From IMG/VR virus record IMGVR_UViG_3300012944_000024, positions 34,408-98,407 of that record: DNA of 64,000 nt. One strand, given 5' to 3'. Under the pieces are notes generated by a model. The model worked only from the letters and a program-made list of their open reading frames with translations, had not been told where the DNA came from and did no database searches. A program made the position numbers and the translations under genes. The stretch is from a virus. Shown one piece after another: positions 1 to 64,000 of this stretch. How positions within the stretch are numbered: the stretch's first letter is position 1; every line of letters begins with the position of its first letter.

Positions 1-266
1 AGCGCGACGATCCTCGCCTGGTTCTCGCGCGCCTCGTCGCGCGCCCGACTCGCTTCTTCGTACGCCGCCCGCGCCGATGCCGCGCACTCGTCGCGCACGC
101 GAAGCGTCTGCGCGGCCATCCCGTCGAGCTGCAGCTGCAAGAGGCGACGCTCCGACGTGTAGGCGCTCCGACCGAGCCACGCCACGATGGTCGCCACGAT
201 CCCCGCGAGCGTCCCGAGTAGCCCGAGGACGGCCCCGAGGGAGATCTTGAGGTTCTCGAGGTCCAC
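1..266 (-). CDS. Partial membrane protein with N-terminal helix and coiled coil
   Basis: A leftward frame opens with GTG at 266 and runs off the left edge of the window, giving at least 88 residues. Residues about 6-29 are a hydrophobic segment rich in Gly, Leu, Val and Ile, followed by charged sequence rich in Ala, Glu, Arg and Gln that reads as a coiled coil facing one side of the membrane. Small single-helix proteins of this shape next to phage tail genes are often holins or spanin components, but no family is recognised. No strong ribosome-binding site precedes the GTG. The operator-like palindrome at 314-337 lies just upstream and could control it. Confidence 0.55.
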   Translation of the reverse strand, partial: MDLENLKISLGAVLGLLGTLAGIVATIVAWLGRSAYTSERRLLQLQLDGMAAQTLRVRDECAASARAAYEEASRARDEARENQARIVA

Positions 267-313
267 GCCAGGCCAGGGTGGACCGCAGGGGCGAAAAGCC
301 GCAAGCAACGATA

Positions 314-345
314 GGACTGGACAAGCTTGTCCAATCCGCTACCGT
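314..345 (+). promoter_or_regulatory. Operator-like palindrome overlapping a rightward promoter
   Basis: Bases 316-335 read ACTGGACA-AGCT-TGTCCAAT, a near-perfect inverted repeat that extends to GGA and TCC at 314-337. TGGACA at 318-323 can act as a -35 and TACCGT at 340-345 as a -10 with a 16-base spacer, placing a start upstream of the lipoprotein gene at 391. The palindrome also sits upstream of the leftward gene at 266. The same element occurs at 45390-45409 and 63157-63176, where the promoter match is better. Confidence 0.55.
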
Positions 346-390
346 CGTGATCGTGGGTGCCGAGCGCGCCCCGAAAGGATCCTGGGGACC

Positions 391-945
391 ATGAGACGTA
401 TCGCCGCCCTCTTCGCCGCCCTCCTTCTGCCCGCCTGCGGGGGGCCGCCCTTCACCACCGCGGATCGGGCCGCCACGCCGCCCAGCGACGAGGCTGGGAA
501 CCCGGGTTCCCAGGTGCCGATCCCCGACCCCGTGGGCGACGCCGCCTCGGCTGGCAACCGGGACGACGCGGGGCTGCCAGACCCCCCCGCCCCCCTCCCC
601 ACCTCCCCCACCCCGCCTGGCAGCCCCGAGGCGGGCTCGCCGCCCGTCGACCCACCCGACGCCCCCCCGCCCGCGCGCGAGGCCACAGCGCCCTCGTGCG
701 GGCCCGGCAACTGCGCGGGCTGCTGCGACAGTACGGGTACGTGCCAGCGGGGAGGGTCCGACACCGCCTGCGGGGCGTCGGGCAACGCGTGCGGAGATTG
801 TGCCCCTTTGACGTGCCTCTCGGGCGCGTGCGTGGGGGCTACGTGCATGCCCGCGCTCTGCCCGGCGTGCAGCAATGGGCTGTCGTGCTGCGCGGCCGGT
901 GGGTGCGGGTGCGTCGGGGGCGCGGGGCTCTGCGTCGCGAACTAG
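391..945 (+). CDS. Cysteine-rich secreted lipoprotein
   Basis: This 184-residue rightward gene starts at the ATG at 391, preceded by a purine-rich stretch. It begins with MRRIAALFAALLLPAC, a signal peptide with a lipobox (LPAC) at residues 13-16. Residues about 30-110 are rich in Pro, Gly, Ala and Asp, a low-complexity linker. The last 80 residues hold about 19 cysteines in spaced pairs (CGPGNCAGCC, CGDC, CSNGLSCC), a style common in surface lipoproteins of myxobacteria. It is one of only two rightward genes and its stop codon overlaps that of the convergent tail gene. It is probably a host-derived accessory gene. One copy of the dispersed palindrome lies inside it and is read as GNPGSQ. Confidence 0.75.
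   Translation: MRRIAALFAALLLPACGGPPFTTADRAATPPSDEAGNPGSQVPIPDPVGDAASAGNRDDAGLPDPPAPLPTSPTPPGSPEAGSPPVDPPDAPPPAREATAPSCGPGNCAGCCDSTGTCQRGGSDTACGASGNACGDCAPLTCLSGACVGATCMPALCPACSNGLSCCAAGGCGCVGGAGLCVAN
494..513. repeat. Dispersed palindrome, copy 1
   Basis: A perfect 20-base copy, CTGGGAACCCGGGTTCCCAG. Unlike most copies it lies in the middle of a coding region, in the rightward lipoprotein gene. Confidence 0.9.
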
Positions 946-2549
946 AGGTCCCAGCCCATCACGGCCACGTTCACGCTCCCCACGCCGCGCGACGACCCCG
1001 TGCTATCGACCTGCAGGCCGAATCCGAACAGGACTCCGGACGGCGGGATGGCAACCTTCACGCGGTAGCCGACCGCGAGCGCGTTGGCCGACACCGTCGG
1101 GTTTGGCAGGGAGTCGACGATCACCTCGGCGCGTGTGAGCACGTGCGTCAAGGTCGACTCGTACACGAGCACCGAGAGCTGCAGGAAGTCGATGAATCCC
1201 GACGGGACCGGTCCCGAGATGACCGTGAGGAGCAGGTGGAGCGCCTTGGCGTTCGCGGGGTAGTCGGTCACCGGCGCGTAGGTCCCGCTGGAGAACGAGC
1301 CCGACGTAGTGAGGGTCTTGGTGAAAAGACCCCCGGCGCCGGGGACGTTGGTCGTCTGCTTGACCCCATCGGTCACCACCGCGGCGACCGCCCCGCTGGT
1401 GGTCAGCCCGACCGCGATGCAGACGGCCTTCTGCGTCGCCCCCCCCAGCCCCGTCCCTGGGGGCAGGGCGAGAGGTGCGTTGGGGGCGCCCAAAAAGCTC
1501 GCAGGCGTCATCGAGAGCGACGGGATGCCGCGCGGGTTGCCCGGCGCGAGCAGGCCCCCTTGCAGCGTGTAGATCGCCCACCGAGGCAACCCAAACGGCT
1601 CGAGCAGATAGACGTACCCGACCCCCGCGCTGATCGCGCCGCTCTGGTTGGCCGCGAGATTGAGGTCGGTGGTGCCGCCGAGCTGGCCGCCCAGGCGGTA
1701 GAGGCACCCGCCCCCCGTCCCCAAAAAAACGAAGTTTGGATCGGTCGCGCTCGTGTCGACGTAGCCAGTGAGCAGCGCGTGGGTCGGCGAGCTCGCCGTG
1801 TCGATCTGGGTCCGATGGATCCGGGTGTGCGGATCGCGAGTGGCGAGGTTGAAGGGCGGGAAGAGCCGGTCGCCCACGAAGGGGCGCACATCCCAGAGGG
1901 TGCAGTTGGACGAGGTGATGGCGGTGAAGCCGGTGGGGGCGGAGATCACCGCGAGCGGCACCCACCCCACCGCCGTGCCGGGAAACCCGCCGCCCGACCC
2001 GCCCGCGCGCACGCGGTACTGCAGACGCCCGGAGATGACCTTGTTGACCGTCGAGGCGAGAAAGAGCCCCGTGACGGGATTGAAGATGTCGCGGTTGTCG
2101 GTCTCGAGGACCGAGAACCCACCCGCCACCCTCGCGCACTCGACCACGTAGATGATCGTCCCGCCCGACGTGTTGGCCGGGACGGCGAGGGCGCCGGCGA
2201 TGTTGATCCCCGGGTCGCGGATCACCTTGTACTGCGACTCGTCGGGGTTGATCGAAACATCAGGATCGTAGAGGCCGATCACCCCGGGATCGACCAGGAG
2301 GTTCAGGCTGCCGATCTGCGGGCGCACCACCAGCCCGTTGAAGACGGCCGCGCTCGGAGGGGAGGTGGCGATCGTCGACTGCAGGTCGAACGAGCTCGCC
2401 TGCGTGTCGTCGGTGCCGCAGTAGGTGTCGGCGAGCGCGCGGAGCAGCTCGTTCAGATCGAGCCCGCGGAATCGCTGCGCGCGGTTCTGGTCGTCCGAGA
2501 TCGCGCGCTCGCTCGCGTTGTAGACCAGTTCCTGCTCGCCATTGGCCAT
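942..2549 (-). CDS. Tail-distal structural or fibre-like protein
   Basis: A 535-residue protein and the last gene of the leftward tail block. The ATG at 2549 is preferred over a TTG nine bases upstream because AGGA lies about 11 bases before it. The N-terminus (ANGEQELVYNASERAISDDQ) resembles the start of phage tail proteins that dock to baseplates. The rest is rich in Gly, Thr, Ser, Val and aromatic residues, as expected for beta-structured fibre or spike proteins, and has no signal peptide. It follows the baseplate J-like genes, the usual place for fibres. Its stop overlaps that of the rightward lipoprotein gene in a shared CTAG. No enzymatic motif is visible. Confidence 0.6.
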   Translation of the reverse strand: MANGEQELVYNASERAISDDQNRAQRFRGLDLNELLRALADTYCGTDDTQASSFDLQSTIATSPPSAAVFNGLVVRPQIGSLNLLVDPGVIGLYDPDVSINPDESQYKVIRDPGINIAGALAVPANTSGGTIIYVVECARVAGGFSVLETDNRDIFNPVTGLFLASTVNKVISGRLQYRVRAGGSGGGFPGTAVGWVPLAVISAPTGFTAITSSNCTLWDVRPFVGDRLFPPFNLATRDPHTRIHRTQIDTASSPTHALLTGYVDTSATDPNFVFLGTGGGCLYRLGGQLGGTTDLNLAANQSGAISAGVGYVYLLEPFGLPRWAIYTLQGGLLAPGNPRGIPSLSMTPASFLGAPNAPLALPPGTGLGGATQKAVCIAVGLTTSGAVAAVVTDGVKQTTNVPGAGGLFTKTLTTSGSFSSGTYAPVTDYPANAKALHLLLTVISGPVPSGFIDFLQLSVLVYESTLTHVLTRAEVIVDSLPNPTVSANALAVGYRVKVAIPPSGVLFGFGLQVDSTGSSRGVGSVNVAVMGWDL

Positions 2550-2582
2550 GAGCGGCAATGTCCTACGAGTCGGGGTACCGCG

Positions 2583-4469
2583 TCACGGACACGGACCATC
2601 GTCCAGCAGCAATTCCCAGCCAACCCCACCCGCTCGGACCTTCTCGATCGCCGCGTAGACGGACTGGTAGGTGAGCGAAGAGAGGTAGGGGGAGCCGTCG
2701 AAGAAGTCGTCGTACGGCTCGGCGTCAAACGCGCCGGTCGGGTAGTCGTCAAAGGCGAAGCCGAACTCGCCGAACGAGAGGGTCGGGACGCCCACGTAGA
2801 AGTAGGCGCGCATCGTCAGGTAGGAGAAGAGGACGCGGAACCGGTTGGCATCCATCAGCCCCGCGGTCAGCCCGCTCGGCACCAGGACCGCCCCGCTCCT
2901 CAGCCCCACGATCGGATCCCCGATCGTGAACTTCCCGCGGATGCTGGCGAAGCCCGCGAAGCTCGTGAACGGGGCCGGGGGGCCGGGCACGAACGGGGCC
3001 GGGCCGACGGGATTGTAGACGACCGCGGTCGTCACGATCCCCGCCGCGCTGGTCTGCGAGACCTTCTCGCCGTCGAGAAAGACGCCGGTGAAGATGCCCG
3101 ATGCGACGACGAGGTCGTAGTCGAACGCGTCCCCCCCGGCCCCGTGCACGTCGACGGGCTTGTCGAAGAAGAAGCCCGGATAGCTGGGCTGCCCGGCTTC
3201 GCGAAAGCACCAGGGGATCCCGGGGATCGCGCGGTTGAGCGCGCGCCGGATCGCATTGGGCGAGACCACGTCGGCGAGCTGGGCGACGCGCACGCGGTAC
3301 TGGTCATCAGACTCGGCAGGCGCGCGGTCGATGTCCTTCTCGCGCCCGAGCGCGTCGAGCATCGCGGCCTTGCCGCCCGTAGGGCTCGCGGTGTTGGTCA
3401 CTCTGACCTGCCAGTCGATCACCCAATCCAGCACCCGCCACCCCGCCGTCTCGACCTCGGGGGTCAGGTCGAGGTTCTCGAGCTCCACGTCGATCGCAGC
3501 GGTCGCCCCGCTCACCATCCCGACCACGTCGGTCGCGGCGGCGCCGTTCTGCTTCTGAAACGTCAGCACGAGATCCGCGCCCGCCTGGAAGAGGCCGAGC
3601 AGCAACCCGTACCCCACCACGCTCGCCCCGTTCATCAACTCGAGCTTCTCGCCGATCTCGAACGTGCCGGTGAAGTCGCCCGCGAAGCTGCGCACCGACT
3701 GCTCGAGCGCGAGCTCGAGGGTCCCGCCCGTCTGCGGGGTGACGGAGAGGTTCGGGGGGAGCCACCCGATCGCCCGCGCCACCTTGCCCGTGTTGGTCCC
3801 GGCGGTGAAGGCGACATACTGCCCGACGTGCTGCGGGACGAACGCGTCGGCGACGTCGATCGCATCGAGAAAGACGCGAGCGAGCGAGGAGGTCGTCACC
3901 ACGCCGCCCGGGTAGTTCACCCCGCGCACCGTCGCCTCGACGTTGGTGAAGTTGGTGCCGGGCTGGTCGATCACGACCAGCGTGCCAGGCATGGGGTTGT
4001 TGTAGCCGGCGCCCGGACGCTCCGCGCGCGCCGCCACCGTGATGGGGCCCGTCTCGCCGGGCGCGAAGACCGCGTTGTCGGTCAGCACGTAGCGCCGGCC
4101 CGTCAGCACCCTCACCCCTTCCGGGTATCCCCAGTCGGTGATCTGCTCGTCCACCAGGGTCCCGGCGATCAAGACGAGCGGCAGGGAGAGGAGCCCCGAT
4201 CGGGTGAGGGTGAGGGTGACGGATGCGCGCGACGATCCGCTCGCGGGCTCGTCGGATTGCCCCGACCAGGGCAGCACGAACATCGCCTGGGTGGTGGTGT
4301 CGATCGCCTTGCTGACCCGCTCGCCCTGCGCCCACGCCTGCGTGTACGCCTCGAACCCGCCCCCCTCACCCGCCTGCTCGATCGGCTCGCGGAATCCCTT
4401 GTCGACCGCACGCTCCCAGACCTGCTGCAGCTCGGCCTTCGTGAGCGGCCCGACCTTGGGGGTGATCAC
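2583..4469 (-). CDS. Baseplate wedge protein, distantly J-like
   Basis: This 628-residue gene overlaps the J-like gene upstream by four bases (ATGA). A stretch near residues 390-420 (ESDDQYRVRVAQLADVVSPN) matches the pattern in baseplate J-family proteins where an acidic 'E-DD-YR-R' segment precedes a helix that packs in the wedge. The remainder is beta-rich with many Gly, Thr, Val and Pro residues. A paired J-like gene next to a canonical one fits a baseplate whose wedge uses two related subunits. The C-terminal 200 residues are unlike anything recognised and may carry a host-facing or fibre-binding domain. Confidence 0.55.
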   Translation of the reverse strand: MITPKVGPLTKAELQQVWERAVDKGFREPIEQAGEGGGFEAYTQAWAQGERVSKAIDTTTQAMFVLPWSGQSDEPASGSSRASVTLTLTRSGLLSLPLVLIAGTLVDEQITDWGYPEGVRVLTGRRYVLTDNAVFAPGETGPITVAARAERPGAGYNNPMPGTLVVIDQPGTNFTNVEATVRGVNYPGGVVTTSSLARVFLDAIDVADAFVPQHVGQYVAFTAGTNTGKVARAIGWLPPNLSVTPQTGGTLELALEQSVRSFAGDFTGTFEIGEKLELMNGASVVGYGLLLGLFQAGADLVLTFQKQNGAAATDVVGMVSGATAAIDVELENLDLTPEVETAGWRVLDWVIDWQVRVTNTASPTGGKAAMLDALGREKDIDRAPAESDDQYRVRVAQLADVVSPNAIRRALNRAIPGIPWCFREAGQPSYPGFFFDKPVDVHGAGGDAFDYDLVVASGIFTGVFLDGEKVSQTSAAGIVTTAVVYNPVGPAPFVPGPPAPFTSFAGFASIRGKFTIGDPIVGLRSGAVLVPSGLTAGLMDANRFRVLFSYLTMRAYFYVGVPTLSFGEFGFAFDDYPTGAFDAEPYDDFFDGSPYLSSLTYQSVYAAIEKVRAGGVGWELLLDDGPCP

Positions 4470-5590
4470 GCCGCCAACCCGACCGTCACGAACGAAGGGG
4501 TCGTCCTGAGCGTCTGGCCGAGCGCGGGGACGAGGTCGCCCGCGGGAGCGACGATTGCCGACTGCTTCACCACCAGGCCTTGCGCGGCGTAGCGCTGTAG
4601 CACCGAGAAGAGCTGGCCCACGTAGAGCGGCCCGTTGACAGGCAGGGAGTTGACGAACCCCACCACCGCCGCCTGGATGATCTGCGAGAGCGCGACGGTG
4701 TCGACGTTGCCCGCGAAGGTGAGCGAGAGGACGACCGAGATGAGCTGCGGGATCGAGGTGAACACGAGCACTGTGATCCCACCCGCGCGGTAGTCGTCAA
4801 GAGAGCTCAGCACTTGGGAGGCGAGCGCGGCCGACGCGACCCCGCTCGAGTCGGCGATGTAGAGGTTCACCACGCGCGCGGGCTGGCCGAGCGTGTTGAT
4901 CGCCTCGACCGCCATCGCCGATGTCACCCCCGGGACCGCCTTGGCGCCGAACTCGATCGCCGAGAGCACCCCGCGGCGCGCGGTCAGCCAGAACCCGCGA
5001 ATGCGGTTTCGGAAGTCGTCATCCTCCTCGACGTCCTCGCCCCCCGCGGTGACGTCGTCGTTATTGACCTGGACGGTCGTGTCGAAGAGCACCTGCGCGT
5101 TCTGAAATCCCCGGATCTGGTTCTTGCCGACCTGGGTCGCCTTGCCCGCCTGGCTCGCGCGTACGTTCGCGAACACGAAGTCGGTCTGCCCGAGGTTGAA
5201 GGTCGCGGTCGTGGTGGTGACGTAGCTGATCCCCCCGATTGTGGTGAGGGTGGTGCCGGCGGGGATGGAGCCGGCCCCGAGCGCTGCGGATAGCCGGAAG
5301 AAGCGCACCGTCCCGAGCGCCGCCGAGGCTCCCTTGCGGGCAATCTGGTAGCGGTCGTAGGCGTAGCGGTCGAGGTCGTCCCCGCTCGCCCCGTCGAGCA
5401 AGAGCGACGAGATTCGGAAGCCGAGCTGCTTGACGATCGCGTAGTGGACGACGCTCTGCGAGCCGACGAAGAGGTTCACGTCGCTCCCGACGACGTCTAC
5501 CTGTCCGGGATCGATCCGCTTCGCCCGCGCGAGGACGTACGCGCGCCCTATGGAATAGAGGTCGACTCGGCTTGGCAAATCGAGCGGCAC
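4466..5590 (-). CDS. Baseplate J-like protein
   Basis: A 374-residue member of the baseplate J/gp47 family, which forms the wedge arms of contractile-tail baseplates. Typical features are the N-terminal helical segment (residues 1-60), the 'GDDLDRYAYDRYQIARKGAS' region, beta repeats with the 'AGT-TT-GG-SYVTT' pattern, and the acidic 'EEDDDFRNRIRGFW' block near 200-215 followed by a 'PGV' segment. The length is normal for the family. It is coupled by ATGA overlap to the second J-like gene and follows W-, V- and D-like genes in the usual order. The start lies ten bases after the stop of the upstream gene. Confidence 0.85.
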   Translation of the reverse strand: MPLDLPSRVDLYSIGRAYVLARAKRIDPGQVDVVGSDVNLFVGSQSVVHYAIVKQLGFRISSLLLDGASGDDLDRYAYDRYQIARKGASAALGTVRFFRLSAALGAGSIPAGTTLTTIGGISYVTTTTATFNLGQTDFVFANVRASQAGKATQVGKNQIRGFQNAQVLFDTTVQVNNDDVTAGGEDVEEDDDFRNRIRGFWLTARRGVLSAIEFGAKAVPGVTSAMAVEAINTLGQPARVVNLYIADSSGVASAALASQVLSSLDDYRAGGITVLVFTSIPQLISVVLSLTFAGNVDTVALSQIIQAAVVGFVNSLPVNGPLYVGQLFSVLQRYAAQGLVVKQSAIVAPAGDLVPALGQTLRTTPSFVTVGLAA

Positions 5591-5600
5591 GGGGGCGAGC

Positions 5601-6482
5601 CTACTGCGTCGCGGCGGAGAGCTTGAACTTCGTCGCCCCCCCGCTCTTCATCCGCGCGGCGACGACGAACCAGCAGAGTCCGGGGGCGACGGGATCGGTC
5701 ATCGTCGTAACGGTCACCGCCGCCGTCTCCGGCTCCTGCTTGATCTGCGACTCCCAGTCGGCCGCCAGGGTGGCGCGCAGCTGCGCGGAGGCGAGCCGCT
5801 TGCCGTACGAGGGGATCCCGACCCCGTAGCCGGGCAGGTGGGCGAAGGCGTTCTTCTTGGTGATCCCGCGCCGCAGCACGCGCTTCTTGTACGCGACCAG
5901 GCCCTCGTCGAACGCGTAGTCGCCGGTGTCGTCGACCACGTAGGTCCCGTAGGCGATCGCGGCGGGCGAGAGGGGCGAGGTCCCCAGCAGCGAGGCGGGG
6001 GTCTGGGGGTTGGCGAAGTCTCTCGAGGGAACGGGCGACTCGAGCTGCGGGGGGACGATCCGCCGGTAGAGCCCGATGAAGCCGAGCGAGGCGGGCGTCG
6101 GCATGGGGGTGCGGGTCGCCGCATCCGCCACCCCCGTGACCGTCACGGTGTAGAGCGACGGGAAGGGGGTCATGGGGCGATCGAGGACGAGCTCGATCGT
6201 GTTGGGATCGGCGCCGACGCGCGCGAAGAGCACCGTCACGGCGCGCGCGGTGGTCCCGTCAATCCCCTGGGTGGTCGTGTCGGGCTCGATCGCATAGTGC
6301 GAGAGCAGCGAGGCGTCCTGCAGGTCGAGCAGGCCCGAGAAGTACGGAGCCTCGGAGAAGTAGAGGCGCACCAGATTCTCGGCGATCGCGACGGCTCCCT
6401 GAAACTCGAACCCGCCAAGCGACCCTCCCCACGGGTCTCGCCCCCACCCCTCCGCCCCCCAGCCGGTCGTGGGAGCCGTCAT
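5601..6482 (-). CDS. Putative baseplate wedge protein (gp25/W-like C-terminus)
   Basis: This 293-residue protein starts with a Trp/Gly-rich segment (TTGWGAEGWGRDPWGG). Its C-terminal third has 'YGVGIPSYGKRLASAQLRAT' followed by 'WESQIKQEPETAAVTV', resembling the GPW/gp25 pattern in which a helix is followed by a conserved Glu-Pro and a beta strand. Its place between the Pro-rich baseplate gene and J matches gpW. The first 180 residues are beta-rich and unassigned, so a fusion or a different wedge protein is possible. It overlaps the upstream gene by four bases. Confidence 0.5.
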   Translation of the reverse strand: MTAPTTGWGAEGWGRDPWGGSLGGFEFQGAVAIAENLVRLYFSEAPYFSGLLDLQDASLLSHYAIEPDTTTQGIDGTTARAVTVLFARVGADPNTIELVLDRPMTPFPSLYTVTVTGVADAATRTPMPTPASLGFIGLYRRIVPPQLESPVPSRDFANPQTPASLLGTSPLSPAAIAYGTYVVDDTGDYAFDEGLVAYKKRVLRRGITKKNAFAHLPGYGVGIPSYGKRLASAQLRATLAADWESQIKQEPETAAVTVTTMTDPVAPGLCWFVVAARMKSGGATKFKLSAATQ

Positions 6483-6895
6483 GGATCGAACTCCAGATCG
6501 GGATCCGGGTCGTACGCGGGAATGCGCCCGCCGCCGTAGGGGCCACGAAAAAACAAGGTGGCCGTCACGCTGATCGGGTTGTTGAGATTGCAGTTGAGAC
6601 CGAGCGACAAACCGAAGGTCGGGATCGCAGGTGGGTACGCGAGCGGCGGCAAGTGGAAGCCGAGCGCGGCACTGATAAACGGGATCTTGAATCCGCAGAG
6701 CTCTGCTGCGGGCAGCCCGGCGTCGAAGCTCACGCTCGCGCTGAGCAGGCCAGGCACGGGCGGTAGCTCGGGTAACTGCGGCAGCTCGGGTACCTGCGGG
6801 ACCGACGGGACGGGCGGGACCGATGGGATTGGGGGGATCGACGGGATCGACGGGATCGACGGGTTGGGTATGCCAGGTAGGGTCGGGTTCGGCAT
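6479..6895 (-). CDS. Proline-repeat baseplate-associated protein
   Basis: A 138-residue protein whose residues 5-50 are a run of short Pro repeats of the form I-P-S/P or V-P-x, encoded by a degenerate nine-base tandem repeat around 6780-6870. The remaining part is hydrophobic with scattered Gly, Tyr and Pro, ending in acidic DPDPDLEFDP. It sits between the spike gene and the wedge genes and overlaps the next gene by ATGA. A tail-tip or spike-extending role is possible but only inferred from position. No signal peptide is present. Confidence 0.6.
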   Translation of the reverse strand: MPNPTLPGIPNPSIPSIPSIPPIPSVPPVPSVPQVPELPQLPELPPVPGLLSASVSFDAGLPAAELCGFKIPFISAALGFHLPPLAYPPAIPTFGLSLGLNCNLNNPISVTATLFFRGPYGGGRIPAYDPDPDLEFDP

Positions 6896-6908
6896 CTCGT
6901 CGCCGACG

Positions 6909-7868
6909 TTATCCGATCAGGAGTCCCGGAGCACCGATGCCAGGCGTCGTCCCAGGCACCATCGGTTGCGATAGAGCGGCTTGAATCATGGACAAGAATG
7001 GAGTGACAGGCATCACCGCCGCCGCTTGCAGAGCCCCGCCCGCTCCGAGAGCCGTGGTGATCGCAGCCGCCAGCGTCGCGCCCGTCAGGGGCGTGATCCC
7101 GCCCGTCGCAGCACCGACCGCGATGAAGAGAGCGTTGAGGACAGCCACGACCGATTCGATGCTGGTCGCGTGCCACGACGCCTTGTTGCCCGCGGTTCCA
7201 AACTGCAGGATGCCCTGCGTGTAGAGAAACGACAGAGCCTTGTCGAGAGTCATCTGAGCGCCGTTTGCGCCCATCGTCACTTGCTTCTTCTCGATGTCGA
7301 TCTGTACCAACGTGTCGGCATCCCCGTTTTGAAAACCGAGGAAGTCGGCCGTCAGCGCGAGAAACGCTGCGTCTGCATTGGAGAGAGTGATGTTGCCGAC
7401 CGCGTCGATGCTGAGAAACGCCTTCGTCATCGCGCTTCGCAGCAAGTACGACGCAGACGTTTCGAATATGTAGGGCACCCTCAATCGCCGAAACGCGAAG
7501 TTGTTCCCGTTCGTACTCTGCCCTGCAACCATGGTGGGGAACTTGTCGATCTCTTGATTCAGACGCCCGAGGATCACGCACCCAGCCTTCTCGTCGCCCT
7601 CTGGGATCCCTACGATCACCTCATCCCCACCCAGGAACGGAAACCACTCCCCCTCTCCGTTTCCCGCGACCTCGTGGGCCACGCGGCACACCACCGGGAC
7701 CCCGCTCGGGTGCAGCTTCACGTTCACCAGCGGGCCGTACTCCTTGGTAAACGTGACGCTCTTGGCGCCGGCCGTCTCGATCTCGACCGTCCCGTACGAG
7801 ATCCACTGGCGCGAATCACTCTCGCCACTCGCGGACTCGCGCATCATCGACGGGTCGAGGTAGCTCAC
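6909..7868 (-). CDS. Baseplate spike protein, gpV/gp5-like
   Basis: This 319-residue protein has an OB-fold-like N-terminal half, with 'WFPFLGGDEVIVGIPEGD' and 'GCVILGRLNQ' matching the conserved strand pair of gpV/VgrG-type central spikes. Residues about 150-220 are repetitive and beta-rich ('ITLSNADAAFLALTAD', 'QVTMGANGAQMTLD'), as in a spike beta-helix. The C-terminus is Gly/Ala/Pro-rich. It overlaps the gpD-like gene by four bases, as expected for D and V partners. The protein would form the membrane-piercing trimer at the tail tip. Confidence 0.75.
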   Translation of the reverse strand: MSYLDPSMMRESASGESDSRQWISYGTVEIETAGAKSVTFTKEYGPLVNVKLHPSGVPVVCRVAHEVAGNGEGEWFPFLGGDEVIVGIPEGDEKAGCVILGRLNQEIDKFPTMVAGQSTNGNNFAFRRLRVPYIFETSASYLLRSAMTKAFLSIDAVGNITLSNADAAFLALTADFLGFQNGDADTLVQIDIEKKQVTMGANGAQMTLDKALSFLYTQGILQFGTAGNKASWHATSIESVVAVLNALFIAVGAATGGITPLTGATLAAAITTALGAGGALQAAAVMPVTPFLSMIQAALSQPMVPGTTPGIGAPGLLIG

Positions 7869-9595
7869 GGCGATCCCTTGAACGGCTGGTCGACGCGGAT
7901 CTCGACGTAGTTCGCGCCATGCAAGTCGATGCTCACGCCCTCCTCGTCCCCGTCCCAGTCGACGCTCATCTGCCGCAGGCGGAAGGTCGTCTGAAACCCA
8001 CCGTCGACGTACGCCTTTGCGTACGCGGCGGCGAGCTGGTCGTCGAAGCCGAGATCTTGCATCAATTGCGAGGCGCTCGCGAGCAGCCGGTCCTCGAGCT
8101 CTCCCGAGGTGCCGAAATGGGTCTCGCGCGCGACCAGCAGCTCGAAGGTGTCGCCGACGCGCATGTCGAGGATGTCGGGATCGAGGTTGCCCGCCCCGAA
8201 GCTCGCCAGGTTCTTCGTCTTGAGGTCGAGGGTGATCTCGTTACGCCCGACGCTCTGGTAGACGTTCTGCGCGATCATCTTCAGCGTCGCTTCGTCCTCG
8301 ATCCCGCGGATGCGAAAGACCGTCCACTTCTGATCGGTCGTCGCGTCGCCCGGCCGGAATGTCGAGACGAGCTTGTTCGCCGCGCCCTTCGGGTCGGGAA
8401 AGCGCGCGACGAGCGTCTTCTTGCGCCTGGTGCTGTAGCAGCGGCACTCCACGTTGGTCGGCGTGCTCTTGGCGTACTTGCGCGCGATCTTCATCTTGCC
8501 AAGGTTGCGACCCCAGATGAGCCTTCGGTACTGGAAGCTCACCCCGTCGACGGTGCGGCCCTGGAAGGGGTCGTCGACACGCCGCGCGGTCTGGTTGGAG
8601 AGAAGCGTCTGGACCTGCTGGATCAGGATGGTGGTCGCGTCGACGCGGATGATGTGGCCGATCGCGCCCGTCACGTCGGTCAGGTAGTCCCAGACGGAGA
8701 GCTTCTCCGCCGCCGCCCCGCCCTTGCTTGGAGGCGGGCCGAGCTGCGGCTGGAACGCCGTCCCCGCCAGCGCGGCGCCGAGCTGCGGGGGGGTGGTGGA
8801 GGCGGGCAGGTACTGCACCGCGAGCCCGGAGAAGTTCGGGAAGTTGGAGAGGTAGTCGGCGATCGCCTCGTCGATCGGTTTCTTCGGCGAGATGACCAGG
8901 CCCGCCGGCGCCTCCACGTCGATGAGCAAGCGGGTGTTGTCGCAGCACTCGAGCGTGAGGGTCGGTTCGCCGTCGTCGTCCCAGTCGTCGGCGAGGTCGT
9001 CGACGAATCCCTGAAAGCGCAGGTTGGATCGCGTCACCCCTTGATCGTCCTGGTAGGAGTCGGGGATCACGTTGAGCGGCTCGCGGTAGTTGACCTGCCC
9101 GGTCGAGCCGGTGCGGGTCTGGCCCGCCACCCCCGCGGCGTAGTCGGCCGCCTTGACGGTCCCGCCGTACACCTCGACCCCCATCGAACGGATCGTGCGC
9201 GGGTCGAGCGGGCAGTCGATCGTCTTGATCTTCACCGTCGCGGTGTCGGCCGCGCGGATGCCGTTCTGGTTCCACGTGACGCGCTTGGGGATGATGCCCG
9301 CGATCACGTGGGTCAGGTTGTCCACGCTGCTCACCTGCCCCTGCGGGCCGCCCGGCGGGGGCTGCTGGCCCGCCGGCGCGAGGGTGAAGCGGCGCGTCCC
9401 GGGGACGGAGGTGTCCGGGGTGGCGACGAGCGGGGCGCGCTGATCCTTGGTCCCCTTGAGCACCGTGGTCGGCTTGGGGGGCGCGGTCCGCTGCAGCTCG
9501 GTCGAGCCGAACTCCTCGAAGCGCACGATCAGGCGGACCTTGAACGAGGGCCAGTACGTGCCATCGATCTGGGCGCTCGAGACGTTCGTCGCCAT
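7865..9595 (-). CDS. Baseplate hub protein, late control gpD-like
   Basis: A 576-residue hub protein. The ATG at 9595 is chosen because it overlaps the stop of the upstream LysM gene (ATGA). Features of gpD/gp27-like hubs are 'FQGFVDDLADDWDDDGEPTL', the 'LSVWDYLTDVTGAIGHIIRV' region, and a beta-rich C-terminus with 'MRVGDTFELLV'. It would form the ring that connects tail tube to spike. Upstream is a LysM-bearing hub adaptor and downstream the spike, the classical order in contractile-tail clusters. A proline-rich insertion (residues about 285-310) is unusual for the family. Confidence 0.7.
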   Translation of the reverse strand: MATNVSSAQIDGTYWPSFKVRLIVRFEEFGSTELQRTAPPKPTTVLKGTKDQRAPLVATPDTSVPGTRRFTLAPAGQQPPPGGPQGQVSSVDNLTHVIAGIIPKRVTWNQNGIRAADTATVKIKTIDCPLDPRTIRSMGVEVYGGTVKAADYAAGVAGQTRTGSTGQVNYREPLNVIPDSYQDDQGVTRSNLRFQGFVDDLADDWDDDGEPTLTLECCDNTRLLIDVEAPAGLVISPKKPIDEAIADYLSNFPNFSGLAVQYLPASTTPPQLGAALAGTAFQPQLGPPPSKGGAAAEKLSVWDYLTDVTGAIGHIIRVDATTILIQQVQTLLSNQTARRVDDPFQGRTVDGVSFQYRRLIWGRNLGKMKIARKYAKSTPTNVECRCYSTRRKKTLVARFPDPKGAANKLVSTFRPGDATTDQKWTVFRIRGIEDEATLKMIAQNVYQSVGRNEITLDLKTKNLASFGAGNLDPDILDMRVGDTFELLVARETHFGTSGELEDRLLASASQLMQDLGFDDQLAAAYAKAYVDGGFQTTFRLRQMSVDWDGDEEGVSIDLHGANYVEIRVDQPFKGSP

Positions 9596-10833
9596 CACGG
9601 CCCCTTGGTCGCGTTGACCACGGGGATCACCAGCAGGGATCCGGGCGTGAGCGAGACCTGGTGCCACGGCAGGTGGTTGGCGCGAAGGATGTCGATGTCG
9701 TGGTCGATGCTGCCGTAGTAGAGCTGCGAGACCGACTGCGGGGTGTCGCCCTGCTTGACCACCCGGATCCCCAGGATCATCCCTTGCCGCGTCCCCTGCA
9801 GGGTGTTGGAGCCGATCTCCCCGCCGCCCGGGTGGCGTGAGAACTGGTCGCGCATCTGCTGCTGGGCGATCTGGCCGGCGAGCGCGCAGCTCTGCGCTTC
9901 GTCGTCGACGGCGGCGAAGTAGGTGAAGGATCGCATCAGGTCCCCGACATTCTCGGAGACGCTCGCCTGCTCGAACGGAATGTCGCCGAGGTTATCGGAG
10001 AACTGCAGGGCCTGATCGGTGGCGTCCTTGGCGAAGTCGATCACCGTGTTGGCGATGCTGAAGGGCAGGGTGGCGACGTCGATCGCGATGGCGCCGATCT
10101 GCGAGAGCCCCGTGGTGATGCGCGTGAGGTTCTGCACGAGCGACTGGACGATCGCGAGCGGCGCGTTCGCGAGGGTCTCGAGCTGCCCGAGCGTGAAGAA
10201 GGACGCGCTGCTGAGGATGTTCTTGTTCTGCGAGACGATCTTCGCGTTCGCCGCGGCGATCGTGGCCGCCATCGAGGAGACGAGCGCGGAGCTCGCGCTC
10301 TCCACGTCCGCCTCGCGCGCCGCCACCGCGCGCTGCTGCGTCGCGCCGCGCGAGACCCACGAGAACGTGACCGACCACTCGACGTCGACGGATCTCGAGG
10401 GCTTGAAGTCCCAGTGCGAGACCCGCCCCTCCCGCACCACCGTGCGGGAGATGACCCCGTCGGTCGAGCTCGCGATCGCCCAGGTCACGCGCAGCCTCTG
10501 CCCCTTGCGGGCCAGGTCTTCAAAGATGTCCCAGAGCGAGCCGGGCGAGCTGACGTCGATCTCCCCGCTCCCGTCGTTCCACGAGCACGGCGCGCGGTTG
10601 ATCACCGTCAACCGCCACTCGCCCGTCCATGTGGTCGGGATCTCCTTGGCCACCAGCACCTGCTGGGTCGCCTCGGTCGGGTTGCCCGGGTACCAGGTGG
10701 TCGGAAGGACGTTCTCCCCGCCCCAGTTGGCCCCCCCCATCCTGGGGAGCCCGCCCCCGCGCAGCGAGAGGGTCCGCGTCGGGTTGCGGTAGGCGTCGAG
10801 CTCGACGATCCCGATGGCGGAGGAATAACTCAA
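9595..10833 (-). CDS. Tail hub adaptor with C-terminal LysM-like domain
   Basis: A 412-residue protein starting at TTG 10833. Its last 55 residues ('VVKQGDTPQSVSQLYYGS', then 'ILRANHLP' and 'LTPGSLLVIP') match a LysM-type fold as found in tail protein X and in gp53-like baseplate proteins. Residues 1-150 are beta-rich and the middle (160-330) is helical with long Ala/Leu/Ile stretches. It lies between the tape measure gene and gpD, fitting a hub protein that docks on the tube and contacts peptidoglycan. A start other than TTG is not obvious. Confidence 0.65.
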   Translation of the reverse strand: MSYSSAIGIVELDAYRNPTRTLSLRGGGLPRMGGANWGGENVLPTTWYPGNPTEATQQVLVAKEIPTTWTGEWRLTVINRAPCSWNDGSGEIDVSSPGSLWDIFEDLARKGQRLRVTWAIASSTDGVISRTVVREGRVSHWDFKPSRSVDVEWSVTFSWVSRGATQQRAVAAREADVESASSALVSSMAATIAAANAKIVSQNKNILSSASFFTLGQLETLANAPLAIVQSLVQNLTRITTGLSQIGAIAIDVATLPFSIANTVIDFAKDATDQALQFSDNLGDIPFEQASVSENVGDLMRSFTYFAAVDDEAQSCALAGQIAQQQMRDQFSRHPGGGEIGSNTLQGTRQGMILGIRVVKQGDTPQSVSQLYYGSIDHDIDILRANHLPWHQVSLTPGSLLVIPVVNATKGP

Positions 10834-10864
10834 GGGGGTCCCAGCTCCCGGCGTGAGCCGGCGC

Positions 10865-11194
10865 TCAGACCGCCTTCTTGTTTCGTCCCACCCACTTCGC
10901 CAGAGGGTTGGCCGCGCCCTTCGGCTTCGCCATCGGCTGCGTCGCCGGGGAGGCCGACGCCACCACGCTCGAGGCCGTCGAAGATCCCTGCGTCGAGCTC
11001 GACGAGCCCGGCGACGAGGTCGAGGCGGTCGGGTCGTTGGAGGCGCCGCTCGACGCTGCCGGCGGGGCGGAGGAGGCCGGCTGGGTCGACGCGGGGGGCG
11101 CGGAGGAGCTCGGCGCCGGGGCAGGGGGCTTGGGGGGGCCCTTCTTCTTCGCAGCGCCCGCCGCGACGAACTTCGAGAGTTTCGGAAAGGCCAT
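10865..11194 (-). CDS. Small Ala/Pro/Ser-rich protein
   Basis: A 109-residue protein built of a basic N-terminal 20 residues, a long low-complexity Ser/Ala/Pro linker and a basic C-terminus (ANPLAKWVGRNKKAV). It lies directly after the tape measure gene and the palindrome at 11248-11269. No family is recognised. The composition suggests a disordered tail-assembly or tail-tip factor, but this is only inferred from location. Confidence 0.5.
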   Translation of the reverse strand: MAFPKLSKFVAAGAAKKKGPPKPPAPAPSSSAPPASTQPASSAPPAASSGASNDPTASTSSPGSSSSTQGSSTASSVVASASPATQPMAKPKGAANPLAKWVGRNKKAV

Positions 11195-11247
11195 CGGGAT
11201 CTCCGAGATGAGACCTACCAGGGGGCCGAGAGCCGCCGCAAACTCCG

Positions 11248-11269
11248 GCCGGGAACCCGGGTTCCCGGC
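11248..11269. repeat. Dispersed palindrome, copy 2
   Basis: The 16-base core GGGAACCCGGGTTCCC at 11251-11266 is extended by GCC and GGC to a perfect 22-base palindrome. It starts nine bases past the stop codon of the tape measure gene. Confidence 0.9.
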
Positions 11270-11275
11270 GGGGGA

Positions 11276-13243
11276 TCAGAATCCAAAGGTCTGTGAAAAG
11301 CGACTCGTGATCCGATTGGTCGCGGAGCGCGCGATGTCCTTCCGGAAGATAAGTGCGATCTTGTCCGGGTCGGCGTTCCGGAAGTCCTGGTGGATGTGCA
11401 TCGTGGTCGGCCCGAAGTTGATCGGCGGCAGCTTCGTCTCCGGTCCCTCCGCGCCGCCCGATGCGAGCCCGTGGAGCTTCTTGAGCGCGTCCTCCACGCT
11501 CCCCGTCGCCCCCGCGAGCGCGATGCGCAGGGCGTTGTTGGCGGAGAGGATCCGCCGCGCGCTCGCGTCGGCCTCCTTGGCGTTGACCTCGGTGGCGGTC
11601 TTGAACGCGCTGGTGATCTTCCCCATCCCGAGGCCCACCGCGATCCCCTGGGCGCCCATCACGTTCGCGCTCGCCGCCTCGAACCCGCCCATCGCGTTCG
11701 CGAGCTTGGCGTGGCCCTCGGCCTGCGCGTTGGCCTGGGCGAGCACCTTGCGGTAGGCGTCCTCGGTCATGTCGCCCGCCTCGACCGCCGCGGCGCCAGA
11801 GCGCTCGAGCGACTCGATGTAGTGCTGCATGTCCTGGTCGGTCGCCTCGACCTTCTGCGCGTCCTCGCCGATCTTGCGCACCACCGCGTTGATGTTGGCG
11901 AGCCGGTCGGCCGCCGCGTCGACGCTCTCGGTGAAGGGGTTCATGTGCTCGATGAGCCGCCCGAAGCTCATCCCGCTCTCCTGCTCGAGCTTGCCCATCT
12001 GATCGGACGCGAGCGTCCACGACCCCACCGCCGCGACCAGCGCGCCCGCCCCCAGCGCCGCCCCCGCCCCGCCCGTCCCCCCCAGCCCCCCCGCGCCCCG
12101 CGCCTTGCCCGCCGCCGCCCCCAGGCCCGGCAGCGCCCCCGCCCCCTGGGTCAGCATCCCCAGGGCCGGCTTGCCCACGTACTGCGCCGCCGCGAGCCCG
12201 AGGAGCAGATCGCGGTGCTCGGCGAGGAAGGAGACGGCCCCCTTGATCGCCCCCGCCCCGTCCTCGAGCGCCTTGCTGATCTCGTCCGCGTGGGTCTCGA
12301 GGTACTCGAATGCCTCCTTGATCTCGGCGCCGGCGATCTTCACCCACTCGCCAACCTTGTCCCCCATCGTGTGGGCGAGCCGCTCGATCTCCTCGCGGTG
12401 CTCGGCGAGGTAGACCTTCAGGTGCTCGAGCTGCGGGCCGACCGCGGCGATCATCGGGGCCCCCATCGTCTCGAAGAACGCCTCGCGCGTGCCGCTCAGC
12501 GAGGTGAGCAGCTGGTCGAACGAGAGCGGCGCGTCCTTCATGCGCTTGGCCATCCGGTCGACCGCGGTCTCGGCGAGCTTGAAGACGTCCTCTTGCTTGC
12601 CCCCCTGCATCATCGCGTTGAGCGCCTTGGCGACCTTCTTGGCCCCGCCCTCGACAACGCCCGTCTGCCGCATCAGCTGCACGAGCGCGTTCTTGGGCCT
12701 CACGATCCCCATCTCGAGGTCGCGCCACGCCGCGCTCATCGCCTCGAGCCCGCCGGGCAGGTTCTTCGACGCGACGGCCATCTTGTCGACCATCCCGGAG
12801 ACCTCCTCGCTCGAGCGGGTCGAGCGAGAGGCGATCATCTCGAACGCGTCGAGCATCGATTCCTTCGTGTTGCCTGTAGTGATCCCGAGCTGCTCGAAGT
12901 GCTCGTTCAACTTCTCGGCCTTCTCGGAGAGCTCGTCGAAGCTGCTCTCGCCCTTCTCGACCATGCTGATCGCCCCGGCGAGCTCCTTCTTCTGCTCGGC
13001 CAGGTGGGCGGCGGAGTGGAAGACCTCCTCACCGAACTCCTTGACCGTCTCGACCGCCCCCGAGAGCTGGAACCCGATCGCCACCGCGGCGGCCTGCTTG
13101 GCCATCCCCATCATCTCGTGGCCCACCTCGTGGACCTTCTCTCGCAGGCCCTCGAAGTTCTCCTTGAGCTTGTGCAGCGCCTCGTGCGCCTGATCGTCAA
13201 GAGTCAGCTTGGTGGAGACTTCCGCTTGCTCGTGTTCGCTCAT
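11276..13243 (-). CDS. Tail tape measure protein
   Basis: A 655-residue protein following the frameshifted tail chaperone, the standard position of the tape measure gene. It is almost entirely helical: residues 1-300 are rich in Lys, Glu and Leu with heptad-like spacing, and residues 340-410 are hydrophobic and Gly/Ala-rich. The length rule of about 1.5 angstrom per residue predicts a tail near 98 nm. The ATG at 13243 lies one base past the stop of the chaperone extension. No peptidase or lysozyme motif is visible in it. Confidence 0.85.
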   Translation of the reverse strand: MSEHEQAEVSTKLTLDDQAHEALHKLKENFEGLREKVHEVGHEMMGMAKQAAAVAIGFQLSGAVETVKEFGEEVFHSAAHLAEQKKELAGAISMVEKGESSFDELSEKAEKLNEHFEQLGITTGNTKESMLDAFEMIASRSTRSSEEVSGMVDKMAVASKNLPGGLEAMSAAWRDLEMGIVRPKNALVQLMRQTGVVEGGAKKVAKALNAMMQGGKQEDVFKLAETAVDRMAKRMKDAPLSFDQLLTSLSGTREAFFETMGAPMIAAVGPQLEHLKVYLAEHREEIERLAHTMGDKVGEWVKIAGAEIKEAFEYLETHADEISKALEDGAGAIKGAVSFLAEHRDLLLGLAAAQYVGKPALGMLTQGAGALPGLGAAAGKARGAGGLGGTGGAGAALGAGALVAAVGSWTLASDQMGKLEQESGMSFGRLIEHMNPFTESVDAAADRLANINAVVRKIGEDAQKVEATDQDMQHYIESLERSGAAAVEAGDMTEDAYRKVLAQANAQAEGHAKLANAMGGFEAASANVMGAQGIAVGLGMGKITSAFKTATEVNAKEADASARRILSANNALRIALAGATGSVEDALKKLHGLASGGAEGPETKLPPINFGPTTMHIHQDFRNADPDKIALIFRKDIARSATNRITSRFSQTFGF

Positions 13244-13244
13244 C

Positions 13245-13553
13245 TCAGGCGTCCTCGGGGCTACCGCCCTCGTTCTTCAAGATCTCCACCACCACCTCGA
13301 ACGCGTCGCGCATCTCGCCGACGTCGCGATGCTCCCACGAGAACGGGTCGACGCGCGCGTAGCGGGCGAGCACCATCTTCATCCACAACCGGTCGCGAAT
13401 GACCCGGGCCGGGTCCTTGCTGTAGAGGAGCGAGGCGTCAAACCCAACGCTCACGCAGAGGCGCGCGAGGACGTCGTCAACCCAGTCGGGGTCGGGCGGG
13501 AAGGTGGACCGCCGCCCGCTTAGCCGACCGTCCGCGGCGCCACGCAGTGCTCG
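13245..13553 (-). CDS. Tail assembly chaperone, -1 frameshift extension
   Basis: This frame lacks its own convincing start and continues the upstream chaperone gene in the -1 frame. After slippage at 13553-13559, 102 residues are added to the first 175 residues of the chaperone, giving a fusion of about 277 residues. The extension ends 'MRDAFEVVVEILKNEG' just before the tape measure gene. Two overlapping frames immediately before a tape measure gene are the hallmark of the G/GT arrangement of lambda-like and many contractile-tail phages. The longer form is expected to bind the tape measure protein during tube assembly. Confidence 0.85.
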   Translation of the reverse strand, partial: RALRGAADGRLSGRRSTFPPDPDWVDDVLARLCVSVGFDASLLYSKDPARVIRDRLWMKMVLARYARVDPFSWEHRDVGEMRDAFEVVVEILKNEGGSPEDA

Positions 13554-14077
13554 AAAAAATCGGCGTTCTCCGAAGCGTCCATCACGTGCGTCTTGAGGTA
13601 GATCCCCTTGAGCTGCTGGCGGCACTTGCCGCCGATCTCGTTCCAGAAGGCGGCGACGCTCGCGAATCCATCCCCGTCCGCCGGGTGGGTCGGGGCCAGC
13701 GAGATCTTCTTGCCATCGACGCTGCGGATCATCGCCTTGGCCATCTCGTCGATGATCCGGATCCCGTCGCCGCGCGCGAGCTTGCTCGCCCGCTTCTCAT
13801 CGGACTCCGAGAGGTTCCAGAGGATGCAGGTGCGGTCCTCGCCCTTGGGCATGTTCGTCATCGGCGCGCGGAAGCGGACGAACCAGATCGTCCAGCCCGG
13901 AGGAAACGAGAACCCCGCGGGCACCTTCGCCCATGCGGGGGTGGCCTGATCGGTGTCGGTGGGGACGACGTCGTCCTCGTCGTCGAGATCCACCACCGCG
14001 GGGGCCGGGGCCCCGCCCCCCTCGCCCTTCGCCTCGGCGATGAGCTTCTCCATGTCATCGGCTTCGATCTTCGGCAT
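13520..14077 (-). CDS. Tail assembly chaperone, short form
   Basis: A 185-residue protein translated in the zero frame. It has an acidic, Ala/Pro-rich N-terminus, a conserved-looking core ('PPGWTIWFVRFRAPMTN', 'RTCILWNLSESDEKRA') and a C-terminus ending 'FFEHCVAPRTVG'. The slippery heptamer lies at codons 173-175, ten codons before its stop, so a fraction of ribosomes would produce the longer fusion. It directly precedes the tape measure gene. Confidence 0.8.
   Translation of the reverse strand: MPKIEADDMEKLIAEAKGEGGGAPAPAVVDLDDEDDVVPTDTDQATPAWAKVPAGFSFPPGWTIWFVRFRAPMTNMPKGEDRTCILWNLSESDEKRASKLARGDGIRIIDEMAKAMIRSVDGKKISLAPTHPADGDGFASVAAFWNEIGGKCRQQLKGIYLKTHVMDASENADFFEHCVAPRTVG
13553..13559 (-). 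promoter_or_regulatory. -1 ribosomal frameshift slippery heptamer
   Basis: On the coding strand the bases read T TTT TTC in the zero frame (GAT TTT TTC). This is a canonical X-XXY-YYZ heptamer. Slipping back one base moves ribosomes into the frame that stays open to 13245. The GC-rich bases that follow could fold to stimulate pausing. Confidence 0.85.
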
Positions 14078-14102
14078 GCGTCGGTTTCCTCCGCGGGCGA
14101 GC

Positions 14103-14630
14103 TTACTCGTGGATCTTCTCGATCTCCCGCTTCACCTCCTCCTCGAGGATGGCGGGGATCCGGCGGCGCGCCTTGGCCATGATCCTTAGCCCCTTGCCCT
14201 CGCCCCCGAAGATCCCCTTCTTCTTCATGCTCTGCGCGATCGCCCAGGCGATCTGCCGGCCCGCTGCGCCGCGCTCTTCCTTCTTCGCCGCACCGACAAG
14301 CCCCTTGCGCACCACCCACTCGGCCAGGGCGTCGATCATGCGCTTGCCGATCTTGATGTTCTCCGCCCGCGCGCCGTCCTCGATGATCCCCGCGTGCGGG
14401 GTGGCGTTGTAGACGAGCGCGCCGTTCTCGACCGCCCGCGCCCGCCAGCCCGCGCGGTAAACCCCCCGGTCCACCGGGACACGCGGCTCGCGCGGAATGA
14501 TCTCGGTCACGATCACCCCCACGACCCGATGGGCCGCCGCAAGCAGCCCGCGCAGCGCCGCCTTGCGCCTCTTGCCCTCGAGCTCCACCACCCACGCGGG
14601 CGCCTGCTCGATCGTCATCTTCCGGCCCAT
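14103..14630 (-). CDS. Putative tail-completion / HK97 gp10-like protein
   Basis: A 175-residue basic protein. The segment 'PVDRGVYRAGWRA' followed by 'VYNATPHAGIIEDGAR' matches the pattern of head-tail joining and minor tail proteins of the HK97 gp10 type, where 'tg.lr.sw' precedes 'n...Ya.yvE.G'. The C-terminus is helical and strongly basic. ATG 14630 is used; an in-frame ATG at 14618 is an alternative. It lies between the chaperone and the palindrome that ends the HNH gene. Confidence 0.55.
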   Translation of the reverse strand: MGRKMTIEQAPAWVVELEGKRRKAALRGLLAAAHRVVGVIVTEIIPREPRVPVDRGVYRAGWRARAVENGALVYNATPHAGIIEDGARAENIKIGKRMIDALAEWVVRKGLVGAAKKEERGAAGRQIAWAIAQSMKKKGIFGGEGKGLRIMAKARRRIPAILEEEVKREIEKIHE

Positions 14631-14883
14631 GGGACCGGATCATGGCATAGGTGGGGGCGAGGCGAGCGAGATGACCGTGCCCCCCCGCGGCTCTCCTCGC
14701 CTCTCTTTTTTCAACCCGCCGGCATAGGAGAGTCGAGCTGGAGCGGTGGGCCCTCCCCCCATCGCGATCTAGCTCCTCTTAGGTGGGCGCCCGGGGCGGC
14801 GTGGACACGGGGCTGGAGAGGGACGACGCAGACCCTTGGGACCCCGAGAACGCGCCACCCCGGAACTCCCGTACGCCCGCCCC
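14631..14883. other. Non-coding gap after the HNH gene
   Basis: About 250 bases separate the HNH gene and its palindrome from the next gene. Open frames here are short and none has a good start or ribosome site. A T-run at 14706-14711 on the plus strand lacks a convincing stem. The gap may be residue from insertion of the HNH gene, since neighbouring tail genes are otherwise tightly packed. Confidence 0.4.
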
Positions 14884-14899
14884 GGGAACCCGGGTTCCC
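14884..14899. repeat. Dispersed palindrome, copy 3
   Basis: The perfect 16-base core, eight bases past the stop codon of the HNH gene. Confidence 0.9.
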
Positions 14900-14907
14900 A
14901 GCGCGGT

Positions 14908-15567
14908 TCATGCCGACCGTTTTCGCAGAGGCGGGGTCGTGAACGCGATCTCTTTGGACCACCCGAGCTTGCCGATGCGATCGCGCAGCGTTCGAGCGTG
15001 GATCCCAAGTCGCCCCGCCCACTCGTCGATCGTCAGGGATTCACCCTGGTACTCGATCAGCTTGGTCGCCCTGCGGTTGCGCGACTGCTCCTTGCGCGTC
15101 GCCCACCGCACGTTACCCGGCTCGTAGTTCCCGTCGTTGTCGATGCGCTCGATCGTGTGAGTAGGCGTTGGGCGCAGACCCATATACGCAAAGAATGCCG
15201 CAAAGTCGTCGACCCAGTCGGGGTGCAACCCGATCCCGCGCCCGCCGTAATCCTTGAAGTCCTTCGCATGTGGGTTGAGGCAACGCTTCTTCATCGACTG
15301 CCAAGACCCATACTCACCTAGCTTGCGACCCGCATGGGTAGCCCCATGCGTCGTCGCTGCAGCCGACGTGCGCTCGCGGTGCAGGCACCCGCACGATTGC
15401 GTCCTCCCATCGAGGAGCGGACCGCTGAAGGCGTCCTTCGTCCCCCCGCAGTCGCACACGCATCGCCAGCGGTTTGCGCTCCCGCCGCCTGGGTAGACCA
15501 CCCTCTCCCCGGGCCCCGTCACCACCAACCTGCCGAACCTGCGCCCCGTGAGGTCGTTCTTCTTCAC
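14908..15567 (-). CDS. HNH homing-type endonuclease with zinc finger
   Basis: A 219-residue free-standing nuclease starting at GTG 15567. Residues 5-65 form a zinc-binding domain ('RRFGRLVV', then CVCDCG and SCGC). The HNH core lies around 110-160, with 'DYGGRGIGLHPDWVDDF' followed by 'IERIDNDGNYEPGNVRWAT', the typical His/Asn pair. A C-terminal helical DNA-binding segment ('LTIDEWAGRLGI', 'LGWSKEIAFTTPP') completes the common phage architecture. It splits the otherwise continuous tail operon between the tail tube gene and the connector gene, as mobile nuclease genes do. The AT-rich junction at 15578-15600 marks one edge. Confidence 0.85.
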   Translation of the reverse strand: MKKNDLTGRRFGRLVVTGPGERVVYPGGGSANRWRCVCDCGGTKDAFSGPLLDGRTQSCGCLHRERTSAAATTHGATHAGRKLGEYGSWQSMKKRCLNPHAKDFKDYGGRGIGLHPDWVDDFAAFFAYMGLRPTPTHTIERIDNDGNYEPGNVRWATRKEQSRNRRATKLIEYQGESLTIDEWAGRLGIHARTLRDRIGKLGWSKEIAFTTPPLRKRSA

Positions 15568-15577
15568 GACCCGGAGA

Positions 15578-15600
15578 CTAATACAATCTAATAACTAATC
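15578..15600. other. AT-rich junction between tail tube and HNH genes
   Basis: About 23 bases made mainly of A and T (CTAATACAATCTAATAACTA), in a region otherwise dominated by G and C. It could carry a promoter for the HNH gene on the minus strand or be an imported flank of the mobile gene. Confidence 0.5.
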
Positions 15601-16036
15601 AAGAGAGCTGCAATGAGAAGTCATCAGCCTCTCCGCTCAGTTTCTTATTTGCGTAGTCGGTCCGGCTCGGCGTGCTCACCGCCTGCGGTCCGAACTTCGC
15701 GTCGGGGATGTAGATCGAAGGCTCGTCGCCGTTCGGGTAGAACAGCACGGCCCCGATGTTGATGACGAGGTTGGGGGTGTTGCGCTTCTGCCGGTCGTGG
15801 ATGGCGATGATGAGGCGCAGCCAGTCCTGCGAGTGCGTGTGCATCTCGAAGTCGAACTTGACCCCGTTGTAGACGTCGTCCTTCCGGTTGGTCTTCTCGC
15901 CGAGGTAGCCCTGACTCTTGATCTCGCTCTCAAACTCCACGTTGAAGTTATGGATATCCGTGAGGGTATCTTGCAGGACCCCTCCAGAGGTGATCACGAG
16001 CTCAATCTCCTGCCCCTTCAGCCTTTGGGCTACCAC
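15599..16036 (-). CDS. Tail tube protein
   Basis: A 145-residue protein downstream of the sheath gene, the usual position of the tube subunit. It is beta-rich with alternating charged and hydrophobic residues ('IELVITSGGVLQDTLTDIHN', 'VKFDFEMHTHSQDWLRLIIA'), and its length is standard for tubes of contractile tails. GTG 16036 is used because GGAAAAGGG precedes it at a good distance. HNH-type genes lie on both sides. The identification rests on position, size and style, not on a sharp motif. Confidence 0.7.
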   Translation of the reverse strand: MVAQRLKGQEIELVITSGGVLQDTLTDIHNFNVEFESEIKSQGYLGEKTNRKDDVYNGVKFDFEMHTHSQDWLRLIIAIHDRQKRNTPNLVINIGAVLFYPNGDEPSIYIPDAKFGPQAVSTPSRTDYANKKLSGEADDFSLQLS

Positions 16037-16071
16037 TAGACCCTTTTCCTTCTTGTGCTGGCATCCGGTCC

Positions 16072-16359
16072 ATGGGCTGCACAGACCTCATGGGGCGCGT
16101 TTTTGGTAGATGGACCGTCGTCAGTCTCGCACCTCGCGTCAGGAAACGAACCTTCTGGAACTGCGTCTGCACCTGCGGAGTAATGCGAGTCGTCCACGCG
16201 GGAGCGCTCATCGCGGGCAGCACGAACTCGTGCGGGTGTTTGCGCGTCGAGATCGGCCGTGCGCAACGGGGTACGTTCTACCACCGCATCGCGCGCGGCT
16301 TCTCCGAAGAAGAGGCCATCACCACCCCCCCTCTCAAGAAGAACGGACTCCCTCGCTAG
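16072..16359 (+). CDS. Internally deleted relative of the HNH nuclease (zinc-finger protein)
   Basis: A rightward 95-residue frame. Residues 5-57 ('DLMGRVFGRWTVV', then CVCTCG and SCGCLRVE) align with the zinc-finger domain of the HNH protein at 14908-15567, and residues 80-90 ('EEEAITTPPLKK') align with that protein's last residues ('SKEIAFTTPPLRK'). The entire HNH core between them is missing. It therefore looks like a zinc-binding remnant or mini-protein derived from a related nuclease, now in the opposite orientation on the other side of the tube gene. No strong ribosome site is visible. It could be a decaying mobile gene or a retained DNA-binding regulator. Confidence 0.6.
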   Translation: MGCTDLMGRVFGRWTVVSLAPRVRKRTFWNCVCTCGVMRVVHAGALIAGSTNSCGCLRVEIGRAQRGTFYHRIARGFSEEEAITTPPLKKNGLPR

Positions 16360-16384
16360 CGCCACGGTCACTTGGGGTTCCCTT

Positions 16385-18967
16385 TCACGCCGCTTGCGGC
16401 AAGAGCTCCGCCACCACCACCGTCTCACCGATCGTGGTCTGCAGCACGATCGAGTCGAGCGAGGCGAGCAGCCGGACCACCACGATGATCCGGAAGAGCC
16501 CCTGCCCGAGCGTCACCACGTCGTTGCCGCTCTTGGTGTCGACCCCGAAGGAATCGATGCGCTGCGCGTCGGGGTTGTTGGGGTTGCCCTGGCTCGCGCT
16601 GCTCCCCCCGCCCGCCAGCCCGTTCAAGAACTGGAAGATCTCCGTCCGGATCGCGTTGCGACGCTTGGAGGTCGAGAGCTTCTTGCCGAACTCCTTGAGC
16701 GAGATGGCCATTGAGTCCTGGAGGAAGTCGGCCATCCGGCGGCGTTTGATGTTCACGATCGACGGGTTGGCGAGCGGGTCCACGCTCGTCACGCCGCTCT
16801 GGAAGGCTGCGACCCCATCGTCGATGATGAGCGCGCAGATCCCCGCCGCCTTGAAGGCTTGGTAGGTCGTGATGTCGAAGTTCTGGACGTTCGAGCCCGT
16901 CTCGATCGCGTTGACCCCGTCGGCGAAGTCGGTGTCCTGGCCGGGGTTCTCCTCCGGGTTGAGGTTGCTCATCACCGAGGCGAGAAACCCATCGGCGCCC
17001 ACGTCGACGTTGCCGCTCGCGTTGAACCCCTCGCCCCCGCCGGGCCCGACGAGCGCGATGATCGGCACAAACGTGTTCGCCTGCGGGTAGCAGTAGATGA
17101 CCCGATCGGATCGGTACGCCCCGACCCCCGGGGTCGCGGTCGTCGAGAGCGCGGTCTGCACGGGCGTATTGAGCGGGGTGCGGATGCAGGCGACGCGGCC
17201 GAAGCACCCGCTCGCGCTCGCGCTGATCGCGTTGTTCCGCAGGGCGGTGCGGATCGCGTTGCTCTGCCGGGCCGCGAAGATGATGTTGGTCGTCTTGGCG
17301 ACCGTGTTGACGCGCGCGGTCGCGGCGATCGAGATCGCGTACTGCGCGTCGATCTGGTTCTCGGTGAGCGCGGCGGTGATGACCTGCGGGTTGACGACCG
17401 AGAAGGCCCCGATCGCGGGAGGCGAGAGGATCTGGCTCACCGACCCCGCCCCCGTCCCCGCGCCCGTCCCGTCGTCGAGGGCGTGGCGGATCTTCACGCT
17501 CCAGCTCGTCGCCCCCGCGGCTTGCTGGACCCCGGCGATCGTGACCCCCGAGAGCGCGAAGAGGACGCCCTGCATGGTGACGAACTGCGCGCCGCCCGGT
17601 ACCTGCACGACCGTGCCGGCCGGGAAGGAGCCAGCGGGAGGGGGGGTGCCGAGGGTCTGCCCCACCACCAGCCCCAGCTCGGTCAGCACCGCCCCCGCGC
17701 TCGCCCCCACCACGCTCACCACGCCGCCCGGCTTGGTCCCCACGACATAGAACCGGCTCGCCCCGTCGCTCGTCACCGGGGCCCCCTGGGCCGCCGCGGT
17801 GAAGGCAGCATTGAGCTTGGTGACGGTAGCGGCGAGGGTGTCGCCCGACGCGACCGTCGTGGTCACCGACGGCAGGGAGGCGTCGAGCTGCAGGGTGATG
17901 GTCCCGGAGGTCCCGAGGTTGTACGTCCCGGCCCCGCTCACCAGGATGGGCAGACCGGTCGCGGTCGCCTCGGTGCCGGCGAGGAAGCCGAGCGCGGTCG
18001 CGGTCGTGCCCGACCCGACCACGAGGAAGCCCGTTGCACTCGTGTTGGAGATGCGGAGAGCGCCGTTCGGGTCGCTCTCCACCTTCGTGTTGGCGATCGC
18101 GGCCTGCACGATGAGGGCGATCTCGTTGGGCGCGACCGCCGCGATGTTCGCCACGTTTCCCGCCCCGCTCGTGACCCCCGCGGTCAGGCCGAGCTGCGCG
18201 AGCACGCCCGTCGACCCGCCGACGACGCTGACCTGCCCGCCCGTGCCGCCCTGCTGGCCCGTCAGGGTCAGCTGGCCGCCCGAGGTGCCGGCCAGCGCGA
18301 ACCCCGCGTACTGGTTGATCCGCGCCACCACCTGCGCGAGCGACTGGTCGGCCGCGAGGAAGGTGACGATGAAGGAGGTGCCCTGGTCGTACGCGAGCGT
18401 GAGGGTGTTGCCGCCCGCAAAGGTGGTCGGGTAGGTCCCCCCGATCGCCGTGACCGTCGCGGCCGTCCCGGTGAAGGTGGCGGAGGTCGGGCCGGCGCCG
18501 ACGTCGAGCTGCAGCACCTGCCCGGTCTGCAGCGCGTAGCGGAAGGCGGCGTTGCCGGTGAGGAAGGCGAGCCGCGTGATCGTGACCGCCCCGACGGAGG
18601 TGTCGACGCGGCAGAGCAGCAGGGTCGAGAAGGTCTTCTGATTGAGCTGGACGACCCCGTTGCCGTTCCAGAACTCGGCCGCCAGCGCCCCGTCGGCGAA
18701 GCGCTGGCGCGCGCACGGGTTCTGCCCCGGCAGGCTGCCGTACTGGTACCCCAGGCTCCCCCAGGTGGTCTGAAAATCCGTCGTCGAGATCACCTGCTGC
18801 GGGGCGTTGAAGGGGCCGTCCTCGAACTCCCCCACGCACATCGTCGTGCCCGACCCGATCCCCGCGATCGCGCCAGGCGGGGTCAGGTCGATCACGTTGA
18901 TCGACTCCACATTCAAAAGGACCGTATTGCCTGGGTCCTGAAGAAATCGACGGGTGAACATCCCCAT
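16385..18967 (-). CDS. Contractile tail sheath protein (enlarged)
   Basis: An 860-residue sheath protein. The N-terminus ('VLLNVESINVIDLTPPGAIA') and the C-terminal domain ('RRRMADFLQDSMAISLKEFG', 'LSTSKRRNAIRTEIFQFLNG') match the sheath family, which polymerises around the tube and contracts at infection. Most sheaths have about 400-600 residues; here residues about 130-480 are inserted repeats rich in Thr, Gly, Ala and Val. Two copies share a pattern like the flagellin-hook IN motif ('DQSLAQVVARIN...LTLTGQ' and 'GDTLAATVTKLN...FYVVGT', each ending in V-L-x-x-L-G-L). These would project as surface domains. ATG 18967 follows GAGAGG. Confidence 0.85.
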   Translation of the reverse strand: MGMFTRRFLQDPGNTVLLNVESINVIDLTPPGAIAGIGSGTTMCVGEFEDGPFNAPQQVISTTDFQTTWGSLGYQYGSLPGQNPCARQRFADGALAAEFWNGNGVVQLNQKTFSTLLLCRVDTSVGAVTITRLAFLTGNAAFRYALQTGQVLQLDVGAGPTSATFTGTAATVTAIGGTYPTTFAGGNTLTLAYDQGTSFIVTFLAADQSLAQVVARINQYAGFALAGTSGGQLTLTGQQGGTGGQVSVVGGSTGVLAQLGLTAGVTSGAGNVANIAAVAPNEIALIVQAAIANTKVESDPNGALRISNTSATGFLVVGSGTTATALGFLAGTEATATGLPILVSGAGTYNLGTSGTITLQLDASLPSVTTTVASGDTLAATVTKLNAAFTAAAQGAPVTSDGASRFYVVGTKPGGVVSVVGASAGAVLTELGLVVGQTLGTPPPAGSFPAGTVVQVPGGAQFVTMQGVLFALSGVTIAGVQQAAGATSWSVKIRHALDDGTGAGTGAGSVSQILSPPAIGAFSVVNPQVITAALTENQIDAQYAISIAATARVNTVAKTTNIIFAARQSNAIRTALRNNAISASASGCFGRVACIRTPLNTPVQTALSTTATPGVGAYRSDRVIYCYPQANTFVPIIALVGPGGGEGFNASGNVDVGADGFLASVMSNLNPEENPGQDTDFADGVNAIETGSNVQNFDITTYQAFKAAGICALIIDDGVAAFQSGVTSVDPLANPSIVNIKRRRMADFLQDSMAISLKEFGKKLSTSKRRNAIRTEIFQFLNGLAGGGSSASQGNPNNPDAQRIDSFGVDTKSGNDVVTLGQGLFRIIVVVRLLASLDSIVLQTTIGETVVVAELLPQAA

Positions 18968-19059
18968 TACGCAGCCATCCTCTCGGAATGAAGAACGGTT
19001 CCACGACGACCAGACCACTCGTCGAGCGTCTTGTCCTTCTTCGGCTTCGGTTGCGTCAT
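18967..19059 (-). CDS. Possible 30-residue protein before the sheath
   Basis: A short frame, MTQPKPKKDKTLDEWSGRRG and ten further residues, whose TAA stop overlaps the sheath ATG (TAATG). The Lys/Pro-rich start has no recognised relative. The overlap and a purine-rich upstream stretch favour translation, but the frame is very short and may serve only as a leader for the sheath. Confidence 0.4.
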   Translation of the reverse strand: MTQPKPKKDKTLDEWSGRRGTVLHSERMAA

Positions 19060-19109
19060 CGCCCGCCGAATCTACGGGGTGGGGAGGCGGCGCGTCAGCT
19101 TTCGACCTC

Positions 19110-19820
19110 TCACGTCGGCGGACGACGCGGGAAGGCGGCAAGCGCGCTCTCGTAGCTCGGGTCGCTCTTCTCGTAGGTGGCGACCTCGGCGCGCGGGGCG
19201 ATCTCCACCACCCTCCGCAGCGTGACGAGGTCGAAGCGCATCTCGAAGACCATCTCCGTCCGGCGCCGCCTCCGCCCACTGTCCTCGTCGTCGATGTTCT
19301 GCCCCTCGAGCGCCAGGAAGTGCGCGGTCTGCCCGTAGTAGGCGGGGACGCGCAGCCGCACCCCGGCCATCTCCTCGACCGGGTGGCACGCCCACTCCAC
19401 GCCCGCGAGGATGGCGCGCCGCTGCGCGCGCGTGCTCGCCCAGATGACCAGCACGACGCGCTCGACGTACTCGTCGCTGCACACCAGGACCGTCCCGGGA
19501 CCATGCTCGTCTCTCGATCCCTCGTCGGCCGCGGGGGTCAGGCCCTTGGGGTCGAGGGTGTAGCGGCCCGGCTCGAACACGATGGTCGGGAACTTCATCG
19601 GCTGCACGTCGTCGTCGGGGTACTCGACGAGGAAGCGCTCGCGCGGGATCTGGTAGTCCTCGGGCGGGCCGGGCGGGTTGAGCTTTCGAAAGACGATGCA
19701 GTGCAGGTAGTCGGCGAATCGCTCGAGCACCGCGGTGCGCCCGTCGACCGCGGCGATCGGGATGGCGGGTCGCGGGGGGAAGACCGAACCCCAGCGGGTC
19801 CCGTCGAGCAGCTTAGTCAT
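19110..19820 (-). CDS. Structural protein of the neck or tail terminator region
   Basis: A 236-residue protein immediately upstream of the sheath, where tail terminator proteins are usual. It contains 'MKFPTIVFEPGRYTLDPKGL' and a basic tract 'SGRRRRRTEMVFEMRFDLV' whose last strand resembles those that close tail-terminator folds. ATG 19820 is used. The assignment to neck or terminator comes from gene order and size only. Confidence 0.5.
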   Translation of the reverse strand: MTKLLDGTRWGSVFPPRPAIPIAAVDGRTAVLERFADYLHCIVFRKLNPPGPPEDYQIPRERFLVEYPDDDVQPMKFPTIVFEPGRYTLDPKGLTPAADEGSRDEHGPGTVLVCSDEYVERVVLVIWASTRAQRRAILAGVEWACHPVEEMAGVRLRVPAYYGQTAHFLALEGQNIDDEDSGRRRRRTEMVFEMRFDLVTLRRVVEIAPRAEVATYEKSDPSYESALAAFPRRPPT

Positions 19821-19923
19821 TGCGGCATCGTACCCCACGACCCCGGACGGGGGGATCGCTAGGCCCGAATCCTAAGCACCCTGAAAACCAATCGGGCAGG
19901 GAGCAATGGGTGCCCGTCCGGAG

Positions 19924-20133
19924 TCACCAATGCTCACGAGTCACTTCGCAGACGAGACGATCGAGGTCGGGTGCGAGCGCGAGCGCGAGCGATGCGCGAT
20001 CCAGCTCCCGTGGGACGACCCCTTCCAGGGTCTCGCCGCGTACATCGAAGCGCGCCATCTGACAGTTCGTCTCCACCTCGAGCGCGAACGTCTTCGAGAC
20101 GCTAGGGGTCGTACCCGCTAGTGCTCGAGCCAT
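19924..20133 (-). CDS. Small unrecognised protein
   Basis: A 69-residue frame starting at ATG 20133 inside the end of the upstream connector gene (32 bases of overlap). It is mildly acidic with 'MARFDVRGETLEGVVPREL' and no recognised motif. Dense packing in this operon makes it plausible. The opposite strand also has an open frame here, so confidence is modest. Confidence 0.45.
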   Translation of the reverse strand: MARALAGTTPSVSKTFALEVETNCQMARFDVRGETLEGVVPRELDRASLALALAPDLDRLVCEVTREHW

Positions 20134-20716
20134 CGCGGAGCGCGTCGACACTCACCCGCTCGATCAGCGCCTGCCACTCCACCCCGCCCGCGTGCCGGTG
20201 CGGGACCGCCATGAGCCGGAACTTCATCCGCTCGGCCGGGTCGTCCCCGCGCCCGTCCTCCTGGACCTCCCAGTAGAAGTCGAGCGGCTCGGGCAGCCCC
20301 TTGGCGTCCAGGCGCGCGGGCAGGCAGTGTGCGCTCGAGGGGCGCGGGGGATCGTGGTCCCACGCGAACTCGGCCGAAGGGATCGCGATCCCCCGAAGCT
20401 GATCGGAGGTGAAGAGGGCGGAGATCTCCGTCACCCGCATCGACCCCACCGGCAGGACCCCGCCGGAGAAGAACCGATAGGAGACGTTGTCCAGGCTCAC
20501 CACCTTGGGGGTGGGGAGGATCTCCAGCCGCGCGACCTGCCTCTCCCGCCCCTCGCCGCGCTCCTCGCCCGCCCAGCGCGTCCACACCAGCCAGACCCGA
20601 TAACTCCTAACCCCAAACCTTGTGGCGAATTGTCGAAGACGGTCGACGCGCGGGGCGAGCCGGTGGGCGAGCGTGTTGGACGCCTGGCGCGGGGTGAGGG
20701 GCCGGGGGCGCGGCAT
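20102..20716 (-). CDS. Head-tail connector-region protein
   Basis: A 204-residue basic protein with the start at ATG 20716, two bases after the stop of the upstream gene. Central strands ('RVWLVWTRWAGEERGEG', 'VVSLDNVSYRFFSGGVLPVG') and an acidic C-terminus suggest a compact beta protein. It lies in the set of small genes between capsid and sheath, where completion and neck proteins are encoded. No family is confidently recognised. Confidence 0.5.
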   Translation of the reverse strand: MPRPRPLTPRQASNTLAHRLAPRVDRLRQFATRFGVRSYRVWLVWTRWAGEERGEGRERQVARLEILPTPKVVSLDNVSYRFFSGGVLPVGSMRVTEISALFTSDQLRGIAIPSAEFAWDHDPPRPSSAHCLPARLDAKGLPEPLDFYWEVQEDGRGDDPAERMKFRLMAVPHRHAGGVEWQALIERVSVDALRDGSSTSGYDP

Positions 20717-20717
20717 C

Positions 20718-20993
20718 TCAGTGGCAGCTCGCCGCCGCCTTCTCCTCGCCGACCTTCTTCGCCACGCTCTGCGCGAGCGCCTGGACCGCGCCCTGCTTGT
20801 CGGCACCAATGTGGCAGTCCGAGAGGATCTGCATCACCGGCTCGCCGTAGTGCTCGACCACGCACGCCGCCTCCACCACCGTGAGGACCGCGACGGGCGC
20901 GACCTGCGCGGCGAGCGGACAGCCCGCCTGCACCACCACGATCCCCGCGCACGCGACGACCAGCGCCAAGTTCATCATCAGGCTGTGCTTCAT
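20718..20993 (-). CDS. Small exported protein, possible lipoprotein
   Basis: A 91-residue protein with a hydrophobic N-terminus, MKHSLMMNLALVVACAGIVV, followed by VQAGC, which fits a lipobox although the signal segment is slightly long. The mature part has further cysteines at residues 44, 60 and 90 and is helical. An exported gene in the middle of a connector cluster is odd. A spanin-like or anti-superinfection role is possible but not shown. Confidence 0.6.
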   Translation of the reverse strand: MKHSLMMNLALVVACAGIVVVQAGCPLAAQVAPVAVLTVVEAACVVEHYGEPVMQILSDCHIGADKQGAVQALAQSVAKKVGEEKAAASCH

Positions 20994-21003
20994 GGTCCGT
21001 CTC

Positions 21004-21417
21004 CTATCCGTGCGAGCGGCGCGCGTTGACCCCGCCGGTCTGCATATAAAATCGCTGGTCGTACGGGTTGGGGATGATACCGAAGAGGTTCGCGAGGCTC
21101 GCGCGCCACCGCATGTACCCCGCGTTGCCCCAGAGCTGCCGGTGCTCGTCCTTGTTGATCTCGATCTCGTCGATCTTCGTGACCGCCATCAGCTCGTAAT
21201 CCTCGACCCCCTGGCACTCGATGCGCTCGAGGATCTCCAGGTGCCGCCGCACCTCCGGGGCCGCGGCGGGCAAGAGCTTGTCCATCGACACCTCGATCGG
21301 GAACTGCGACTGCACCGACGCGGGCACCCCGAGGGCGAAGGTGTAGGTGAGCTGGCCTTGTTGGTACCCGAGATGGTGCCTGATCTTCACTTTCTCTTCG
21401 TCGGTGAAGATCGTCAC
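21004..21417 (-). CDS. Neck / head-tail joining protein, putative
   Basis: A 137-residue protein beginning MTIFTDEEKVKIRHHLGYQQ, a start pattern I associate with small structural proteins encoded after the capsid in many tailed phages. The middle is helical with paired acidic residues, and the C-terminus is 'IPNPYDQRFYMQTGG'. Position between capsid and sheath supports a connector role. Confidence 0.5.
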   Translation of the reverse strand: MTIFTDEEKVKIRHHLGYQQGQLTYTFALGVPASVQSQFPIEVSMDKLLPAAAPEVRRHLEILERIECQGVEDYELMAVTKIDEIEINKDEHRQLWGNAGYMRWRASLANLFGIIPNPYDQRFYMQTGGVNARRSHG

Positions 21418-21421
21418 CGGC

Positions 21422-21769
21422 CTAGCCCGCCGTGGTCGGAACCGGGTCGGGCGCGAACGTCTCCTCGGGCTCCTCGCTCTCGTCGGCGATGAGCTCGAGT
21501 TTGATGCCCTGCTTCTTCAGGCCCGCGATGTCGTAGCAAAGCTCGCTGACCTCCTTGCCCGCGCGCAGCGCGGTGCGCGCGTTGTTGAACATCACCATCC
21601 CGCCGTTCAAGACCCGGTAGCGTTTCGCCTTCGGGCCCACCCCGCGCCCCAGAAAAGGCGTGGGGGTCGGGGGGACGATCTGACCCTGCGGGGACGGCAT
21701 CCCGCTCGCCCCGCCCGGCATCTTCGCCAGAGCCCCTTCCGTACCCACCGCGTTCGGCTTGTTTCGCAT
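21422..21769 (-). CDS. Small capsid-associated protein
   Basis: A 115-residue protein from ATG 21769. It has a Gly/Pro-rich N-terminal 40 residues, a core 'RYRVLNGGMVMFNNARTALR' with a helix, and an acidic, Pro-rich end. It lies immediately after the capsid gene's terminator-like hairpin and ends four bases before the connector gene. A decoration or head-completion role is possible; the family is not recognised. Confidence 0.5.
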   Translation of the reverse strand: MRNKPNAVGTEGALAKMPGGASGMPSPQGQIVPPTPTPFLGRGVGPKAKRYRVLNGGMVMFNNARTALRAGKEVSELCYDIAGLKKQGIKLELIADESEEPEETFAPDPVPTTAG

Positions 21770-21801
21770 CGTCGTCGTGCCTCCGGGGCCCAAGATACAC
21801 G

Positions 21802-21836
21802 AAGGCCCGGTCGCCCTTGAAAGAACACCGGGCCTT
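21802..21836 (-). terminator. Terminator-like hairpin after the capsid gene
   Basis: Perfect ten-base arms, AAGGCCCGGT at 21802-21811 and its complement at 21827-21836, enclose a 15-base loop. On the minus strand a moderately T-rich stretch follows (TTCGTGTATCTT). The weak T-run suggests partial termination after the capsid gene. Confidence 0.55.
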
Positions 21837-21855
21837 GCGCGTCGTAGGTGTAGTG

Positions 21856-21877
21856 GCTGGGAACCCGGGTTCCCAGC
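21856..21877. repeat. Dispersed palindrome, copy 4
   Basis: A perfect 22-base palindrome, the 20-base consensus flanked by G and C. Its core ends ten bases from the stop codon of the capsid gene. Confidence 0.9.
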
Positions 21878-21884
21878 ACTCAGA

Positions 21885-23294
21885 TCACATGGCGTGTTCC
21901 ACGACCAGGGCGCGTTTGAACCTCTCCGGCCCCGACGGGCCGGTCACGTCGCTCGGCACCGGGAAGCAGGTCGTGATGCTCCACGTGCTCGAGACGACCT
22001 GCTGCAGCCGGTCGAGCGGGGCGCGCAGGATCAGGCGGATGCGCTCGGTGAGGATCTTGATCCCGTTGTTGACAACGTCGAATGTCCCCGTCTTGCCCGT
22101 CAGGCCCGCCTCGGTCACGAAGTCGGACTCGTCGAGGTAGCGCTCGTAGAGCGCCCCCTTGCCGGTCACGATGACGCGGTCGATGTCGACGCCCTGGTCG
22201 TTCGTCGTCTCGGCGCCGATCTCGGCCGAGTACTGCGCGAAGTTCGGGCCCGTGAAGACCCTCGGTCCCCCGTTGCTCGCGTTGAACGGGTCGGGCGACT
22301 CGTTGTTCATGAAGAACATGATCCCCGAGATGTGGCCGATGAAGCCGCTCGAGTACATCGCCCCTTCGGGCAGCGCGGTGTTGAGGCGCTGCAGCACCGG
22401 GTCGGTGAAGATCTGCGCGTTCGCGAGCGGCGAGATGTGCGCGTGGTAGTAGCCGTCCTCGTGGGGCATCACGTTGCCGCGCCGAAGCAGCGCGACCGCG
22501 TTGATGCAGTCCTGCAGGGTGACGGTGTCGCCCGAGCCGATCGCGTCGATCGTCGCCCCCCCGCCGCTGCGCACGATGCGCGGCGCGTAGGTGCTCTTGA
22601 GGCTCGTGCGGGCCGCGAACACCGCCCCCACCGCCGCGGCGAGCGTCAGGGTGCCGGGGCCGAACGGATCGGTCGGGTCGTCGGGAACGAACCCGGTGAC
22701 CTGCACCGTGATGGTGCCGGCGACACCGACGACGCCGAGCGTCGCGGAGAGGGGCGAGGCCGGCGAGACCGGCTTGGGGGCCACGTTGACGCCAGGCACG
22801 ATCACGTCGGTGAACCCGTTGAGGCTCGCGACGTGCACCTGCGTGTCGGTCGTGAGGGTCGCGACGTTGATGACCGTGTTGCCCGACAGGTACGCCAGGA
22901 AGAGTGAGTTTCGGGCGACGCGGTTGATGCTCTGCCCCGCCCCGATGCCCAGCTGCTGGATGTTGCGCATCAGCAGCGAGGCCGCCGCCGTCACGCTCGT
23001 CGGCATGTTCGTGTCGACCGTGTCGGAGTACTGCTGGATCACGCTCGTCCACTGCTCGTAGATCACCGTCGAGGGCTGAGGGTCCTGGCCCGGCACGAGC
23101 GGCTTGGTCTTGGGGGTGAGGAGACCGGGGCGCGTCTGGTTCAGCGTCTCGCCCGTGTTGGCCTGGACCTGCTCGGCGAGCGCCTCGGCGCGGTACGCGA
23201 AGTTGGGGACGAGCCCATCGTGGAAGGCGCGCTCGAGCGCGCCTTGCTGGTGGAGCTCCTGCATGTACGGGGGGACGAGGAGGATGACGGACAT
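21885..23294 (-). CDS. Major capsid protein, probable
   Basis: A 469-residue protein starting at ATG 23294, with GAAAG upstream. It follows the scaffold gene and has the size of a major capsid protein. Notable features are the N-terminal helical arm (residues 1-60), 'RVARNSLFLAYLSG', a Gly/Thr/Val-rich insertion around 165-220 and a C-terminal 'YHAHISPLANAQIFTD...GFIGHISGIMFFMNNES' block reminiscent of N4-gp56-type capsids. It is isolated between two hairpin terminators, consistent with very high, separately controlled expression. An alternative is that the 264-residue protein at 24554-25348 is the shell protein and this one a second head protein. Confidence 0.7.
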   Translation of the reverse strand: MSVILLVPPYMQELHQQGALERAFHDGLVPNFAYRAEALAEQVQANTGETLNQTRPGLLTPKTKPLVPGQDPQPSTVIYEQWTSVIQQYSDTVDTNMPTSVTAAASLLMRNIQQLGIGAGQSINRVARNSLFLAYLSGNTVINVATLTTDTQVHVASLNGFTDVIVPGVNVAPKPVSPASPLSATLGVVGVAGTITVQVTGFVPDDPTDPFGPGTLTLAAAVGAVFAARTSLKSTYAPRIVRSGGGATIDAIGSGDTVTLQDCINAVALLRRGNVMPHEDGYYHAHISPLANAQIFTDPVLQRLNTALPEGAMYSSGFIGHISGIMFFMNNESPDPFNASNGGPRVFTGPNFAQYSAEIGAETTNDQGVDIDRVIVTGKGALYERYLDESDFVTEAGLTGKTGTFDVVNNGIKILTERIRLILRAPLDRLQQVVSSTWSITTCFPVPSDVTGPSGPERFKRALVVEHAM

Positions 23295-23485
23295 GGGAAT
23301 CTTTCGTGGGGAGGGTGGAGGATCGCGCCCGCACGCCTTCCCTGCCGATCCGACGCCCTCGTCCCCGATCCGCCTGTTGACCGCCGGCGTGCGCGTTGGG
23401 GATTCTTCGTCGCTCTCGCAGGGCCTGGCCGCGGCGGCCTGAAACCTGATCTCCAGGCGAGCGTCCCCGATCGCCGATCGCGAGC

Positions 23486-23527
23486 GCAAGAAAAACGAAG
23501 GGCCGGGACCCTCGCGGATCCCGGCCC
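23486..23527 (-). terminator. Intrinsic terminator between scaffold and capsid genes
   Basis: Perfect nine-base arms (GGGCCGGGA at 23500-23508 and its complement at 23519-23527) form a hairpin. On the minus strand it is followed by TTCGTTTTTC, a classic T-run. It separates the scaffold transcript from the capsid gene, whose leader (23295-23485) must then hold a promoter that I could not place. A 14-base palindrome, GTGGGTGCACCCAC, lies at 23534-23547 just before it. Confidence 0.75.
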
Positions 23528-23585
23528 CGGTGCGTGGGTGCACCCACCTGGCAGGAGCCTATCCCCGCCACTCTGGCTGGTTAGT

Positions 23586-24452
23586 TCAGGTGTAGCCGTT
23601 GGCCTTCTTCCACTCGCGGACCTCGACGGCGTTCATCGAGTTGGGCTGGCCCGGCTTGAGCGTCTTGCCCTGAAACTTCCCCGTCGTGATGACCGGCGCG
23701 GGCTTGTTGTCCCCACCGCCCTGCGGGTTGGCCCCGCCCGTCACGAGCGGGACCCGCTCCGTCTGGGTCGTGGGGGCGGGCGCTTCCTTCTTCGCAAACT
23801 CGGGGTTTTCTTTCACGTACTCAGCTAGGAAGTCGCGGATCTCCTTCTCTGAGTCCTTCTCGCTCATCGCGTCGAGCTGCTCGACGGTGAACTTACCGGC
23901 CAAGTGGGTGGAGAGCTCGCCCTTCACGTACCGCCAGTGCTTGGGGGCGATGTACTCGACCGCCACCGCCTTCACCTCTTCGCCCGCCTGGGCGACGATC
24001 GCGTTCTCCTCGATCTCCAGGACCCGCTCCTCGGCCGCGCTCGCGCGCTCCTTGGCGATCCGGGCCTCCTCCTTCGCGCGCTCGATCTCCCCGAGCCCCG
24101 CGAGCCGGGCCGCCTCGGCCTTCTCCTCGAGCTGCTTGCGCTTCGTCTCGTTGCCCTTGATCGTCTCGGCGTCGTCGGTGCCGAGCAGCTCCTTGAGCTT
24201 CGCGGACGTGTTCTTCTTGCTCGCCCGGTCGATGCGGTCGGCGAGCTGCTTGCTCGTCAGGACGATCTTCTCGCCCGGCCTCGGCTCCTCCTCGTCGCCG
24301 ATCTCGCGCGGCGCCGCGGGGGCCTGGGTGGCGCCCGCCGGAGCTGGGGGAGGGGGTGGCGGAGAAGGCGGGGCGCCCGCCCCAGGCGCGGCTCCGCCCG
24401 CGGGCGGCTGGCCACCAGCGGGCGGGGGATTCGGATCGGTTGTGGTCGTCAT
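23586..24452 (-). CDS. Capsid scaffolding protein
   Basis: A 288-residue protein with a Pro/Gly/Ala-rich N-terminus (residues 1-50), a long charged helical middle with coiled-coil character (residues 60-160, for example 'AEAARLAGLGEIERAKEEAR'), and a basic C-terminus ('VREWKKANGYT') as needed to bind capsid subunits. The composition and the position immediately before the capsid gene match phage scaffolds. No protease triad is apparent. A terminator follows it. Confidence 0.8.
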   Translation of the reverse strand: MTTTTDPNPPPAGGQPPAGGAAPGAGAPPSPPPPPPAPAGATQAPAAPREIGDEEEPRPGEKIVLTSKQLADRIDRASKKNTSAKLKELLGTDDAETIKGNETKRKQLEEKAEAARLAGLGEIERAKEEARIAKERASAAEERVLEIEENAIVAQAGEEVKAVAVEYIAPKHWRYVKGELSTHLAGKFTVEQLDAMSEKDSEKEIRDFLAEYVKENPEFAKKEAPAPTTQTERVPLVTGGANPQGGGDNKPAPVITTGKFQGKTLKPGQPNSMNAVEVREWKKANGYT

Positions 24453-24485
24453 GCGTCGATTCCTCCAGGGTTCTCGCGTCGCGTA

Positions 24486-24509
24486 CCCCCGCGCGCGTCT
24501 GCGCGGGGG
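24486..24509. other. GC stem-loop upstream of the scaffold gene
   Basis: CCCCCGCGC at 24486-24494 and its complement GCGCGGGGG at 24501-24509 form a very stable nine-base-pair stem with a six-base loop. No T-run follows on the minus strand, so it is more likely an RNA-processing or stability element than a terminator. Confidence 0.5.
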
Positions 24510-24524
24510 CTTGTCCTGTCTGGG

Positions 24525-24544
24525 CTGGGAACCCGGGTTCCCAG
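24525..24544. repeat. Dispersed palindrome, copy 5
   Basis: A perfect 20-base copy, about ten bases past the stop codon of the gene ending at 24554 and 75 bases before the scaffold ATG. Confidence 0.9.
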
Positions 24545-24553
24545 GTCGCCCGA

Positions 24554-25348
24554 TCAGAAGTTCGGGCTGGGCGCCTCGAGCACCGCGTTCAGGTCGACGC
24601 CGCCCGATCCGGCGGGCGCGCCGCCGTTGCTATTCGGGATCGAGCCCGACGCGATCCCGAGCTTCACGCGCACCTGCGTGACCACGTCGGCGATGCGAAA
24701 CTGCAGCTGCATCTTGTTGGCCGAGAGGTTCGCGTTGAGCGTCGTGGCCGGCGCGCCGCCCGGCACCAGCACCGCGCACTTGCCCACGTTGGTGCCGGCG
24801 AGGATCTCCGCCTCGAGCATCGAGACCACCCCAGGGGCCGCGTTCGCGCCCGGGGCCGCCGCGCCCGCGTACTTCGCGGGGATCAGCCCGACCCCGGTGC
24901 CCGGCACGACGCTGAGCGTGAGCTCGACCACGTCCTGCTTCTGCACCGCGTAGTCGAGATCCACGTCGTTGTAGGCGTCGGTCGTCAGGAACATCAGGTC
25001 GCCGCTCGGCGAGATCCCCACCGTCCCGGTCGTCGGGGTCGTCCCGTAGGGGGTCTTGGCGGTCAGCTCCCCGAGCGTGCCCGTCGAGGTCGATGCGTCC
25101 TGGGCGCGCGCGTAGACGCGCGAGATGCTCCTCGCCTTCGCGTCGTCGGGCAGGGTGATGACCTTGCAGGTCGCCACCCCCACGTACGGGTTGGCGGCGC
25201 CGCCGAATGCGTTCTGCCGGCGCAAGCCGACTTCGCTCTGGCGGAGGAAGGTGCCGAACCCGACCAGCCGCAGCATGTCGGCGAGCGTGTTCGCGCCGGC
25301 CGCGTTCAATCGCGCGACGAGTCCCTGAGCTGCGGTCGAGATGGTCAT
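24554..25348 (-). CDS. Abundant head structural protein (decoration or shell)
   Basis: A 264-residue beta-rich protein beginning MTISTAAQGLVARLNAAGAN, with Gly/Ala/Thr/Val-rich strands and no enzymatic motif. It is preceded by an intrinsic terminator and followed by a palindrome and stem-loop, so it appears to be its own transcription unit, like the capsid gene. That is typical of abundant virion proteins such as decoration proteins. It lies just upstream of the scaffold gene. A role as the main shell protein cannot be excluded. Confidence 0.6.
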   Translation of the reverse strand: MTISTAAQGLVARLNAAGANTLADMLRLVGFGTFLRQSEVGLRRQNAFGGAANPYVGVATCKVITLPDDAKARSISRVYARAQDASTSTGTLGELTAKTPYGTTPTTGTVGISPSGDLMFLTTDAYNDVDLDYAVQKQDVVELTLSVVPGTGVGLIPAKYAGAAAPGANAAPGVVSMLEAEILAGTNVGKCAVLVPGGAPATTLNANLSANKMQLQFRIADVVTQVRVKLGIASGSIPNSNGGAPAGSGGVDLNAVLEAPSPNF

Positions 25349-25402
25349 TCGAATCGTCTCCTGGTCGTTGTGACGCGAGGCTAGACCTCAGAGCTGGCGC
25401 TG

Positions 25403-25433
25403 CGCGAAAAAGCCGTCAGCCTTCACAGCTGAC
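25403..25433 (-). terminator. Intrinsic terminator overlapping the end of a structural gene
   Basis: GTCAGC at 25415-25420 and GCTGAC at 25428-25433 form a stem with a seven-base loop that contains the stop codon of the gene ending at 25423. On the minus strand GGCTTTTTCG follows, a good T-run. The stem is short, so termination may be partial. Confidence 0.6.
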
Positions 25434-25851
25434 CCGACGCAAAATACTCGATCTGCCCCGATCCCTGGACCTCGAGCAGCGTGATCCAGAAGCCGTCCGG
25501 CGCGTCCGCCTCGTGGAGGAAGATCCCATTGCTCGGCAGGACCGCGACGATCGACCCGCCCGCGGGGTTGCGGTAGGTAATGCGGAACTGGAAGAGCCCC
25601 GCCTTGACCCGCATGTAGACCGTGTCGGCCTGGGTGACATCGTCGGTCGCCCCGACCCCGCTGAGCGCGACGAACGCGCTCGGCGAGTTGACGTTGCGCG
25701 TCTTGGCCCCCGTCGAGACGGGCGAGGGCTTTGGGCACGGGGCGCCGAGCTGCCCGAACGGCACGCTCGTCGTCGCGCTCGGGAAGCCGGGCGCCTCGCA
25801 CCCCGCGGGGGGCGCCTCGGTGAGCGTGCCGGAGATCTGGACCGTCCCCAC
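25423..25851 (-). CDS. Beta-rich virion protein, head region
   Basis: A 142-residue protein from GTG 25851. It has a Pro/Ala-rich N-terminal 50 residues and a beta-strand core ('VYMRVKAGLFQFRITYRNPA', 'GFWITLLEVQGSGQIEYFAS') ending FASGQL. No signal peptide or catalytic pattern is visible. Its position and composition fit a head fibre or minor decoration protein. Its stop codon lies in the terminator loop. Confidence 0.55.
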   Translation of the reverse strand: MGTVQISGTLTEAPPAGCEAPGFPSATTSVPFGQLGAPCPKPSPVSTGAKTRNVNSPSAFVALSGVGATDDVTQADTVYMRVKAGLFQFRITYRNPAGGSIVAVLPSNGIFLHEADAPDGFWITLLEVQGSGQIEYFASGQL

Positions 25852-25855
25852 GCGC

Positions 25856-26209
25856 TCACTCGCTCGTGTCGGCGGTCGGCTCGTTGGGGATGTCGCCCAC
25901 CGGGCCCCCGTCCTCGACGTCGGAGTTTTTCGCGGGCGCGGCGGTGGAGCCGCCGAGCTTGAAGGGCTTGTGCTTCTGGCCCGCCGGGGTCGTGCCGATC
26001 ATGCCGCCGCGATCGCTGGGAGGATCCATGTGCAGGGTCCGGCCGCCGTCGGCAACGCTGTCCGCGTTGAAGTCGGGCGGCCCTGACTTCTGGGGGCGGT
26101 CGGGGCCGCGCTGGTTGGTCATCCCCGCGCTCTTGCCCGCGTCGGAGTTGCCGACCGCGCCGCTCTTGCCGTCGGGGGAAAATGGGTTGGACTTGCCGTC
26201 TGCGTTCAT
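25856..26209 (-). CDS. Disordered Gly/Asp-rich head-region protein with KPFK motif
   Basis: A 117-residue protein, ATG 26209, preceded by a textbook GAGGAG seven bases upstream. It is rich in Gly, Asp, Pro, Lys and Ser, probably disordered, and carries 'GQKHKPFKLGG' near residue 85. The neighbouring gene ends 'NGHKPFKV', so both share a KPFK motif likely to bind a common partner. No recognised family. Confidence 0.6.
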   Translation of the reverse strand: MNADGKSNPFSPDGKSGAVGNSDAGKSAGMTNQRGPDRPQKSGPPDFNADSVADGGRTLHMDPPSDRGGMIGTTPAGQKHKPFKLGGSTAAPAKNSDVEDGGPVGDIPNEPTADTSE

Positions 26210-26237
26210 GGGGGTGCTCCTCGAACTCGAGTCTACC

Positions 26238-26253
26238 GGGAACCCGGGTTCCC
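26238..26253. repeat. Dispersed palindrome, copy 6
   Basis: The perfect 16-base core, five bases past the stop codon of the gene ending at 26259 and just upstream of the ribosome-binding site of the next gene. Confidence 0.9.
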
Positions 26254-26258
26254 AGGCA

Positions 26259-26528
26259 TCAGACCTTGAACGGCTTGTGTCCGTTCTTCGCAGCGGGCCA
26301 GGGGATCGCGGGCTTGTAGACCGGCCGGCCCCCATCGTCGGTGGGCGAGCTCGCCAGCCCCCCGACCTCCCCGTCCGCAGTCATCACCTCCGCGCCGGCC
26401 TCGGCGAGCGTGACGCCCTCGTCGTCGGCCCGCTCCTGCGCGGCCCCGGCGCTCTGCGGCTTCTGCGCAGGCGCCTCGCCGACGTTGCGCCCCGCGGGCG
26501 CGGAGAGGTTGAACGGCTTGCGGGGCAT
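26259..26528 (-). CDS. Small head-region protein with KPFN/KPFK motifs
   Basis: An 89-residue protein, ATG 26528. It starts MPRKPFNLSAPAG, has an acidic Ala/Glu-rich middle, and ends 'PAAKNGHKPFKV'. The motif K-P-F-N/K-L/V at both ends matches the one in the neighbour at 25856-26209, suggesting related peptides that dock on the same virion surface. No family is recognised. Confidence 0.55.
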   Translation of the reverse strand: MPRKPFNLSAPAGRNVGEAPAQKPQSAGAAQERADDEGVTLAEAGAEVMTADGEVGGLASSPTDDGGRPVYKPAIPWPAAKNGHKPFKV

Positions 26529-26533
26529 CGCGC

Positions 26534-27175
26534 TTACGGGTGCTCCGTAACCGAGAGCCCCGCGGCCGCGCCCGTCGAGCCCGTCCCGAGCGTCGCGGTC
26601 GCGTCCCCCGCGGTCGTGACGAGCGAGAAGGTCGCGGCGGTCCCCGGGACCAGACCGGTCACCTCGAGCGAGATGGAGCCGTTGAAGGGCGGGGCGCCGG
26701 CCGCGCCCGTGTAGGTCCCCAGAGCCGCGATGACGGTCGCGCCCTGCTTGAGCAGCACCCGGATCGTCCCCGAGGCGAGCGGGGCGAACGAGAAGAACGA
26801 CTTGACCGTCGCGTTGGGGGAGCTCTTCGGGGTGTAGGCGACGTTCGGGGTGATGGCGGCAGCCGCCACGACCGTCCCGCCCGCGACCGCCTGGGACGAG
26901 GCGACGTTGCCCCCCTCGTTGCTCGAGGAGGCCGCCACCGCGGCGATCATGATCGCATCGATCTCGGTCGGCTGGGCGCCCTGCTTCTTCTTCTTGGTCG
27001 CGATCACTGCGCCGGCGGCGGCCGCCGCGTTCGTCGAAGGGACGAGCTGGCCGCCCGCCGAGAGGATGGGGGCGGTGGGGGTGAGGGCGTCGTTGATCAG
27101 CTCCCCGGCCGAGAGGACGGTCGCGCCGTTCGGGCCCTTCATGCGGGTCGTATTCAGCAGGTACCAGCTCGCCAT
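26534..27175 (-). CDS. Virion protein sharing an N-terminal domain with the gene at 43710
   Basis: A 213-residue protein with a clear GAGGGAG ribosome site. Residues 1-75 ('AGELINDALTPTAPILSAGG', 'LVPSTNAAAAAG', 'TKKKKQG') align with residues 1-75 of the protein at 43710-44321 ('PAGKVVDDLNQNIARILAAG', 'LVPYAGAAVAQA', 'TKQRLRGQG'), while the C-terminal parts differ. The C-terminus here is beta-rich with 'SISLEVTGLVPGTAATFSLV', an Ig-like strand pattern. The shared N-terminal domain probably attaches different beta domains to the virion. Confidence 0.6.
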   Translation of the reverse strand: MASWYLLNTTRMKGPNGATVLSAGELINDALTPTAPILSAGGQLVPSTNAAAAAGAVIATKKKKQGAQPTEIDAIMIAAVAASSSNEGGNVASSQAVAGGTVVAAAAITPNVAYTPKSSPNATVKSFFSFAPLASGTIRVLLKQGATVIAALGTYTGAAGAPPFNGSISLEVTGLVPGTAATFSLVTTAGDATATLGTGSTGAAAGLSVTEHP

Positions 27176-27238
27176 TGGGTAGCTCCCTCGAGCACGAGAG
27201 GTACCAGCGCGCCGCCCGTGGCAGCAAGAAGCGGCCCG

Positions 27239-27418
27239 CTAAAGCCAGCCTGGGAGAGCCCTTCGGATCAACCCTTCGAAGACATCGTCCTGCCCGCCGC
27301 TTGCCTCATCGGTGGCTTTCCAGAGCCGGTCAAATTCCACCTTGGTCCACCGACCCTCGGCGATCAGTCGGTCGGCCTCCTCTGCGATCGCGTTGAGTGC
27401 GTCTGCGTCGAACCCCAT
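27239..27418 (-). CDS. Small acidic protein after the MuF-peptidase gene
   Basis: A 59-residue acidic helical protein (MGFDADALNAIAEEADRLIA and 'GLIRRALPGWL' at the end). Its ATG overlaps the stop of the metallopeptidase gene (ATGA). Being small, acidic and translationally coupled, it could be an inhibitor or chaperone of that peptidase, but this is inferred from gene order alone. Confidence 0.6.
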   Translation of the reverse strand: MGFDADALNAIAEEADRLIAEGRWTKVEFDRLWKATDEASGGQDDVFEGLIRRALPGWL

Positions 27419-29121
27419 CAACGTTTGCCTATGCCGAGCTTCTTGAAGACGTCCTGGACCATCTGATGCCCAATGGGATCGAACGAGGCAAGCAGGTTGG
27501 GCTTGCGCATGTGCGCGGCGAACGACTCGGCGAAGTACTCGTCCTTGTGAACGCTGCCGTACCGGGTCAGGTGCGATTTGTCTGACTTCGCTTTCTGGAA
27601 CGCGGTCTGCACGATCGCGTTCACCTCCGACCCTCCCGATAGGTGCACGTGGTGCCCGATCTCGTGCGCGAGCGTCAGGGCGATCGCCTCCTCGGCCGAC
27701 TTGCCGAGCGAACTGATGCTCCACGACACCCCAGGCTCGTACGGGTTTGCATCGACTACGCGGTGCGCACGAATGTCGATCCGCGTCTTGAGCACTCGTC
27801 TCTCACCCTCAGCGTTGGTCGTGTAGTGCTGCGTGTGGAGCCCATTGGGACGTTTGCCTCGCTGCTTTATCTCCGGGACCGCGACGAGCTCGTCGATCGG
27901 ATTCGTCTCGAGATGGTCGAGCACACCGCGGTGCGGAAGGGCGGTGTCGAAGACGGTCGAGACGTCCACGTCTCCGCCCCCGCGCGGAAGGCGCTTCTGC
28001 GTGAAATTCTTGAAGTGAACTCCGGGGAGCAGGTGGTCAGGGCGTTCCTCGAGTGCAGCCGGCACCACCGCGGCTGCCGCCTTCGGTTCCTCCTTGCCCT
28101 TGCCGAACTGCTCGAGCGGGATGGTCGTCATCTTCGGGCGCGGCGGGACCGCGCCCTTGCGCCCGTCGTACTTCCAGCGCGCCGCCACCTCCCCGTCCGT
28201 CTTCCACGCCAGCGCGGGAGGGATGGGCCAAGAGATCCGGTGCGGGACAACAACACCGCGATCGTTCGGTCGGTCGGGAGGATGCTGCATGAGACCGTAC
28301 CAGCTCTGAAACGGCTCCTGCGGGCGCCGGATCTGGCCGTGCGTCGCGTAGCTGTCGGCGGCAGTGCGGTCGTCGAAGTGCGCGGACAGGATCTTCACCA
28401 TGTCGCCGAGCTCGTCGTCGGCCGCGCGCGTAACCTCGTAGCCTGCGCGGTTCATAGCCGACATCGTTTCCGAACGTACAATTCTCTCAGCCCAAAATGC
28501 GGGGGACGCCTGGAGGAAGGGAGACTGCTCGGTCAGCTCGTCACGAACCTCCCCCCAGGGCTTGCGCGTCAGGAATCCCTTCTGCAGCACGCGCTCGAAG
28601 TGCCCGATCGTCTCCGCCCCGTACCGCTCCAGCACCCCCGGCTTCGCCGGATGCGCCTGCTCGTCCGCCCCCTCGATCGCCTCCCCGCTCGACGCGAGCC
28701 GGCGCAGGATGGACGCCTTCACCCCGCTCTGCGCCTGGTCGACGATCCCCGCCTCCTCGAGCTGCAGGGGGGCGGCGACGCCGCGGAAGTCCCGCTCGGC
28801 CGCCCGCAGGTACTCGAGCGTCCCGCGCGCCCCCGCCTCCGCCGCCTCCGCGCCCGTCTCCACCACCGTCTTGGCGATCCCGCGCTGCGCCACCTTGGTC
28901 GCCTCGCGCACCTGCGCGAGCGTGGCGCGCATCTGCGTAATCGTGAAGGTCGAGTCGTCGAGCCCGCGCAGGTGGACCGCTTCGAGGATGCGCCGCTCGA
29001 GATCCGCCGCCGCGGCCGCGAGCACCTTGCGCACGCGCTCGATCCCGACCTTCTGGGTCAGCTCGAGCGCCTGGCGGTGGTCCTCGGCGAGCGCCTCGCG
29101 CGGGGTCAGGTTGGCCGCCAT
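27418..29121 (-). CDS. Mu F-like head morphogenesis protein fused to a zinc metallopeptidase
   Basis: A 567-residue protein. Residues 1-170 are helical. Residues about 175-300 match the SPP1 gp7/Mu F head-morphogenesis domain ('WAERIVRSETMSAMNRAGYE', then a 'HPPDRPNDRG' segment), which acts at the portal vertex. Residues about 380-567 are a peptidase-like domain with HEIGHH at 486-491 and a downstream glutamate in 'YFAESFAAHM' near 532, the zinc-ligand arrangement of gluzincins. Mu F-like proteins often carry C-terminal effector domains delivered with DNA. The peptidase could be a prohead maturation enzyme or an injected effector. The next gene overlaps by ATGA. Confidence 0.8.
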   Translation of the reverse strand: MAANLTPREALAEDHRQALELTQKVGIERVRKVLAAAAADLERRILEAVHLRGLDDSTFTITQMRATLAQVREATKVAQRGIAKTVVETGAEAAEAGARGTLEYLRAAERDFRGVAAPLQLEEAGIVDQAQSGVKASILRRLASSGEAIEGADEQAHPAKPGVLERYGAETIGHFERVLQKGFLTRKPWGEVRDELTEQSPFLQASPAFWAERIVRSETMSAMNRAGYEVTRAADDELGDMVKILSAHFDDRTAADSYATHGQIRRPQEPFQSWYGLMQHPPDRPNDRGVVVPHRISWPIPPALAWKTDGEVAARWKYDGRKGAVPPRPKMTTIPLEQFGKGKEEPKAAAAVVPAALEERPDHLLPGVHFKNFTQKRLPRGGGDVDVSTVFDTALPHRGVLDHLETNPIDELVAVPEIKQRGKRPNGLHTQHYTTNAEGERRVLKTRIDIRAHRVVDANPYEPGVSWSISSLGKSAEEAIALTLAHEIGHHVHLSGGSEVNAIVQTAFQKAKSDKSHLTRYGSVHKDEYFAESFAAHMRKPNLLASFDPIGHQMVQDVFKKLGIGKR

Positions 29122-29136
29122 CGCGCAATCCCGCGA

Positions 29137-29463
29137 CTACTTCGTCTCTTCCTTCAGCTGCACTGCGCTCACGTCGAGCCGGTAGGACGCGGAGCCGATC
29201 TTCGGCGGCGACCCCATCGTGGAGTGGGACCCGCCGGCCTGCACGCGGATCGCGTTGGCCCGAAAGTCCGCCCGTCCCCAGGCTGCATTGTACGCGTCGA
29301 GGTCGATCTGCTCCGCGTAGAACTTCGCACGATCGAGCACCGACGCCATGTCCTCGGTCTCGGTCGGTAGCTGCGCCAGCAGCGGGGTCAAGCGGACCTT
29401 CTCCGCCTCGAGCTCCGCTGCGATCGTCTCCTTCGTGGCCGTGATGTCGATTCCCCAGCTCAT
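29137..29463 (-). CDS. Small protein between portal and MuF genes
   Basis: A 108-residue protein with a strong ribosome site (AAGGAG, eight bases from ATG 29463). The N-terminal 50 residues are helical and acidic ('TKETIAAELEAEKVRLTPLL') and the C-terminus is beta-like. It occupies a position where small portal-associated proteins are common. No family is recognised. Confidence 0.6.
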   Translation of the reverse strand: MSWGIDITATKETIAAELEAEKVRLTPLLAQLPTETEDMASVLDRAKFYAEQIDLDAYNAAWGRADFRANAIRVQAGGSHSTMGSPPKIGSASYRLDVSAVQLKEETK

Positions 29464-29486
29464 GTTCGATTCTCCTTTTCGTTCGC

Positions 29487-31379
29487 CTACGTGCCCGGCC
29501 CGCTATCGCTCGCCGTCTTGCCGTCCTCCTCGCCCCCACCCCCGAAGGGGGGCTTGCTCGCACCGAACTTCGGCGGCGCAGCGCCGGGCGGCTTCGGAGC
29601 CCCCGGGGTACCCGGCTTGCCCCCCGCCGACGCAGCAGCCGCGTCGGCGGCGTCCTTGTTGGCCTGCTGCTGCTTGGCGTCGTCGTCGGAGCCGTCCTTC
29701 TGCACTCGCTCCCACTCGTCGCCCCCCTCGATCCCGTAGAGCAGCGAGGCCTGCTCGACGCTCGTCTGCTGCGAGAGGACCGCCTTGCCCCCGTTGGCGG
29801 TGGTCAGGGCGGTGATCCCCTGGGACTGGTCCATCGGGGTCGGGGGGAAGTAGTTGGGCCAGTCGAGCTCGACGTCGCCGCCCTGCCCGACCGCCTGGTC
29901 GACGCGCGTGACCGTCTGAACCGGCTTGCCCTGCTCGTCGACAGCAGGCTTCTCCAGCCCCGTCTCCGGATCGGTCTCCTTCTGGGCCGTCTTGACGATC
30001 TTCTGCGGCAGGTTGACGAAGAGCTGGATCGTCTTGGGGACGTCGATCGTCTTGTCCGGGTCGTCGGGGTCGGGCTGCTTGACGTAGATCGTCACCGGCG
30101 CGCCCGTCTTGAGCTGCGCGACCTCGATCATCTGCTCGAGGATGCGCTGCAGCACGCCGCCGTACTGGGCGCGGAGGATCTCACACCGCCCCAGCATGGG
30201 CTGGAAGATCGTCTTGAGCGCCACGGAGCTCACGCCCTGCGCGGCGATCTCGCTGGGGTCGGGCACCACGCACTGCGCGACCTCGAGCGCGCTGCGGCGC
30301 TTCTCGTTGAAGAGCTTCACCCCCGCGTCGAGCGACTGGCCCGTGAGTTCGAGGTACTCCGCCGCGCCCGCCTCGCCGACGTTGAGGGTGTGGTCGCTCC
30401 CGGTCCCGATGGCGCCGAAGATCTCCGCGTCCGTCTTGAGCACCAGGGTGGGGTCGAGGTTCAAGACCGCGCCCTTGGAGATGACGCTGAGCAGGATGTC
30501 GAGCACGTCGAAGTTCTCGTAGAGCCCCTCGTAGTCGGGCAGCCCGTCAATCCCCTCGGCGGGGATGTTCTGCACCCAGTTGCAGTGGCAGAAGCCGTCC
30601 TCGTGGGTGATCGATTTGCTCGGATCGGGGATCCACGCGGGCTCGACGTTCGCGCGATAGAGCTGCGGGACGAAGAGGACGTCGTCGTCCTCGGTCCAGT
30701 CGCGCCGGTGCCAGTACCAGTTGCGGACAAACCGGCGCGCCACCCCGTCCCACTCGTCCTGCGGGTAGAGGTAGACCTCCGAGATGTGCCGCGCGACCAG
30801 CTCCTCACGATCGTCCCACTCGTGCACGAAGAGATACTTGCCGTTGTGGACCTCGACGCGCGGGCGCCCCTTGCGGTCGTAGCACCAGCTGATCCCCACC
30901 GTCCCCACGCTGCCGCCGAGGTTGCGCGCCCGGATCATCTTCGTCTCGAGGTTGCTCGCCTTGATCAGCGCGGCGGCGAAAGCCTGCGTGTCCCCGTCGC
31001 CCTCGACCCGGATGGACGGGAAGCGCTGCGACCCGAAGACCATGTTGGTGAAGGAGCCGACGATCACCTTCGCGAGTCGGTAGGGAGCGGAGGGGCGGCG
31101 CGCCCGCAAGGGCACCATGAAGGGGGCAACCTCCTGGGTGATGAGGGGCTGGGAGACGAGCGCGCCCGGCCCGCTGATCTGCAAGACGCGACCGTCGAAG
31201 TCGTAGTTCTTGCCGTCGTGCTGGCAGCAGGTCTCGTAGCTTTGCCGCCGGTCGAGCTCCTGGTAGCGCGGGCTCGAGAGCAGCGAGGAGGCTCGAAACC
31301 CCGTCGGCATCCCCGTGGATTGCAGCCGCTTGCCGAACGCGGCTCCGTTGAACGGCTGCGAGGTCTCGCCGGGGGGCAT
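29487..31379 (-). CDS. Portal protein
   Basis: A 630-residue protein with the length and order expected for a portal: after terminase and before MuF, scaffold and capsid. The body contains the mixed alpha/beta clip and wing regions ('YLFVHEWDDREELVARHISE', 'FDVLDILLSVISKGAVLNLD'), a long helix ('QPMLGRCEILRAQYGGVLQR') and a disordered Ala/Gly/Pro-rich C-terminal tail of about 70 residues. The portal forms the dodecameric DNA entry ring. Confidence 0.8.
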   Translation of the reverse strand: MPPGETSQPFNGAAFGKRLQSTGMPTGFRASSLLSSPRYQELDRRQSYETCCQHDGKNYDFDGRVLQISGPGALVSQPLITQEVAPFMVPLRARRPSAPYRLAKVIVGSFTNMVFGSQRFPSIRVEGDGDTQAFAAALIKASNLETKMIRARNLGGSVGTVGISWCYDRKGRPRVEVHNGKYLFVHEWDDREELVARHISEVYLYPQDEWDGVARRFVRNWYWHRRDWTEDDDVLFVPQLYRANVEPAWIPDPSKSITHEDGFCHCNWVQNIPAEGIDGLPDYEGLYENFDVLDILLSVISKGAVLNLDPTLVLKTDAEIFGAIGTGSDHTLNVGEAGAAEYLELTGQSLDAGVKLFNEKRRSALEVAQCVVPDPSEIAAQGVSSVALKTIFQPMLGRCEILRAQYGGVLQRILEQMIEVAQLKTGAPVTIYVKQPDPDDPDKTIDVPKTIQLFVNLPQKIVKTAQKETDPETGLEKPAVDEQGKPVQTVTRVDQAVGQGGDVELDWPNYFPPTPMDQSQGITALTTANGGKAVLSQQTSVEQASLLYGIEGGDEWERVQKDGSDDDAKQQQANKDAADAAAASAGGKPGTPGAPKPPGAAPPKFGASKPPFGGGGEEDGKTASDSGPGT

Positions 31380-31385
31380 CGCGCG

Positions 31386-31631
31386 TCAGCTTCGCACGCC
31401 AGCCCGCGCGCGCGCGATCCGGTCCTCCCACGATCCCTCAAGCGGTGGGGTCGGGGGTGGGGGAGGGGGGCGGGGGGATGGGCCGCGCAGGGCCATCCCC
31501 CCGCCCTCCGCAGTGAGCGAGAAGACCATCTCGAACTCCGGCTCGGGCGCTGGGAACCCGGCCTGCCGGCGCGGCTCGATCCGCTCTCCGATCTCCTTGA
31601 ACACGCGACCGATGCGATCTCGCAGCCCCAT
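31386..31631 (-). CDS. Small protein upstream of portal
   Basis: An 81-residue protein, ATG 31631 overlapping the stop of the fibre gene (ATGA). It is basic at the N-terminus ('MGLRDRIGRVFKEIGERIEP') with a Pro-rich middle. A half copy of the dispersed palindrome (GGGAACCCG at 31552-31560) lies inside and is read as a Gly-Phe-Pro segment. Function unknown. Confidence 0.55.
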   Translation of the reverse strand: MGLRDRIGRVFKEIGERIEPRRQAGFPAPEPEFEMVFSLTAEGGGMALRGPSPRPPPPPPTPPLEGSWEDRIARARAGVRS

Positions 31632-34240
31632 CAGTTGATCACGATCTCGCCCCACACCGTCGCGTCGGTGGCGGCCCCGATCGAGCCCCCCACGTTCGGA
31701 ACGAGCGCGGAGACGCACCCGGGGGTGGTCGAGTTGTTGAAGCTCACGATGCTGGTCGACGTGTTGAACACCGTGTCAGACGACTCGGTGAGGATGGTGG
31801 GGATGGCCACCGTGGAGACCACCCCGCCGACGTTCTTCACCGTCGTGATCGTCTCCTCGTAATACGTGTCGCCCACGTTGGCCGATCCCGCCGCGGTCAC
31901 GACGCGCGCGAGAAAGTGGCAGTGCACCTCCGCGTTCGACCCCGTGGGGAGCGTGAAGCGCGAGACCGCGGTGAGGGACCCGAAGCTGCCGCTCATCCTC
32001 CCGTACTGGGCGAACTGGTCCTCGTTGGCGACCTGCGTGTTGCGCGCCCCGCTGCCGGTGCGCACGACCGTGTAGGCACTGTTGGTGCCCGAGTGCCCGG
32101 TGACCAGGCTCGGGAAGACGGTGATGTTCGTCGTGCTGTCGCCGGAGTAGAGGCTCAGGCTCCCGCCGTTCGCGGCGGTGGTCCCGAGCCCGGGGAGGAT
32201 CAGCAGGTTGCCCCCCGTCACGTGGGTGGTGGCGCTCCCGAACGCGTCCGCTCCCTTGAGCGTGAGGGTCCCGGTCGTCGAGTCGCTCGTCGCCGCGTCG
32301 ATCCCGAAGATGTGGGAGTTGGTGTCGGGCTGGAAGGTGATCTTCTGGCTCGTCGAGAGCAGCCCGGTCGGCAGGAGAAAGAGCTGGCGCGCCCCGTCGC
32401 CCGTCTCGAGCTCCACCGTCCCGGTCGTCCCCGCGCCCGTCGCCGCGCCGCCCGCGAGGATCACGCCGCCGCCGTTGGTGGTGCCGGTGCCGCCCTGCTG
32501 GGCCTGCACCACGATGTTCGCGCCGCTCACCCCCGCGCCCGCTCGGTCCTCGGTGATCGTCGGGCTCGTGACGGTGGAGGCCCAGTCGAGCTCCCCCGCC
32601 TTGATCGCCACCACGCTGCCCGACCCCGTGAGGGTCGAGACCACGTTCGCGTTGATCGCCCCCACCGCGTCGCCCGCGAGGCTGGGGAGGTTGGCGACCG
32701 GCAGGGTCCCGGTCACCCACCCCGAGCCGCCCGCGAGGTTGAGGGCCGAGTAGGTGAGCGCGCTCGCGCCCGAGACGTACGGCCCGTTGCCAGTAACGAG
32801 CGAGCCCGCCGCCGGGACGCTCGCGCCGTTGATCTTCGTGTTGGTGACCGTCCCCGCCCCATTGACGCTCGCGTCGCCCGTGAAGCTGTTCCAGAGCGCG
32901 ACCCCCCCGTTGCTCTGCAGCACCTGCCCATTCGCGCCCGCCGTCAACCGCGCGAGGGCGAGCGAGCCCGTCGCGCTCGCGAGAGGGGCGGCGACCGTCA
33001 CGCTCGACGCGGCGGTGATGAGCCCCTTGCCGTTGACCGAGAAGACCGGAATGGTCGACGAGGTCCCGAACGAGCCGGTCGTGGCGTTCACGGTCGCGAG
33101 CGTCAGGGCCCCCGTCGCCCCGAGCGTCGCGTCCCCCGAGACCGTCTCGGCCGCTGGATCCGCGGCCGTCTGGCCGACGAGGATCTGCGTGTTGCCGAGC
33201 ACCACGCCCGCCACGTTGCTCGTCCCCTCGCCGATCACGACCCCGTGGGCGGTGAGGGTGGTGAGGCCGGTCCCGCCCTTGGCGGGCGTCAGGACGCCCG
33301 TCGCCGATCCGAGCGCCGCGGCGACCGTGTTGGTGGTGACGGCGGTGATGAGACCCTTGGCGTTGACCGTGAAGGACGGGATGAGGGTCGCGGATCCGAA
33401 CGTCCCGACGTTGCCGTTCACCGTCGCAAGCGTCAGGGGCAGGGAGCTACCCGATAGCGCCCCGATCGTCGCGTCCCCGTTCACCCCGACCGCGGCCGCG
33501 TTGAGCGAGCCTGTGGCCGAGTACCAGAGGCCCGTCCCGGTCACGCTGGTCCCCGAGACCGCCGCGGTAGTGACGGCGGTGACCAAGCCCTTGGCGTTGA
33601 CCGTGACGACCGGGATGGTGGTGGTGTTGCCGAACGTCCCCGTCGTCGCGTTGACCGTCGCGAGCGTCAAGGGGAGGTTCGAGCCGCTGAGCGCCCCCAG
33701 CGTCCCATCCCCCGAGAGCGAGACCGCCGCGCCATTGAGGGTCCCGCCGGCCGAGTACCAGATCCCGGTCCCGGTCACGCTGCTCCCCCCGCCCCCGCCG
33801 CACGTCCCCCACGAGTAGATCCCGCCGGTCGCGGTGAGGCACCCATTGGTGGTGGCGACCCCGGTGAGGGTGGGGATCGTGATCGCTGCGAGCCCCGCGT
33901 CGACGTAGCCCTTGATCGCGAAGTCGTTCGCCCCGACCGGCGCGAGCCCGCGCACGTTCACGAACGCGGAGAGCGCGGCGTTGCGAGCCTCGATCACGCC
34001 CGCGTTGTTCGAGAGCTGCGGGCCCGTGGGGGCCGCGAGCTGCCACGTCGCCGAGGTCGTCCCGTTGCTCGAGGTGAAGCTAGGCGCCGCCGCGATCCCC
34101 CAGTGCGAGAGGAGCGAACCGTTGGTGCTGACGAACCGCGGCGCGCCAGACACCTCGCCCCACGTGACCGTCTGGGCGAAGAGCTGCGCGGACCAGCAGA
34201 GGACCAGCAGCGTGGAGAGCAGGGCGACGAGCTTCTTCAT
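31631..34240 (-). CDS. Exported phage-tail-repeat fibre protein
   Basis: An 869-residue protein. Residues 1-23 (MKKLVALLSTLLVLCWSAQL, ending FAQ) form a Sec signal peptide, unusual for a virion fibre. Three long repeats of the form 'LTLATVN-TGTFG-ST-IP-TVNAKGLVTAV' (residues about 180-420) are typical of tail fibres, and the C-terminus (700-869) is a beta-rich tip domain. A 'NLAGG-G-VTGTLP' motif is shared with the lipoprotein fibre at 41972. It is followed by the portal-region genes. Either fibres are assembled outside the cytoplasm or this is a surface protein built from fibre modules. Confidence 0.7.
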   Translation of the reverse strand: MKKLVALLSTLLVLCWSAQLFAQTVTWGEVSGAPRFVSTNGSLLSHWGIAAAPSFTSSNGTTSATWQLAAPTGPQLSNNAGVIEARNAALSAFVNVRGLAPVGANDFAIKGYVDAGLAAITIPTLTGVATTNGCLTATGGIYSWGTCGGGGGSSVTGTGIWYSAGGTLNGAAVSLSGDGTLGALSGSNLPLTLATVNATTGTFGNTTTIPVVTVNAKGLVTAVTTAAVSGTSVTGTGLWYSATGSLNAAAVGVNGDATIGALSGSSLPLTLATVNGNVGTFGSATLIPSFTVNAKGLITAVTTNTVAAALGSATGVLTPAKGGTGLTTLTAHGVVIGEGTSNVAGVVLGNTQILVGQTAADPAAETVSGDATLGATGALTLATVNATTGSFGTSSTIPVFSVNGKGLITAASSVTVAAPLASATGSLALARLTAGANGQVLQSNGGVALWNSFTGDASVNGAGTVTNTKINGASVPAAGSLVTGNGPYVSGASALTYSALNLAGGSGWVTGTLPVANLPSLAGDAVGAINANVVSTLTGSGSVVAIKAGELDWASTVTSPTITEDRAGAGVSGANIVVQAQQGGTGTTNGGGVILAGGAATGAGTTGTVELETGDGARQLFLLPTGLLSTSQKITFQPDTNSHIFGIDAATSDSTTGTLTLKGADAFGSATTHVTGGNLLILPGLGTTAANGGSLSLYSGDSTTNITVFPSLVTGHSGTNSAYTVVRTGSGARNTQVANEDQFAQYGRMSGSFGSLTAVSRFTLPTGSNAEVHCHFLARVVTAAGSANVGDTYYEETITTVKNVGGVVSTVAIPTILTESSDTVFNTSTSIVSFNNSTTPGCVSALVPNVGGSIGAATDATVWGEIVIN

Positions 34241-34638
34241 GGGACAGGCACCGCGTAGATGGCGAGGATCTTGAGCGACCCCGACGTCGCCCCGGCGACG
34301 GTCGCGAGGAAGAACGACCAGACGACCGACGTGTCGTTGCCGCCGCCGGCCACCAGGGCGAGCGTGTCGAGGTAGTCGAGCCACGCCTCCATCAGCACCG
34401 CCCAGGTGCTGCTGCCGCCCGATTGCTTCACGCCCGGCGAGATGGTGCTGCTGGGCGGATCGTCGATGACGGCGAACGTGACGGTCGAGGCCGAGGTGAT
34501 GATCCCCTTGCCGTTGACGGAGAAGACGGGGATGGTCGACGTCGTGCCAAACGTGACGGGTGCGGCCTGCGCGAGCAGCTGCGCCGGCCAGCAGAGGACC
34601 AGTAGGGCGGTGGTGAGCGCGAGCAGGTTCTTCTTCAT
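34237..34638 (-). CDS. Chimeric exported mini-fibre protein
   Basis: A 133-residue protein. It opens with MKKNLLALTTALLVLCWPAQ, almost the same signal peptide as the next gene. Residues 28-50 ('FGTTSTIPVFSVNGKGIITS') are one tail-fibre repeat. Residues about 55-133 ('VIDDPPSS', 'TWAVLMEAWLDYLD', 'IYAVPVP') match the upstream 264-residue gene in shortened form. It is therefore a fusion of parts of its two neighbours. It overlaps both by ATGA. A 27-base identical repeat (34232-34258 and 34630-34656) spans both start regions. Confidence 0.75.
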   Translation of the reverse strand: MKKNLLALTTALLVLCWPAQLLAQAAPVTFGTTSTIPVFSVNGKGIITSASTVTFAVIDDPPSSTISPGVKQSGGSSTWAVLMEAWLDYLDTLALVAGGGNDTSVVWSFFLATVAGATSGSLKILAIYAVPVP

Positions 34639-35429
34639 GGGACAGGCACCGCGTAGGAGATGAGCACCGTGAGCGAGCCCAAGGTCGCGCCCACCACGGT
34701 CGCGCGGACGGGCGCGTTGACCAGGGCGACGAAGTCGTCGGGGTCGAGATCGTAGACCGTACCGGCCGCGCACGAGACCACGTCGATCGCGGGGGGCGGG
34801 CCCGCGCCGGTCGCCGGGAGCAGGATGGGACCACTAGCCTGGTCAAGCTTGAGCGTCCCCGCATCGAACGGGGTATCGACGCGCACCTTGCCGCCCTTGA
34901 AGACCGCCCCCGCCGGCACGCTCGACGCGCTCGACGTGGTCGTGTGCGAGACGACGAACTTGATCGTCGTGTCCGTCCCCCCCCCTCCCCCGCCACCCGT
35001 GAGCGAGTCGAGGTAGTTGAGCCACGCCTCCATGATGACCGCCCAGCCGCGGCGCTGGCCGAGGAAGGTGAGGGCCGCGGCCACGGCGGTGAAGGCGGGG
35101 ATGATCCGTCCGCTCGCGCGATTCACCCCGAAGCAGAGCGAGTGGGTCGCGGTCTGCTCGCCCGACACGTCGAAGACGTCGAGACGGATCTCGACCATGT
35201 CGGTCGTGTCGGGCACCCACGTCCACGTCGGGGTCGCGCCGCTCTGCACCACCCCCGGGCCGAGCGCACTCGAAGGCGGCGCGTCGATGACCGTGAAGAC
35301 CCACTTCGCGACGTTCGCGTCGTCGTCGTTGGAGACGACCACGGGCGTCCCGGTGACCCCGTAGAGGGCCTGGCCGGGCACGCCGACGTTGGCCCCTTGG
35401 ACGAACTGGATGAGCGCTGCGACCGTCAC
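34635..35429 (-). CDS. Beta-rich fibre-module protein
   Basis: A 264-residue protein from GTG 35429. It has no signal peptide. Segments 'VIDAPPSSALGPGVVQSG', 'GWAVIMEAWLNYLDSLTGGG' and 'LISYAVPVP' recur in the chimeric gene that follows. The middle has an Ig-like pattern ('WVPDTTDMVEIRLDVFDVSG'). It appears to be a fibre or fibre-chaperone module. No catalytic motif is visible. Confidence 0.6.
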   Translation of the reverse strand: MTVAALIQFVQGANVGVPGQALYGVTGTPVVVSNDDDANVAKWVFTVIDAPPSSALGPGVVQSGATPTWTWVPDTTDMVEIRLDVFDVSGEQTATHSLCFGVNRASGRIIPAFTAVAAALTFLGQRRGWAVIMEAWLNYLDSLTGGGGGGGTDTTIKFVVSHTTTSSASSVPAGAVFKGGKVRVDTPFDAGTLKLDQASGPILLPATGAGPPPAIDVVSCAAGTVYDLDPDDFVALVNAPVRATVVGATLGSLTVLISYAVPVP

Positions 35430-35444
35430 CGCGGGCCGCCCCGC

Positions 35445-35927
35445 TCAGGTCCCGACCGTCGTGAGGTCGGGGCCCATCCCGATGTTGTACGTCCCAGCGA
35501 CCGCAGCGCCCGGATCGGTCATCACCAGCATCACGTCGATCGAGTCGCTCGCCGCGCCCGGCGGGTTGGACGCGTTGCCCAGGACGTTCGCCGCGTTGCT
35601 CACCGGCTCGATGAGCGCGGCGATGTCGAAGAAGGCGAGCTGGTTGGGTTTGATGGAGAGGGCAGTGTCGTTGACCTTGAACCAGTGCTTCAGCCGTTTC
35701 TCCCAGACGTAGAGATCGCCGTTGAGCGCGACCGGCGAGCCTGCCGTGGTGGTCCACCCGACCACGATCCGCTGCACCGGCCACCCGACGATGTCGCGGA
35801 TCTTGCACGACATCACGTTGTCCGCGGTGGCGCTGGGGGCGGTCGTGGTGGGGACGGCGTCGCCCCCCAGCACGGGGGGCGGGGCGGAGCCGCCCTTCTG
35901 ACGAGAGAACGTCTTGTGGAAGCGCAC
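35445..35927 (-). CDS. Virion-associated protein, unrecognised
   Basis: A 160-residue protein from GTG 35927. After a basic, low-complexity N-terminus it has beta strands ('DIVGWPVQRIVVGWTTTAGS', 'GDLYVWEKRLKHWFKVND') and no signal peptide. It precedes the fibre modules and probably belongs with them. Its stop is 15 bases from the next start. Confidence 0.55.
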   Translation of the reverse strand: MRFHKTFSRQKGGSAPPPVLGGDAVPTTTAPSATADNVMSCKIRDIVGWPVQRIVVGWTTTAGSPVALNGDLYVWEKRLKHWFKVNDTALSIKPNQLAFFDIAALIEPVSNAANVLGNASNPPGAASDSIDVMLVMTDPGAAVAGTYNIGMGPDLTTVGT

Positions 35928-35971
35928 GCGCCCACGCTACGCGGGCGTGGCGAGCACGCGCACCCTTCTCG

Positions 35972-36544
35972 CTACCCGCTCTGGCTCACCGCGCACCAGG
36001 CGACCCGAAGCCCCGCGGCGGCGCCGTAGAGGGCGCACGAGAAGAACCCCTCGCCCGGCACGTTCAGGTGGCCGCCCGCGTAGACCGTCCAGCCGCCCTC
36101 CTCATCCATCGGGCCGAGCTGGGCGACGTCGACGCGGGTGTCCTCGGCCGGGGCGAAGCCGCCCGAGTGCGCGCCCGGCTGGCCCGACTCGGCGGCGATC
36201 TGGATCGCGCCCGAGAGCTTGCCGCCCGAGAGCAGGAAGGGGAGCACCTCGATATCGGGGACGAGGCGCACCGCCACGTTGAGCCGACCGGAGCCGGGAA
36301 CGTACGAGGGGGAGGCGAAGAGGATGATCGGGCAGTGCATCTTCGGCAGCGACGCGGAGAGCGGCCACCCCGACCCCCACGCGCGCCGGTAGTAGCCGCC
36401 CACCGCGCTTCGATGCAGGTGCTCGGGTTCGATCGGCAGCGTGATCGCCTTGCGCGCGCGGATCAAGTGCGCGACCTCGGGCTCGATCAACGCCCCCTCC
36501 CAGTACTCGTCCTTCGGGTCGTAGATGACGACGTGTTTGCTCAT
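35972..36544 (-). CDS. Virion or baseplate accessory protein, unrecognised
   Basis: A 190-residue protein starting MSKHVVIYDPKDEYWEGALI, coupled by ATGA to the transglycosylase gene. The sequence alternates strands and Gly/Pro turns, with 'YVPGSGRLNVAVRLVPDIEV' and 'GHLNVPGEGFFSCALYGAAA'. No signal peptide or known motif. It could be a fibre-binding or receptor-binding factor. Confidence 0.55.
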   Translation of the reverse strand: MSKHVVIYDPKDEYWEGALIEPEVAHLIRARKAITLPIEPEHLHRSAVGGYYRRAWGSGWPLSASLPKMHCPIILFASPSYVPGSGRLNVAVRLVPDIEVLPFLLSGGKLSGAIQIAAESGQPGAHSGGFAPAEDTRVDVAQLGPMDEEGGWTVYAGGHLNVPGEGFFSCALYGAAAGLRVAWCAVSQSG

Positions 36545-37344
36545 CGGGTCGTTTCCTCCGCCGCCAGCATGCCGGGGAATGGGTGGGCGCGGTAGTAGGC
36601 GAGGGCGCGGTCCTCGCGCGCACGCGCCGCCGAGGCCGGCCCGCTCCACTCGCCGGTGTAGTTTCGCAGGCTGCCGGTCTGACGGATCGAGGCGCGCGCC
36701 ATGTGCAGCGCGACCGCCGCGGCGATGAAGTCGTCCTCCTGCACCCACCCGTCGGTGTAGGCGATCTCGTCGTCGCGCATCCCAACGAAGGGAGCGCGGA
36801 TGTTGACCTCCCGCCACTCGCGACCCGGCTCCCATCCGAGCACCACCCCCGTGCCGAGATGCATCTGCCAGAGCGTCGAGGCGCGCCCGCTGTCGCACGA
36901 GCCGAACCGGAGCAGCCTCTTGCCCTCCAGGCTCGACCGCCACGCCTTGTCGGTGCAGTGGGCGACGTAGCCGCGGAAGCGCGACTCGTGGAAGGCGAGG
37001 CTCATCACCAGCAGGCCCGCGCGCGCCTTGGTGGGATCGTCCGCGTAGGGCGAGGGCTCGTCGTTGCGGTAGGCGGAGCCGTCCGGCTTGGGGACGGGGA
37101 AGCCGGTCGTGAGCAGCTCGGCCACGTCCCCGGCGACGACGCGCACGCGGTCCGCCACCGCCCCCTCCCCCTCCCCCTCCTGCGCCTCGAAGGCTGCGCA
37201 GCGGGCCCGCTCGGCGCCGCAATCGGGCAGCGCGAGCCAGGTGAGCCCAGCCCTCTCGAGGTAGTCGGCAAGCGGCTGGGAACCCGGGTTCCCAGAAGCG
37301 CCCGAGAGCAGCGCGGCGACGACGAATCCGAACGGCAGCCACAT
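36541..37344 (-). CDS. Exported lytic transglycosylase-like protein
   Basis: A 267-residue protein with a signal peptide (MWLPFGFVVAALLSGAS). Residues 113-128 ('VMSLAFHESRFRGYVA') carry a candidate catalytic Glu at 120, and residues 156-162 (STLWQMH) resemble the 'G-WQ' motif of SLT-fold lytic transglycosylases, which cut peptidoglycan. Cysteines at 42, 49, 130 and 150 could form periplasmic disulphides. The ribosome-binding site is a full 13-base match to the 16S tail. The dispersed palindrome follows the signal peptide and is read as GNPGSQ. It probably acts in lysis. Confidence 0.7.
   Translation of the reverse strand: MWLPFGFVVAALLSGASGNPGSQPLADYLERAGLTWLALPDCGAERARCAAFEAQEGEGEGAVADRVRVVAGDVAELLTTGFPVPKPDGSAYRNDEPSPYADDPTKARAGLLVMSLAFHESRFRGYVAHCTDKAWRSSLEGKRLLRFGSCDSGRASTLWQMHLGTGVVLGWEPGREWREVNIRAPFVGMRDDEIAYTDGWVQEDDFIAAAVALHMARASIRQTGSLRNYTGEWSGPASAARAREDRALAYYRAHPFPGMLAAEETTR
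37276..37295. repeat. Dispersed palindrome, copy 7
   Basis: A perfect 20-base copy within the transglycosylase gene, just after the signal-peptide region, so it is not at a gene end. Confidence 0.9.
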
Positions 37345-37357
37345 GGATCACCTCCTT
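37345..37357 (-). promoter_or_regulatory. Full-length Shine-Dalgarno site of the transglycosylase gene
   Basis: The coding strand reads AAGGAGGTGATCC immediately before ATG 37344. This is the complete 13-base complement of the bacterial 16S rRNA 3' tail, with the GGAGG core six bases from the start. It predicts very efficient initiation. Confidence 0.85.
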
Positions 37358-37383
37358 GGCCCGCGATGGCGGGGGGCTCGAGG

Positions 37384-38103
37384 TTATGCCGCGGCGGCGA
37401 GCGAGGCGACGTAGGGGAGCGAGCCGAGCGCGTCGGCCCGCATGGTGGCGGTGTCGAATCCGACCCCGGCGATCACGACGTTGTACCTCGTCTGCAGGTA
37501 CGAGGTCCCGCGGGTCGCGACGCGCCGGTCGCCGAGGTCGCTCGCGTAGCAATCGAAACCCGGCAGGTCGTAGAGGTCGAGCGCGTGGAGCGGGACCTGA
37601 AAGCCCACGTACAGCATCGCCCGCCACCCCGCCGCCCTCACCGTCGCCTGCCAGTCGATCGCGAACTTCGTCGCCGCCTGCGGGGTGTCGTCGATGTTCT
37701 CGAAGTCGAGGACGATGTGAGAGCCCTGCGGGTAGCCCACCATGAGCGCGTGGTCCACCGCGGCCTCGGCGTCCTCGACCCCCGAGTGGTGCGAGGGGCG
37801 CCACCCCGTGAATCCCGGCTCGGGCGAACGGACGTGCTGGAAAAGCAGGCACTGCCCGACGAGGTCGCAGATCCGCGCAAGCTCCTCGGCCCCGATGTCG
37901 CCCGCGCTGCGGTTGCGAGGCAATGGGACGTACCGCCCGACCCCGACCTTGCCCTCCGCGCGCAGCGCCGAGAGCACCGCGGCCGAGCAGCCCTGGTTGG
38001 TGTCGATCCATTCGCCGGGCGTGGCGAGCCGCGCCTCAAGCGTCACGATGCGCCTGCGCTTCGCGGTCGGGGTCTCGGGGCGCGTGATGTCGTCATCTCC
38101 CAC
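37384..38103 (-). CDS. DUF1906-type glycoside hydrolase-like endolysin
   Basis: A 239-residue protein from GTG 38103. It matches the DUF1906 (Rv2525c-like) TIM-barrel pattern: 'EWIDTNQGCSAAV' with Asp at 34, 'GVGRYVPLP', 'LFQHVRSP', 'YPQGSHIVLDFEN' with Asp133 and Glu135, and 'YVGFQVPL'. Members are found in phage endolysins and actinobacterial cell-wall proteins. It has no signal peptide, so export would need a holin. It belongs to the lysis-like cluster with the transglycosylase and the papain-like peptidase. Confidence 0.75.
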   Translation of the reverse strand: MGDDDITRPETPTAKRRRIVTLEARLATPGEWIDTNQGCSAAVLSALRAEGKVGVGRYVPLPRNRSAGDIGAEELARICDLVGQCLLFQHVRSPEPGFTGWRPSHHSGVEDAEAAVDHALMVGYPQGSHIVLDFENIDDTPQAATKFAIDWQATVRAAGWRAMLYVGFQVPLHALDLYDLPGFDCYASDLGDRRVATRGTSYLQTRYNVVIAGVGFDTATMRADALGSLPYVASLAAAA

Positions 38104-38105
38104 TC

Positions 38106-38276
38106 CTACTTCTTAGACGGATCCGCATCACTCGCCGTCCTTTCCACCCAGAGCGAGAAAGGTCTCCGCTCCGTCGGCTTCTTCGAAGCGTCCGGCTCAG
38201 CCGCGACGAACCCCTTCGCGCCCGGCCTCGCTTTGAATCGGCCCTCCCGCTTGCGGTGCTGATCTCGCCAGTCCAC
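38106..38276 (-). CDS. Small basic protein before the endolysin
   Basis: A 56-residue protein from GTG 38276, three bases after the stop of the lipoprotein gene and ending two bases before the endolysin start. It is strongly basic and hydrophilic (MDWRDQHRKREGRFKARPGA, ending 'DADPSKK'). No family is recognised. The tight fit between its neighbours is the main support. Confidence 0.55.
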   Translation of the reverse strand: MDWRDQHRKREGRFKARPGAKGFVAAEPDASKKPTERRPFSLWVERTASDADPSKK

Positions 38277-38279
38277 CGC

Positions 38280-38549
38280 TCAAGGCTGGCACGTCACGTT
38301 GCACGCCGCCAAGCCCGCGAGGTTCGCGGCGCCGAGCACGCAGGTCGGATCGGCCCGGAACTTGGTCGGCAGCGAGAAGGCTGAGGCGCAATTCGGATCG
38401 CTGCCGAGCGGGCAGCCGAGATCGCGCAGGTGCTGGCACGCCATCTGCGCGGCGGGCAGCGGGGCCGCGTCGCTCGCGTCGATCGGGACCGGCACGATCG
38501 CCGGCGGGGTGCAGCCGGCGACGAGGGCGAGCAGCAAAAGGATGCGCAT
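38280..38549 (-). CDS. Small cysteine-containing lipoprotein
   Basis: An 89-residue protein beginning MRILLLLALVAGCTPP, a short signal peptide with lipobox VAGC. The mature part has seven further cysteines after a Pro/Ala-rich spacer. The ATG overlaps the stop of the papain-like peptidase gene. It could be an outer-membrane partner in lysis (an Rz1-like spanin) or a surface shield against superinfection. The cysteine content is high for a spanin. Confidence 0.7.
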   Translation of the reverse strand: MRILLLLALVAGCTPPAIVPVPIDASDAAPLPAAQMACQHLRDLGCPLGSDPNCASAFSLPTKFRADPTCVLGAANLAGLAACNVTCQP

Positions 38550-39457
38550 CAGGAGACCTCTTGCTCGGGCAGGGGGTTGAGCAGATCGCGGTGCGCGGCG
38601 GAGAGCGAGAAGTCCGGCGCGATGGTGACGACGAGGAAGTCCGACGAGCCGAACTTGCCGCTCGCGGTGATGACGGAGTCGTCGAGCCACACGTACCCGC
38701 CGAAGCCGAACGAGACCCCCCACGACCCCGCGTTGAGCCACTGGCGCCGGCCCGCGACGGTCCGGAACCCCACGAGCGTGATGTCGTGGCCCCCGTAGCT
38801 CTTGCCGTTGGCGGGAATGGCGACGACGGGCGTCTCGGAGCTGCAGCTCTCGTACGCGTCGCCCACCGCGATCGCCATCGAGATGGCGTGGTTGGCGAGG
38901 AGGGCGGAGGCGCAGTCGTCGCTCCTCTGTTGGCCCTCGGAATCGATCTGGTACGCGCCCGTCACCTTCATCGCGATCGCGCGCGCGATCACGTCGACCG
39001 GCAGGGGGGTGTTGATCTTCCCGTCGTCGGCAGGCCAATCGCGCTCGAGCGGCACGCCGATGTCGTTGGTGAGGGCGCGCAGCGCCAAGCCCGGCACGCT
39101 GCCCTCGTCGAAGAGGACGCCCGTTCCCTCTTCCTCGCGCGCCAAGGCGTAGATCCCCTCCTCGCTCGGGTAGGGCATCGGGCCCGGGTTGGGCCGACCG
39201 TACTTCTGCACCTGCGCCTGCACGTGGCAGATGCGCGCGAGGCTCATCCCCACGCACTTGGAGGTCTGGCCCTGGTCGCGGATGCGGTCGACGTAGCCCG
39301 AGAGGTCGGCCGCCTGCGCGAGCCGCACCCGCGTGGCGCCGAAGAGGTGGCGCGTCGAGAAGACGTTCGGAGGCAGGGGGCCGACCTTGTGGCCCATCGA
39401 GTAGCCCCGGTTCGGCGTCACGAGCAGCGGGGCGGGGAGGATGATCTCAGCCGTCAT
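38549..39457 (-). CDS. Papain-like (C1A) cysteine peptidase
   Basis: A 302-residue protein. Residues 61-70 (DQGQTSKCVG) hold the oxyanion-hole Gln64 and the nucleophile Cys68. 'YGGHDITLVGF' gives His224 and 'WLNAGSWGVSFGFGGYVWL' gives Asn242, in the order and spacing of papain-family peptidases. There is no signal peptide or long propeptide. It lies between the beta-helix protein and a lipoprotein in the exported/lysis block. It could process the exported fibres, mature virion parts or attack the host. Such peptidases are rare in phages. Confidence 0.8.
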   Translation of the reverse strand: MTAEIILPAPLLVTPNRGYSMGHKVGPLPPNVFSTRHLFGATRVRLAQAADLSGYVDRIRDQGQTSKCVGMSLARICHVQAQVQKYGRPNPGPMPYPSEEGIYALAREEEGTGVLFDEGSVPGLALRALTNDIGVPLERDWPADDGKINTPLPVDVIARAIAMKVTGAYQIDSEGQQRSDDCASALLANHAISMAIAVGDAYESCSSETPVVAIPANGKSYGGHDITLVGFRTVAGRRQWLNAGSWGVSFGFGGYVWLDDSVITASGKFGSSDFLVVTIAPDFSLSAAHRDLLNPLPEQEVS

Positions 39458-39498
39458 GGTGGCGCGATCCTACGGGCGCGGGGGCGCGGCTCGCAACC

Positions 39499-40974
39499 TC
39501 AGTTGCAGAGCACCGCCCCGCTCGTCTGCTGCAGGCACCCGATGGTCGCACCGAAGGCGGTGTCGAGGTTGGCGGGGGTCGCCACCACCGGCGTGGTGAA
39601 GTTCTGGTAGCCCGTCGTGGTCGTCGTGTTGCCGACCCAGAAGAGCGTCCCGCTCTTCTGCAGGAACGTCGCCGCCGCCTTGCCCGCGCCGTTCTTGTAC
39701 ACCACCACCCCGTTGGGCAGGATCCCCAGGCTCCCGTTGCCCCAGAGGACCGGCTGGTTGGCGTTGTAGAGGCTCTGCAGCAGGTACAGGTTCGACCCCG
39801 GGTAGACGAGGATCCCTTCTGCCCTATCCAGGTAAATCTGACCCCAGAAGTTGTTGATCGAGCCTGGATACAAGCCAGGGGTCTGGCCGAAGATGGTATC
39901 GCCGTCGACCTGGCATCCGCCGCACGCGAGCGTGTTCTGCGCGCCCGTCGTCGGCTCTCCGAAGAGTCCGCCGAGCACATAGTTCTGCTGGCCACCGAAG
40001 CCCGCCGTCGAGTTGTTGAAGTCGACGCCCGCATGGGGTGCGCTGATGTTGTCGAGCACGGAGATCCCGTTGCTGCCCGGCACGATCTGCAGGTTGGAGA
40101 CGATCGCGTCCTCGACGAACGAGATTCCGTTGTTGGCGTTGACGCTGTCGGCGACGTTGTTGCCGATGGTGCAGTTGCGGATGAAGGTATTAGGGGCCGG
40201 GGAGTTGCCCCCTACGGTCGCGTAGACGTAGTCGTGCGCCTTGTTGAGCAGGATCGTCGGCGGCTGGTAGACCGTCACGGTGTCGCCAGACGCGATCACA
40301 ACCTCCGCGGCCGGGAAGGTGGTGGGCACGACGCCCAGTAGCGGCTGGGAGAAGGCCCACACGTCCCCGCTGCCCGGAGCGGCCCCGCTCGTCGTGACGT
40401 CGTAGTAGGGCCAGAAGTAGCTCGCGTGGGTGGTGTCGAAGATCAGCTCGTTGTAGGCGAGCGTCGTACCGATGGCGGCCTGATTCAGGCCGCTCGCGAA
40501 GACTCCGGAGCTGACTCCCGATCTTCCCGACCCAGTGAGCCCCGCGGTGAAGCTGCTCAGCGTCCCGGTGAAGACCGTGTTGGAGGTCCCCAGGATGCAG
40601 TTGATCAGGACGCCCGTCACCCCCGGGCCCGTCGACCACGCGAAGTCCATCGTCTCGTCGACGTCGGAGCTGAGGATGGAGATCGTCGCGTTGGCGAAGC
40701 CGTTGCCGGTGGCGAACCGCGGGCACGTCCCCCCCGCCCCGCACCCCCAACGATTCACGTAGAGCTCACTCCAGTTCTTGAGCGGTCCGTGCCTCGACCC
40801 CCCGCCCGCGCATCCGCAGATGTTGCCGTCATTGGCGTCGCTCGCGCACCCGCTCACGTTGCCGTGGTCGATGCAGTAGGCGACGCGGTACCAGTTCGGG
40901 TTGCGCGCCTCGGCCCCGAGAAACGACAGGCACGCGATGCAGAGGAGGACAGCGAGGCTCGTCTTTTTCATCAT
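39499..40974 (-). CDS. Exported beta-helix surface or tail-spike-like protein
   Basis: A 491-residue protein with signal peptide MMKKTSLAVLLCIACLSFLG (cleavage likely near AEA). A cysteine-rich segment follows (residues about 33-80, with Asp-Ala-Asn-Asp-Gly, a possible metal site). Residues 260-360 have the Asn/Gly/Val/Ile rhythm of a parallel beta-helix ('FIRNCTIGNNVADSVNANNG'). The C-terminus resembles a fibre tip. It overlaps its upstream neighbour by ATGA. An exported spike-like protein in a phage operon is unusual. Confidence 0.65.
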   Translation of the reverse strand: MMKKTSLAVLLCIACLSFLGAEARNPNWYRVAYCIDHGNVSGCASDANDGNICGCAGGGSRHGPLKNWSELYVNRWGCGAGGTCPRFATGNGFANATISILSSDVDETMDFAWSTGPGVTGVLINCILGTSNTVFTGTLSSFTAGLTGSGRSGVSSGVFASGLNQAAIGTTLAYNELIFDTTHASYFWPYYDVTTSGAAPGSGDVWAFSQPLLGVVPTTFPAAEVVIASGDTVTVYQPPTILLNKAHDYVYATVGGNSPAPNTFIRNCTIGNNVADSVNANNGISFVEDAIVSNLQIVPGSNGISVLDNISAPHAGVDFNNSTAGFGGQQNYVLGGLFGEPTTGAQNTLACGGCQVDGDTIFGQTPGLYPGSINNFWGQIYLDRAEGILVYPGSNLYLLQSLYNANQPVLWGNGSLGILPNGVVVYKNGAGKAAATFLQKSGTLFWVGNTTTTTGYQNFTTPVVATPANLDTAFGATIGCLQQTSGAVLCN

Positions 40975-41702
40975 GGTCCAACCCAGTAGTCCGCGGCCAC
41001 CGTGACGTTGATCGGGTGGGTGTCGTTGTTGCCGTTGCCATCGACGACCGCCACCACGTTGGTCCCCGAGGGCGCGTCCTGCACCGACAGGGCGAGCTGG
41101 CCCACCGCGCCCATCGCGGGCGCCCCCAGCGGGTCGCCATCGGGGTAGGCGACCGCGGTGATCGTGACAACCCCGCTGATGTTCTTCGCCGCCACCACCA
41201 TCACCTGCGACCAGTCGTCGCCGACCGCCAACCCCCCCTGCGCCGCCGTGCACCGGGCCGACGCGGTCACGCGGAAGCGGTAGCCGCGGTTGGCGGTCGC
41301 GCACGGCAGGTTGTAGGCGAACTGGTCGCCCGCCAGGTGCAGCGTCCCGCTCGCCGGAGCCACGCCGAGCGAGCCCGATGGGCCCGCGCCGGTCGGTCCC
41401 GCGGGGATGGCGGCGATGATGTCCGCTTCGAACTGCGCGAGCGCCCCCGCCGTCAGCGACTGGTAGACGAGCGCGTTGACCGCGTGGGATGCCGCGCTCG
41501 TCGCCTCCTGCGCGCGCGTGACCGTCACGGTCGGGCCCGTGCGGGCGGTCGCGATCATGATCTCCGAGTCGATGAGGAGCCGGAAGGTCCCGGTCGACGG
41601 CAGCCCCGCGTACCCGCCCGCGAGCACCACGGTCGCGTCGCCCATCCCGCAAGGCGCCGCGAGCACCAGGGGGCTCTGTTGGTTCGCGAATTGTTCCGTC
41701 AT
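40971..41702 (-). CDS. Fibre-module protein with tail-type N-terminus
   Basis: A 243-residue protein. Residues 38-70 ('GTFRLLIDSEIMIATARTGP', 'VTVTRAQEATSAASH') match a motif seen at baseplate-proximal ends of phage fibres, where a strand pair ends in 'V-RG-E-T-A--H'. The second half is beta-rich with cysteines in 'YNLPCATANRGYRFRV' and 'ARCTAAQGG'. No signal peptide. It is coupled to the exported beta-helix protein. Confidence 0.6.
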   Translation of the reverse strand: MTEQFANQQSPLVLAAPCGMGDATVVLAGGYAGLPSTGTFRLLIDSEIMIATARTGPTVTVTRAQEATSAASHAVNALVYQSLTAGALAQFEADIIAAIPAGPTGAGPSGSLGVAPASGTLHLAGDQFAYNLPCATANRGYRFRVTASARCTAAQGGLAVGDDWSQVMVVAAKNISGVVTITAVAYPDGDPLGAPAMGAVGQLALSVQDAPSGTNVVAVVDGNGNNDTHPINVTVAADYWVGP

Positions 41703-41756
41703 CGCTCGCCCCTCATGACGCGGAGCCTACACGCGCTCGACCCCTGCCGATTACTT

Positions 41757-41972
41757 CTAGCCGCCTCGTCGACGCAGCTCGCGCAGCGCGGCGAGGGAGG
41801 GATGGGAGCTGCCAAGCTCCTCCTTCGTGAGCAAGACGGTCTGGGCGATCGCGCCTTGCGCGCCGGGCGTGAAGGGAAAGGGGACCGGAGGCGCAGGGGT
41901 GGTGTCGACGAACCCCAGGACCATCGAGAGCCCGAGCGTGCTGGTGGGGGTGGCGAGTGTGGATCCGACCAT
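41757..41972 (-). CDS. Small Pro/Thr-rich protein
   Basis: A 71-residue protein coupled by ATGA to the lipoprotein fibre gene. It contains 'TPAPPVPFPFTPGAQGAIAQ' followed by a short charged helix and ends RELRRRGG. Function unknown. Its coupling suggests a fibre chaperone or capping peptide. Confidence 0.5.
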   Translation of the reverse strand: MVGSTLATPTSTLGLSMVLGFVDTTPAPPVPFPFTPGAQGAIAQTVLLTKEELGSSHPSLAALRELRRRGG

Positions 41973-43729
41973 CAGTTCACCACCACGTGGAACTCGGTCA
42001 GGCAGTCGACGGTGGCCGAGGCCACGTTGGCCACCTGGATGAGCAGGCTGGCCCCGCTGCTGGTCGCCGTCACCGCCGTCCCGCTCATGCTCGTGTCGGT
42101 GTCGGTGTCGAGCGCGGTCAGGGTGCCGACGATCGTGATGGTCCCGCCGATGTTGCGGTAGCTCGCGGTGCGCTTGCTCGCCCACGTGTCGCCGATCGCC
42201 CCCGCGGTCGGGGCGGTGATCGCGCGGCACGTCGTGTCGGCTGAGAAGTGACCGCTCGTCGCGGTCGCGGTCGCGTACGAGTAGACCGTCGTCGGGGTGG
42301 CGTCGGAGACGGTGCGCAGGGCGCCAGTGTCGGTGAGGACGAGGCCCGCCTGGCTGTTGACCGTCCCGGTCCCCACGGCGGCGAACTGGGTCGTCGCCCC
42401 CCCGCTCCCGCGCCACCTCGCCGCACCGGCGGACGAATAAAGGATCGCACCGCTGGCCGGGTTGGTGGTGGGGGCGGTGGTCGCGTCGTGGATCCCGATG
42501 ACCCCCGACCCCCCTCCGATCGAGAAGGTTCCCGACACCCCGCCGAAGAACTCCGCGTTGTGCGTGGACCCGTTCACCCCGAATTCGCGAATACCCGCGG
42601 CGGGCGCGAGGTAGTTGATGGCGGCGACCTTGCCGAAGTCGACCACGCCGGTGCCGGCAAAGAACTCCGCGACCGTGGTCGTATCCACCGCGATGTTGGT
42701 CGGACCGAGCCAAAACCCCCAGGTGGCCGCGCTAGTTCCTGTGAAGGCTCCGATCGCGGCGAGCCGCGTCGAGCTCGCGCGCGACAGGACGAACTGCGCT
42801 TCGGCCCCGGTCGACACCGGCGCGGCGAGCGCCACGACGAGCGAGCCCGGGGTGCCGGTCGCGGTAGAGGCGGCCCCGGCCCCGGGGGCCTGCGGGGTGA
42901 GGGTGAAACTACTCGGGTTGCTGCCGTTGGCCTGCTGCACCTGCGAGAGGCTGGGCGCCGCCCCCTGCACCCACTGCAGGTTGTTGGGGGTGACCGGGAT
43001 CGGCGAGGTCCCGCCGATCGCCCCGACCGTGTAGGCCCCCGGGGTGGAGGTCGAGCACGACACGTCCCCGCTGCACGAGGTCCACGCGCTGCCCGTCGCG
43101 CCCGAGTTTTCGACGAGCAGCTGCCCCGCCGTAGGAGTCGTCGCGCTGACCGCGTTGCCCTGGACCTTCGCGACCACGGCCGCCCCGGTCGTGCCGGTCA
43201 CGTCCCCGCCCATCGCCTGCGCGGCCTGGTTGCCCGTGGGCAGGGTGCCGGTGATCGATCCAGCTCCCCCCGCGAGGTTCACCGCCCCGGGCGCCCACGA
43301 GCTCCCGCCCCAGAGGACCGCGTTGCCCGTGCTGGGCGCGGTCGAGAGCAGCGAGCGCCCCTGCAGCCCGACGACCGTCTGCGAGGACGAGGTGCCCGAG
43401 AGGTCGCCCGCCGCGGTGAACCCGCTCGACGCCGCGCTCCACGAGTACGCCGAGCCCGACCACTGCAGGTTCGTGTTGGTCCCCGTCGGCCCGGGCACCG
43501 CGTGCCCCTGCAGCCCCGTGACGGTCGGGGCCGGGTAGGAGCCGCCGAGGTCGCCCGTCGCCGTCCCGACCGGGTAGGCGAATGGGTAGGAGGCCCCGAG
43601 CCTCGCGCCCGCATCGGAGAGCCCCGCGTCGACCGGCGCCCCGCCCCCCTTGCACCCACCCGCCGCGACCAGCGCGACGGTGAGCGCGACGGCCAGCGCG
43701 GAGATCCGTTTACTCGAGTAGGTAGCCAC
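41972..43729 (-). CDS. Lipoprotein with tail-fibre repeats
   Basis: A 585-residue protein from GTG 43729. Residues 1-26 form a signal peptide ending in the lipobox AAGGC, so it should be anchored to a membrane. Residues 55-220 contain three repeats of the pattern 'GDL-G-TV-GLQG' plus 'VNLAGGAGSITGTLP', also present in the fibre at 31631. A 'GASGAILYSS'-like knob region and a beta-rich C-terminal domain follow, as in phage fibre tips. A membrane-anchored fibre could block or modify phage receptors. It overlaps the upstream gene by 20 bases. Confidence 0.7.
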   Translation of the reverse strand: MATYSSKRISALAVALTVALVAAGGCKGGGAPVDAGLSDAGARLGASYPFAYPVGTATGDLGGSYPAPTVTGLQGHAVPGPTGTNTNLQWSGSAYSWSAASSGFTAAGDLSGTSSSQTVVGLQGRSLLSTAPSTGNAVLWGGSSWAPGAVNLAGGAGSITGTLPTGNQAAQAMGGDVTGTTGAAVVAKVQGNAVSATTPTAGQLLVENSGATGSAWTSCSGDVSCSTSTPGAYTVGAIGGTSPIPVTPNNLQWVQGAAPSLSQVQQANGSNPSSFTLTPQAPGAGAASTATGTPGSLVVALAAPVSTGAEAQFVLSRASSTRLAAIGAFTGTSAATWGFWLGPTNIAVDTTTVAEFFAGTGVVDFGKVAAINYLAPAAGIREFGVNGSTHNAEFFGGVSGTFSIGGGSGVIGIHDATTAPTTNPASGAILYSSAGAARWRGSGGATTQFAAVGTGTVNSQAGLVLTDTGALRTVSDATPTTVYSYATATATSGHFSADTTCRAITAPTAGAIGDTWASKRTASYRNIGGTITIVGTLTALDTDTDTSMSGTAVTATSSGASLLIQVANVASATVDCLTEFHVVVN

Positions 43730-44321
43730 CGGCGCTCCCTCCGTTGATCCAGGTCAGCGAGACCCCGGCGCTCTGCGCCCCGGCGATCACGTAGTTCGCG
43801 GCAAACGCCGCGTTGTTCGGGGCGGGCTGCTCGAGCTGCACCCCAGCCGGACCGTTGGTGGTGATGGTGTGCGAGGCGAGTGAGGTGGAGGCGTCGTGCT
43901 GGACCGTGCACGCCTGCCCTGACGCGAGGACCGGGAGGTTGACGACCACGTTGCCCGGCCCCGTGTCGCACACGACCGTCTCGCCCGCGTTGGCGTTGTA
44001 GGGGGACGCGTGCGCCCCTCCCGTCCCATCCGCGTTCACTCGCACCACCACCGCGACCGCCGGGCCCGGGACGACCGGGACGGGGATCTGCACGATCGCG
44101 CGCGCCTGATCGAGCGGCAGGCCCTGGCCGCGCAAGCGCTGCTTGGTCGCCGCGGCGGCCTGCGCGACCGCCGCGCCCGCGTAGGGGACCAGGACCCCAC
44201 CCGCCGCGAGGATCCGCGCGATGTTCTGGTTCAGATCGTCGACCACCTTGCCCGCGGGCAGGCGGACCATCTGCCCACCCTGCGACATCGAGACCTCGTT
44301 GCTCAGGACGTACTTGGCCAC
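43710..44321 (-). CDS. Virion-type protein sharing an N-terminal domain with the gene at 26534
   Basis: A 203-residue protein from GTG 44321 with a good AGGGGGA ribosome site. The N-terminal 75 residues align with the head-region protein at 26534-27175 (see that entry). The C-terminal half is a beta domain ('GPGNVVVNLPVLASGQACTV', 'VSLTWINGGSAGGYLLE') resembling fibre head-binding regions. It would bring a distinct beta domain to the same docking site. No signal peptide. Confidence 0.6.
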   Translation of the reverse strand: MAKYVLSNEVSMSQGGQMVRLPAGKVVDDLNQNIARILAAGGVLVPYAGAAVAQAAAATKQRLRGQGLPLDQARAIVQIPVPVVPGPAVAVVVRVNADGTGGAHASPYNANAGETVVCDTGPGNVVVNLPVLASGQACTVQHDASTSLASHTITTNGPAGVQLEQPAPNNAAFAANYVIAGAQSAGVSLTWINGGSAGGYLLE

Positions 44322-44322
44322 G

Positions 44323-44793
44323 TCATCCCCCTATCGAATTGGTGACGTCGGGCTCGACCTCGATCTCCCCGACCTCGACGGTGAAGATGTTCCCCGCCCC
44401 ATCCTTGCCCTGCACGTCGTAGACGAGGCGCACGCGCCCATCCGGGAACCCGCGCGTCGCGATCGGCGGGATCGAGACCTGCGCCTGCCCGGCGGTCGCG
44501 ACCAGCAGGGCGAGCGACCCGCCCGCCGGCACGCTCGAGGGCGCGGTCGTGACCTGCGCGACCGCCAGCGGGTCGGGGTCGGAGACGGTCCGCTTGATCG
44601 TGCACCAGAGAAACCAGCCCGTGAGGTCCTGCGGGGCCATCGAGCCCCCCGGGGTCGTCTTGACCACCTGGACCGGGAAGATGAGCGAGTCGCCTCGGCG
44701 CATCCGGCGCCGGCGCGGACCGAAGCGCCGGCAGCACGGGTCTCGCCCGTCCTCCTCTTCCTCGAACCCGTCGTCTCGGTCCAGGCACCTCAC
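44323..44793 (-). CDS. Baseplate upper protein-like (BppU N-terminal) protein
   Basis: A 156-residue protein. Its core, 'RGDSLIFPVQVVKTTPGG' followed by 'PQDLTGWFLWCTIKRTV', matches a beta-sandwich module used at the N-terminus of baseplate and fibre attachment proteins (BppU type). A strand pair around 'VPAGGSLALLVATAGQAQVS' follows. GTG 44793 gives a charged N-terminus of 30 residues; ATG 44703 would remove it. The stop is one base from the next start. Confidence 0.6.
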   Translation of the reverse strand: MRCLDRDDGFEEEEDGRDPCCRRFGPRRRRMRRGDSLIFPVQVVKTTPGGSMAPQDLTGWFLWCTIKRTVSDPDPLAVAQVTTAPSSVPAGGSLALLVATAGQAQVSIPPIATRGFPDGRVRLVYDVQGKDGAGNIFTVEVGEIEVEPDVTNSIGG

Positions 44794-45036
44794 CCCGCCA
44801 TCTTGCCCGCCCCACCCCCCTCAGCGCGAAGAACACGGCGCGGTGGCGTACGCGGGGGCATGGGTGAGAGACGTTTCGACCTGGTGGGCGGGGGCGGGAG
44901 ACGTAGCGATTCGCGTCGGCATGCACGGAACCGTCGTCTGGGTCGAAAGGTTCGGGTAGGGGGCGGTGCGGTACGAGGTCTCCATCGCGGGTGATCGCGA
45001 TCCTACCCCGCGATCGCGCCCCCGCGCGCGATCGAT
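44794..45036. other. Intergenic stretch with GATCGC-type palindromes
   Basis: About 240 bases with no convincing gene. A 33-residue minus-strand frame at 44821-44922 exists but lacks support. The part from 44985 to 45035 is packed with overlapping self-complementary units (GATCGCGATC, GCGATCGC, GCGCGCGATCGAT), which could be a binding or replication-related site. Confidence 0.4.
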
Positions 45037-45204
45037 CTACCGAGGCTGGGAACCCGGGTTCTCAGGCCCCACCGTCCGCACCCCAGAGGGCGGTGGGGCC
45101 TGCGGGCGCGCGGGGGGCTGGTCGCTGCTCCACCGATGCGGCTCCCACGGGACGCGCACGGGCTCGCAGGGAGCGGGAGGGGGCGGGATGGCGTGGCGGC
45201 TCAC
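45037..45204 (-). CDS. Small proline-rich protein ending in the palindrome
   Basis: A 55-residue protein from GTG 45204, overlapping the stop of the previous gene (GTGA). It begins MSRHAIPPPPAPCEPVRVPW and ends GPENPGSQPR, the last residues being encoded by the palindrome variant. It is the second gene of the leftward unit starting at 45.39 kb. The proline-rich, disordered composition gives no function. Confidence 0.55.
   Translation of the reverse strand: MSRHAIPPPPAPCEPVRVPWEPHRWSSDQPPARPQAPPPSGVRTVGPENPGSQPR
45046..45065. repeat. Dispersed palindrome, variant copy
   Basis: CTGGGAACCCGGGTTCTCAG, one mismatch (T at 45062) from the 20-base consensus. Its core starts eight bases before the stop codon of the gene that contains it. 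Confidence 0.85.
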
Positions 45205-45344
45205 GCGCGCCGCTCGACTTCCACCTCGACCACCCACCCGCGGGCGCGCAGATCGCGCACCGCCACAAACGCCGCCGCGTGCCCCACCGTGCGCACGATC
45301 TTGTACTCGAGCCCTCGCTCCGCCAGCAGCAGGTAGTGATCCAT
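45201..45344 (-). CDS. First gene of the second leftward unit, small protein
   Basis: A 47-residue protein from ATG 45344, preceded by GGAGGG. It has a predicted beta-alpha-beta rhythm (MDHYLLLAERGLEYKIVRTV) and a basic end. It lies about 35 bases from the predicted transcription start and heads the large structural operon. A leader or regulatory role is possible; no family is recognised. Confidence 0.6.
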   Translation of the reverse strand: MDHYLLLAERGLEYKIVRTVGHAAAFVAVRDLRARGWVVEVEVERRA

Positions 45345-45378
45345 CGACCCTCCGGGGGCGCGCTCGGCGCCCACTGCC

Positions 45379-45409
45379 AGGCTAGCTAGACTGGACATTC
45401 TTGTCTAGT
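45379..45409 (-). promoter_or_regulatory. Leftward promoter overlapped by the operator palindrome
   Basis: On the minus strand TAGACA (-35, 45402-45407) and TAGCCT (-10, 45379-45384) are separated by exactly 17 bases. The operator ACTGGACA-TTCT-TGTCTAGT at 45390-45409 overlaps the -35 and spacer. It lies just upstream of the gene at 45344 and would drive the structural operon. Confidence 0.65.
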
Positions 45410-45412
45410 CCT

Positions 45413-45751
45413 TCAGGCTATCAACCTCGACACCCCTTTCCCTAGCGGGGCGTACTCCCACGGGCCCGCCGGGACCCCCTTGGCGTCGAGCGCGCGCCAC
45501 CGCAAGACGCCGGCCCGCTCGCTCGCCTCGGCGTGCGTGGTGGTCTCGCGCTCGAGACGGATCGGCGCCCCGCACTCCTCGCACTCGAGCGCCGCGGTGA
45601 GGACCTCCTCCTCGCGCCGGAACGAGAGGGTCACGCGCGCGCACTTGAGCGACTTGGTCACGTGGACGTGCTCGCCCACGACCACGACGCCCAGGTCGCG
45701 CACCGCCGGATCGCGGCGCGGGCCCTTCTCGCGGATCGTCCTCGCTCTCAA
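45413..45751 (-). CDS. Small zinc-knuckle-like protein
   Basis: A 112-residue protein starting at TTG 45751, which overlaps the upstream stop. It contains 'LECEECGAPIRLERE', a CxxC pair, and beta strands around 'VVVVGEHVHVTKSLKCARVT'. It is the last gene before the promoter at 45.39 kb. Function unknown. GTG codons further in are alternative starts. Confidence 0.45.
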   Translation of the reverse strand: MRARTIREKGPRRDPAVRDLGVVVVGEHVHVTKSLKCARVTLSFRREEEVLTAALECEECGAPIRLERETTTHAEASERAGVLRWRALDAKGVPAGPWEYAPLGKGVSRLIA

Positions 45752-46092
45752 TTCGCCGCCCGCACCTCGGGCTCCTCGAGCCCTGGAAACTGCCGGCGAA
45801 ACTCGACGAGCTTGATCGCCCAGGGGTGGTCGGGGCCGTAGACGCGCTGGATGATCCTGAGCAGATGGGCGGAGTCGATCATCACGTAGAGCGTGTTGGG
45901 CGTCGGGCCGCTCAAGGCGACCAGCGCGGCGACCAGGTGGTTCATCCCATCGTCGACCAGCGCGGCGACCAGGTGGTTCATCCCATCGCGGTAGGTGCGG
46001 TGATCGCGCTGCAGGGTCGCGATGAGCGCGAGCTCCTTGACCGCCCCCTTGAAGAAGAGGCGCAAGCGCAAGCGCAGCGCAAGCGCCGTCAT
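45748..46092 (-). CDS. Small protein containing a 12-residue tandem duplication
   Basis: A 114-residue protein, ATG 46092 (ATGA overlap). The segment 'DGMNHLVAALVD' is repeated directly, the product of a 36-base tandem duplication. The N-terminus has a basic, hydrophobic run 'LALRLRLRLFFKGAVKEL'. The C-terminus contains 'LYVMIDSAHLLRIIQRVYGP'. No family is recognised. Confidence 0.6.
   Translation of the reverse strand: MTALALRLRLRLFFKGAVKELALIATLQRDHRTYRDGMNHLVAALVDDGMNHLVAALVALSGPTPNTLYVMIDSAHLLRIIQRVYGPDHPWAIKLVEFRRQFPGLEEPEVRAAN
45917..45988. repeat. 36-base tandem duplication
   Basis: Two adjacent copies (45917-45952 and 45953-45988) within the coding region, nearly identical and in frame. 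It is probably a recent slippage or unequal-crossover event. Confidence 0.9.
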
Positions 46093-46520
46093 GGGCGGAG
46101 ATCGCTCGGCTTCGGTTTGTGCGGCTCGACCGTGATGACCCCTTCTGGTTCACCGACCATAGATGGAGCAATCGTGTAAGCGAGCTCGCACGCCTGGGGA
46201 CCATCGATGTTGATGATCGTCCGCTTGTGGGTCGTGTTCCCCGTGAAGATGGTGTCGCACAGATCGGGAGTCGGCTTGATCGGAGCCGCGGTCAGGGTGC
46301 CGTCGCCGGCCCAGACCAGGGTGGCTTTCGAAGTGGGATCCTTGGCGCGTAGTTGCTCGATGATCGCCTCCTGCTTGTAGAGGGTTGCGAGCAGCGGGCG
46401 CGTCTCGGTGAAGTAGCCGGCAACGGCACCTACGATCGTGCAGACGAGTCCCACCCACGCCGTCACCCAAGCGTCGACCTTGTGCGTGACCACGTGCTCG
46501 GTGTCCCGATACTCGTTCAT
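46089..46520 (-). CDS. Single-span membrane protein
   Basis: A 143-residue protein. Residues 19-36 ('VTAWVGLVCTIVGAVAGYFT') form a membrane helix, followed by a short coiled coil ('ATLYKQEAIIEQLRAKDPTS') and a soluble domain with two cysteines that could form a disulphide. The topology fits an inner-membrane spanin or a signal-anchor protein. It is coupled to neighbours on both sides by ATGA. Confidence 0.6.
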   Translation of the reverse strand: MNEYRDTEHVVTHKVDAWVTAWVGLVCTIVGAVAGYFTETRPLLATLYKQEAIIEQLRAKDPTSKATLVWAGDGTLTAAPIKPTPDLCDTIFTGNTTHKRTIINIDGPQACELAYTIAPSMVGEPEGVITVEPHKPKPSDLRP

Positions 46521-46861
46521 CGCGAGCTCATCACAGGCTGGTAGCCGGTCCGCAGGTTGGGCTCGTTCTCCGTGGGGCGCATCTCACGTAGGTATCTCGC
46601 CCTCTGCTCGAGGCACGCGGCGCACATCGCGGGATGGTCGAGCGTCGCGACGACCTGGACAAATCCTCGACCCAGCGCGGCGTCGCAGATCCCCACGCCC
46701 TCGCGCTGCGACGTGGTCAGGTGGATCGTGTGCGTCCGCGCGAGGGCGTGCTCCTCGCGCGTTGCCTGATCCGCCGCCACGCCCTGCGCGGCGTTGTGGG
46801 CATCCGCCGCCACCAGCACGGGGTTGGGAACCCGGGTTCCCAGCGTCTTCGTTCTTGCCAT
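46517..46861 (-). CDS. Small protein with palindrome-encoded N-terminus
   Basis: A 114-residue protein, ATG 46861 overlapping the previous stop. The palindrome is read near the start as LGTRVP. A 'PAMCAACLEQRARYL' segment carries a CxxC pair, and 'LTTSQREGVGICDAALGRGF' precedes it. Function unknown. Confidence 0.55.
   Translation of the reverse strand: MARTKTLGTRVPNPVLVAADAHNAAQGVAADQATREEHALARTHTIHLTTSQREGVGICDAALGRGFVQVVATLDHPAMCAACLEQRARYLREMRPTENEPNLRTGYQPVMSSR
46825..46842. repeat. Dispersed palindrome, copy 8
   Basis: An 18-base perfect palindrome whose core lies 19 bases past a stop codon, inside the N-terminal codons of the next gene. Confidence 0.9.
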
Positions 46862-47085
46862 CAGAACACCTCGCCCCTCTGGACAGATTCGCCCGGGATG
46901 AAGGTCGCGTCGGCAAACGCCTTGCGTGCCGCCTGCAGCTTCTTCTTCGTGTCCTCCAGCTCATTGAAGGCGCGGATCTGAGAGCTGCGCGTCTCGCTCT
47001 CCCTCTCGACGGCTTCGTCGTACGTGCGCTTCGCGGTGATGACCGCTTGCGCGAGCACCTCGAGCTTCGGTTTCTCTTTCTCCAT
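46861..47085 (-). CDS. Small coiled-coil protein
   Basis: A 74-residue charged helical protein (MEKEKPKLEVLAQAVITAKR, 'AFNELEDTKKKLQAARKAF') with heptad-like spacing. It follows the sigma-like regulator by 27 bases and overlaps the next gene by ATGA. It could be a small oligomeric partner or regulator. No family is recognised. Confidence 0.6.
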   Translation of the reverse strand: MEKEKPKLEVLAQAVITAKRTYDEAVERESETRSSQIRAFNELEDTKKKLQAARKAFADATFIPGESVQRGEVF

Positions 47086-47112
47086 GAGCGTTCGCTATGC
47101 CGGCGGATCCGC

Positions 47113-47751
47113 TCACCCAGCTTTGGCTTCGGGCTCCTCGACGCTCGCCCCATCGATCGCGCGCACCCCGCTCGCGCGGTCCGCGTCGCTCACCGGCTCC
47201 TCGTCGATCTCGAAGAGATCGTCGGGCACCTCGAGCAGCGCGGCGGTCTCGTGCCCCACGCTCTTGCGCAGGCGGCGGTCCGCCTCGCCCGGCAGCATCA
47301 GGGGGGCCCGGCCGGTGCGGTGGAAGTCGTCAGTCTCGCCCAGCGCGGCGGCGACGGCGGGGTCCTCGCGCAGCTTGCGCTTGAACTTCTCCTCCATCTG
47401 CCGGATGCGCTCGCGCGTCACGTTCATCAGCGCGCCCACCTCCTCGAGCGTCACCCCATCGCCGTCGCCATCCTTGCCGCCCGCCACGTCGAGCGCACAG
47501 GATTGCTCCATCGCCTCGAGGTTGGCGACGAGCCCGTCCAAGTCGGCGGCGGGGAAGTTGAGCTTCAGGCTCCCCGCCTTCGTGACGTCGAGGAACAGGT
47601 TCATCTTGCAGCTGACGAATGGGCAAGGGCGCGGCCCGTGGACGCAATCGGCTCGCGTCTCGGGCCGCGCGATCCCGCGCGGGTAGCTCGCCCCATCCTC
47701 CGACGCGATCGGCAGGCGTAGCGAGATCGTCCGGGGCCGCAAGATGGCCAC
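47113..47751 (-). CDS. Sigma-region-4-like transcription regulator
   Basis: A 212-residue protein from GTG 47751. Residues 40-50 (PRPCPFVSCKM) and 52-66 ('LFLDVTKAGSLKLNF') form a pattern I associate with a myxobacterial family in which a CPFVSC segment precedes a sigma-70 region-4 helix-turn-helix. Here residues 100-129 ('VTLEEVGALMNVTRERIRQM') form that helix-turn-helix and are followed by a basic stretch. No region-2 domain is present, so it cannot act as a complete sigma factor. It is the best candidate in the window to redirect host RNA polymerase or bind phage promoters. Confidence 0.75.
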   Translation of the reverse strand: MAILRPRTISLRLPIASEDGASYPRGIARPETRADCVHGPRPCPFVSCKMNLFLDVTKAGSLKLNFPAADLDGLVANLEAMEQSCALDVAGGKDGDGDGVTLEEVGALMNVTRERIRQMEEKFKRKLREDPAVAAALGETDDFHRTGRAPLMLPGEADRRLRKSVGHETAALLEVPDDLFEIDEEPVSDADRASGVRAIDGASVEEPEAKAG

Positions 47752-47834
47752 ACCCTGTCACTCGCAGAGTCCGCCGTCACTGGGCATTTTTGCGCGTCCT
47801 GGTTTCGGTGCGATGGGAACCTACGTTTGAGGGA

Positions 47835-48077
47835 TCAAAAGGTGAGACGTCGGCTGCTGAATAGCCCAGCAAGTTCGAGCAGCAAGACGCACGCGATGAG
47901 CACGACCACGATCTGCACGAGCCCCTTGATCACGGGGATCGGGCCCGGGGGGTTGGGGACCGGGAGGGTCCCGACGACCCAGTAGACGCAGTAGGCGACG
48001 ATGCAGACGACGAGGATCTGGGCGAGCAGGAGCATGGACGAGCGCAGCGAGCACGCGCCGTGCCGTTCAGACTGCAT
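47835..48077 (-). CDS. Two-helix membrane protein, holin-like
   Basis: An 80-residue protein with hydrophobic segments at about 15-37 ('LLLAQILVVCIVAYCVYWVV') and 46-70 ('IKGLVQIVVVLIACVLLLEL'), joined by a Pro/Gly-rich loop. This is the topology of class II holins and of a widespread small membrane-protein family. ATG 48077 has GGAG five bases upstream and overlaps the HNH gene end. ATG 48035 lacks a ribosome site. Confidence 0.6.
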   Translation of the reverse strand: MQSERHGACSLRSSMLLLAQILVVCIVAYCVYWVVGTLPVPNPPGPIPVIKGLVQIVVVLIACVLLLELAGLFSSRRLTF

Positions 48078-48354
48078 TGCACTCCGCGCCTGGGTTCAGG
48101 TGGAGGCGACATCGCAGCGGCAGCGAGGGGGACTGCTTGAACTCCTCGAACGTCATGTCCCCCTTGTCGACGTTGCAATCGCCGCACGCGATCGTGAGGT
48201 TCTCGTGGTTGTTCTTGCCCCCTCGGCTCAGCGGGTTCTTGTGGTCGACGGTGGCGAGGTCTCGCGTGAGCAGCTTGCCGCAGTAGCGACACGGGAGCTG
48301 CGGCTTCGTGCCGAATCGGTTCGCCTTGTAACGCTTGACGCTGTAGGCGGTCAT
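48067..48354 (-). CDS. HNH endonuclease, first of three adjacent
   Basis: A 95-residue HNH nuclease: 'LPCRYCGKLLTRDLATVDHK' followed by 'GGKNNHENLTIACGDCNVDK', with two CxxC pairs flanking the His-Asn-His core. It is small and lacks extra DNA-binding domains. The start overlaps the stop of the second HNH gene. Such enzymes near terminase genes can assist packaging or act as free-standing homing nucleases. Confidence 0.8.
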   Translation of the reverse strand: MTAYSVKRYKANRFGTKPQLPCRYCGKLLTRDLATVDHKNPLSRGGKNNHENLTIACGDCNVDKGDMTFEEFKQSPSLPLRCRLHLNPGAECNAV

Positions 48355-48770
48355 TCGAACAGCTCGTCGGGTGGGAAGACAGACGACGATCGCATGACGC
48401 GGTGGTAACAACTTGCACATCGACCACGACGCATCGGTTTGAATGGACGATCACAATCAATGCAGTTCCGGATCGGATGCAGCACTACCCCTCGCTTCGC
48501 ACGGCCCGTCTCCCGAAACCTCTCGAGACGACCGTCGATCTGCATGTGACACCGACGGCATAGAACCACGACGTTCTCCGGGGAGTTGTTCCCCGTGTCG
48601 TTGTCACGATGATGACGATCACGACCGGGCTTACCGCAAACCGCGCACGGGGTGAGCGGGTAGAGACGTTGTGCCCGTTTGCGCTTCGTCTCAGTCCTGG
48701 CCGCGTCGCCCTTCCACTGGTGGTGAACAGGTCCCGTAACGAAACCACCTCGACCATCAGAACGGCGCAT
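48351..48770 (-). CDS. HNH-type endonuclease, second
   Basis: A 139-residue protein with 'PCAVCGKPGRDRHHRDNDTG', 'NNSPENVVVLCRRCHMQIDG' (HH, N and H of the HNH motif with CxxC zinc pairs) and a second zinc pair at 'NCIDCDRPFKP...RCASC'. It ends FPPDELFE, matching the third HNH protein. The start lies directly after the stop of the third gene. Confidence 0.8.
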   Translation of the reverse strand: MRRSDGRGGFVTGPVHHQWKGDAARTETKRKRAQRLYPLTPCAVCGKPGRDRHHRDNDTGNNSPENVVVLCRRCHMQIDGRLERFRETGRAKRGVVLHPIRNCIDCDRPFKPMRRGRCASCYHRVMRSSSVFPPDELFE

Positions 48771-49400
48771 TCAATCCTCAAACAGCTCGTCCGGAGGATA
48801 TGCCGCATCCTCGAGCTCAAAGAGCTCGGGCGAGGGGAACGTGTCCTTTCGCAGCTCTGCACGACGTTTGCGATTGGCCGCTGTCTTCACGCGGTGACAC
48901 CACAAACATAAAGTCGCGAGGTTCGAAAGGGTGCACGACCCGCCCCCATCGATCACCTCGAGCACGTGGTCGGCCTCCCAGAGCGTCTTGCCGGGCGTCC
49001 ACGTCTCGAGCTCCGCATCGCGCTTTCTCCCCGCGAGCCAGTCGAGCCGCTTGCGTACGTCAGGGGGGAGGTGCTCGGTCGGCCCGGAGAAGATCCGCCG
49101 CGTCAGCTTGAGGCGCCCGAGCTCCTCGTCGAGCTGGCTGGGGTTCTCGTAGAGCAGCTTGAGCAGTGCGGCCTCGAGCGCGTGGCAGTCGCGCCCGCAG
49201 GCGTTGCAGACCCCGCGGTCGCGCGCGAACACCTTCTGCCGGCGAAACTTCCCATCGGTCTGCAGCTTCCACTCGTCCACGCACGCGTCCGAGCAGAAGG
49301 TTCGCCGGGGCGGGGCGACCGGCCCGAGGCAGAAGCGGCACCGGCCCTTCTCGTAGGCCGCGACCAGCGCGGGGTCGGGGCCGGTGCGGACGCGGCTCAT
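48771..49400 (-). CDS. HNH endonuclease with long insertion, third
   Basis: A 209-residue protein. It has two N-terminal zinc pairs ('CRFCLGPVAPPRRTFCSDAC', 'CNACGRDC') and the HNH core 'LWEADHVLEVIDGGGSCTL' with 'NLATLCLWCHRVKTAANRKR'. The C-terminus ends YPPDELFED, nearly the same tail as the second HNH protein. A 60-residue helical insertion sits between the zinc and catalytic segments. ATG 49400 overlaps the micro-protein stop. Confidence 0.75.
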   Translation of the reverse strand: MSRVRTGPDPALVAAYEKGRCRFCLGPVAPPRRTFCSDACVDEWKLQTDGKFRRQKVFARDRGVCNACGRDCHALEAALLKLLYENPSQLDEELGRLKLTRRIFSGPTEHLPPDVRKRLDWLAGRKRDAELETWTPGKTLWEADHVLEVIDGGGSCTLSNLATLCLWCHRVKTAANRKRRAELRKDTFPSPELFELEDAAYPPDELFED

Positions 49401-49507
49401 CGCAGGATGTGGATCGCGATGCCGAGACAGCGGGGCAGAAAGAGCAGCGCGTCCACCGCCCACCGCGCCCACGAGAACGCGCCTGGGAACCCGGGTTCCC
49501 AAACCAT
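49397..49507 (-). CDS. 36-residue membrane micro-protein carrying the palindrome
   Basis: A frame from ATG 49507, one base after the previous stop, ending in ATGA with the HNH gene. The product is MVWEPGFPGAFSWARWAVDA, then 'LLFLPRCLGIAIHILR', a hydrophobic helix. Residues 3-8 are encoded by the palindrome. The double coupling argues for translation. It may be a small membrane regulator or a linker peptide that couples HNH translation. Confidence 0.55.
   Translation of the reverse strand: MVWEPGFPGAFSWARWAVDALLFLPRCLGIAIHILR
49484..49501. repeat. Dispersed palindrome, copy 9
   Basis: An 18-base perfect palindrome whose core ends eight bases from the stop codon of the lipoprotein gene and is read within the micro-protein at 49397-49507. 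Confidence 0.9.
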
Positions 49508-49508
49508 C

Positions 49509-49823
49509 TCAGTCCGCGTCGATCCCCGCATCGGGCTGGATCTGCCGGTGCGCCCCGAGCCCGCGGATGTTGCAGCACGCACCTGCGGGACACCCAACCG
49601 AATAGAGCGAACCGCCGCACGTCTCGCCCTCGTAGCAGCACATCCCGCTCGGCCGGCCCTGCATGTCGAGGCACACGACCCCGATGTTGCCGCAGGGGTT
49701 GTCGGGGGTGGGGGCGATGGCGCGCGGGTCGACCCGATCCCACCCCGCGCCCCCGTGGGCGCACGCGCCGATCGTGAGCCAAGCGAGCATGGAGGCGGCG
49801 AAGCAAAGCAACAGGGGTCTCAT
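49509..49823 (-). CDS. Cysteine-rich lipoprotein
   Basis: A 104-residue protein with a signal peptide ending IGAC (lipobox) and eight mature cysteines (pairs and triplets around 'GMCCYEGETCGGSLYSVGCP'). The style resembles the rightward lipoprotein at 391. It ends QPDAGIDAD. It could be a surface exclusion or host-modifying protein. Confidence 0.7.
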   Translation of the reverse strand: MRPLLLCFAASMLAWLTIGACAHGGAGWDRVDPRAIAPTPDNPCGNIGVVCLDMQGRPSGMCCYEGETCGGSLYSVGCPAGACCNIRGLGAHRQIQPDAGIDAD

Positions 49824-49837
49824 GGCTTGCTCGATGC

Positions 49838-50353
49838 CTACTTGAGCGCCCCACCCATCGAGTCGTGCGATTCCGCCTTGGCCTGGTGGAAGAGCTGCTC
49901 ACGGTCGCAGCCGGCCAGCTTGTACGCGTCGGCGGCCCGCTTGTGCGCCGCGCTGGCGTCCTGGTGGAGCTGCTTCTCGCTGCGCGGGTCGGCCTGCGGG
50001 GACGAGTCCTTGCCGAAGCCCGCCATCTCCGCCTTCTTCGAGATCGCGTCCGCGTTGCGCGCCTGCCCGTCGGCGAAACTCTTGGCCTGGTAGCCCTGGT
50101 CGGCCTTCTCCTCGTGCACGTTGGCCTGGGCGCGGTGCCAGTTGGCCTTGTCCCCGTTGCCTGCGTCCTGGTGCTTCCACGCCGCCTCGCGGTGCGCGCT
50201 GGCGGCGCGCTGGTGCGACTCGTGGTCGCCCTCCTTGGTCGACGCGCTCGCCCCCTTGGCCGCGATGGAGGCGTCGTTGGCGCTCTTGCCCTTGGCCGCG
50301 TTGCTCTGGCCCGAGAACCCACCCATCACCGGGCCCGGCACTTCTGCTCTCAT
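49838..50353 (-). CDS. His/Ala-rich helical repeat protein
   Basis: A 171-residue protein, ATG 50353. It is built of irregular helical repeats in which His alternates with Ala and Lys ('HESHQRAASAHREAAWKHQD', 'HRAQANVHEEKADQ'). The gene at 51460-51756 has a shorter, related composition ('YAHGKAADAHLKAARANL'). The His content suggests metal or nucleic-acid binding. A structured RNA element lies directly upstream (50391-50457). Family unrecognised. Confidence 0.6.
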   Translation of the reverse strand: MRAEVPGPVMGGFSGQSNAAKGKSANDASIAAKGASASTKEGDHESHQRAASAHREAAWKHQDAGNGDKANWHRAQANVHEEKADQGYQAKSFADGQARNADAISKKAEMAGFGKDSSPQADPRSEKQLHQDASAAHKRAADAYKLAGCDREQLFHQAKAESHDSMGGALK

Positions 50354-50390
50354 CCCCACATCATCACCGGGAAGTCGGGCTGCCGTCAGC

Positions 50391-50457
50391 GAAACAGCTC
50401 CCCCGGCCACCTGGCCAGGTCATTCGAGGGGCGACCTCTAGCCAGGGGAGCTGCTTC
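50391..50457 (-). ncRNA. Structured leader element upstream of the His-rich gene
   Basis: An outer stem of CAGCTCCCC (50395-50403) with GGGGAGCTG (50445-50453) encloses smaller stems: GGC (50405-50407) with GCC (50441-50443), and AGGTC (50417-50421) with GACCT (50433-50437). The fold ends about 40 bases before ATG 50353. It could be an attenuator or protein-binding leader. No known riboswitch class is recognised. Confidence 0.4.
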
Positions 50458-50473
50458 GCGGATGGGGTTTCAA

Positions 50474-50728
50474 TTACTCGGGCGGGACCTGGATCCCGAA
50501 GTTGGGCGTCCCGTCGCAGTAGCCGAGCTGCAAGGGGCCGGCGCCTTGCAGGATCACCCCGCAGCGATCCCCCACCGGGCAGCCCTCGACGCAGCGGAGG
50601 ATCTCGCGCCGCCCGAGGTCGACGTAGAAGCTCCCCTCGCACGGGTAGACGACCTGATCGACCCGGCAGCCCGCGGGATCGGGAGGGCTGGAGCACGCAA
50701 GCAGGGCGAGCAGCAGGAGGGACTTCAC
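50474..50728 (-). CDS. Small cysteine-rich lipoprotein
   Basis: An 84-residue protein from GTG 50728, with MKSLLLLALLACSSPPDP, a lipobox LLAC. The mature part has six cysteines (including 'CRVDQVVYPCEGSFYVDL' and 'CVEGCPVGDRC'). It is coupled to the micro-protein upstream by GTGA. Likely a surface-exposed disulphide-bonded lipoprotein. Confidence 0.65.
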   Translation of the reverse strand: MKSLLLLALLACSSPPDPAGCRVDQVVYPCEGSFYVDLGRREILRCVEGCPVGDRCGVILQGAGPLQLGYCDGTPNFGIQVPPE

Positions 50729-50853
50729 GGCGGGTTGTGCACGGGGCACCAAGCCGTCTCCCCGCAGAGACACCCATCCGACTCACGCCGCCCGCAGAAG
50801 ACCACGCACGCGAGCGCGAGGAGAAAGAGCCACGTCTCCACGTCCACCCTCAC
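50725..50853 (-). CDS. Cysteine-bearing membrane micro-protein
   Basis: A 42-residue protein from GTG 50853, overlapping stops on both sides (GTGA). It reads MRVDVETWLFLLALACVVFC, a membrane helix, followed by a C-x-C cluster ('SDGCLCGETAWCPVHNPP'). It may function with the lipoprotein encoded next to it. Confidence 0.55.
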   Translation of the reverse strand: MRVDVETWLFLLALACVVFCGRRESDGCLCGETAWCPVHNPP

Positions 50854-51086
50854 ACCTCTAGCCCTTCCCCGCACGCCCGGCAGGCCGCGCAGTCGTCGGG
50901 ATGCACGGCAGGGAGCCTGCCAGGCCTCCCGGTGTGCAGGGTAAAGTCCAGTTGCACCATCGCCGGACCCATGTCCACCCCGCACCTCGGTGGGCGGATG
51001 ATGTCGAACCCAGGGTGGTCGGGCGACGGCTCCTCGATCACAAGGTGTCGCTTTCCGTCGGGCCCGAGCGCCATGGAGAGCTTCAT
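50850..51086 (-). CDS. Small protein with C-terminal zinc pair
   Basis: A 78-residue protein from ATG 51086. It starts MKLSMALGPDGKRHLVIEEP and ends 'CAACRACGEGLEV', three cysteines spaced as in a zinc knuckle. It is coupled to the micro-protein downstream. No family is recognised. Confidence 0.55.
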   Translation of the reverse strand: MKLSMALGPDGKRHLVIEEPSPDHPGFDIIRPPRCGVDMGPAMVQLDFTLHTGRPGRLPAVHPDDCAACRACGEGLEV

Positions 51087-51103
51087 GCCTAGTCCGATGC
51101 CGG

Positions 51104-51268
51104 CTACGGACCGCCGCCATCCGCGACCGCTGCGTCCTCGGAGGCCTCGGCCATCCCGTGCGCGACGCGGAATCGGTTGTAGGCGATGAGGAGGTAGGCG
51201 CTCTTGCGGCGCTCGGCCTCGAGCTCGTCGTCGATGGAGGGAGGGGGCGGAGCTTTCGTCTTCGTCAT
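51104..51268 (-). CDS. Small acidic helical protein
   Basis: A 54-residue protein from ATG 51268. It begins MTKTKAPPPPSIDDELEAER, a Pro-rich start and acidic helix, then 'KSAYLLIAYNRFRVAHGM'. A G-rich stretch precedes the start. It fits tightly between neighbours; function unknown. Confidence 0.5.
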   Translation of the reverse strand: MTKTKAPPPPSIDDELEAERRKSAYLLIAYNRFRVAHGMAEASEDAAVADGGGP

Positions 51269-51277
51269 CCCCCCACC

Positions 51278-51463
51278 CTACCCCCCGCGCCGGCCCGCCA
51301 CGAAGCGCGCGAAGGTGAGCTCGCCCAGCGTCTTCTCGAGCTGCGCGATCTCCAGCTCGAGCTCCTCGGCCTCCCCACCCCGCGCCCTCTCGAGCTGCTC
51401 CTGGCGCCGCGCGAGCTTGGCGCGCACGTGCTCGACCGCGTCCCGCTCGGGGTCGGGCTTCAC
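51278..51463 (-). CDS. Small coiled-coil protein
   Basis: A 61-residue protein from GTG 51463, overlapping the previous stop (GTGA). The sequence MKPDPERDAVEHVRAKLARR, then 'EELELEIAQLEKTLGEL', is strongly helical with heptads. It may oligomerise with the neighbouring helical proteins. Confidence 0.5.
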   Translation of the reverse strand: MKPDPERDAVEHVRAKLARRQEQLERARGGEAEELELEIAQLEKTLGELTFARFVAGRRGG

Positions 51464-51756
51464 GCAAACCGTCCGTGGGAATCGCGCGGTTGGCCGCCCG
51501 CGATAGCGGTGTGCTCGTTCGCGGCGGCAATGTGCTCGTTTGCCTTCTCGTGATTGCCGGCGCTGAGGTTGGCGCGCGCGGCCTTCAGATGCGCATCGGC
51601 CGCCTTGCCGTGCGCGTACGGATCCTTGCCCCAGTACGCCTTGACCGACGCGGATGCATTCTCTGCCACCTTCGTGGCCGCGCGCGCCTTCGCGCCCAGC
51701 TTCGCATCGGTGGCGCCGTTCTGGTTGGCGGCGACGAACTTCCCGAGGTTTTTCAC
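51460..51756 (-). CDS. Small His/Ala-rich helical protein
   Basis: A 98-residue protein from GTG 51756. It shares the 'H-KAADAHLKAA' and 'H-KA-EHI-AANEH' rhythm with the gene at 49838-50353 and ends QPRDSHGRFA. It overlaps the ParB-like gene's stop by GTGA. Family unrecognised; possibly a paralogue of the larger His/Ala-rich protein. Confidence 0.55.
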   Translation of the reverse strand: MKNLGKFVAANQNGATDAKLGAKARAATKVAENASASVKAYWGKDPYAHGKAADAHLKAARANLSAGNHEKANEHIAAANEHTAIAGGQPRDSHGRFA

Positions 51757-52217
51757 GGCATCTGCTCCGGCGGTTCAGCGTCGAGGTCGACGTAGCGAGC
51801 GCGTATCGTCCGCATCCCCCGCAGCTTCGCCGCCACGACCCGGTGATGACCATCAAAGGCGTAATTCGTCCCCTTGCACCGCACCACGATGGGCGTGTCC
51901 ACGACGCCCCCGTGATCGGCGTGCTTGGTGCCAGCGCGGACCTTGCCGCCGTTTTCGATGTAGTGCTCGACGCGCTTGCGGTCGACGGTGTGCTGGATCG
52001 CGACGAGCGAGGCGATCGGGACGCTCTGGATGGGGGCTTGATCGATGCGGGCGTTCATCTCCCGGTGCCCGATCACCTCCTGGTAGCCCTCGCGCGAGAT
52101 GTACCGGAGCGGAACAGGAAGCGTCGCGCCCGCCCCGGGCATCGCGTGCAGCAGGGCGAGCGCCTGCTCGGGGGAGCGGGCGCTGCCCTCGTTGACCCAC
52201 TTGCCTAGCCTCGCCAC
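51753..52217 (-). CDS. ParB-like domain protein
   Basis: A 154-residue protein from GTG 52217. Its core ('VPIASLVAIQHTVDRKRVEH', 'IVVRCKGTNYAFDGHHRVVA') matches the ParB/sulfiredoxin fold, with the 'DGHHR' motif used for nucleotide binding or nuclease activity. There is no ParB helix-turn-helix and no ParA nearby, so it is not a full segregation protein. Such phage proteins are often called ParB-like nucleases. It overlaps the following His/Ala-rich gene. Confidence 0.75.
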   Translation of the reverse strand: MARLGKWVNEGSARSPEQALALLHAMPGAGATLPVPLRYISREGYQEVIGHREMNARIDQAPIQSVPIASLVAIQHTVDRKRVEHYIENGGKVRAGTKHADHGGVVDTPIVVRCKGTNYAFDGHHRVVAAKLRGMRTIRARYVDLDAEPPEQMP

Positions 52218-52230
52218 CCCGCGAGACTAC

Positions 52231-52779
52231 TCACCCCGCTTTGGGATCGCGAAGCTGCACCACTCGTGGGTCCTCGGCCCCGTCGATCGCAGCGCCTAGG
52301 CGATCTGGCCCACGCCCCTCCAGGCGCGCCGCCTTCAGCTCCTCGGCCCACGCGGCCGCGACGATTGTGAACGCGGTCAGGGCGAATCGATCGAAGGTCT
52401 CGAACCCCGCAGCGCCTTGGTCGATCCCCGCGACGAGCTCCTTGTGCTCCTCCTGCACGAGCACGACGAGCGCCAGGATGGGCAGCTCGGTCAACTCGAC
52501 GACCAGCGAGGCGGCGAGGTTCTGCGCCGTCTTCCAGCTGCGCTGCTCGACCGCCCGCCTCATCGCGTCGCGTAGCTCGTGGCACCGCCCGAGCACGCGC
52601 TCAAGGTCGCGGATCCTCTGCTCACGCTGCAGCGCGGCGAGCGCGTCGAAGAGATTGCGCGCGTCCTGGGCGTGGTTGAGCGGGTCGTTCGTCTCGAAGT
52701 CCGGGTCGGAAGAATGCCCCAGGAACTTCTCGCACAGCGTCGGGAGCATCTCGCCGACCAGGTCTCTCGCCTTCGTCAT
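52231..52779 (-). CDS. Helical protein, unrecognised
   Basis: A 182-residue acidic helical protein with an excellent AAGGAG ribosome site eight bases from ATG 52779. Segments 'DARNLFDALAALQREQRIRD' and 'VVELTELPILALVVLVQEEH' suggest a compact helical bundle. It follows the palindrome at 52813-52828. Function unknown. Confidence 0.6.
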   Translation of the reverse strand: MTKARDLVGEMLPTLCEKFLGHSSDPDFETNDPLNHAQDARNLFDALAALQREQRIRDLERVLGRCHELRDAMRRAVEQRSWKTAQNLAASLVVELTELPILALVVLVQEEHKELVAGIDQGAAGFETFDRFALTAFTIVAAAWAEELKAARLEGRGPDRLGAAIDGAEDPRVVQLRDPKAG

Positions 52780-52812
52780 TCGCTCGTCTCCTTGTCGATT
52801 CGCGACCCCTTC

Positions 52813-52828
52813 GGGAACCCGGGTTCCC
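52813..52828. repeat. Dispersed palindrome, copy 10
   Basis: The perfect 16-base core, 12 bases past the stop codon of the micro-membrane gene and immediately upstream of a strong ribosome-binding site. Confidence 0.9.
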
Positions 52829-52840
52829 AGACCCCCCCCC

Positions 52841-52984
52841 CTACCATGCCGATTCGTGGCTCTCGCCGGGCGTGGCGTCGAAGAGCCAAAGCACCCCGTA
52901 GCCGGCCCAGAGGGCGAAGGCGACGAGCAGCAAGGACAGCCACGGGAATCGCGTCTCACGGCGGATCTGGCGGGCAGTCTTCAT
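52841..52984 (-). CDS. 47-residue membrane protein after TerL
   Basis: A 47-residue protein, ATG 52984 overlapping the terminase stop (ATGA). It reads MKTARQIRRETRFPWLSLLL, then 'VAFALWAGYGVLWLF', a membrane helix, and ends DATPGESHESAW. The topology is that of a small holin or anchor. A T7 slippery run near the end of TerL could in principle fuse it to the terminase in the -1 frame. Confidence 0.55.
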   Translation of the reverse strand: MKTARQIRRETRFPWLSLLLVAFALWAGYGVLWLFDATPGESHESAW

Positions 52985-55659
52985 CGCACCAGCATCGAGG
53001 CCGTCGCGCGCCTCGGCCCCTTCCCACCGGGTAGGGGGGTTTTGCGGATCGCCCCGAACCGGCGCGCCGTCTCGAGAGCAAAAAAACTACTCATCAATAA
53101 ATCTCCTGTGTGCGCGCTCGGCACGTAGTGCAGGCACTGGTCGATCCACTTCTTGAGCGGCCCCTCCGCGGGTCGCCCCTCGTTGGGGATCGCCCACGCC
53201 CCGTTCGCCATCTCCCCGAAGATGCTCGGCACGCCGTTCTGGATGCTGTTCTTGCTCGCGTCGGTGCGGTGCTCCTTGAGGATCAAGCTCTTGTTGCTCG
53301 TGACCATCAGGCGCCTCACCCCCTCCTGGGCGCCGTTGTTCTCGAACCCAAACGGCAGGTGGTCGAAGCGCTCGTCGATCCACTCGAGCTTCTTCGCGAG
53401 CTCGTCGGTCCCCCACTTGCCGCTCTCGAGCCACATGGGCACGCGGATCTGCATCTTGCCGTTGTCGTCGGGGAAGACGCCCAGTACGAAGATGGCCGTC
53501 TCGTCGGCCGCCGCGCTCTGGGAGAAGGCGAGATCCACCCCCCCGTAGATCCAGTTCTTGAGCCCCCCGCGCGGCGCGCCGTTGTACTTGAGAAACTCCT
53601 CCGCGCTCGAGGCGATGCGCTTGAAACCCATCTTGCGGCCGAGCGCGAGCGCCTTGTCGACGTACTCCTGCTTGCAGAGGGCGGTGGAGTCGTCGCGGCA
53701 GACGTTGTTGTAGTTTCTCTCGAACTCGACCGGATGCATCTCGCCGCGTCGCTCCTCGAGCAGCTCCCTCGGCCACCGCTCCGGCCAGAGGGTGCGCTCG
53801 CCCTCGGGCAGGTGGTCGTGGGCGACGAGCCGGTAGGTCGCCAAGGGGTTGGAGGGGTCGAGATCGTCGTCGGGGCGGATGAGATCCGAGTCGAAGCGCG
53901 GGCAGTTGCGAAGGAGGATGGTGCCATTGGAGCGCATGATCATCCCGGGCCAGCCCGGCCCCCCCTCGGCCTGGCTCATCATCAGGCGGTGGGTGGTGTC
54001 GTCCTGGTGGAGCGCCACGCACGTCACCACCACCTTGCCGCGCCGGCTGTCCATGCGCGTGAAGAGGGTGGAGGAGAGCCATCGATAGAGCGCCTCGCGC
54101 GCTTCGGGGGTGTGGGTGTTCTCTTCGTTGGACAGGTCGTCGACGTGGCAGAAGCCCCACCGGCTCCCGCGGATCTGCTTGGAATCTTGCCCGCGCGCCA
54201 CCAGGCTCGGGTCCTTGGAGCCGGGGGGGCGGTCGACGATGAGCTCCGTCGTCGTCCACGAGTCGCCCATGCGCGAGGACCGCCGCAGGGTGGGGAAGAC
54301 GAACTGCAGCTCCGGCGAGCTCTCGATGTACTGCCGGATCATCGAGAAGGGTTTCTTCGCCTGGCCCTCCGAGGCGCTCACCACGGCCGCCTTGAGCAGG
54401 GGGTCGTGGCCGATCTTCCAGAGCGTGTAGCCGGCGAGCGAGAACGTGTTGTGCGTGACGGTGAAGTCGCCGAGCAGGTAGCGCCCGTCCCCGCCGATCG
54501 TGACCCCGAAAAACTCATCGACCCCGATCGGCTCGACTTTGAAGTGCGTCCAGAGTGCGCGGCGCACCTTCGTCGCCGGCGTGACGCGCTTGCGCGCCAG
54601 CCGGATGGGGATGTCGGCGAACGCGTCGCCGGCGATCGTGAGGCGCCGGTAGGTACCGTACTCTGGATGCTCGAACGACCCCTCGCAGACGCGCAGGCCG
54701 AGCGACCTGGCGATGAAGGCGATGTCTCGCGCCCAGTCGGCGTTCTTTTGGGTGATCCATATGCACCCATCCTTCGCGCACCCGTCCGCGTCGATGAAGC
54801 CCGCGAGAAACTCGGCACGATCCGCCCACGGGGCCGTCTTGGCCCACGTCATCGTCAGCGAGTCGCCCTCGACGGCCTCGCGGATCTTCTCCATCAGCGG
54901 GTTGGGCCTGCGCCCCTGCCCCTTGCCCGCTCCCTTCCCGCCGGGCCGCGAGAGCCCGAACGACTGCTCGTCGAGCGGTACGACGTGCAGCCCGTGCGCG
55001 TGGGCGATCTCCATGCACATCGACCGAACCTCGGGGTCGATGCTCGTCAGGCGCACCCCGTGCCGGACCGAGTGGAGTCCGTCGCCGAACCAGACGCCGA
55101 GGAAGTAGGGGTCGACCGGCAGGGGTCGTTCGCCGTGGAATCGCCGCACCGACGCGCGCACCAGACTCGAGGTCGAGCGCTTCCACTTCGACCAGCCGAG
55201 CCAGTCTCGGATCGTGACGTCGTCGATCCTCCCCGTCTCAGAGTCGACGATCGTCAGGAGGTGGTCCTCGTTGCAAACGAACGGGTTACCCCCTCGCTTC
55301 GGCGTGACCCGGTAGAGCATCCCACGCCCCCCGCCGGTCGTGTTGAGCACCCGCGTGGGCGCCCGATAGCCCATGATCCAGTCGCCCTTGCGGACGTCCT
55401 CGACCGCACGCGTCGTCCCGTCCGCCATCAGGATCGGCGTCCCCCGCCCGTGGCACTTCGTGTGCTCGACGGGGATCATGAGCACGCTGTTGCGGTGCGC
55501 CTCGACGAACTCGAAGATCAGCCGCTGCAGCGGGATGACCCGGATGGGCGCGGCCGTCCCTTCCTCGCGCAAGACGAACTCGAAGAACTTCGCGACGTCC
55601 TCGCGCGCCTCCTCCGCCTCGAGCAAGAGCTCGGCGATCACCTCCTCGTCGTCGCTCAT
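52981..55659 (-). CDS. Large terminase subunit containing an intein
   Basis: An 892-residue precursor. The N-terminal extein (1-68) ends 'VLMIPVEHTK' and the C-terminal extein resumes with 'TFSLAGYTLWKIGHD', so the insertion splits Walker A (HTK^T). The extein also holds Walker B ('WGFCHVDDLSNEEN') and the nuclease aspartates ('YGGVDLAFSQSAAADETA' and 'HTGDLLMSSFFALE'). After splicing, a normal 556-residue TerL would translocate DNA into the prohead and cut it. It is coupled by ATGA to the genes on either side. The intein occupies residues 69-404. Confidence 0.9.
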   Translation of the reverse strand: MSDDEEVIAELLLEAEEAREDVAKFFEFVLREEGTAAPIRVIPLQRLIFEFVEAHRNSVLMIPVEHTKCHGRGTPILMADGTTRAVEDVRKGDWIMGYRAPTRVLNTTGGGRGMLYRVTPKRGGNPFVCNEDHLLTIVDSETGRIDDVTIRDWLGWSKWKRSTSSLVRASVRRFHGERPLPVDPYFLGVWFGDGLHSVRHGVRLTSIDPEVRSMCMEIAHAHGLHVVPLDEQSFGLSRPGGKGAGKGQGRRPNPLMEKIREAVEGDSLTMTWAKTAPWADRAEFLAGFIDADGCAKDGCIWITQKNADWARDIAFIARSLGLRVCEGSFEHPEYGTYRRLTIAGDAFADIPIRLARKRVTPATKVRRALWTHFKVEPIGVDEFFGVTIGGDGRYLLGDFTVTHNTFSLAGYTLWKIGHDPLLKAAVVSASEGQAKKPFSMIRQYIESSPELQFVFPTLRRSSRMGDSWTTTELIVDRPPGSKDPSLVARGQDSKQIRGSRWGFCHVDDLSNEENTHTPEAREALYRWLSSTLFTRMDSRRGKVVVTCVALHQDDTTHRLMMSQAEGGPGWPGMIMRSNGTILLRNCPRFDSDLIRPDDDLDPSNPLATYRLVAHDHLPEGERTLWPERWPRELLEERRGEMHPVEFERNYNNVCRDDSTALCKQEYVDKALALGRKMGFKRIASSAEEFLKYNGAPRGGLKNWIYGGVDLAFSQSAAADETAIFVLGVFPDDNGKMQIRVPMWLESGKWGTDELAKKLEWIDERFDHLPFGFENNGAQEGVRRLMVTSNKSLILKEHRTDASKNSIQNGVPSIFGEMANGAWAIPNEGRPAEGPLKKWIDQCLHYVPSAHTGDLLMSSFFALETARRFGAIRKTPLPGGKGPRRATASMLVR
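54448..55455 (-). mobile_element. LAGLIDADG intein within TerL
   Basis: The 336-residue element starts at Cys69 (CHGRGTPILMADGTTRAVED, the A block) and ends FTVTHN, with the penultimate His and final Asn needed for splicing. The +1 extein residue is Thr. The N3 region is 'NPFVCNEDHLLTIV'. Two LAGLIDADG-like motifs ('YFLGVWFGDG' near 187-194 and 'LAGFIDADG' near 285-293) mark a homing endonuclease. It interrupts the ATP-binding loop, so unspliced TerL should be inactive. Confidence 0.9.
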
Positions 55660-56081
55660 TCGCGTGGATAGGAGATTGGATCCTGCCCGGGGGCGATCGG
55701 CTTCGTGTTCGGGTCGCGCAGATCACGAGCGGCCAGCCGGAGCAAGCGCCGCAGCTCGTCCATCCCATGACGTGCGCCGTCGAGGTCGATGCTTCCCGCG
55801 TAGGTCTTCGTCGCCACCCACGTGAGCGACCCCGCCATCCACCTCGGGGGTAGCTGCTGGAGGCGGTCGAGGCGGTCGAAGATCGGCAGACGGAGCACGA
55901 CGTCGAACGAGCCGATTCCGTTGTGGGCGTGGTCATCCCAGACGGAATCGAGCACCCGTCGCACCTCACTACTCGCTCGCATCCCGGACGGATCGCGGCC
56001 GAATGGGTTGACCCCTTCCCACGTGAGCGCCTCGCGCAGCACTTCTGGGCCGTGCTGGGACAGCCGGACGTAGCTACTCAC
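55656..56081 (-). CDS. Protein upstream of TerL, unrecognised
   Basis: A 141-residue protein from GTG 56081 (GTGA overlap) coupled to TerL. It has mixed charged helices ('RHGMDELRRLLRLAARDLRD') and ends 'PGQDPISYPRE'. No DNA-binding motif is obvious. The position between the small-terminase candidate and TerL suggests a packaging accessory. Confidence 0.6.
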   Translation of the reverse strand: MSSYVRLSQHGPEVLREALTWEGVNPFGRDPSGMRASSEVRRVLDSVWDDHAHNGIGSFDVVLRLPIFDRLDRLQQLPPRWMAGSLTWVATKTYAGSIDLDGARHGMDELRRLLRLAARDLRDPNTKPIAPGQDPISYPRE

Positions 56082-56503
56082 GACGCGGCCGCGGCGATGA
56101 CGGCGAACTGACTTTGCACGAGCGCGCGGAACGCGGCCTCGGTGATCGTCGGGTCGACGGTGAAGGTGAGCGCGAGGGGGGAGGAGGAGATCGAGAGCAG
56201 CACGCGCACGTGCGCGATCGTGTCCTTGCCGGCGCCGCGCAGCAGCGGGCCGGGGGCGAGCTGGCCCGTCACGCGCCAGAACGGCAGCGTGGGCTCGGGC
56301 TGGTTGAAGCTAGGCGCGCCGGTCGGGTAGGTGGCGTCCACGATCGCCTTGAGCGCAGCGAGCCTAGCCTGGTCGGTGATTGATTGCTGGAGCGGGACCT
56401 CCCCCTGCACGAACGGGTACACCCCGTTGGGGGTGCCTGAGAGCCAGTAGCGCATCACGCGCAGCCGGTCGGCGTTGTCGGGCGCGCCTGTGGTCGGGTC
56501 CAT
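56078..56503 (-). CDS. Virion or packaging accessory protein
   Basis: A 141-residue protein using ATG 56503, preceded by AAGGA eight bases upstream. A GTG at 56557 overlapping the previous stop is an alternative and would place the palindrome in codons 7-13. The sequence ('LRVMRYWLSGTPNGVYPFVQ', 'VRVLLSISSSPLALTFTVDP') is beta-rich. Function unknown. Confidence 0.55.
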   Translation of the reverse strand: MDPTTGAPDNADRLRVMRYWLSGTPNGVYPFVQGEVPLQQSITDQARLAALKAIVDATYPTGAPSFNQPEPTLPFWRVTGQLAPGPLLRGAGKDTIAHVRVLLSISSSPLALTFTVDPTITEAAFRALVQSQFAVIAAAAS

Positions 56504-56517
56504 CTCACTCGTCCTTC

Positions 56518-56535
56518 TGGGAACCCGGGTTCCCA
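56518..56535. repeat. Dispersed palindrome, copy 11
   Basis: An 18-base perfect palindrome whose core ends 19 bases from the stop of the small-terminase candidate, directly upstream of the AAGGA ribosome site of the next gene. Confidence 0.9.
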
Positions 56536-56553
56536 ACGTCGTGGATCGGGTCG

Positions 56554-57198
56554 TCACTCACCGGCCATCTCCACCACCTGCGATGCCGCGGCGAGCCGCT
56601 TGCGCTCCCTCGCGCGCTCGAGCAGCCCCTGCGTCCGCTCGGGCGTCAGCGTCGAGAGGACCGCCATCAGCGATTCCTTGAGCGCGTGCTCGACGATCAC
56701 TTTTTGCGGGGCCCGTGTGCCCTCGATGTCTGCGAGCAGCTCCTCACACCGCACGTACTGGGGAGGGGGGAGGAGCTCCTCCACCACTTCCTTCTCGACC
56801 ATCGTGCCCGTGTTTGGATCGCGTACGCGACGCTTGACCGTCTTGTAGCGCGGGGTCTTGAACTTCTCGATCGCGTCGTGCAGACGCGCGATCGTCACCG
56901 CCCGCGCGTAGGGCTTGCGCGCGTCCGCCTCCGTCTTGAGCGACTCGTGCACCTTGGCGATGAGGCTGCGCGTCGCGATCGCCCCGATCCCCAGCTCCCC
57001 GCGCGCGATGCGCACGATGAGCGCGTCGGTGTAGCCGCGCGTCAATAGACGGAAGACCTCGGCGAGCCGGTTCTCGTCCTCGGTCGGGGTGAGGTCGATC
57101 TGCGCGATCACGGCGCGCTCCTCGGGCGTCACGGGGCGGGTGATCCTGGCGGGGACGCCTACTTTCGGAGGGAACGAGCCGCTGCGTCGGCGAGCCAT
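56554..57198 (-). CDS. Putative small terminase subunit
   Basis: A 214-residue protein from ATG 57198, with GAGG six bases upstream. The N-terminus is basic, followed by helices that could recognise DNA ('VFRLLTRGYTDALIVRIARG', 'IATRSLIAKVHESLKTEADA') and a charged C-terminal helix ('LTPERTQGLLERARERKRLA'), as in TerS proteins. It lies two genes upstream of TerL, the normal place. The assignment rests on order, size and helical design. Confidence 0.5.
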   Translation of the reverse strand: MARRRSGSFPPKVGVPARITRPVTPEERAVIAQIDLTPTEDENRLAEVFRLLTRGYTDALIVRIARGELGIGAIATRSLIAKVHESLKTEADARKPYARAVTIARLHDAIEKFKTPRYKTVKRRVRDPNTGTMVEKEVVEELLPPPQYVRCEELLADIEGTRAPQKVIVEHALKESLMAVLSTLTPERTQGLLERARERKRLAAASQVVEMAGE

Positions 57199-57206
57199 TG
57201 GATGCC

Positions 57207-57473
57207 TCAACGTAGGCCATCTGGATGGGTCGTTGTCAAACCGCCGGAGCAACTGGCGGCGAGCGGGATGAGACACTCGGCGAAGGCCAGCGGGGTGCGT
57301 GACGCTTCTCGCTTGCCAAGGGTGGGCCTTACGCGGTCAAACCATCCACACTGATGTGTGCCCGGTTCGCGGGCGTCGCGTGCCTTGTCCCAGCAGTCGG
57401 CCAGCAGCTTCTGGTACGGCCCGCGCGGGTCGACGTAGAGCGCGCTTACGTCGGTGCGTAGAGGCGATCTCAT
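57207..57473 (-). CDS. Small protein of the packaging operon
   Basis: An 88-residue protein, ATG 57473, whose stop lies eight bases before the small-terminase ATG. It starts MRSPLRTDVSALYVDPRGPY, and 'LYVDPRGPYQKLLADCWD' resembles the opening of a common phage protein family that continues differently. The C-terminal half departs from that pattern, so a frameshift or divergence is possible. Confidence 0.5.
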   Translation of the reverse strand: MRSPLRTDVSALYVDPRGPYQKLLADCWDKARDAREPGTHQCGWFDRVRPTLGKREASRTPLAFAECLIPLAASCSGGLTTTHPDGLR

Positions 57474-57476
57474 GGG

Positions 57477-57872
57477 TCAATCCGGCAGCGCCTCGTACGC
57501 GTCGAGGATGGCCTGGGCGACCGCCTCCCGCTTGCTGCCGTCGCGCTCGACCAGGGCGTCCAGGCACCGCGCCTCGGTCGCGTCGAGGTAGACCTGGACC
57601 AGCACGCGCCCGGCCGCCCGCTGCTGCGCGTGCGACCGGGACGGCCCGCTCGGTCCGCTCCGCCCCTCCTCGAGCACGTGGAGGCGCACCCCGGCCCACT
57701 CGATCAGTCGGTGGCGCGAGGAGATGCGCTCGACGAGCTTGGTGCGCCCGACCCCGAGGCCGTAGACCCTCTGCGCCGCCTTGCGGATCGCGGCGCCCAC
57801 GGTCACGGCCCGGACGTCGATCGCGCCCCTCTCGGTGTCGCCGTCGCGGTAGACGCGGATGGTGGCGGTCAC
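57477..57872 (-). CDS. Small protein with ribbon-helix-helix-like C-terminus
   Basis: A 131-residue protein from GTG 57872. Residues about 92-131 ('VLVQVYLDATEARCLDALVE', 'GSKREAVAQAILDAYEALPD') fit a ribbon-helix-helix DNA-binding pattern, one strand and two helices. The N-terminal part is basic. It could repress or activate local genes. The start overlaps the previous stop (GTGA). Confidence 0.55.
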   Translation of the reverse strand: MTATIRVYRDGDTERGAIDVRAVTVGAAIRKAAQRVYGLGVGRTKLVERISSRHRLIEWAGVRLHVLEEGRSGPSGPSRSHAQQRAAGRVLVQVYLDATEARCLDALVERDGSKREAVAQAILDAYEALPD

Positions 57873-58051
57873 GCGTCTTCTCGCGGCCTGAGCGGACAGG
57901 CTCGCTGGTGGTCTCGGGTCGTCCCGTCGCACCATGAGCAGGGGCGGGCCACAAACAGGCCGGGTGGACCCTCCCCCTTTTTGGCGCGACGGAGCTCGAC
58001 CTGGACCATCCCCGTCGTGAGCAGCACGGCAACGACGCCGACAGGCACCAT
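57869..58051 (-). CDS. Small zinc-pair protein, possibly the end of a frameshifted gene
   Basis: A 60-residue frame from ATG 58051. The N-terminal 20 residues are hydrophobic (MVPVGVVAVLLTTGMVQVEL) and the end has 'RPCSWCDGTTRDHQRACP', a zinc-like Cys pattern. A second frame starting at ATG 58158 overlaps the previous stop (ATGA) and runs through here in another phase ('AEVKHKPWC'). The two phases may be halves of one gene broken near an A5-G5 run at about 57980. Confidence 0.4.
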   Translation of the reverse strand: MVPVGVVAVLLTTGMVQVELRRAKKGEGPPGLFVARPCSWCDGTTRDHQRACPLRPREDA

Positions 58052-58154
58052 GGCTTGTGCTTCACCTCCGCGGCTGGGGCGGACGGAAACTGCTGCGTCG
58101 GGACCGGAACGAACGTGGCCGTGTTGGGCTCTGGCTGGACTGAGTCGGGTTTGG

Positions 58155-58394
58155 TCATGCTCGCATTTCCTGTCGCTGGGTCACGTTCATCCCGTTGCAC
58201 TGGTGACAGAAGAGGGCGTCGTGGTGCGAGCACACGCATCCGGCCTCGACGAACGCCAGCGCGTCCTTCTTGCGCTGGAATCGCCAACGCTCTCCGCTAA
58301 GCGTGTTGACGTACCACGTCGGGGTCGTGGATAGACGACCGCGTCGGATGTGACTGGGCTCGTACACCTTCTCGATGGGTCCAACGGCGGCCAT
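58155..58394 (-). CDS. Small cysteine/histidine zinc-binding protein
   Basis: A 79-residue protein from ATG 58394. Its C-terminal half has 'CVCSHHDALFCHQC', a likely zinc site, and a basic N-terminus ('TPTWYVNTLSGERWRFQRKK'). It belongs to a run of zinc-pair proteins here. Function unknown. Confidence 0.6.
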   Translation of the reverse strand: MAAVGPIEKVYEPSHIRRGRLSTTPTWYVNTLSGERWRFQRKKDALAFVEAGCVCSHHDALFCHQCNGMNVTQRQEMRA

Positions 58395-59648
58395 CTATGT
58401 CTTCTCCTTCTTCCCCGCCTCGTCGGCGCTTGGCCCATGCAGAGGGCACTCGTCGCTGTAGCCGCCGAGCATGCACTGGCAGCCCGGCGCGCCTACGCCA
58501 AGCACCGTCGCGGTCGTCTGCTTGTCGGCCGGCGGATTCAGGCGTGCGCATTCCGCTGGTGAGTCACATGCGTGCAACGGGTTCTTAGCCTTGGAGCACC
58601 AAGGAGCGTGCCTCCACTCCAACGGCTTGCGCCGCGGACAGCCCCGGAAGTGGCGCGCGTGGTCCGCCGCTTGGATGGCGGCGCAGGTGCAGGCTAGCTC
58701 TGAAACGACGGCCGCGACGACGAAGTCCGGCACATACCCGGCATTGGCGAGCGCTATCTCCAGGTCCGTCGCAAACTCCGAGTCCACCGCACGCCGTCGC
58801 TGCGCATAGGTCCAGAGCAGGTCTTGAGCGGTTGGGTCCTTCACTGATAGCGGGACCTTGCCGCGTGGCGTCGTCGGGTATTTGTCTGACTGGAACTGGC
58901 CGTCTATGAGATGCGGATGCTGCGCCTTCTCCCTCGGCGTATCCGCGACGGGCTTGCAGTTGCACTTACCAGGTCCACCACGTTCGCGCTTCGTGAGGCA
59001 CCAGCCCTGATGGTATTCGCCAACGAATCGAATCTCGGCTCCTGGGCACTCGTCGTTCGCATCCTGCACGAGCGGCTCCTGAGCGACGGGCGGTGATGCG
59101 GCGAGGGCCCGAATGCGGGACGCGAGTTCGTCCGCGGTCTCGCACGCGTACTCCTGCGAGAGCCGATCGCCTTCGCGCCCGTAGTCGTCGCAGACCTTGG
59201 CCGCTTGCTCGTACGCGTCCCACACCTTCACCTCGGCGGCGGCAAGGGCGGCGTGGAGATCGTCGCCACCTTCGATCATGCAGGCCATGTCCACCTGGAG
59301 TTGGGCCACGTGCGCTTCGGCGGCGGCAAGGGCGGCGCGAAGCTCATCGACCGTCGTCGCCCAATGCCTCGTCGCCGCGCGCTCGACACGGTGGCGAATC
59401 TCGGACGACTCCAGCGCGGCGCGGAAGTCGCGAATCGTGAGGTCGCGCGCGGACACCATCGACGAGCATGTGGTGTCGAGTTCGTCGTTCGTCTCGCGCA
59501 GTGCCTCCAGCTCCGCCTTGGCCGCCGCGAGGTCGGCGCGGAGGGTTCGTATCGTCGCGGCGAATTCGACCGAAGCCTCTTCGTGCCCCAGCGTCTTGCG
59601 CTCGTGTTCGTAGCAGGGCATCTGGCCGCATTGCGTGCAGTGGCTCAT
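58395..59648 (-). CDS. Coiled-coil, cysteine-rich protein
   Basis: A 417-residue protein from ATG 59648 (ATGA overlap). It opens MSHCTQCGQMPCYEHERKTL, a zinc pair, then a long coiled coil (residues 30-200, for example 'LRADLAAAKAELEALRETND'). Its C-terminal half holds many CxC pairs ('GKCNCKP', 'CTCAAIQAADHARHFRGC', 'GCQCMLGGYSDEC'). No enzyme family is recognised. The architecture suggests a DNA- or membrane-associated scaffold. Confidence 0.6.
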   Translation of the reverse strand: MSHCTQCGQMPCYEHERKTLGHEEASVEFAATIRTLRADLAAAKAELEALRETNDELDTTCSSMVSARDLTIRDFRAALESSEIRHRVERAATRHWATTVDELRAALAAAEAHVAQLQVDMACMIEGGDDLHAALAAAEVKVWDAYEQAAKVCDDYGREGDRLSQEYACETADELASRIRALAASPPVAQEPLVQDANDECPGAEIRFVGEYHQGWCLTKRERGGPGKCNCKPVADTPREKAQHPHLIDGQFQSDKYPTTPRGKVPLSVKDPTAQDLLWTYAQRRRAVDSEFATDLEIALANAGYVPDFVVAAVVSELACTCAAIQAADHARHFRGCPRRKPLEWRHAPWCSKAKNPLHACDSPAECARLNPPADKQTTATVLGVGAPGCQCMLGGYSDECPLHGPSADEAGKKEKT

Positions 59649-59947
59649 GACTTCCACATCGGGCACCGCGTCATCCTGTAGTGATGCATGGCGCCGCAGA
59701 TCCAGCAGCGCCAGTACTCGTCGCTTCTCATGGCTTCTTCTCCTGGCTCCTCGCGCGCAATAGGACATAACGCGTCGCTCATGACTTCGACCTCTTCTTT
59801 CGCCGCGAGCCGCGTGTGACGCCCGCAGAGCTTTCGCTTCTTGGCGCCCATTCCCTCGGCAGCACCGAGGATGAGCCCAAAGACGAGGGCGTTCCCGGGG
59901 GACTCCTTCCTCTCGTCGGCAATGCAGGCAGGGCATCGGGCTCTCAC
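59645..59947 (-). CDS. Small zinc-ribbon-like protein
   Basis: A 100-residue protein from GTG 59947 (GTGA overlap) with 'RCPACIADE' near the start and 'WRCWICGAMHHYRMTRCPMW' at the end, two zinc pairs around a helical middle. Internal ATG codons could give shorter products. Function unknown. Confidence 0.5.
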   Translation of the reverse strand: MRARCPACIADERKESPGNALVFGLILGAAEGMGAKKRKLCGRHTRLAAKEEVEVMSDALCPIAREEPGEEAMRSDEYWRCWICGAMHHYRMTRCPMWKS

Positions 59948-60129
59948 GTTTTCTTCTCCTGCCCGCCATCATCCGCGGCGAGGGCCAACCTGGCATCGCG
60001 AATGCGAAGAATGTGGTAGCCGTCCGCATGAGTGAGGCAGGCCCAGCCGACCCATGCTCCACACGTTGGGCATTCGACGGACGTTGCGTCAATCCCTTCG
60101 GGGCTCGGTACGAGCTTCGCCAGCGTCAC
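59944..60129 (-). CDS. Phage zinc-binding domain protein
   Basis: A 61-residue protein from GTG 60129. The sequence 'ECPTCGAWVGWACLTHADGY' followed by 'HILRIRDARLAL' matches a common phage zinc-binding domain with CPxC, a third Cys and a His before an Arg-rich helix. Its C-terminus ('ALAADDGGQEKKT') resembles that of the remnant encoded just upstream. Confidence 0.65.
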   Translation of the reverse strand: MTLAKLVPSPEGIDATSVECPTCGAWVGWACLTHADGYHILRIRDARLALAADDGGQEKKT

Positions 60130-60224
60130 GTCTTCTTCTCCAATTCATCCGCGGCGAGGGCTGCGCGGGCGGCCTCGTAGCCCTTGCCCTCGCGACCAAT
60201 ATCGCCGAGGGCAGCGACGAGCGG
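60126..60224 (-). pseudogene. Remnant open frame with no canonical start
   Basis: A 32-codon frame without ATG, GTG or a well-placed TTG start. It ends 'EAARAALAADELEKKT', much like the next protein's C-terminus, and its TGA overlaps the GTG of that gene. It looks like the truncated 3' end of a paralogue left by recombination. Confidence 0.4.
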
Positions 60225-60413
60225 TTAGATGTCGCGGCTCCAGTTCACGCCCTGCGAGCCGATGATGTTGTCCCGGATACCATCGACCTTCGCGGCGAAC
60301 ACCTCCAGCTTCGCCACCCGCGCCTGCGCAGCAGCGAGCGCCGCGAGCAAGACGGGGATGTCGGTGCGAGCTTCGACCTCCGGCCAGTTGCGTCCAGAGA
60401 GAACCTCGGACAC
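60225..60413 (-). CDS. C-terminal part of a helix-turn-helix protein with missing 5' end
   Basis: From GTG 60413 the product has 62 residues ('WPEVEARTDIPVLLAALAAA'). The same phase stays open upstream to about 60500 and encodes 'QVAEIRYLAAKSIPQGRIAR' and 'LFEIDQKLVSEVLSGRNW', a helix-turn-helix typical of small phage regulators, but with no start codon. The true 5' end is either replaced by the overlapping gene at 60425-60832 or read by frameshifting from it. Confidence 0.45.
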   Translation of the reverse strand: MSEVLSGRNWPEVEARTDIPVLLAALAAAQARVAKLEVFAAKVDGIRDNIIGSQGVNWSRDI

Positions 60414-60424
60414 GAGCTTCTGGT

Positions 60425-60832
60425 CTATCTCGAACAGGCGAGCGATGCGGCCCTGGGGAATCGACTTCGCTGCAAGGTAGCGAATCTCAGCGACCTGCTG
60501 TTCTCCGGCTTGAGGTCGCGGTGGACGATCCCCACGGCGTGCGCGCGCGAGAGGCCGCGTGCGACGTGGTCGTTGATGGCCGCGTGGGTCTTGGCGGTAC
60601 GCCGATCCCCCTCCTGCTCCTCCACCACCGTGCGCAGCTCGTCGGCTAGGTCGTCGAGGAGCATGGCGAGATCATCATCGCCAACCTCACGCAGCCGCTG
60701 CGACTTGTGGTTGGCGAGCTTGGCGAGCTTGTAGCGCTGCTTGGTATTTCTCATGATCCCTTCCCTTGCTCCCAAGAGAGCCACAGGGCGGCCTTCGTAT
60801 ACGCCCACCCCATCAACGAGCCACAGCCTCAT
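60425..60832 (-). CDS. Small protein with protein-kinase-like catalytic-loop fragment
   Basis: A 135-residue protein from ATG 60832 (ATGA overlap); ATG 60754 with GGAAGG is an alternative start. Residues 27-80 are charged helix. Residues about 91-113 ('VARGLSRAHAVGIVHRDLKP', then EN) match the catalytic loop of Hanks-type Ser/Thr kinases, but no other kinase motif surrounds it. The last 22 residues are basic and run over the helix-turn-helix sequence in another phase. It is probably a chimera. Confidence 0.45.
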   Translation of the reverse strand: MRLWLVDGVGVYEGRPVALLGAREGIMRNTKQRYKLAKLANHKSQRLREVGDDDLAMLLDDLADELRTVVEEQEGDRRTAKTHAAINDHVARGLSRAHAVGIVHRDLKPENSRSLRFATLQRSRFPRAASLACSR

Positions 60833-61068
60833 GGCTTCACGTGGGCCCAGTTGGGCTCCCAGACCGCCTCGGCGACGAAGCGCGGCGGCAGGGTCGGGTA
60901 GCGCGGATTCTCAAACACGCGGATCGAGATCTCCCGACCTGGCTGGGGGACCGAGGGGCCCGCGTCAGAGCCGCGCTGCTCGTAGAGGTCGAGGGCGAGC
61001 TGCTTGAGCGCGTGCCAGGGGGTCTCGCCGCCCGCCAGGAGCTGCCGCGTGTCTCGCCTGCCCATCAC
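60829..61068 (-). CDS. Small unrecognised protein
   Basis: A 79-residue protein from GTG 61068, with ATG one codon later. It has a helical N-terminus ('PWHALKQLALDLYEQRGSDA') and beta-like end ('ISIRVFENPRYPTLPPRFVA'). Stops and starts overlap on both sides. Confidence 0.5.
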   Translation of the reverse strand: MMGRRDTRQLLAGGETPWHALKQLALDLYEQRGSDAGPSVPQPGREISIRVFENPRYPTLPPRFVAEAVWEPNWAHVKP

Positions 61069-61469
61069 CCCATCCCCTCTCTCGCCACCATGCCGCGCAG
61101 CACCTCGCCCGCCACCGCCGCCTGCAGCGATGCGGTACGGGGCACGATGGTGACTTGGCTCTCACCCGAGGCGTGCGCGCGCAGCACCACCACCGCATCG
61201 GGCTCGAGGCTCGTCCACTGCCGCCACGCCCGCTCGCCGTGCTTGACGAGTTCGGTGAGCTTGGGGTGCACGCTCTCATCCTCGTCGAGCATGTCGAGCG
61301 ACACAAACCCCGCCATCCACCCCTTCGTCTTGAGCGCGCTGTCGGCGAAGACAAGCTTCGGCCGGCGCCCGTGCTTGACGATGAAGGCCAAGCACATCAT
61401 CTCCATGCGATCGTGAAACGTCTTGACGCTCTCGAGCAGCATGGCCTCCACGGTCGGGTCGAGGCTCAT
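61065..61469 (-). CDS. Conserved-looking alpha/beta protein, unrecognised
   Basis: A 134-residue protein, ATG 61469 overlapping the stop of the coiled-coil gene. It starts MSLDPTVEAMLLESVKTFHD, with 'GWMAGFVSLDMLDEDESVHP' and 'DAVVVLRAHASGESQVTIVP' later. The mixed helix and strand pattern suggests a folded domain. No family is recognised. Confidence 0.55.
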   Translation of the reverse strand: MSLDPTVEAMLLESVKTFHDRMEMMCLAFIVKHGRRPKLVFADSALKTKGWMAGFVSLDMLDEDESVHPKLTELVKHGERAWRQWTSLEPDAVVVLRAHASGESQVTIVPRTASLQAAVAGEVLRGMVAREGMG

Positions 61470-62194
61470 TGGGAACCCGGGTTCCCAGCCGCGTGGATCG
61501 CGAGCCGCACCGCCTCGGTTTCATCGAGCTGCCTCGCGCAGAGCCGCCGCACCTGCTCGGCCAGTGAGCCCTCGAACCCCCGGCACACGTCGACGAGCTC
61601 GCGGAAGACGCCCTGGTAGTGGCGGAGCATCTTGAGCGCGGCGAGCTCACGAGCACGGCGCCTCGCGCTCTTGCCCTCCGCCTTGTTTAGCTTGTCCTGC
61701 ACCTCATCGAGCAGGGCGTCGCACGACTTGACGATCTCCTCCTGCTTCTTGCCCGCTTGCGCGAGCGCGGTCTGGTAGCGCTGCTCGAGCGCCTTCGTAC
61801 CCGCCTGGTAGTGCTCGATGAGCTGCGAGCGCACGAGTTCCACCTTCCCCATCTCCTCGAGCTTCGCGGCGAACTCGACCTCCTGCTCGGAGGTGAAGGT
61901 CGGGTGCTCGAACTGCGCGAGCTGCGCGCGAAACGCTTCAAGCTGCGCGGAGGCCACCTCGAACGGCACCACCGGGAAGGACACGCATGCGCGATCGAGC
62001 GCCGAGGCGGCGCCGAAGAGCTGCGGGACCCGCTTGAGCGCGAGCAGCATGGTCGACGTCTTGGCCGCATGCGTCTTGGCCTGCCGCTCGAGCACCACGA
62101 TGCGCCCCTTGAGCGCCGTGTTCTCGTTCTTCGTGCGACGGTAGTCATCGGCGGCGCGCTCGTCGAACTCTCGCGTCTCATCGCGGGGCATCAC
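61466..62194 (-). CDS. Coiled-coil protein ending in the palindrome
   Basis: A 242-residue protein from GTG 62194 (ATG one codon later). It is helical and charged with long heptad stretches ('VELVRSQLIEHYQAGTKALE', 'LLDEVQDKLNKAEGKSARRR'). Its last residues, AAGNPGSQ, are encoded by the palindrome, and the stop overlaps the next ATG. Possibly a structural or host-takeover factor. Confidence 0.55.
   Translation of the reverse strand: MMPRDETREFDERAADDYRRTKNENTALKGRIVVLERQAKTHAAKTSTMLLALKRVPQLFGAASALDRACVSFPVVPFEVASAQLEAFRAQLAQFEHPTFTSEQEVEFAAKLEEMGKVELVRSQLIEHYQAGTKALEQRYQTALAQAGKKQEEIVKSCDALLDEVQDKLNKAEGKSARRRARELAALKMLRHYQGVFRELVDVCRGFEGSLAEQVRRLCARQLDETEAVRLAIHAAGNPGSQ
61470..61487. repeat. 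Dispersed palindrome, copy 12
   Basis: An 18-base perfect palindrome that forms the final codons of the coiled-coil gene, two bases from its stop. Confidence 0.9.
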
Positions 62195-62462
62195 GCCCCC
62201 CGCTATGCCTGCTGACCTTCACGCCCATGAAGAAGACGCTCTCGCAGCGCGGCAGGACCGAGCGGGTAATCGAGAAGCGCGCCGAGGGGGCGAGGCCGAG
62301 CTGCTTGATCCCGTTGGGGTCGAGCGACAGGACCCCTTCGGTGAGGATGTCGAAGACCTTGTCGTCGAGGGTGATCTCGCTCGGCCGCCTCCCCACCTCG
62401 CGCTCGAGCGCGTGGATGAACTCCAGCACGCACCGGATCGCCGCGTTGCCCGACGCGCTCAT
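62178..62462 (-). CDS. Small helical protein
   Basis: A 94-residue protein from ATG 62462, which overlaps the previous stop. It has 'CVLEFIHALEREVGRRPSEI' and 'LTEGVLSLDPNGIKQLGLAP', mixed alpha/beta with acidic patches. It overlaps the next gene by 17 bases. No family is recognised. Confidence 0.55.
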   Translation of the reverse strand: MSASGNAAIRCVLEFIHALEREVGRRPSEITLDDKVFDILTEGVLSLDPNGIKQLGLAPSARFSITRSVLPRCESVFFMGVKVSRHSGGRDAPR

Positions 62463-62716
62463 CGCCGTCGCCTCGCCTTCTTCTTGGTCGCCTTCTTCTC
62501 GCGAAGCTCCGCCATGATGACGCGCTGGCAGATCCAGGTCGCCACGTCCGATAGGTTGAGCGCGTAGGTGCGGCGGCGCCGCAGCGGCCTCACCTCGATG
62601 ATCCCGCTCGCCCGGTCCACCACCACCGTCCCCTCGCGATACCCGCCCGCGCCGTCGAGCCGGCCGAGCACGCGGAAGCGCGAGACGCTCAACGCGACCC
62701 CGCGTTCACGAACCAC
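62459..62716 (-). CDS. Small protein with basic C-terminal tail
   Basis: An 85-residue protein from GTG 62716. A beta-rich core ('GYREGTVVVDRASGIIEVRP', 'YALNLSDVATWICQRVI') ends in a lysine/arginine tail (KKATKKKARRRR) likely to bind nucleic acid. Several upstream codons could start it; GTG 62716 fits the overlap with the previous gene. Confidence 0.5.
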   Translation of the reverse strand: MVRERGVALSVSRFRVLGRLDGAGGYREGTVVVDRASGIIEVRPLRRRRTYALNLSDVATWICQRVIMAELREKKATKKKARRRR

Positions 62717-62912
62717 CTCGCGTCTCGGAGCTCCGGAAGTCGTCCTCGGTGACGTGCAGGATCGCCTGCACCACATCGTCGAGCTCGTGAGCCCCGCAGC
62801 TCAAGTCGCCAAGCGCCTCGCGCAAGAGCTCCGCGTTCTGCCGGAGGATCTTCGCCGCCGCCTCGAGCAGCTCCCTGCGGATCACTCGCACTCCCGGGGG
62901 CGCGCCCATCAC
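62706..62912 (-). CDS. Small helical protein
   Basis: A 68-residue protein from GTG 62912 (GTGA overlap). It reads MMGAPPGVRVIRRELLEAAA, with 'LRQNAELLREALGDLSCGAH' and an acidic end. Function unknown; its packing is the main support. Confidence 0.5.
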   Translation of the reverse strand: MMGAPPGVRVIRRELLEAAAKILRQNAELLREALGDLSCGAHELDDVVQAILHVTEDDFRSSETRGGS

Positions 62913-63106
62913 GCCACCTGCCCATCGAGCACATCGATCACGGTGGCGATCGCGCCTCGCAGATCGCGTCGGCTGAGCGCTTGGCGCGCGTCGCGCAGTT
63001 GCGCGAGCGCCTCGCGATGCGCCCGCTCCGTCGCCAGCTCAGGGTACTGCGCCGCGAGCCGGTCGTTGAAGGCCCGGTAACTCGCCAGATTGAACGTCGC
63101 CGCCAT
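62909..63106 (-). CDS. First gene after the right-hand promoter
   Basis: A 65-residue protein from ATG 63106 with a strong GAGGAGGA ribosome site. It reads MAATFNLASYRAFNDRLAAQ, then 'ALAQLRDARQALSRRDLRGA', helical and mildly basic. It lies about 40 bases downstream of the promoter at 63146-63176. Function unknown. Confidence 0.6.
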   Translation of the reverse strand: MAATFNLASYRAFNDRLAAQYPELATERAHREALAQLRDARQALSRRDLRGAIATVIDVLDGQVA

Positions 63107-63145
63107 CCTCGCATCCTCCTCGGGTGCGCTCGGCACCCAAAGCCC

Positions 63146-63176
63146 ACCCTACCTAAACCGGACATGCTTGTCCAGT
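63146..63176 (-). promoter_or_regulatory. Leftward promoter overlapped by the operator palindrome
   Basis: On the minus strand TGGACA (-35, 63169-63174) and TAGGGT (-10, 63146-63151) are separated by exactly 17 bases. The operator ACCGGACA-TGCT-TGTCCAGT at 63157-63176 covers the -35 and spacer. It would drive the genes from 63106 leftward, through packaging and accessory genes. Confidence 0.7.
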
Positions 63177-63186
63177 TTATTTGTTC

Positions 63187-63294
63187 TCAGCAGCGCGCCA
63201 GCAGGAAGCCGACCACCCCGCACCCCATTGCCGTCGCGACCCCGGCGAACCACCCCACCATCGCCGCCTTCCACTCGCCGCGGGTGAGCCTCAC
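63187..63294 (-). CDS. 35-residue membrane micro-protein
   Basis: A frame from GTG 63294 overlapping the methyltransferase stop (GTGA). It reads MRLTRGEWKAAMVGWFAGVA, then 'TAMGCGVVGFLLARC', a single membrane helix with Cys residues. It precedes the operator. A holin or membrane regulator is possible. Confidence 0.5.
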   Translation of the reverse strand: MRLTRGEWKAAMVGWFAGVATAMGCGVVGFLLARC

Positions 63295-63848
63295 GGGTGC
63301 TCCTCGCCCCCCTCCAGCTCAAGACCATACGAAACCCATCCCTCGCGGTGCGTGCGCGCGAACAGCTCACACCGCGGGCCCGGGTAGATGCGCTCGACCA
63401 GGTCGTAGAAGGCGTCGGGCTTCTCGGAGTGCTTGCCGACTGGCGCGATCAGGACGGTGCGGATTGTCTTGTCAAGCACGTGCGGGGCGTATCGACCGCG
63501 CGCCGCGACCAAGCAGGTCTCGTGAGCGCCGCGCAGGATCCTCCCCATCCCGAAGTGCAGCTTCCCCCCGCTCGTCGTCTTGACCCAGGCGATCTGGGTC
63601 TTCACCTCGAACCCCCACGCGCGGACGACGTCGAGCGCGCTCTGGGGCTTGGCGGAGACCTGCCAGAAGAAGAGCAGTGCGTCGGCAGCGATCGGTGGGA
63701 GCGGGTAGCGCGCCAGCGCAAGATCGCCAAGCGTCGCGTACTGCCTCACCGCCCCTCGCGTCCCTCCAGGCAACGAGTCGCCGAAGTCCCACGGACAATC
63801 TGCCACAATCACGCGAAAGGGTTCGGTCGGTTTTCTCGTTCGAGCCAT
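63291..63848 (-). CDS. MT-A70-type adenine DNA methyltransferase
   Basis: A 185-residue protein from ATG 63848. 'VIVADCPWDFGDSLPGGTRG' carries DCPW, the catalytic motif variant of the MT-A70 family. 'FEVKTQIAWVKTTSGGKLHF' and 'RGAHETCLVAARG' form the fold's later strands, and 'EKPDAFYDLVERIYPGPRCE' and 'LFARTHREGW' complete it. The size is typical of phage-encoded versions. It probably methylates adenine in phage DNA, protecting it from restriction or marking it. Confidence 0.85.
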   Translation of the reverse strand: MARTRKPTEPFRVIVADCPWDFGDSLPGGTRGAVRQYATLGDLALARYPLPPIAADALLFFWQVSAKPQSALDVVRAWGFEVKTQIAWVKTTSGGKLHFGMGRILRGAHETCLVAARGRYAPHVLDKTIRTVLIAPVGKHSEKPDAFYDLVERIYPGPRCELFARTHREGWVSYGLELEGGEEHP

Positions 63849-63880
63849 TCGGCGATCCAGTGGAGGGATGGGAGTTTGGC

Positions 63881-63900
63881 CTGGCACCGGACCGTGCCAG
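63881..63900. other. Stem-loop upstream of the methyltransferase gene
   Basis: CTGGCAC (63881-63887) and GTGCCAG (63894-63900) form a perfect seven-base stem with loop CGGACC. It lies about 30 bases before the methyltransferase start and could be an operator or a leader hairpin. No T-run follows on either strand. Confidence 0.5.
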
Positions 63901-63932
63901 AACTTGTACGACGTTCGTGCTTTCGGCAGTTA

Positions 63933-64000
63933 CCCCGACCCCGACCCCGACCCCGACCGCGACCGCGACCCCGACCGCGACCGCGACCGCGACCCCGACC
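63933..64000. repeat. Hexanucleotide tandem repeat at the window edge
   Basis: About 11 units of CCCGAC and CGCGAC alternate to the end of the window, so the array continues beyond it. The minus strand reads as runs of GGTCGG and GGTCGC, rich in G-pairs that could form G-quadruplex-like structures. It could lie within a coding repeat of Asp, Pro and Arg or be an intergenic array. Confidence 0.9.

Follow-up and report, generated by a model that had tools for sequence, protein, structure and literature searches.

A gene cassette between the terminase and portal genes of this phage encodes four proteins with export signals, and our best explanation, which we hold at just short of even confidence, is that these are tail fibres in an exported format that attach to virions at or after lysis. 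The window analysed is a stretch of 64,000 bases (positions 34408-98407 in a virus record of 98,407 bases), and nearly all of its genes are on the minus strand. The cassette belongs to the structural/lysis region, is flanked by phage genes on both sides and occupies the same place in related phages. The window also holds the terminase large subunit (52981-55659, split by an intein), the portal (29487-31379), a MuF-type head protein (27418-29121), the major capsid protein (21885-23543), a weakly matching sheath (16385-19504) and a baseplate wedge (4466-5590), and the phage looks like a contractile-tailed type.

The four signal-bearing proteins are all encoded on the minus strand. fib31631 (31631..34240, 869 aa) starts at 34240 and has a Sec signal peptide at 34175-34240 (MKKLVALLSTLLVLCWSAQLFA, cleavage before Q). 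The much shorter fib34237 (34237..34638, 133 aa) starts at 34638 with a Sec signal peptide at 34570-34638 (MKKNLLALTTALLVLCWPAQLLA, also cleaved before Q), and fib39499 (39499..40974, 491 aa) starts at 40974 with one at 40906-40974 (MMKKTSLAVLLCIACLSFLGAEA, cleavage before R). Each of the three signals combines a start that includes Lys with a hydrophobic core and a site of the AxA type. The fourth protein, lip41972 (41972..43729, 585 aa), has a GTG start at 43729 and a lipoprotein signal (43655-43729) that ends in ...ALTVALVAAGG followed by C (Cys26) in a lipobox context. This lipobox was read by eye; the rule-based caller used for the signals picked a type I site three residues earlier.

The starts of fib31631, fib34237 and fib39499 form ATGA-type overlaps with the stop of the preceding gene, and the GTG of lip41972 has a Shine-Dalgarno sequence (cGGAGGg) 8 nt upstream, so the signals lie at true N-termini. 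The longest open reading frames from the mechanical scan are overlong for the first three, the real starts being those given above. Downstream starts that would omit the signals, which the first-pass annotation had raised as an alternative, were found with comparable support for none of the four proteins. The caller makes false calls on about 1% of random N-termini (5 of 519 internal ones), and among non-fibre open reading frames of at least 250 aa it marks 6 of 173. Signals on four out of four proteins are therefore far beyond chance. The earlier claim that these fibre-like proteins bear export signals, three of the Sec type and one of the lipoprotein type, is confirmed, and the signals are real and predicted to be functional. 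The first-pass annotation was also right to find this odd, since tail fibres usually have a signal-less N-terminus, which is absent from all four proteins.

Their fibre nature, judged by repeats or by homology to a known fibre body, was found for fib31631, fib34237 and lip41972. A fibre repeat of ~40 aa, which is also seen in Limnohabitans and Pelagibacter phage proteins, occurs three times in fib31631 and once in fib34237, while lip41972 matches fibre bodies of related phages (see below). fib34237 is a chimera of a signal, one repeat of its neighbour fib31631 and pieces of the gene at 34635-35429, and is a possible duplication remnant. The spike-like structure earlier ascribed to fib39499 found no such backing. 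This protein is Cys-rich (12 Cys in the mature part), had no family match and gave nothing useful in a PDB sequence search, and it is placed among the tail fibres by gene position only. No NCBIfam match was obtained for the fibres, and direct relatives were found neither in phages and plasmids by tblastn nor in IMG/VR with single-protein queries.

Two signal-less neighbours on the minus strand are of particular relevance to the fibres. The adaptor-domain protein ig34635 (34635..35429) has homologues in the relatives G001 (51% identity), G005 (45%) and G003 (36%). The fibre-like protein g40971 (40971..41702) matches the PHROG tail-fibre families phrog_6427 and phrog_8469, and its C-terminal part resembles the C-terminal part of lip41972. 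Models were too poor for a fold search, with a pLDDT of 44 for the shared C-terminal region and 31 for fib39499.

The remaining minus-strand genes of the cassette include a signal-less papain-like C1 peptidase (38549..39457; PF00112, E 4e-7) with PDB relatives and homologues in G001, G003 and G005. It adjoins a small Cys-rich lipoprotein (38280..38549), and a similar gene follows the C1 peptidase in the same three relatives. A DUF1906/Rv2525c-like glycoside hydrolase (37384..38103; PF08924, E 5e-11; phrog_291) is the probable endolysin. These three neighbours were identified correctly in the first-pass annotation; its transglycosylase (36541..37344) had no match in family searches and is listed here as a putative muralytic protein with a hydrophobic N-terminus, a perfect Shine-Dalgarno sequence and similar DNA in G003. 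Two conserved genes (35445-35927 and 35972-36544) have homologues at the same place in relatives, and two signal-less genes (43710-44321 and 44323-44793, the latter phrog_1084) head the cassette. The peptidase-lipoprotein gene pair (38280-39457) is itself kept in three relatives (L114:1326-2605, L115:9198-10477 and L116:6956-8187). Two further small Cys-containing proteins with lipoprotein-type signals and without family match are encoded at 49509-49823 and 50474-50773.

Five relatives, among them G001, G002, G003 and G005, were retrieved from IMG/VR by searching with the capsid protein, whereas searches with the portal and the terminase yielded no close ones. In all of these relatives the terminase is followed by the fibre/lysis region and then the portal, and their portal proteins are 43-51% identical. 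In G001 (portal 48% identical) the 51%-identical homologue of ig34635 is directly followed, at the same locus, by three consecutive proteins with export signals, of 923 aa (fibA, with a lipobox-like site), 280 aa and about 311 aa. In G005, the adaptor domain is instead fused to a signal-less 797-aa fibre, and the shaft of this fibre gives matches to lip41972 (E 1e-12) and fib31631 (E 2e-7). G003 likewise has the adaptor domain fused within a signal-less 517-aa fibre, which matches lip41972 to its C-terminus (E 7e-6). No matches like those of G005 and G003 to lip41972 and fib31631 were seen in a shuffled-sequence control. Adjoining the 517-aa fibre, G003 encodes a protein of 882 aa that begins with a signal or an anchor, its N-terminus looking more anchor-like than cleavable, and G002 has a 1268-aa fibre-like protein without signal.

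Within one phage group, the same fibre body thus exists in two formats: signal-less and fused to an adaptor, or signal-bearing and accompanied by a separate gene for the adaptor domain. Whether related phages keep the signals had been posed as a check at the outset, and the answer is divided, as G001 keeps three signal-bearing proteins whereas G003 and G005 carry the lip41972 body without signal. Classical adaptor-fused fibres, represented by phi14:2 gp97, phi17:2 gp54 and the G005 797-aa and G003 517-aa proteins, have fibre or spike bodies homologous to those of the exported format, but a signal-less adaptor at the N-terminus where the exported format has a Sec signal.

Evidence from virions comes from cultured marine phages. 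Fibre and pectate-lyase spike modules similar to the cassette are found in the Cellulophaga phages phi10:1 and phi19:1 (Assiduviridae) and phi18:3, phi19:3, phi46:3 and phi13:2 (Pachyviridae), where runs of 3-5 consecutive fibre/spike genes each encode a Sec signal peptide. Eleven of these fibre/spike proteins have an MS/MS-based structural annotation (phi10:1 gp091-094, phi19:1 gp101-104 and phi18:3 gp085-087; virion status taken from the record annotation), and all eleven have signal peptides, that of phi19:1 gp104 (MRNIVLILLFFNISFSFG) having been missed by the caller and read by eye. Some phages therefore seem to export their tail fibres and attach them late, as signal-bearing fibres are recorded as virion proteins in three of them. 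A spike body 44-49% identical to that of phi10:1 gp093 is present in phi17:2 and phi14:2, there with signal-less N-termini and again in structural proteins. They differ from the cassette in that the Cellulophaga phages have Bacteroidota hosts, that their modules were not found to match any of the four window proteins significantly in sequence, and that no inspected protein was called a lipoprotein. We regard them as analogues, the same kind of module with orthology to the four not demonstrated. Phage phi40:1 was considered as a further precedent and rejected, its fibres being without signal.

The same combination recurs more widely. The ~40-aa fibre repeat was found at 80 IMG/VR loci; the N-terminus is intact at 76 of them, and about 12 of the 76 (9 lineages) carry a signal peptide. 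The count includes L043 and L079 (MKKLFSLLIVLISIKCFGQ from an upstream start), whose signals were recognised by eye, and omits the doubtful call L057. Several of the signal-bearing fibres adjoin wedge, head-closure, virion-structural or tail-fibre genes, and runs of consecutive signal-bearing proteins are common among them; one more case lies on a bacterial contig near a tape-measure gene. At least two Cys residues are present in 60% of 10 signal-bearing fibres and 17% of 58 others after removal of duplicates (rank test p 0.005), a difference that is confounded by host. In the cultured Acidobacteriota phage Tunturi_2, which infects Tunturiibacter, the structural region has consecutive signal-bearing tail-fibre and pectin-lyase proteins as in the cassette, with signals on gp12, gp13 (tail fiber), gp14 (pectin lyase) and gp16; unlike the phage studied here, its particle is podovirus-like. 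The Tunturi_2 paper reports no virion proteomics and makes no mention of signal peptides (PMC11924767). No description of signal peptides on tail fibres was found in open-licence texts, the flavophage papers being silent on them, and the class of signal-bearing tail fibres is thus recurrent and apparently undescribed in the open-licence literature.

In the explanation we prefer, the fibre bodies would be made late as Sec preproteins (one of them a lipoprotein), alongside the structural and lysis genes, and would leave the cytoplasm. The signal-less adaptor (34635-35429, perhaps with g40971) would remain on the particle, which is put together in the cytoplasm. The exported fibres would meet the released virions at lysis or later, attach to them and provide receptor-binding or adhesive fibres. 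This reading is favoured because of the signals, the swaps between exported and adaptor-fused N-termini, the analogues detected in virions and the position among structural and lysis genes. What we infer is that the signals are functional and undergo cleavage, and that the fibres join virions, as well as the time at which they do so. Disulfide formation is a possible benefit of export. A need for disulfides as the reason for export was rejected, as the Cys enrichment is host-confounded and the Bacteroidota-type examples are almost without Cys.

Some points speak against attachment of exported fibres to virions. A lipid anchor would tether lip41972 to the membrane rather than leave it free for the virion, and a host-surface role is therefore at least as likely for this protein. 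Exported analogues could also merely co-purify with virions by binding to particles or debris, and we know of no mechanism that loads exported fibres onto a tailed virion. Filamentous-phage coat proteins do leave the cytoplasm via Sec before they join the particle, which is extruded through the membrane without lysis. The proposed Sec route is similar, but here it would serve a tailed virion released by lysis, and no sequence relation is claimed.

The first-pass annotation had instead proposed decoy or exclusion proteins on the host surface, or an appendage exported by the infected cell. Fibres displayed on or secreted from the infected cell could bind or mask the receptor as decoy or exclusion proteins, or act as surface adhesins, which we consider unlikely overall but still the second choice. 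The export signals fit such a role, for which the lipobox of lip41972 and the lipobox-like site in G001 fibA are genuine evidence, and so does the likeness between the C-terminal parts of lip41972 and the signal-less g40971, as an exported copy could therefore occupy the same receptor. Superinfection-exclusion lipoproteins of the T5 Llp type are small and are not fibres; lip41972 resembles them in that it is a lipoprotein encoded by a phage and may be located on the surface of the host. An export signal together with a lipobox, as in Llp/Cor-type proteins, is present in lip41972 only, the other three having type I signals, and with 585 aa and a place inside the structural region lip41972 is neither small nor outside the structural genes. 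The proposal as a whole is less favoured than attachment to virions because the genes belong to the structural/lysis region and not to an early or lysogeny region, no integrase match was found on the contig, several different fibres are encoded where one masking protein might be expected, and the analogues are recorded in virions. Detection of the proteins in virions with intact N-termini had been named beforehand as an observation that would count against surface display; of this, virion detection applies to the Cellulophaga analogues only.

Two other mechanisms for surface display were rejected. No tyrosine integrase match pointing to display during lysogeny was found on the contig, which may be incomplete, and surface lipoproteins diversified by a DGR were discarded as the 98-kb record has no reverse transcriptase (PF00078) match.

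It is improbable, in our estimate, that the hydrophobic segment at the N-terminus serves to anchor the protein in a membrane or in the virion, with no export and with fibres assembled normally in the cytoplasm. This would be compatible with the detection of the analogues in virions, and the N-terminus of the 882-aa protein of G003 does look more anchor-like than cleavable. However, unrelated phages repeatedly show AxA-type cleavage sites with Gln behind them, starts rich in Lys and a lipobox, none of which an anchor would require. We give still less weight to other late roles in host interaction, such as enzymes or adhesins released in the lysate that open capsule or matrix: the peptidase and hydrolase neighbours and the signal-bearing pectate-lyase-like spikes of other phages would suit them, but in Cellulophaga phages the pectate-lyase-like proteins have themselves been recorded as parts of virions, and the fibre bodies alternate with adaptor-fused forms. 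An artefact, whether from misplaced starts, faulty assembly or host genes included in a phage contig, might be suspected as fibre genes are repetitive, but it is very improbable and in the main refuted by the coupled starts and Shine-Dalgarno sequence, the false-call rate of about 1%, the same arrangement in G001 and the phage genes that flank the cassette.

The general view is that tailed phages assemble in the cytoplasm. Extending the attachment of exported fibres beyond this phage, we suggest, with some reserve and below even confidence, that some tailed phages of Gram-negative hosts finish their virions outside it: Sec-exported fibres or spikes would mature in the envelope (e.g., by disulfide formation) and be loaded at lysis, and their bodies would shift in evolution between exported and adaptor-fused formats. 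If this is true, the assembly of virions ends with a step that has gone unrecognised and relies on the Sec pathway of the host, and in many uncultured phages the receptor-binding proteins are easily taken for secreted proteins of a host-like kind. Should the proteins be surface decoys instead, they would constitute a large new class of exclusion factors.

Several further features of the window were noted. The terminase intein (52981-55659) has Hint and homing-endonuclease domains and resembles inteins in helicase genes of enterobacterial and Vibrio phages; the relatives have no intein at this site. The C-terminal region of the MuF-type head protein (27418-29121) is weakly metallopeptidase-like (PF07737, E 0.004, below the cut-off) with a HEIGHH-like motif, and the protein is possibly an injected enzyme. 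A protein with a sigma-70 region 4 domain (47113-47751, E 3e-7) is possibly a phage sigma factor for late genes. Finally, a palindrome of 16-20 bp (cTGGGAACCCGGGTTCCCAg) is present in 13 copies in the window, against 0.04 expected, and in 21 copies in the whole record. It was not found in the five relatives nor, as a 20-mer, in other IMG/VR contigs. The copies (in the window at 496, 11251, 14884, 21859, 24527, 26238, 37278, 45048, 46826, 49485, 52813, 56519 and 61471) are mainly in gaps or close to gene starts, and the palindrome is perhaps the operator of a phage regulator.

Follow-up and report, generated by a model that had tools for sequence, protein, structure and literature searches.

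A LAGLIDADG intein between the Walker A lysine and threonine of a phage large terminase, and the coding motifs occupied by its relatives

In a 64,000-nucleotide stretch of viral DNA (hereafter the window; positions 34,408 to 98,407 of IMG/VR record IMGVR_UViG_3300012944_000024), the gene for a phage large terminase subunit (TerL) is interrupted in frame by a PI-SceI-like class 1 intein that lies between the lysine and the threonine of the Walker A motif and that very probably (we put it at roughly 0.92) splices to yield a 556-residue TerL and a 336-residue endonuclease. Inteins at this K^T point (^ marks the insertion) have already been described in TerL proteins, as TerL1-a (Kelley 2016; PMC5050341), and the window carries the same site in what is probably a different group of terminases. 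In the mechanism we propose, the gene would make an 892-residue precursor in which Cys1 of the intein would begin an N-to-S shift, the threonine at +1 would accept the N-extein and Asn336 would cyclise with the help of His335, so that the flanks would join into a TerL with a restored P-loop and the endonuclease would be set free. Since the ATP-binding loop would be broken before splicing, packaging would have to wait for it, and the freed endonuclease may cleave intein-free terminase alleles at this site, which would spread the insert.

The gene is one uninterrupted minus-strand frame of 892 codons with no stop (Table 1), in which the insert runs for 336 codons from Cys69 to Asn404, opening with CHGRGTPILM and closing with GDFTVTHN before a threonine; the flanks read IPVEHTK^ and ^TFSLAGY. 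An earlier note on this DNA had placed an intein at exactly these positions, beginning at Cys69, ending in HN and splitting HTK^T of the ATP-binding loop, and had predicted products of 556 and 336 residues; the frame bears this out to the base, the lysine aligns with that of Walker A, and joining the flanks computationally returns both lengths. The insert has a G+C content of 68.6%, the remainder of the gene one of 66.5%, and at third positions the value is 91% in the insert against 93% and 98.5% on its two sides, so by composition the insert does not look foreign. The source of this intein-bearing TerL is a single assembled metagenome virus record, 98,407 bases long, without an isolate; across it this intein is the sole match to Pfam families PF05203 and PF14528. 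Dependence on a single metagenome record is the one point in favour of reading the intein as dead and its terminase gene as broken, or the whole as an assembly artefact; the 892 codons without a stop, the presence of every splicing residue and the same arrangement on an independent contig (L025, discussed below) make either very improbable, and we proceed with a gene that encodes a splicing-competent intein as the preferred reading.

Table 1. Positions of the TerL gene, its intein and their motifs in the window
Feature	Position	Strand	Basis
TerL gene with intein (892-residue precursor; 556 residues after predicted splicing)	52981..55659	-	phrog_38; termin_lrg_T7 (latter below cut-off)
Intein Cys1-Asn336 (precursor 69-404), LAGLIDADG type	54448..55455	-	family and fold matches; absent from L265 and L266
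N-terminal half of Walker A, PVEHTK (residues 63-68), Lys68 being the -1 residue	55456..55473	-	alignment with intein-free TerLs; profile to 4bij
Thr405, putative +1 splicing nucleophile and Walker A Thr/Ser	54445..54447	-	frame; orthologue alignment
Splicing block A, CHGRGTPILMADG	55417..55455	-	Cys1 invariant in 12/12 and 43/43 aligned inteins
Splicing block B with Asn62 and His65	55249..55290	-	N62 and H65 invariant in 43/43
First LAGLIDADG motif YFLGVWFGDG, putative catalytic Asp125	55078..55107	-	aligns with PI-SceI Asp218; invariant in 43/43
Second LAGLIDADG motif EFLAGFIDADG, Asp222 and Asp224	54781..54813	-	Asp224 corresponds to PI-SceI Asp326; D222 invariant, D224 in at least 90%
Splicing block F, DEFFGVTIGGDGRYLL	54472..54519	-	PI-SceI alignment; alignment of 12 inteins
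Splicing block G, GDFTVTHN	54448..54471	-	H335 and N336 invariant in 43/43
TerL Walker B region WGFCHVDD	54136..54159	-	D171 and D172 (spliced numbering) invariant in TerL alignment
Putative TerL nuclease-domain motif GVDLAFS	53521..53541	-	D373 invariant in TerL alignment

The insert matches the Pfam families Hom_end_hint (4.9e-11) and Hom_end (4.6e-5) above their cut-offs and LAGLIDADG_3 just under its own. Its best sequence match in the PDB is PI-SceI, the yeast VMA1 intein (1lwt, 1vde; 1.3e-11), and Asp125 and Asp224 align with PI-SceI chain positions Asp218 and Asp326, which we take to be the catalytic residues of that enzyme. An AlphaFold model of the intein (mean pLDDT 93.2) matches PI-SceI over its whole length (Foldseek 2.4e-24; VIA-align Z 31.0, 325 residues, rms 3.0 Å) and the splicing domain of the Prp8 intein (Z 23.1, 1.3 Å over 140 residues). 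The architecture held in common with PI-SceI is a Hint domain with a two-motif LAGLIDADG endonuclease, whereas the lengths (336 against 454 residues, the match skipping parts of PI-SceI), the host proteins and most of the sequence (19–24% identity) differ. The sequence marks of a class 1 intein are present, namely Cys1, the H335-N336 C-terminus and Thr at +1, as are the Hint fold with its block B histidine and two LAGLIDADG motifs bearing putative acidic catalytic residues. By established intein chemistry, class 1 splicing proceeds through these conserved residues, and C1, N62, H65, D125, D222, H335 and N336 occur in every row of an alignment of 43 inteins (that of the window and 42 loci hand-picked from IMG/VR and GTDB scan loci). 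The Pfam families and PI-SceI, by both sequence and structure, thus agree with the first description of the insert as a LAGLIDADG intein, and the accompanying remark that Thr is permitted at +1 holds as well, since Thr follows HN and class 1 inteins take Cys, Ser or Thr there.

Sequence comparisons support the identification of the host protein as a phage TerL with the intein after the Walker A lysine. The joined flanks match phrog_38 (8.4e-42) and the NCBIfam model termin_lrg_T7 (8.4e-15, below that model's own cut-off), and against 50,697 phage records they give 10 matches at 1e-5, all at less than 30% identity over about a quarter of the length. No Pfam terminase family, TerL_ATPase included, matches the window C-extein, and TerL_ATPase scores 13.6 bits, against a cut-off of 23.7, on the intein-free orthologue L265. 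When the joined TerL is aligned with three Zobellviridae records (two of those 10 matches and one other), the Walker A, Walker B and nuclease motifs follow in order, with P63, K68-T69, D171-D172 and D373 conserved; for the last of these, a nuclease role is established in TerL proteins. A profile of 20 relatives, with L265 first and the window sequence left out, finds, in the PDB, the maturase B chain 4bij (4.4e-15) and the terminase chain 8dgc; through this profile the TerL lysine falls on the lysine of RGIGKS in 4bij, which places the insertion point directly after the Walker A lysine. The AlphaFold model of L265 was poor (mean pLDDT 54) and was kept out of the fold search, so the P-loop reading rests on alignment. 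The motif departs from the canonical GK[ST], for PVEHTKT keeps only the lysine and the Thr/Ser, and the three Zobellviridae terminases read PRDHGKS or PRDHQKS at this position. Deviant Walker A motifs occur in true terminases, so the departure weakens the word canonical and leaves the TerL assignment unaffected. Elsewhere in the window, weak matches to portal, head morphogenesis, major head and tape measure proteins (29487–31379, 27418–29121, 21885–23543 and 11276–13243, all on the minus strand) lie over 21 kb away from the terminase gene. The open reading frame just upstream of it (56554–57276), the sole upstream neighbour searched, gave no match.

Single-sequence scans of the viral collection found no close relatives of the intein or the C-extein, and only alignments reached relatives. 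Scanning IMG/VR with an alignment of the window and L025 terminases gave 44 pattern matches, three of which encode a relative: L025's own contig, L265 and L266. The intein is present at the same insertion point in the window (PVEHTK^TFSL) and in L025 (PPGFSK^SFLA) and absent from L265 (PVSFSKTFCA) and L266 (PVGTSKTLDT), where the motif is uninterrupted; it is likewise absent from the Zobellviridae TerLs. Identity to the window TerL is 38.4% for L025, 38.6% for L265 and 38.4% for L266, with 44–46% among those three, and by BLAST the window and L025 are 48.7% identical in the intein and 36.9% in the extein. The comparison with intein-free terminases that the earlier note had proposed as a check therefore comes out as it anticipated: L265 and L266 lack exactly this block (PVSFSK/TFC and PVGTSK/TLD), which shows that the block can be removed and that the junction is exact. 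A normal extra domain of the terminase would also stand in frame, and nothing else favours one; the empty sites, with their exact junction, refute it, and the insert matches inteins by family and fold, so that we give this explanation practically no credence and retain an intein as the identity of the insert.

The suggestion that the homing site is conserved across many terminases fares less well. The position is common, but only Pro and Lys of the motif, plus Ser/Thr at +1, are invariant among the four orthologues, and the flanking DNA (20+20 nucleotides) is identical at 15 of 40 bases between the two intein-bearing alleles and at 19–22 of 40 in the other five pairs. We rejected co-conversion or a common homing site for the window and L025 because they agree at fewer of these bases than the other pairs do. 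Recent homing, which the higher identity of the two inteins (about 50%) than of their exteins (36–38%) might indicate, was also set aside: of 729 same-register pairs, drawn from inteins selected for their similarity, 684 differ in the same direction. A careful tree built from 16 TerLs (the window, L025, L265, L266, L256, three phage records and 8 of 80 scan loci) has the window as its first branch, followed by L266 and then by the pair of L025 and L265 (92/89 and 90/86), which makes the presence of the intein patchy; this pattern may reflect a single ancient gain followed by two clean losses, or more than one entry.

The target preference of the intein lineage was read from its flanks. Among the 16 inteins that group with that of the window (see below), the junction core CNGG....GGNAAG^A is common to most rows, and the head-maturation protease sites CCNGGNGANGGNAAG^A fit it. 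The window junction keeps mainly AAG^A, most of GG..GG..AAG^A being absent, which renders present homing activity unsure: either the endonuclease may have changed its target taste, or the target may have drifted while masked by the insert. This departure from the core of the relatives' sites, together with the low agreement in flanking bases with the closest carrier (15 of 40), would fit an intein that splices and no longer moves, in which the need for TerL maintains splicing and an endonuclease with no usable target is inherited vertically. Against such immobility, both LAGLIDADG motifs retain their aspartates and conservation is good throughout the endonuclease part, as would be unexpected after long disuse, and presence in the TerL tree is patchy. 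We regard the immobile state as rather unlikely, and favour an intein that splices and whose endonuclease would still act on empty alleles.

Among known systems, the nearest by site is the mycobacteriophage TerL1-a, one of five intein sites in terminase_1 proteins; it separates the invariant lysine of Walker A from the Thr and counts as a classic P-loop site (Kelley 2016; PMC5050341). As there, the window intein separates the Walker A Lys and Thr of a TerL and splicing would be needed for an active site, a likeness of insertion site (PMC5050341). The TerL1-a hosts belong to terminase_1 (PF03354; PMC5050341); the window TerL matches the phrog_38 and T7-type models, has a non-canonical Walker A and probably belongs to another group. 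That paper also reports reporter splicing of five terminase inteins, among which TerL1-a is not named, cleavage of an intein-free partner gene by both of two TerL inteins tested, and the residence of most inteins in ATP-binding proteins (PMC5050341). A conditional switch, in which a host or environmental cue slows splicing and so makes packaging late, was proposed for TerL in that study (PMC5050341), and P-loop inteins of RadA and DnaB are reported to disrupt function or splice conditionally (PMC6195587); all five TerL inteins tested there nevertheless spliced readily (PMC5050341), and we hold such regulation to be improbable for the window beside constitutive removal of the intein. An intein likewise lies in the large terminase gene of Campylobacter phage vB_CcoM-IBB_35, which, unlike that of the window, also has an intron (PMC3322345). 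The predicted viral structure set, too, includes TerL proteins with such inteins. The open-licence literature, to the extent it was accessible, held no description of this intein, of the three-residue shift set out below or of the head-maturation protease site.

With a threshold of E 1e-3, related inteins were found in 270 phage records; in 242 the match covers 80% or more of the length, and the best full-length match is 34.6% identical. Sixteen phage loci were read at the junction: nine have GK^T in helicase-like proteins (L002, L003, L010–L015 and L017), one crAss-like portal has its insert at GGK^S (L018), one protein labelled terminase at GRG^SGKT (L016), and five gave partial matches only (L019–L023). 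The inteins of DEAD/ResIII-type helicases in Klebsiella phage JD001 and Vibrio phage 1.009.O resemble that of the window along their whole length (33–35%), in the K^T point and in the ending GDFTVTHN^T; unlike the window TerL, these helicases have a canonical GK^T.

Scans with an intein alignment took the best 80 loci from IMG/VR and the best 80 from GTDB genomes, which is no census. The resulting set of 141 inteins (80 from IMG/VR, 49 from GTDB, 11 phage loci and the window) was selected by intein similarity, not by flank; 31 GTDB loci were left out by eye, being mostly near-repeats with one truncated. Among the matches listed, 89 lie at K^[STC], 49 at G^[STC]GK and 3 elsewhere, so that 138 of 141 occupy two points three residues apart across many unrelated proteins; after sequences more than 80% alike are dropped, the counts among these matches are 76, 44 and 3 of 123. 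One of the three exceptions, L057, was probably read in the wrong phase; corrected, it would fall at K^T. Host proteins were typed by PHROG/Pfam for 40 C-exteins and otherwise by BLAST clustering with these, and among the matches listed they include SF2 helicases, DnaB, UvrD, Cdc6, FtsK-like and T2SSE-like proteins, thymidine kinase, deoxynucleoside kinase, primase, a head-maturation protease (phrog_207) and terminases of at least four PHROG groups. The C-exteins of L037, L043, L048, L068, L091 and L186 matched nothing in PHROG or Pfam, and they and their near copies were labelled '?' alike.

In a quick tree of 122 inteins, which has no outgroup rooting and many weak deep forks, the window and L025 inteins are sisters (99) within a set of 16 (95) that also holds eight from helicases, five from proteases and one from a deoxynucleoside kinase; after L025, the nearest inteins among the matches listed are thus those of helicases and the head-maturation protease, not of other terminases. 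The terminase label changes 7 times on this tree, at least four of them on well-supported branches. In a second tree, built after trimming four residues from the start of each intein and one from its end, the register of insertion changes 8 times against 32–43 in shuffles and the host label 19 times against 42–46 (30 draws each); these two labels have different numbers of states and are not directly comparable. Residue 2 of the intein also differs between registers among the matches listed, being Leu in 74, His in 12, Phe in 2 and Gly in 1 at K^x, and His in 46, Phe in 2 and Leu in 1 at G^xGK; the window is itself an exception, with K^T and His. That residue 2 follows register is suggestive from these sequences; as statistical proof we rejected it, the 3 independent pairs on supported branches (7 over all branches) giving a sign-test median p of 0.25.

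Tentatively, and with somewhat less than even confidence, we propose that this lineage follows a P-loop-like coding motif and not a gene. It would enter at two points with Ser or Thr at +1, G^[ST]GK^[ST], in unrelated hosts that include a protease (HPGDGK^S) and a portal protein (GREGGK^S), slide between them within a gene, keep residue 2 in step (Leu at K^, His at G^) and have entered terminases at least four times. To our knowledge, neither the head-maturation protease nor the portal is recognised as a P-loop protein. This motif-tracking pattern is of more interest than the insert itself: with two registers, many unrelated hosts and a three-residue shift inside one terminase family, it becomes testable whether DNA sequence, the +1 residue or selection for regulation recruits inteins to P-loops. 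Orthologous TerLs with and without the insert and with diverged Walker A motifs make it possible, in turn, to test how far a target can change before a homing endonuclease no longer tolerates it. The window itself contributes a single well-documented example, backed by an exact comparison with empty sites, in which an intein would have to leave before ATP-driven packaging.

Several individual loci deserve mention. Within one terminase group, the intein lies at GIG^SGKS in L047, L066 and L102 (positions in these include 2501–3538, 759–1796 and 484–1521) and at GIGSGK^S in L093, L094, L095 and L099, of which L093 and L094 are identical; in this group the exteins are 58–83% alike and the inteins, of one lineage, 64–75% alike, and the joined protein reads GIGSGKS either way. 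In the head-maturation protease loci L027, L028, L029, L031, L032, L033 and L036, an intein of the same family stands at HPGDGK^S/T, beside a possibly catalytic histidine; phrog_207 was matched by L027 and L036, the two searched. An empty orthologue, L274, reads HPGDGKS, and the codons of the protease site resemble those of a P-loop. The crAss-like phage cr118_1 carries a related intein (L018:601-1662) at GREGGK^SATF in a gene annotated as portal protein. The DnaB gene at L204 has, in its C-extein, a second Intein_splicing (PF14890) stretch downstream of the first intein. Finally, gp48 of Klebsiella phage JD001 (L003/L004) is called 'terminase large subunit' in RefSeq NC_020204 and helicase in GenBank, and its sequence reads as a helicase.
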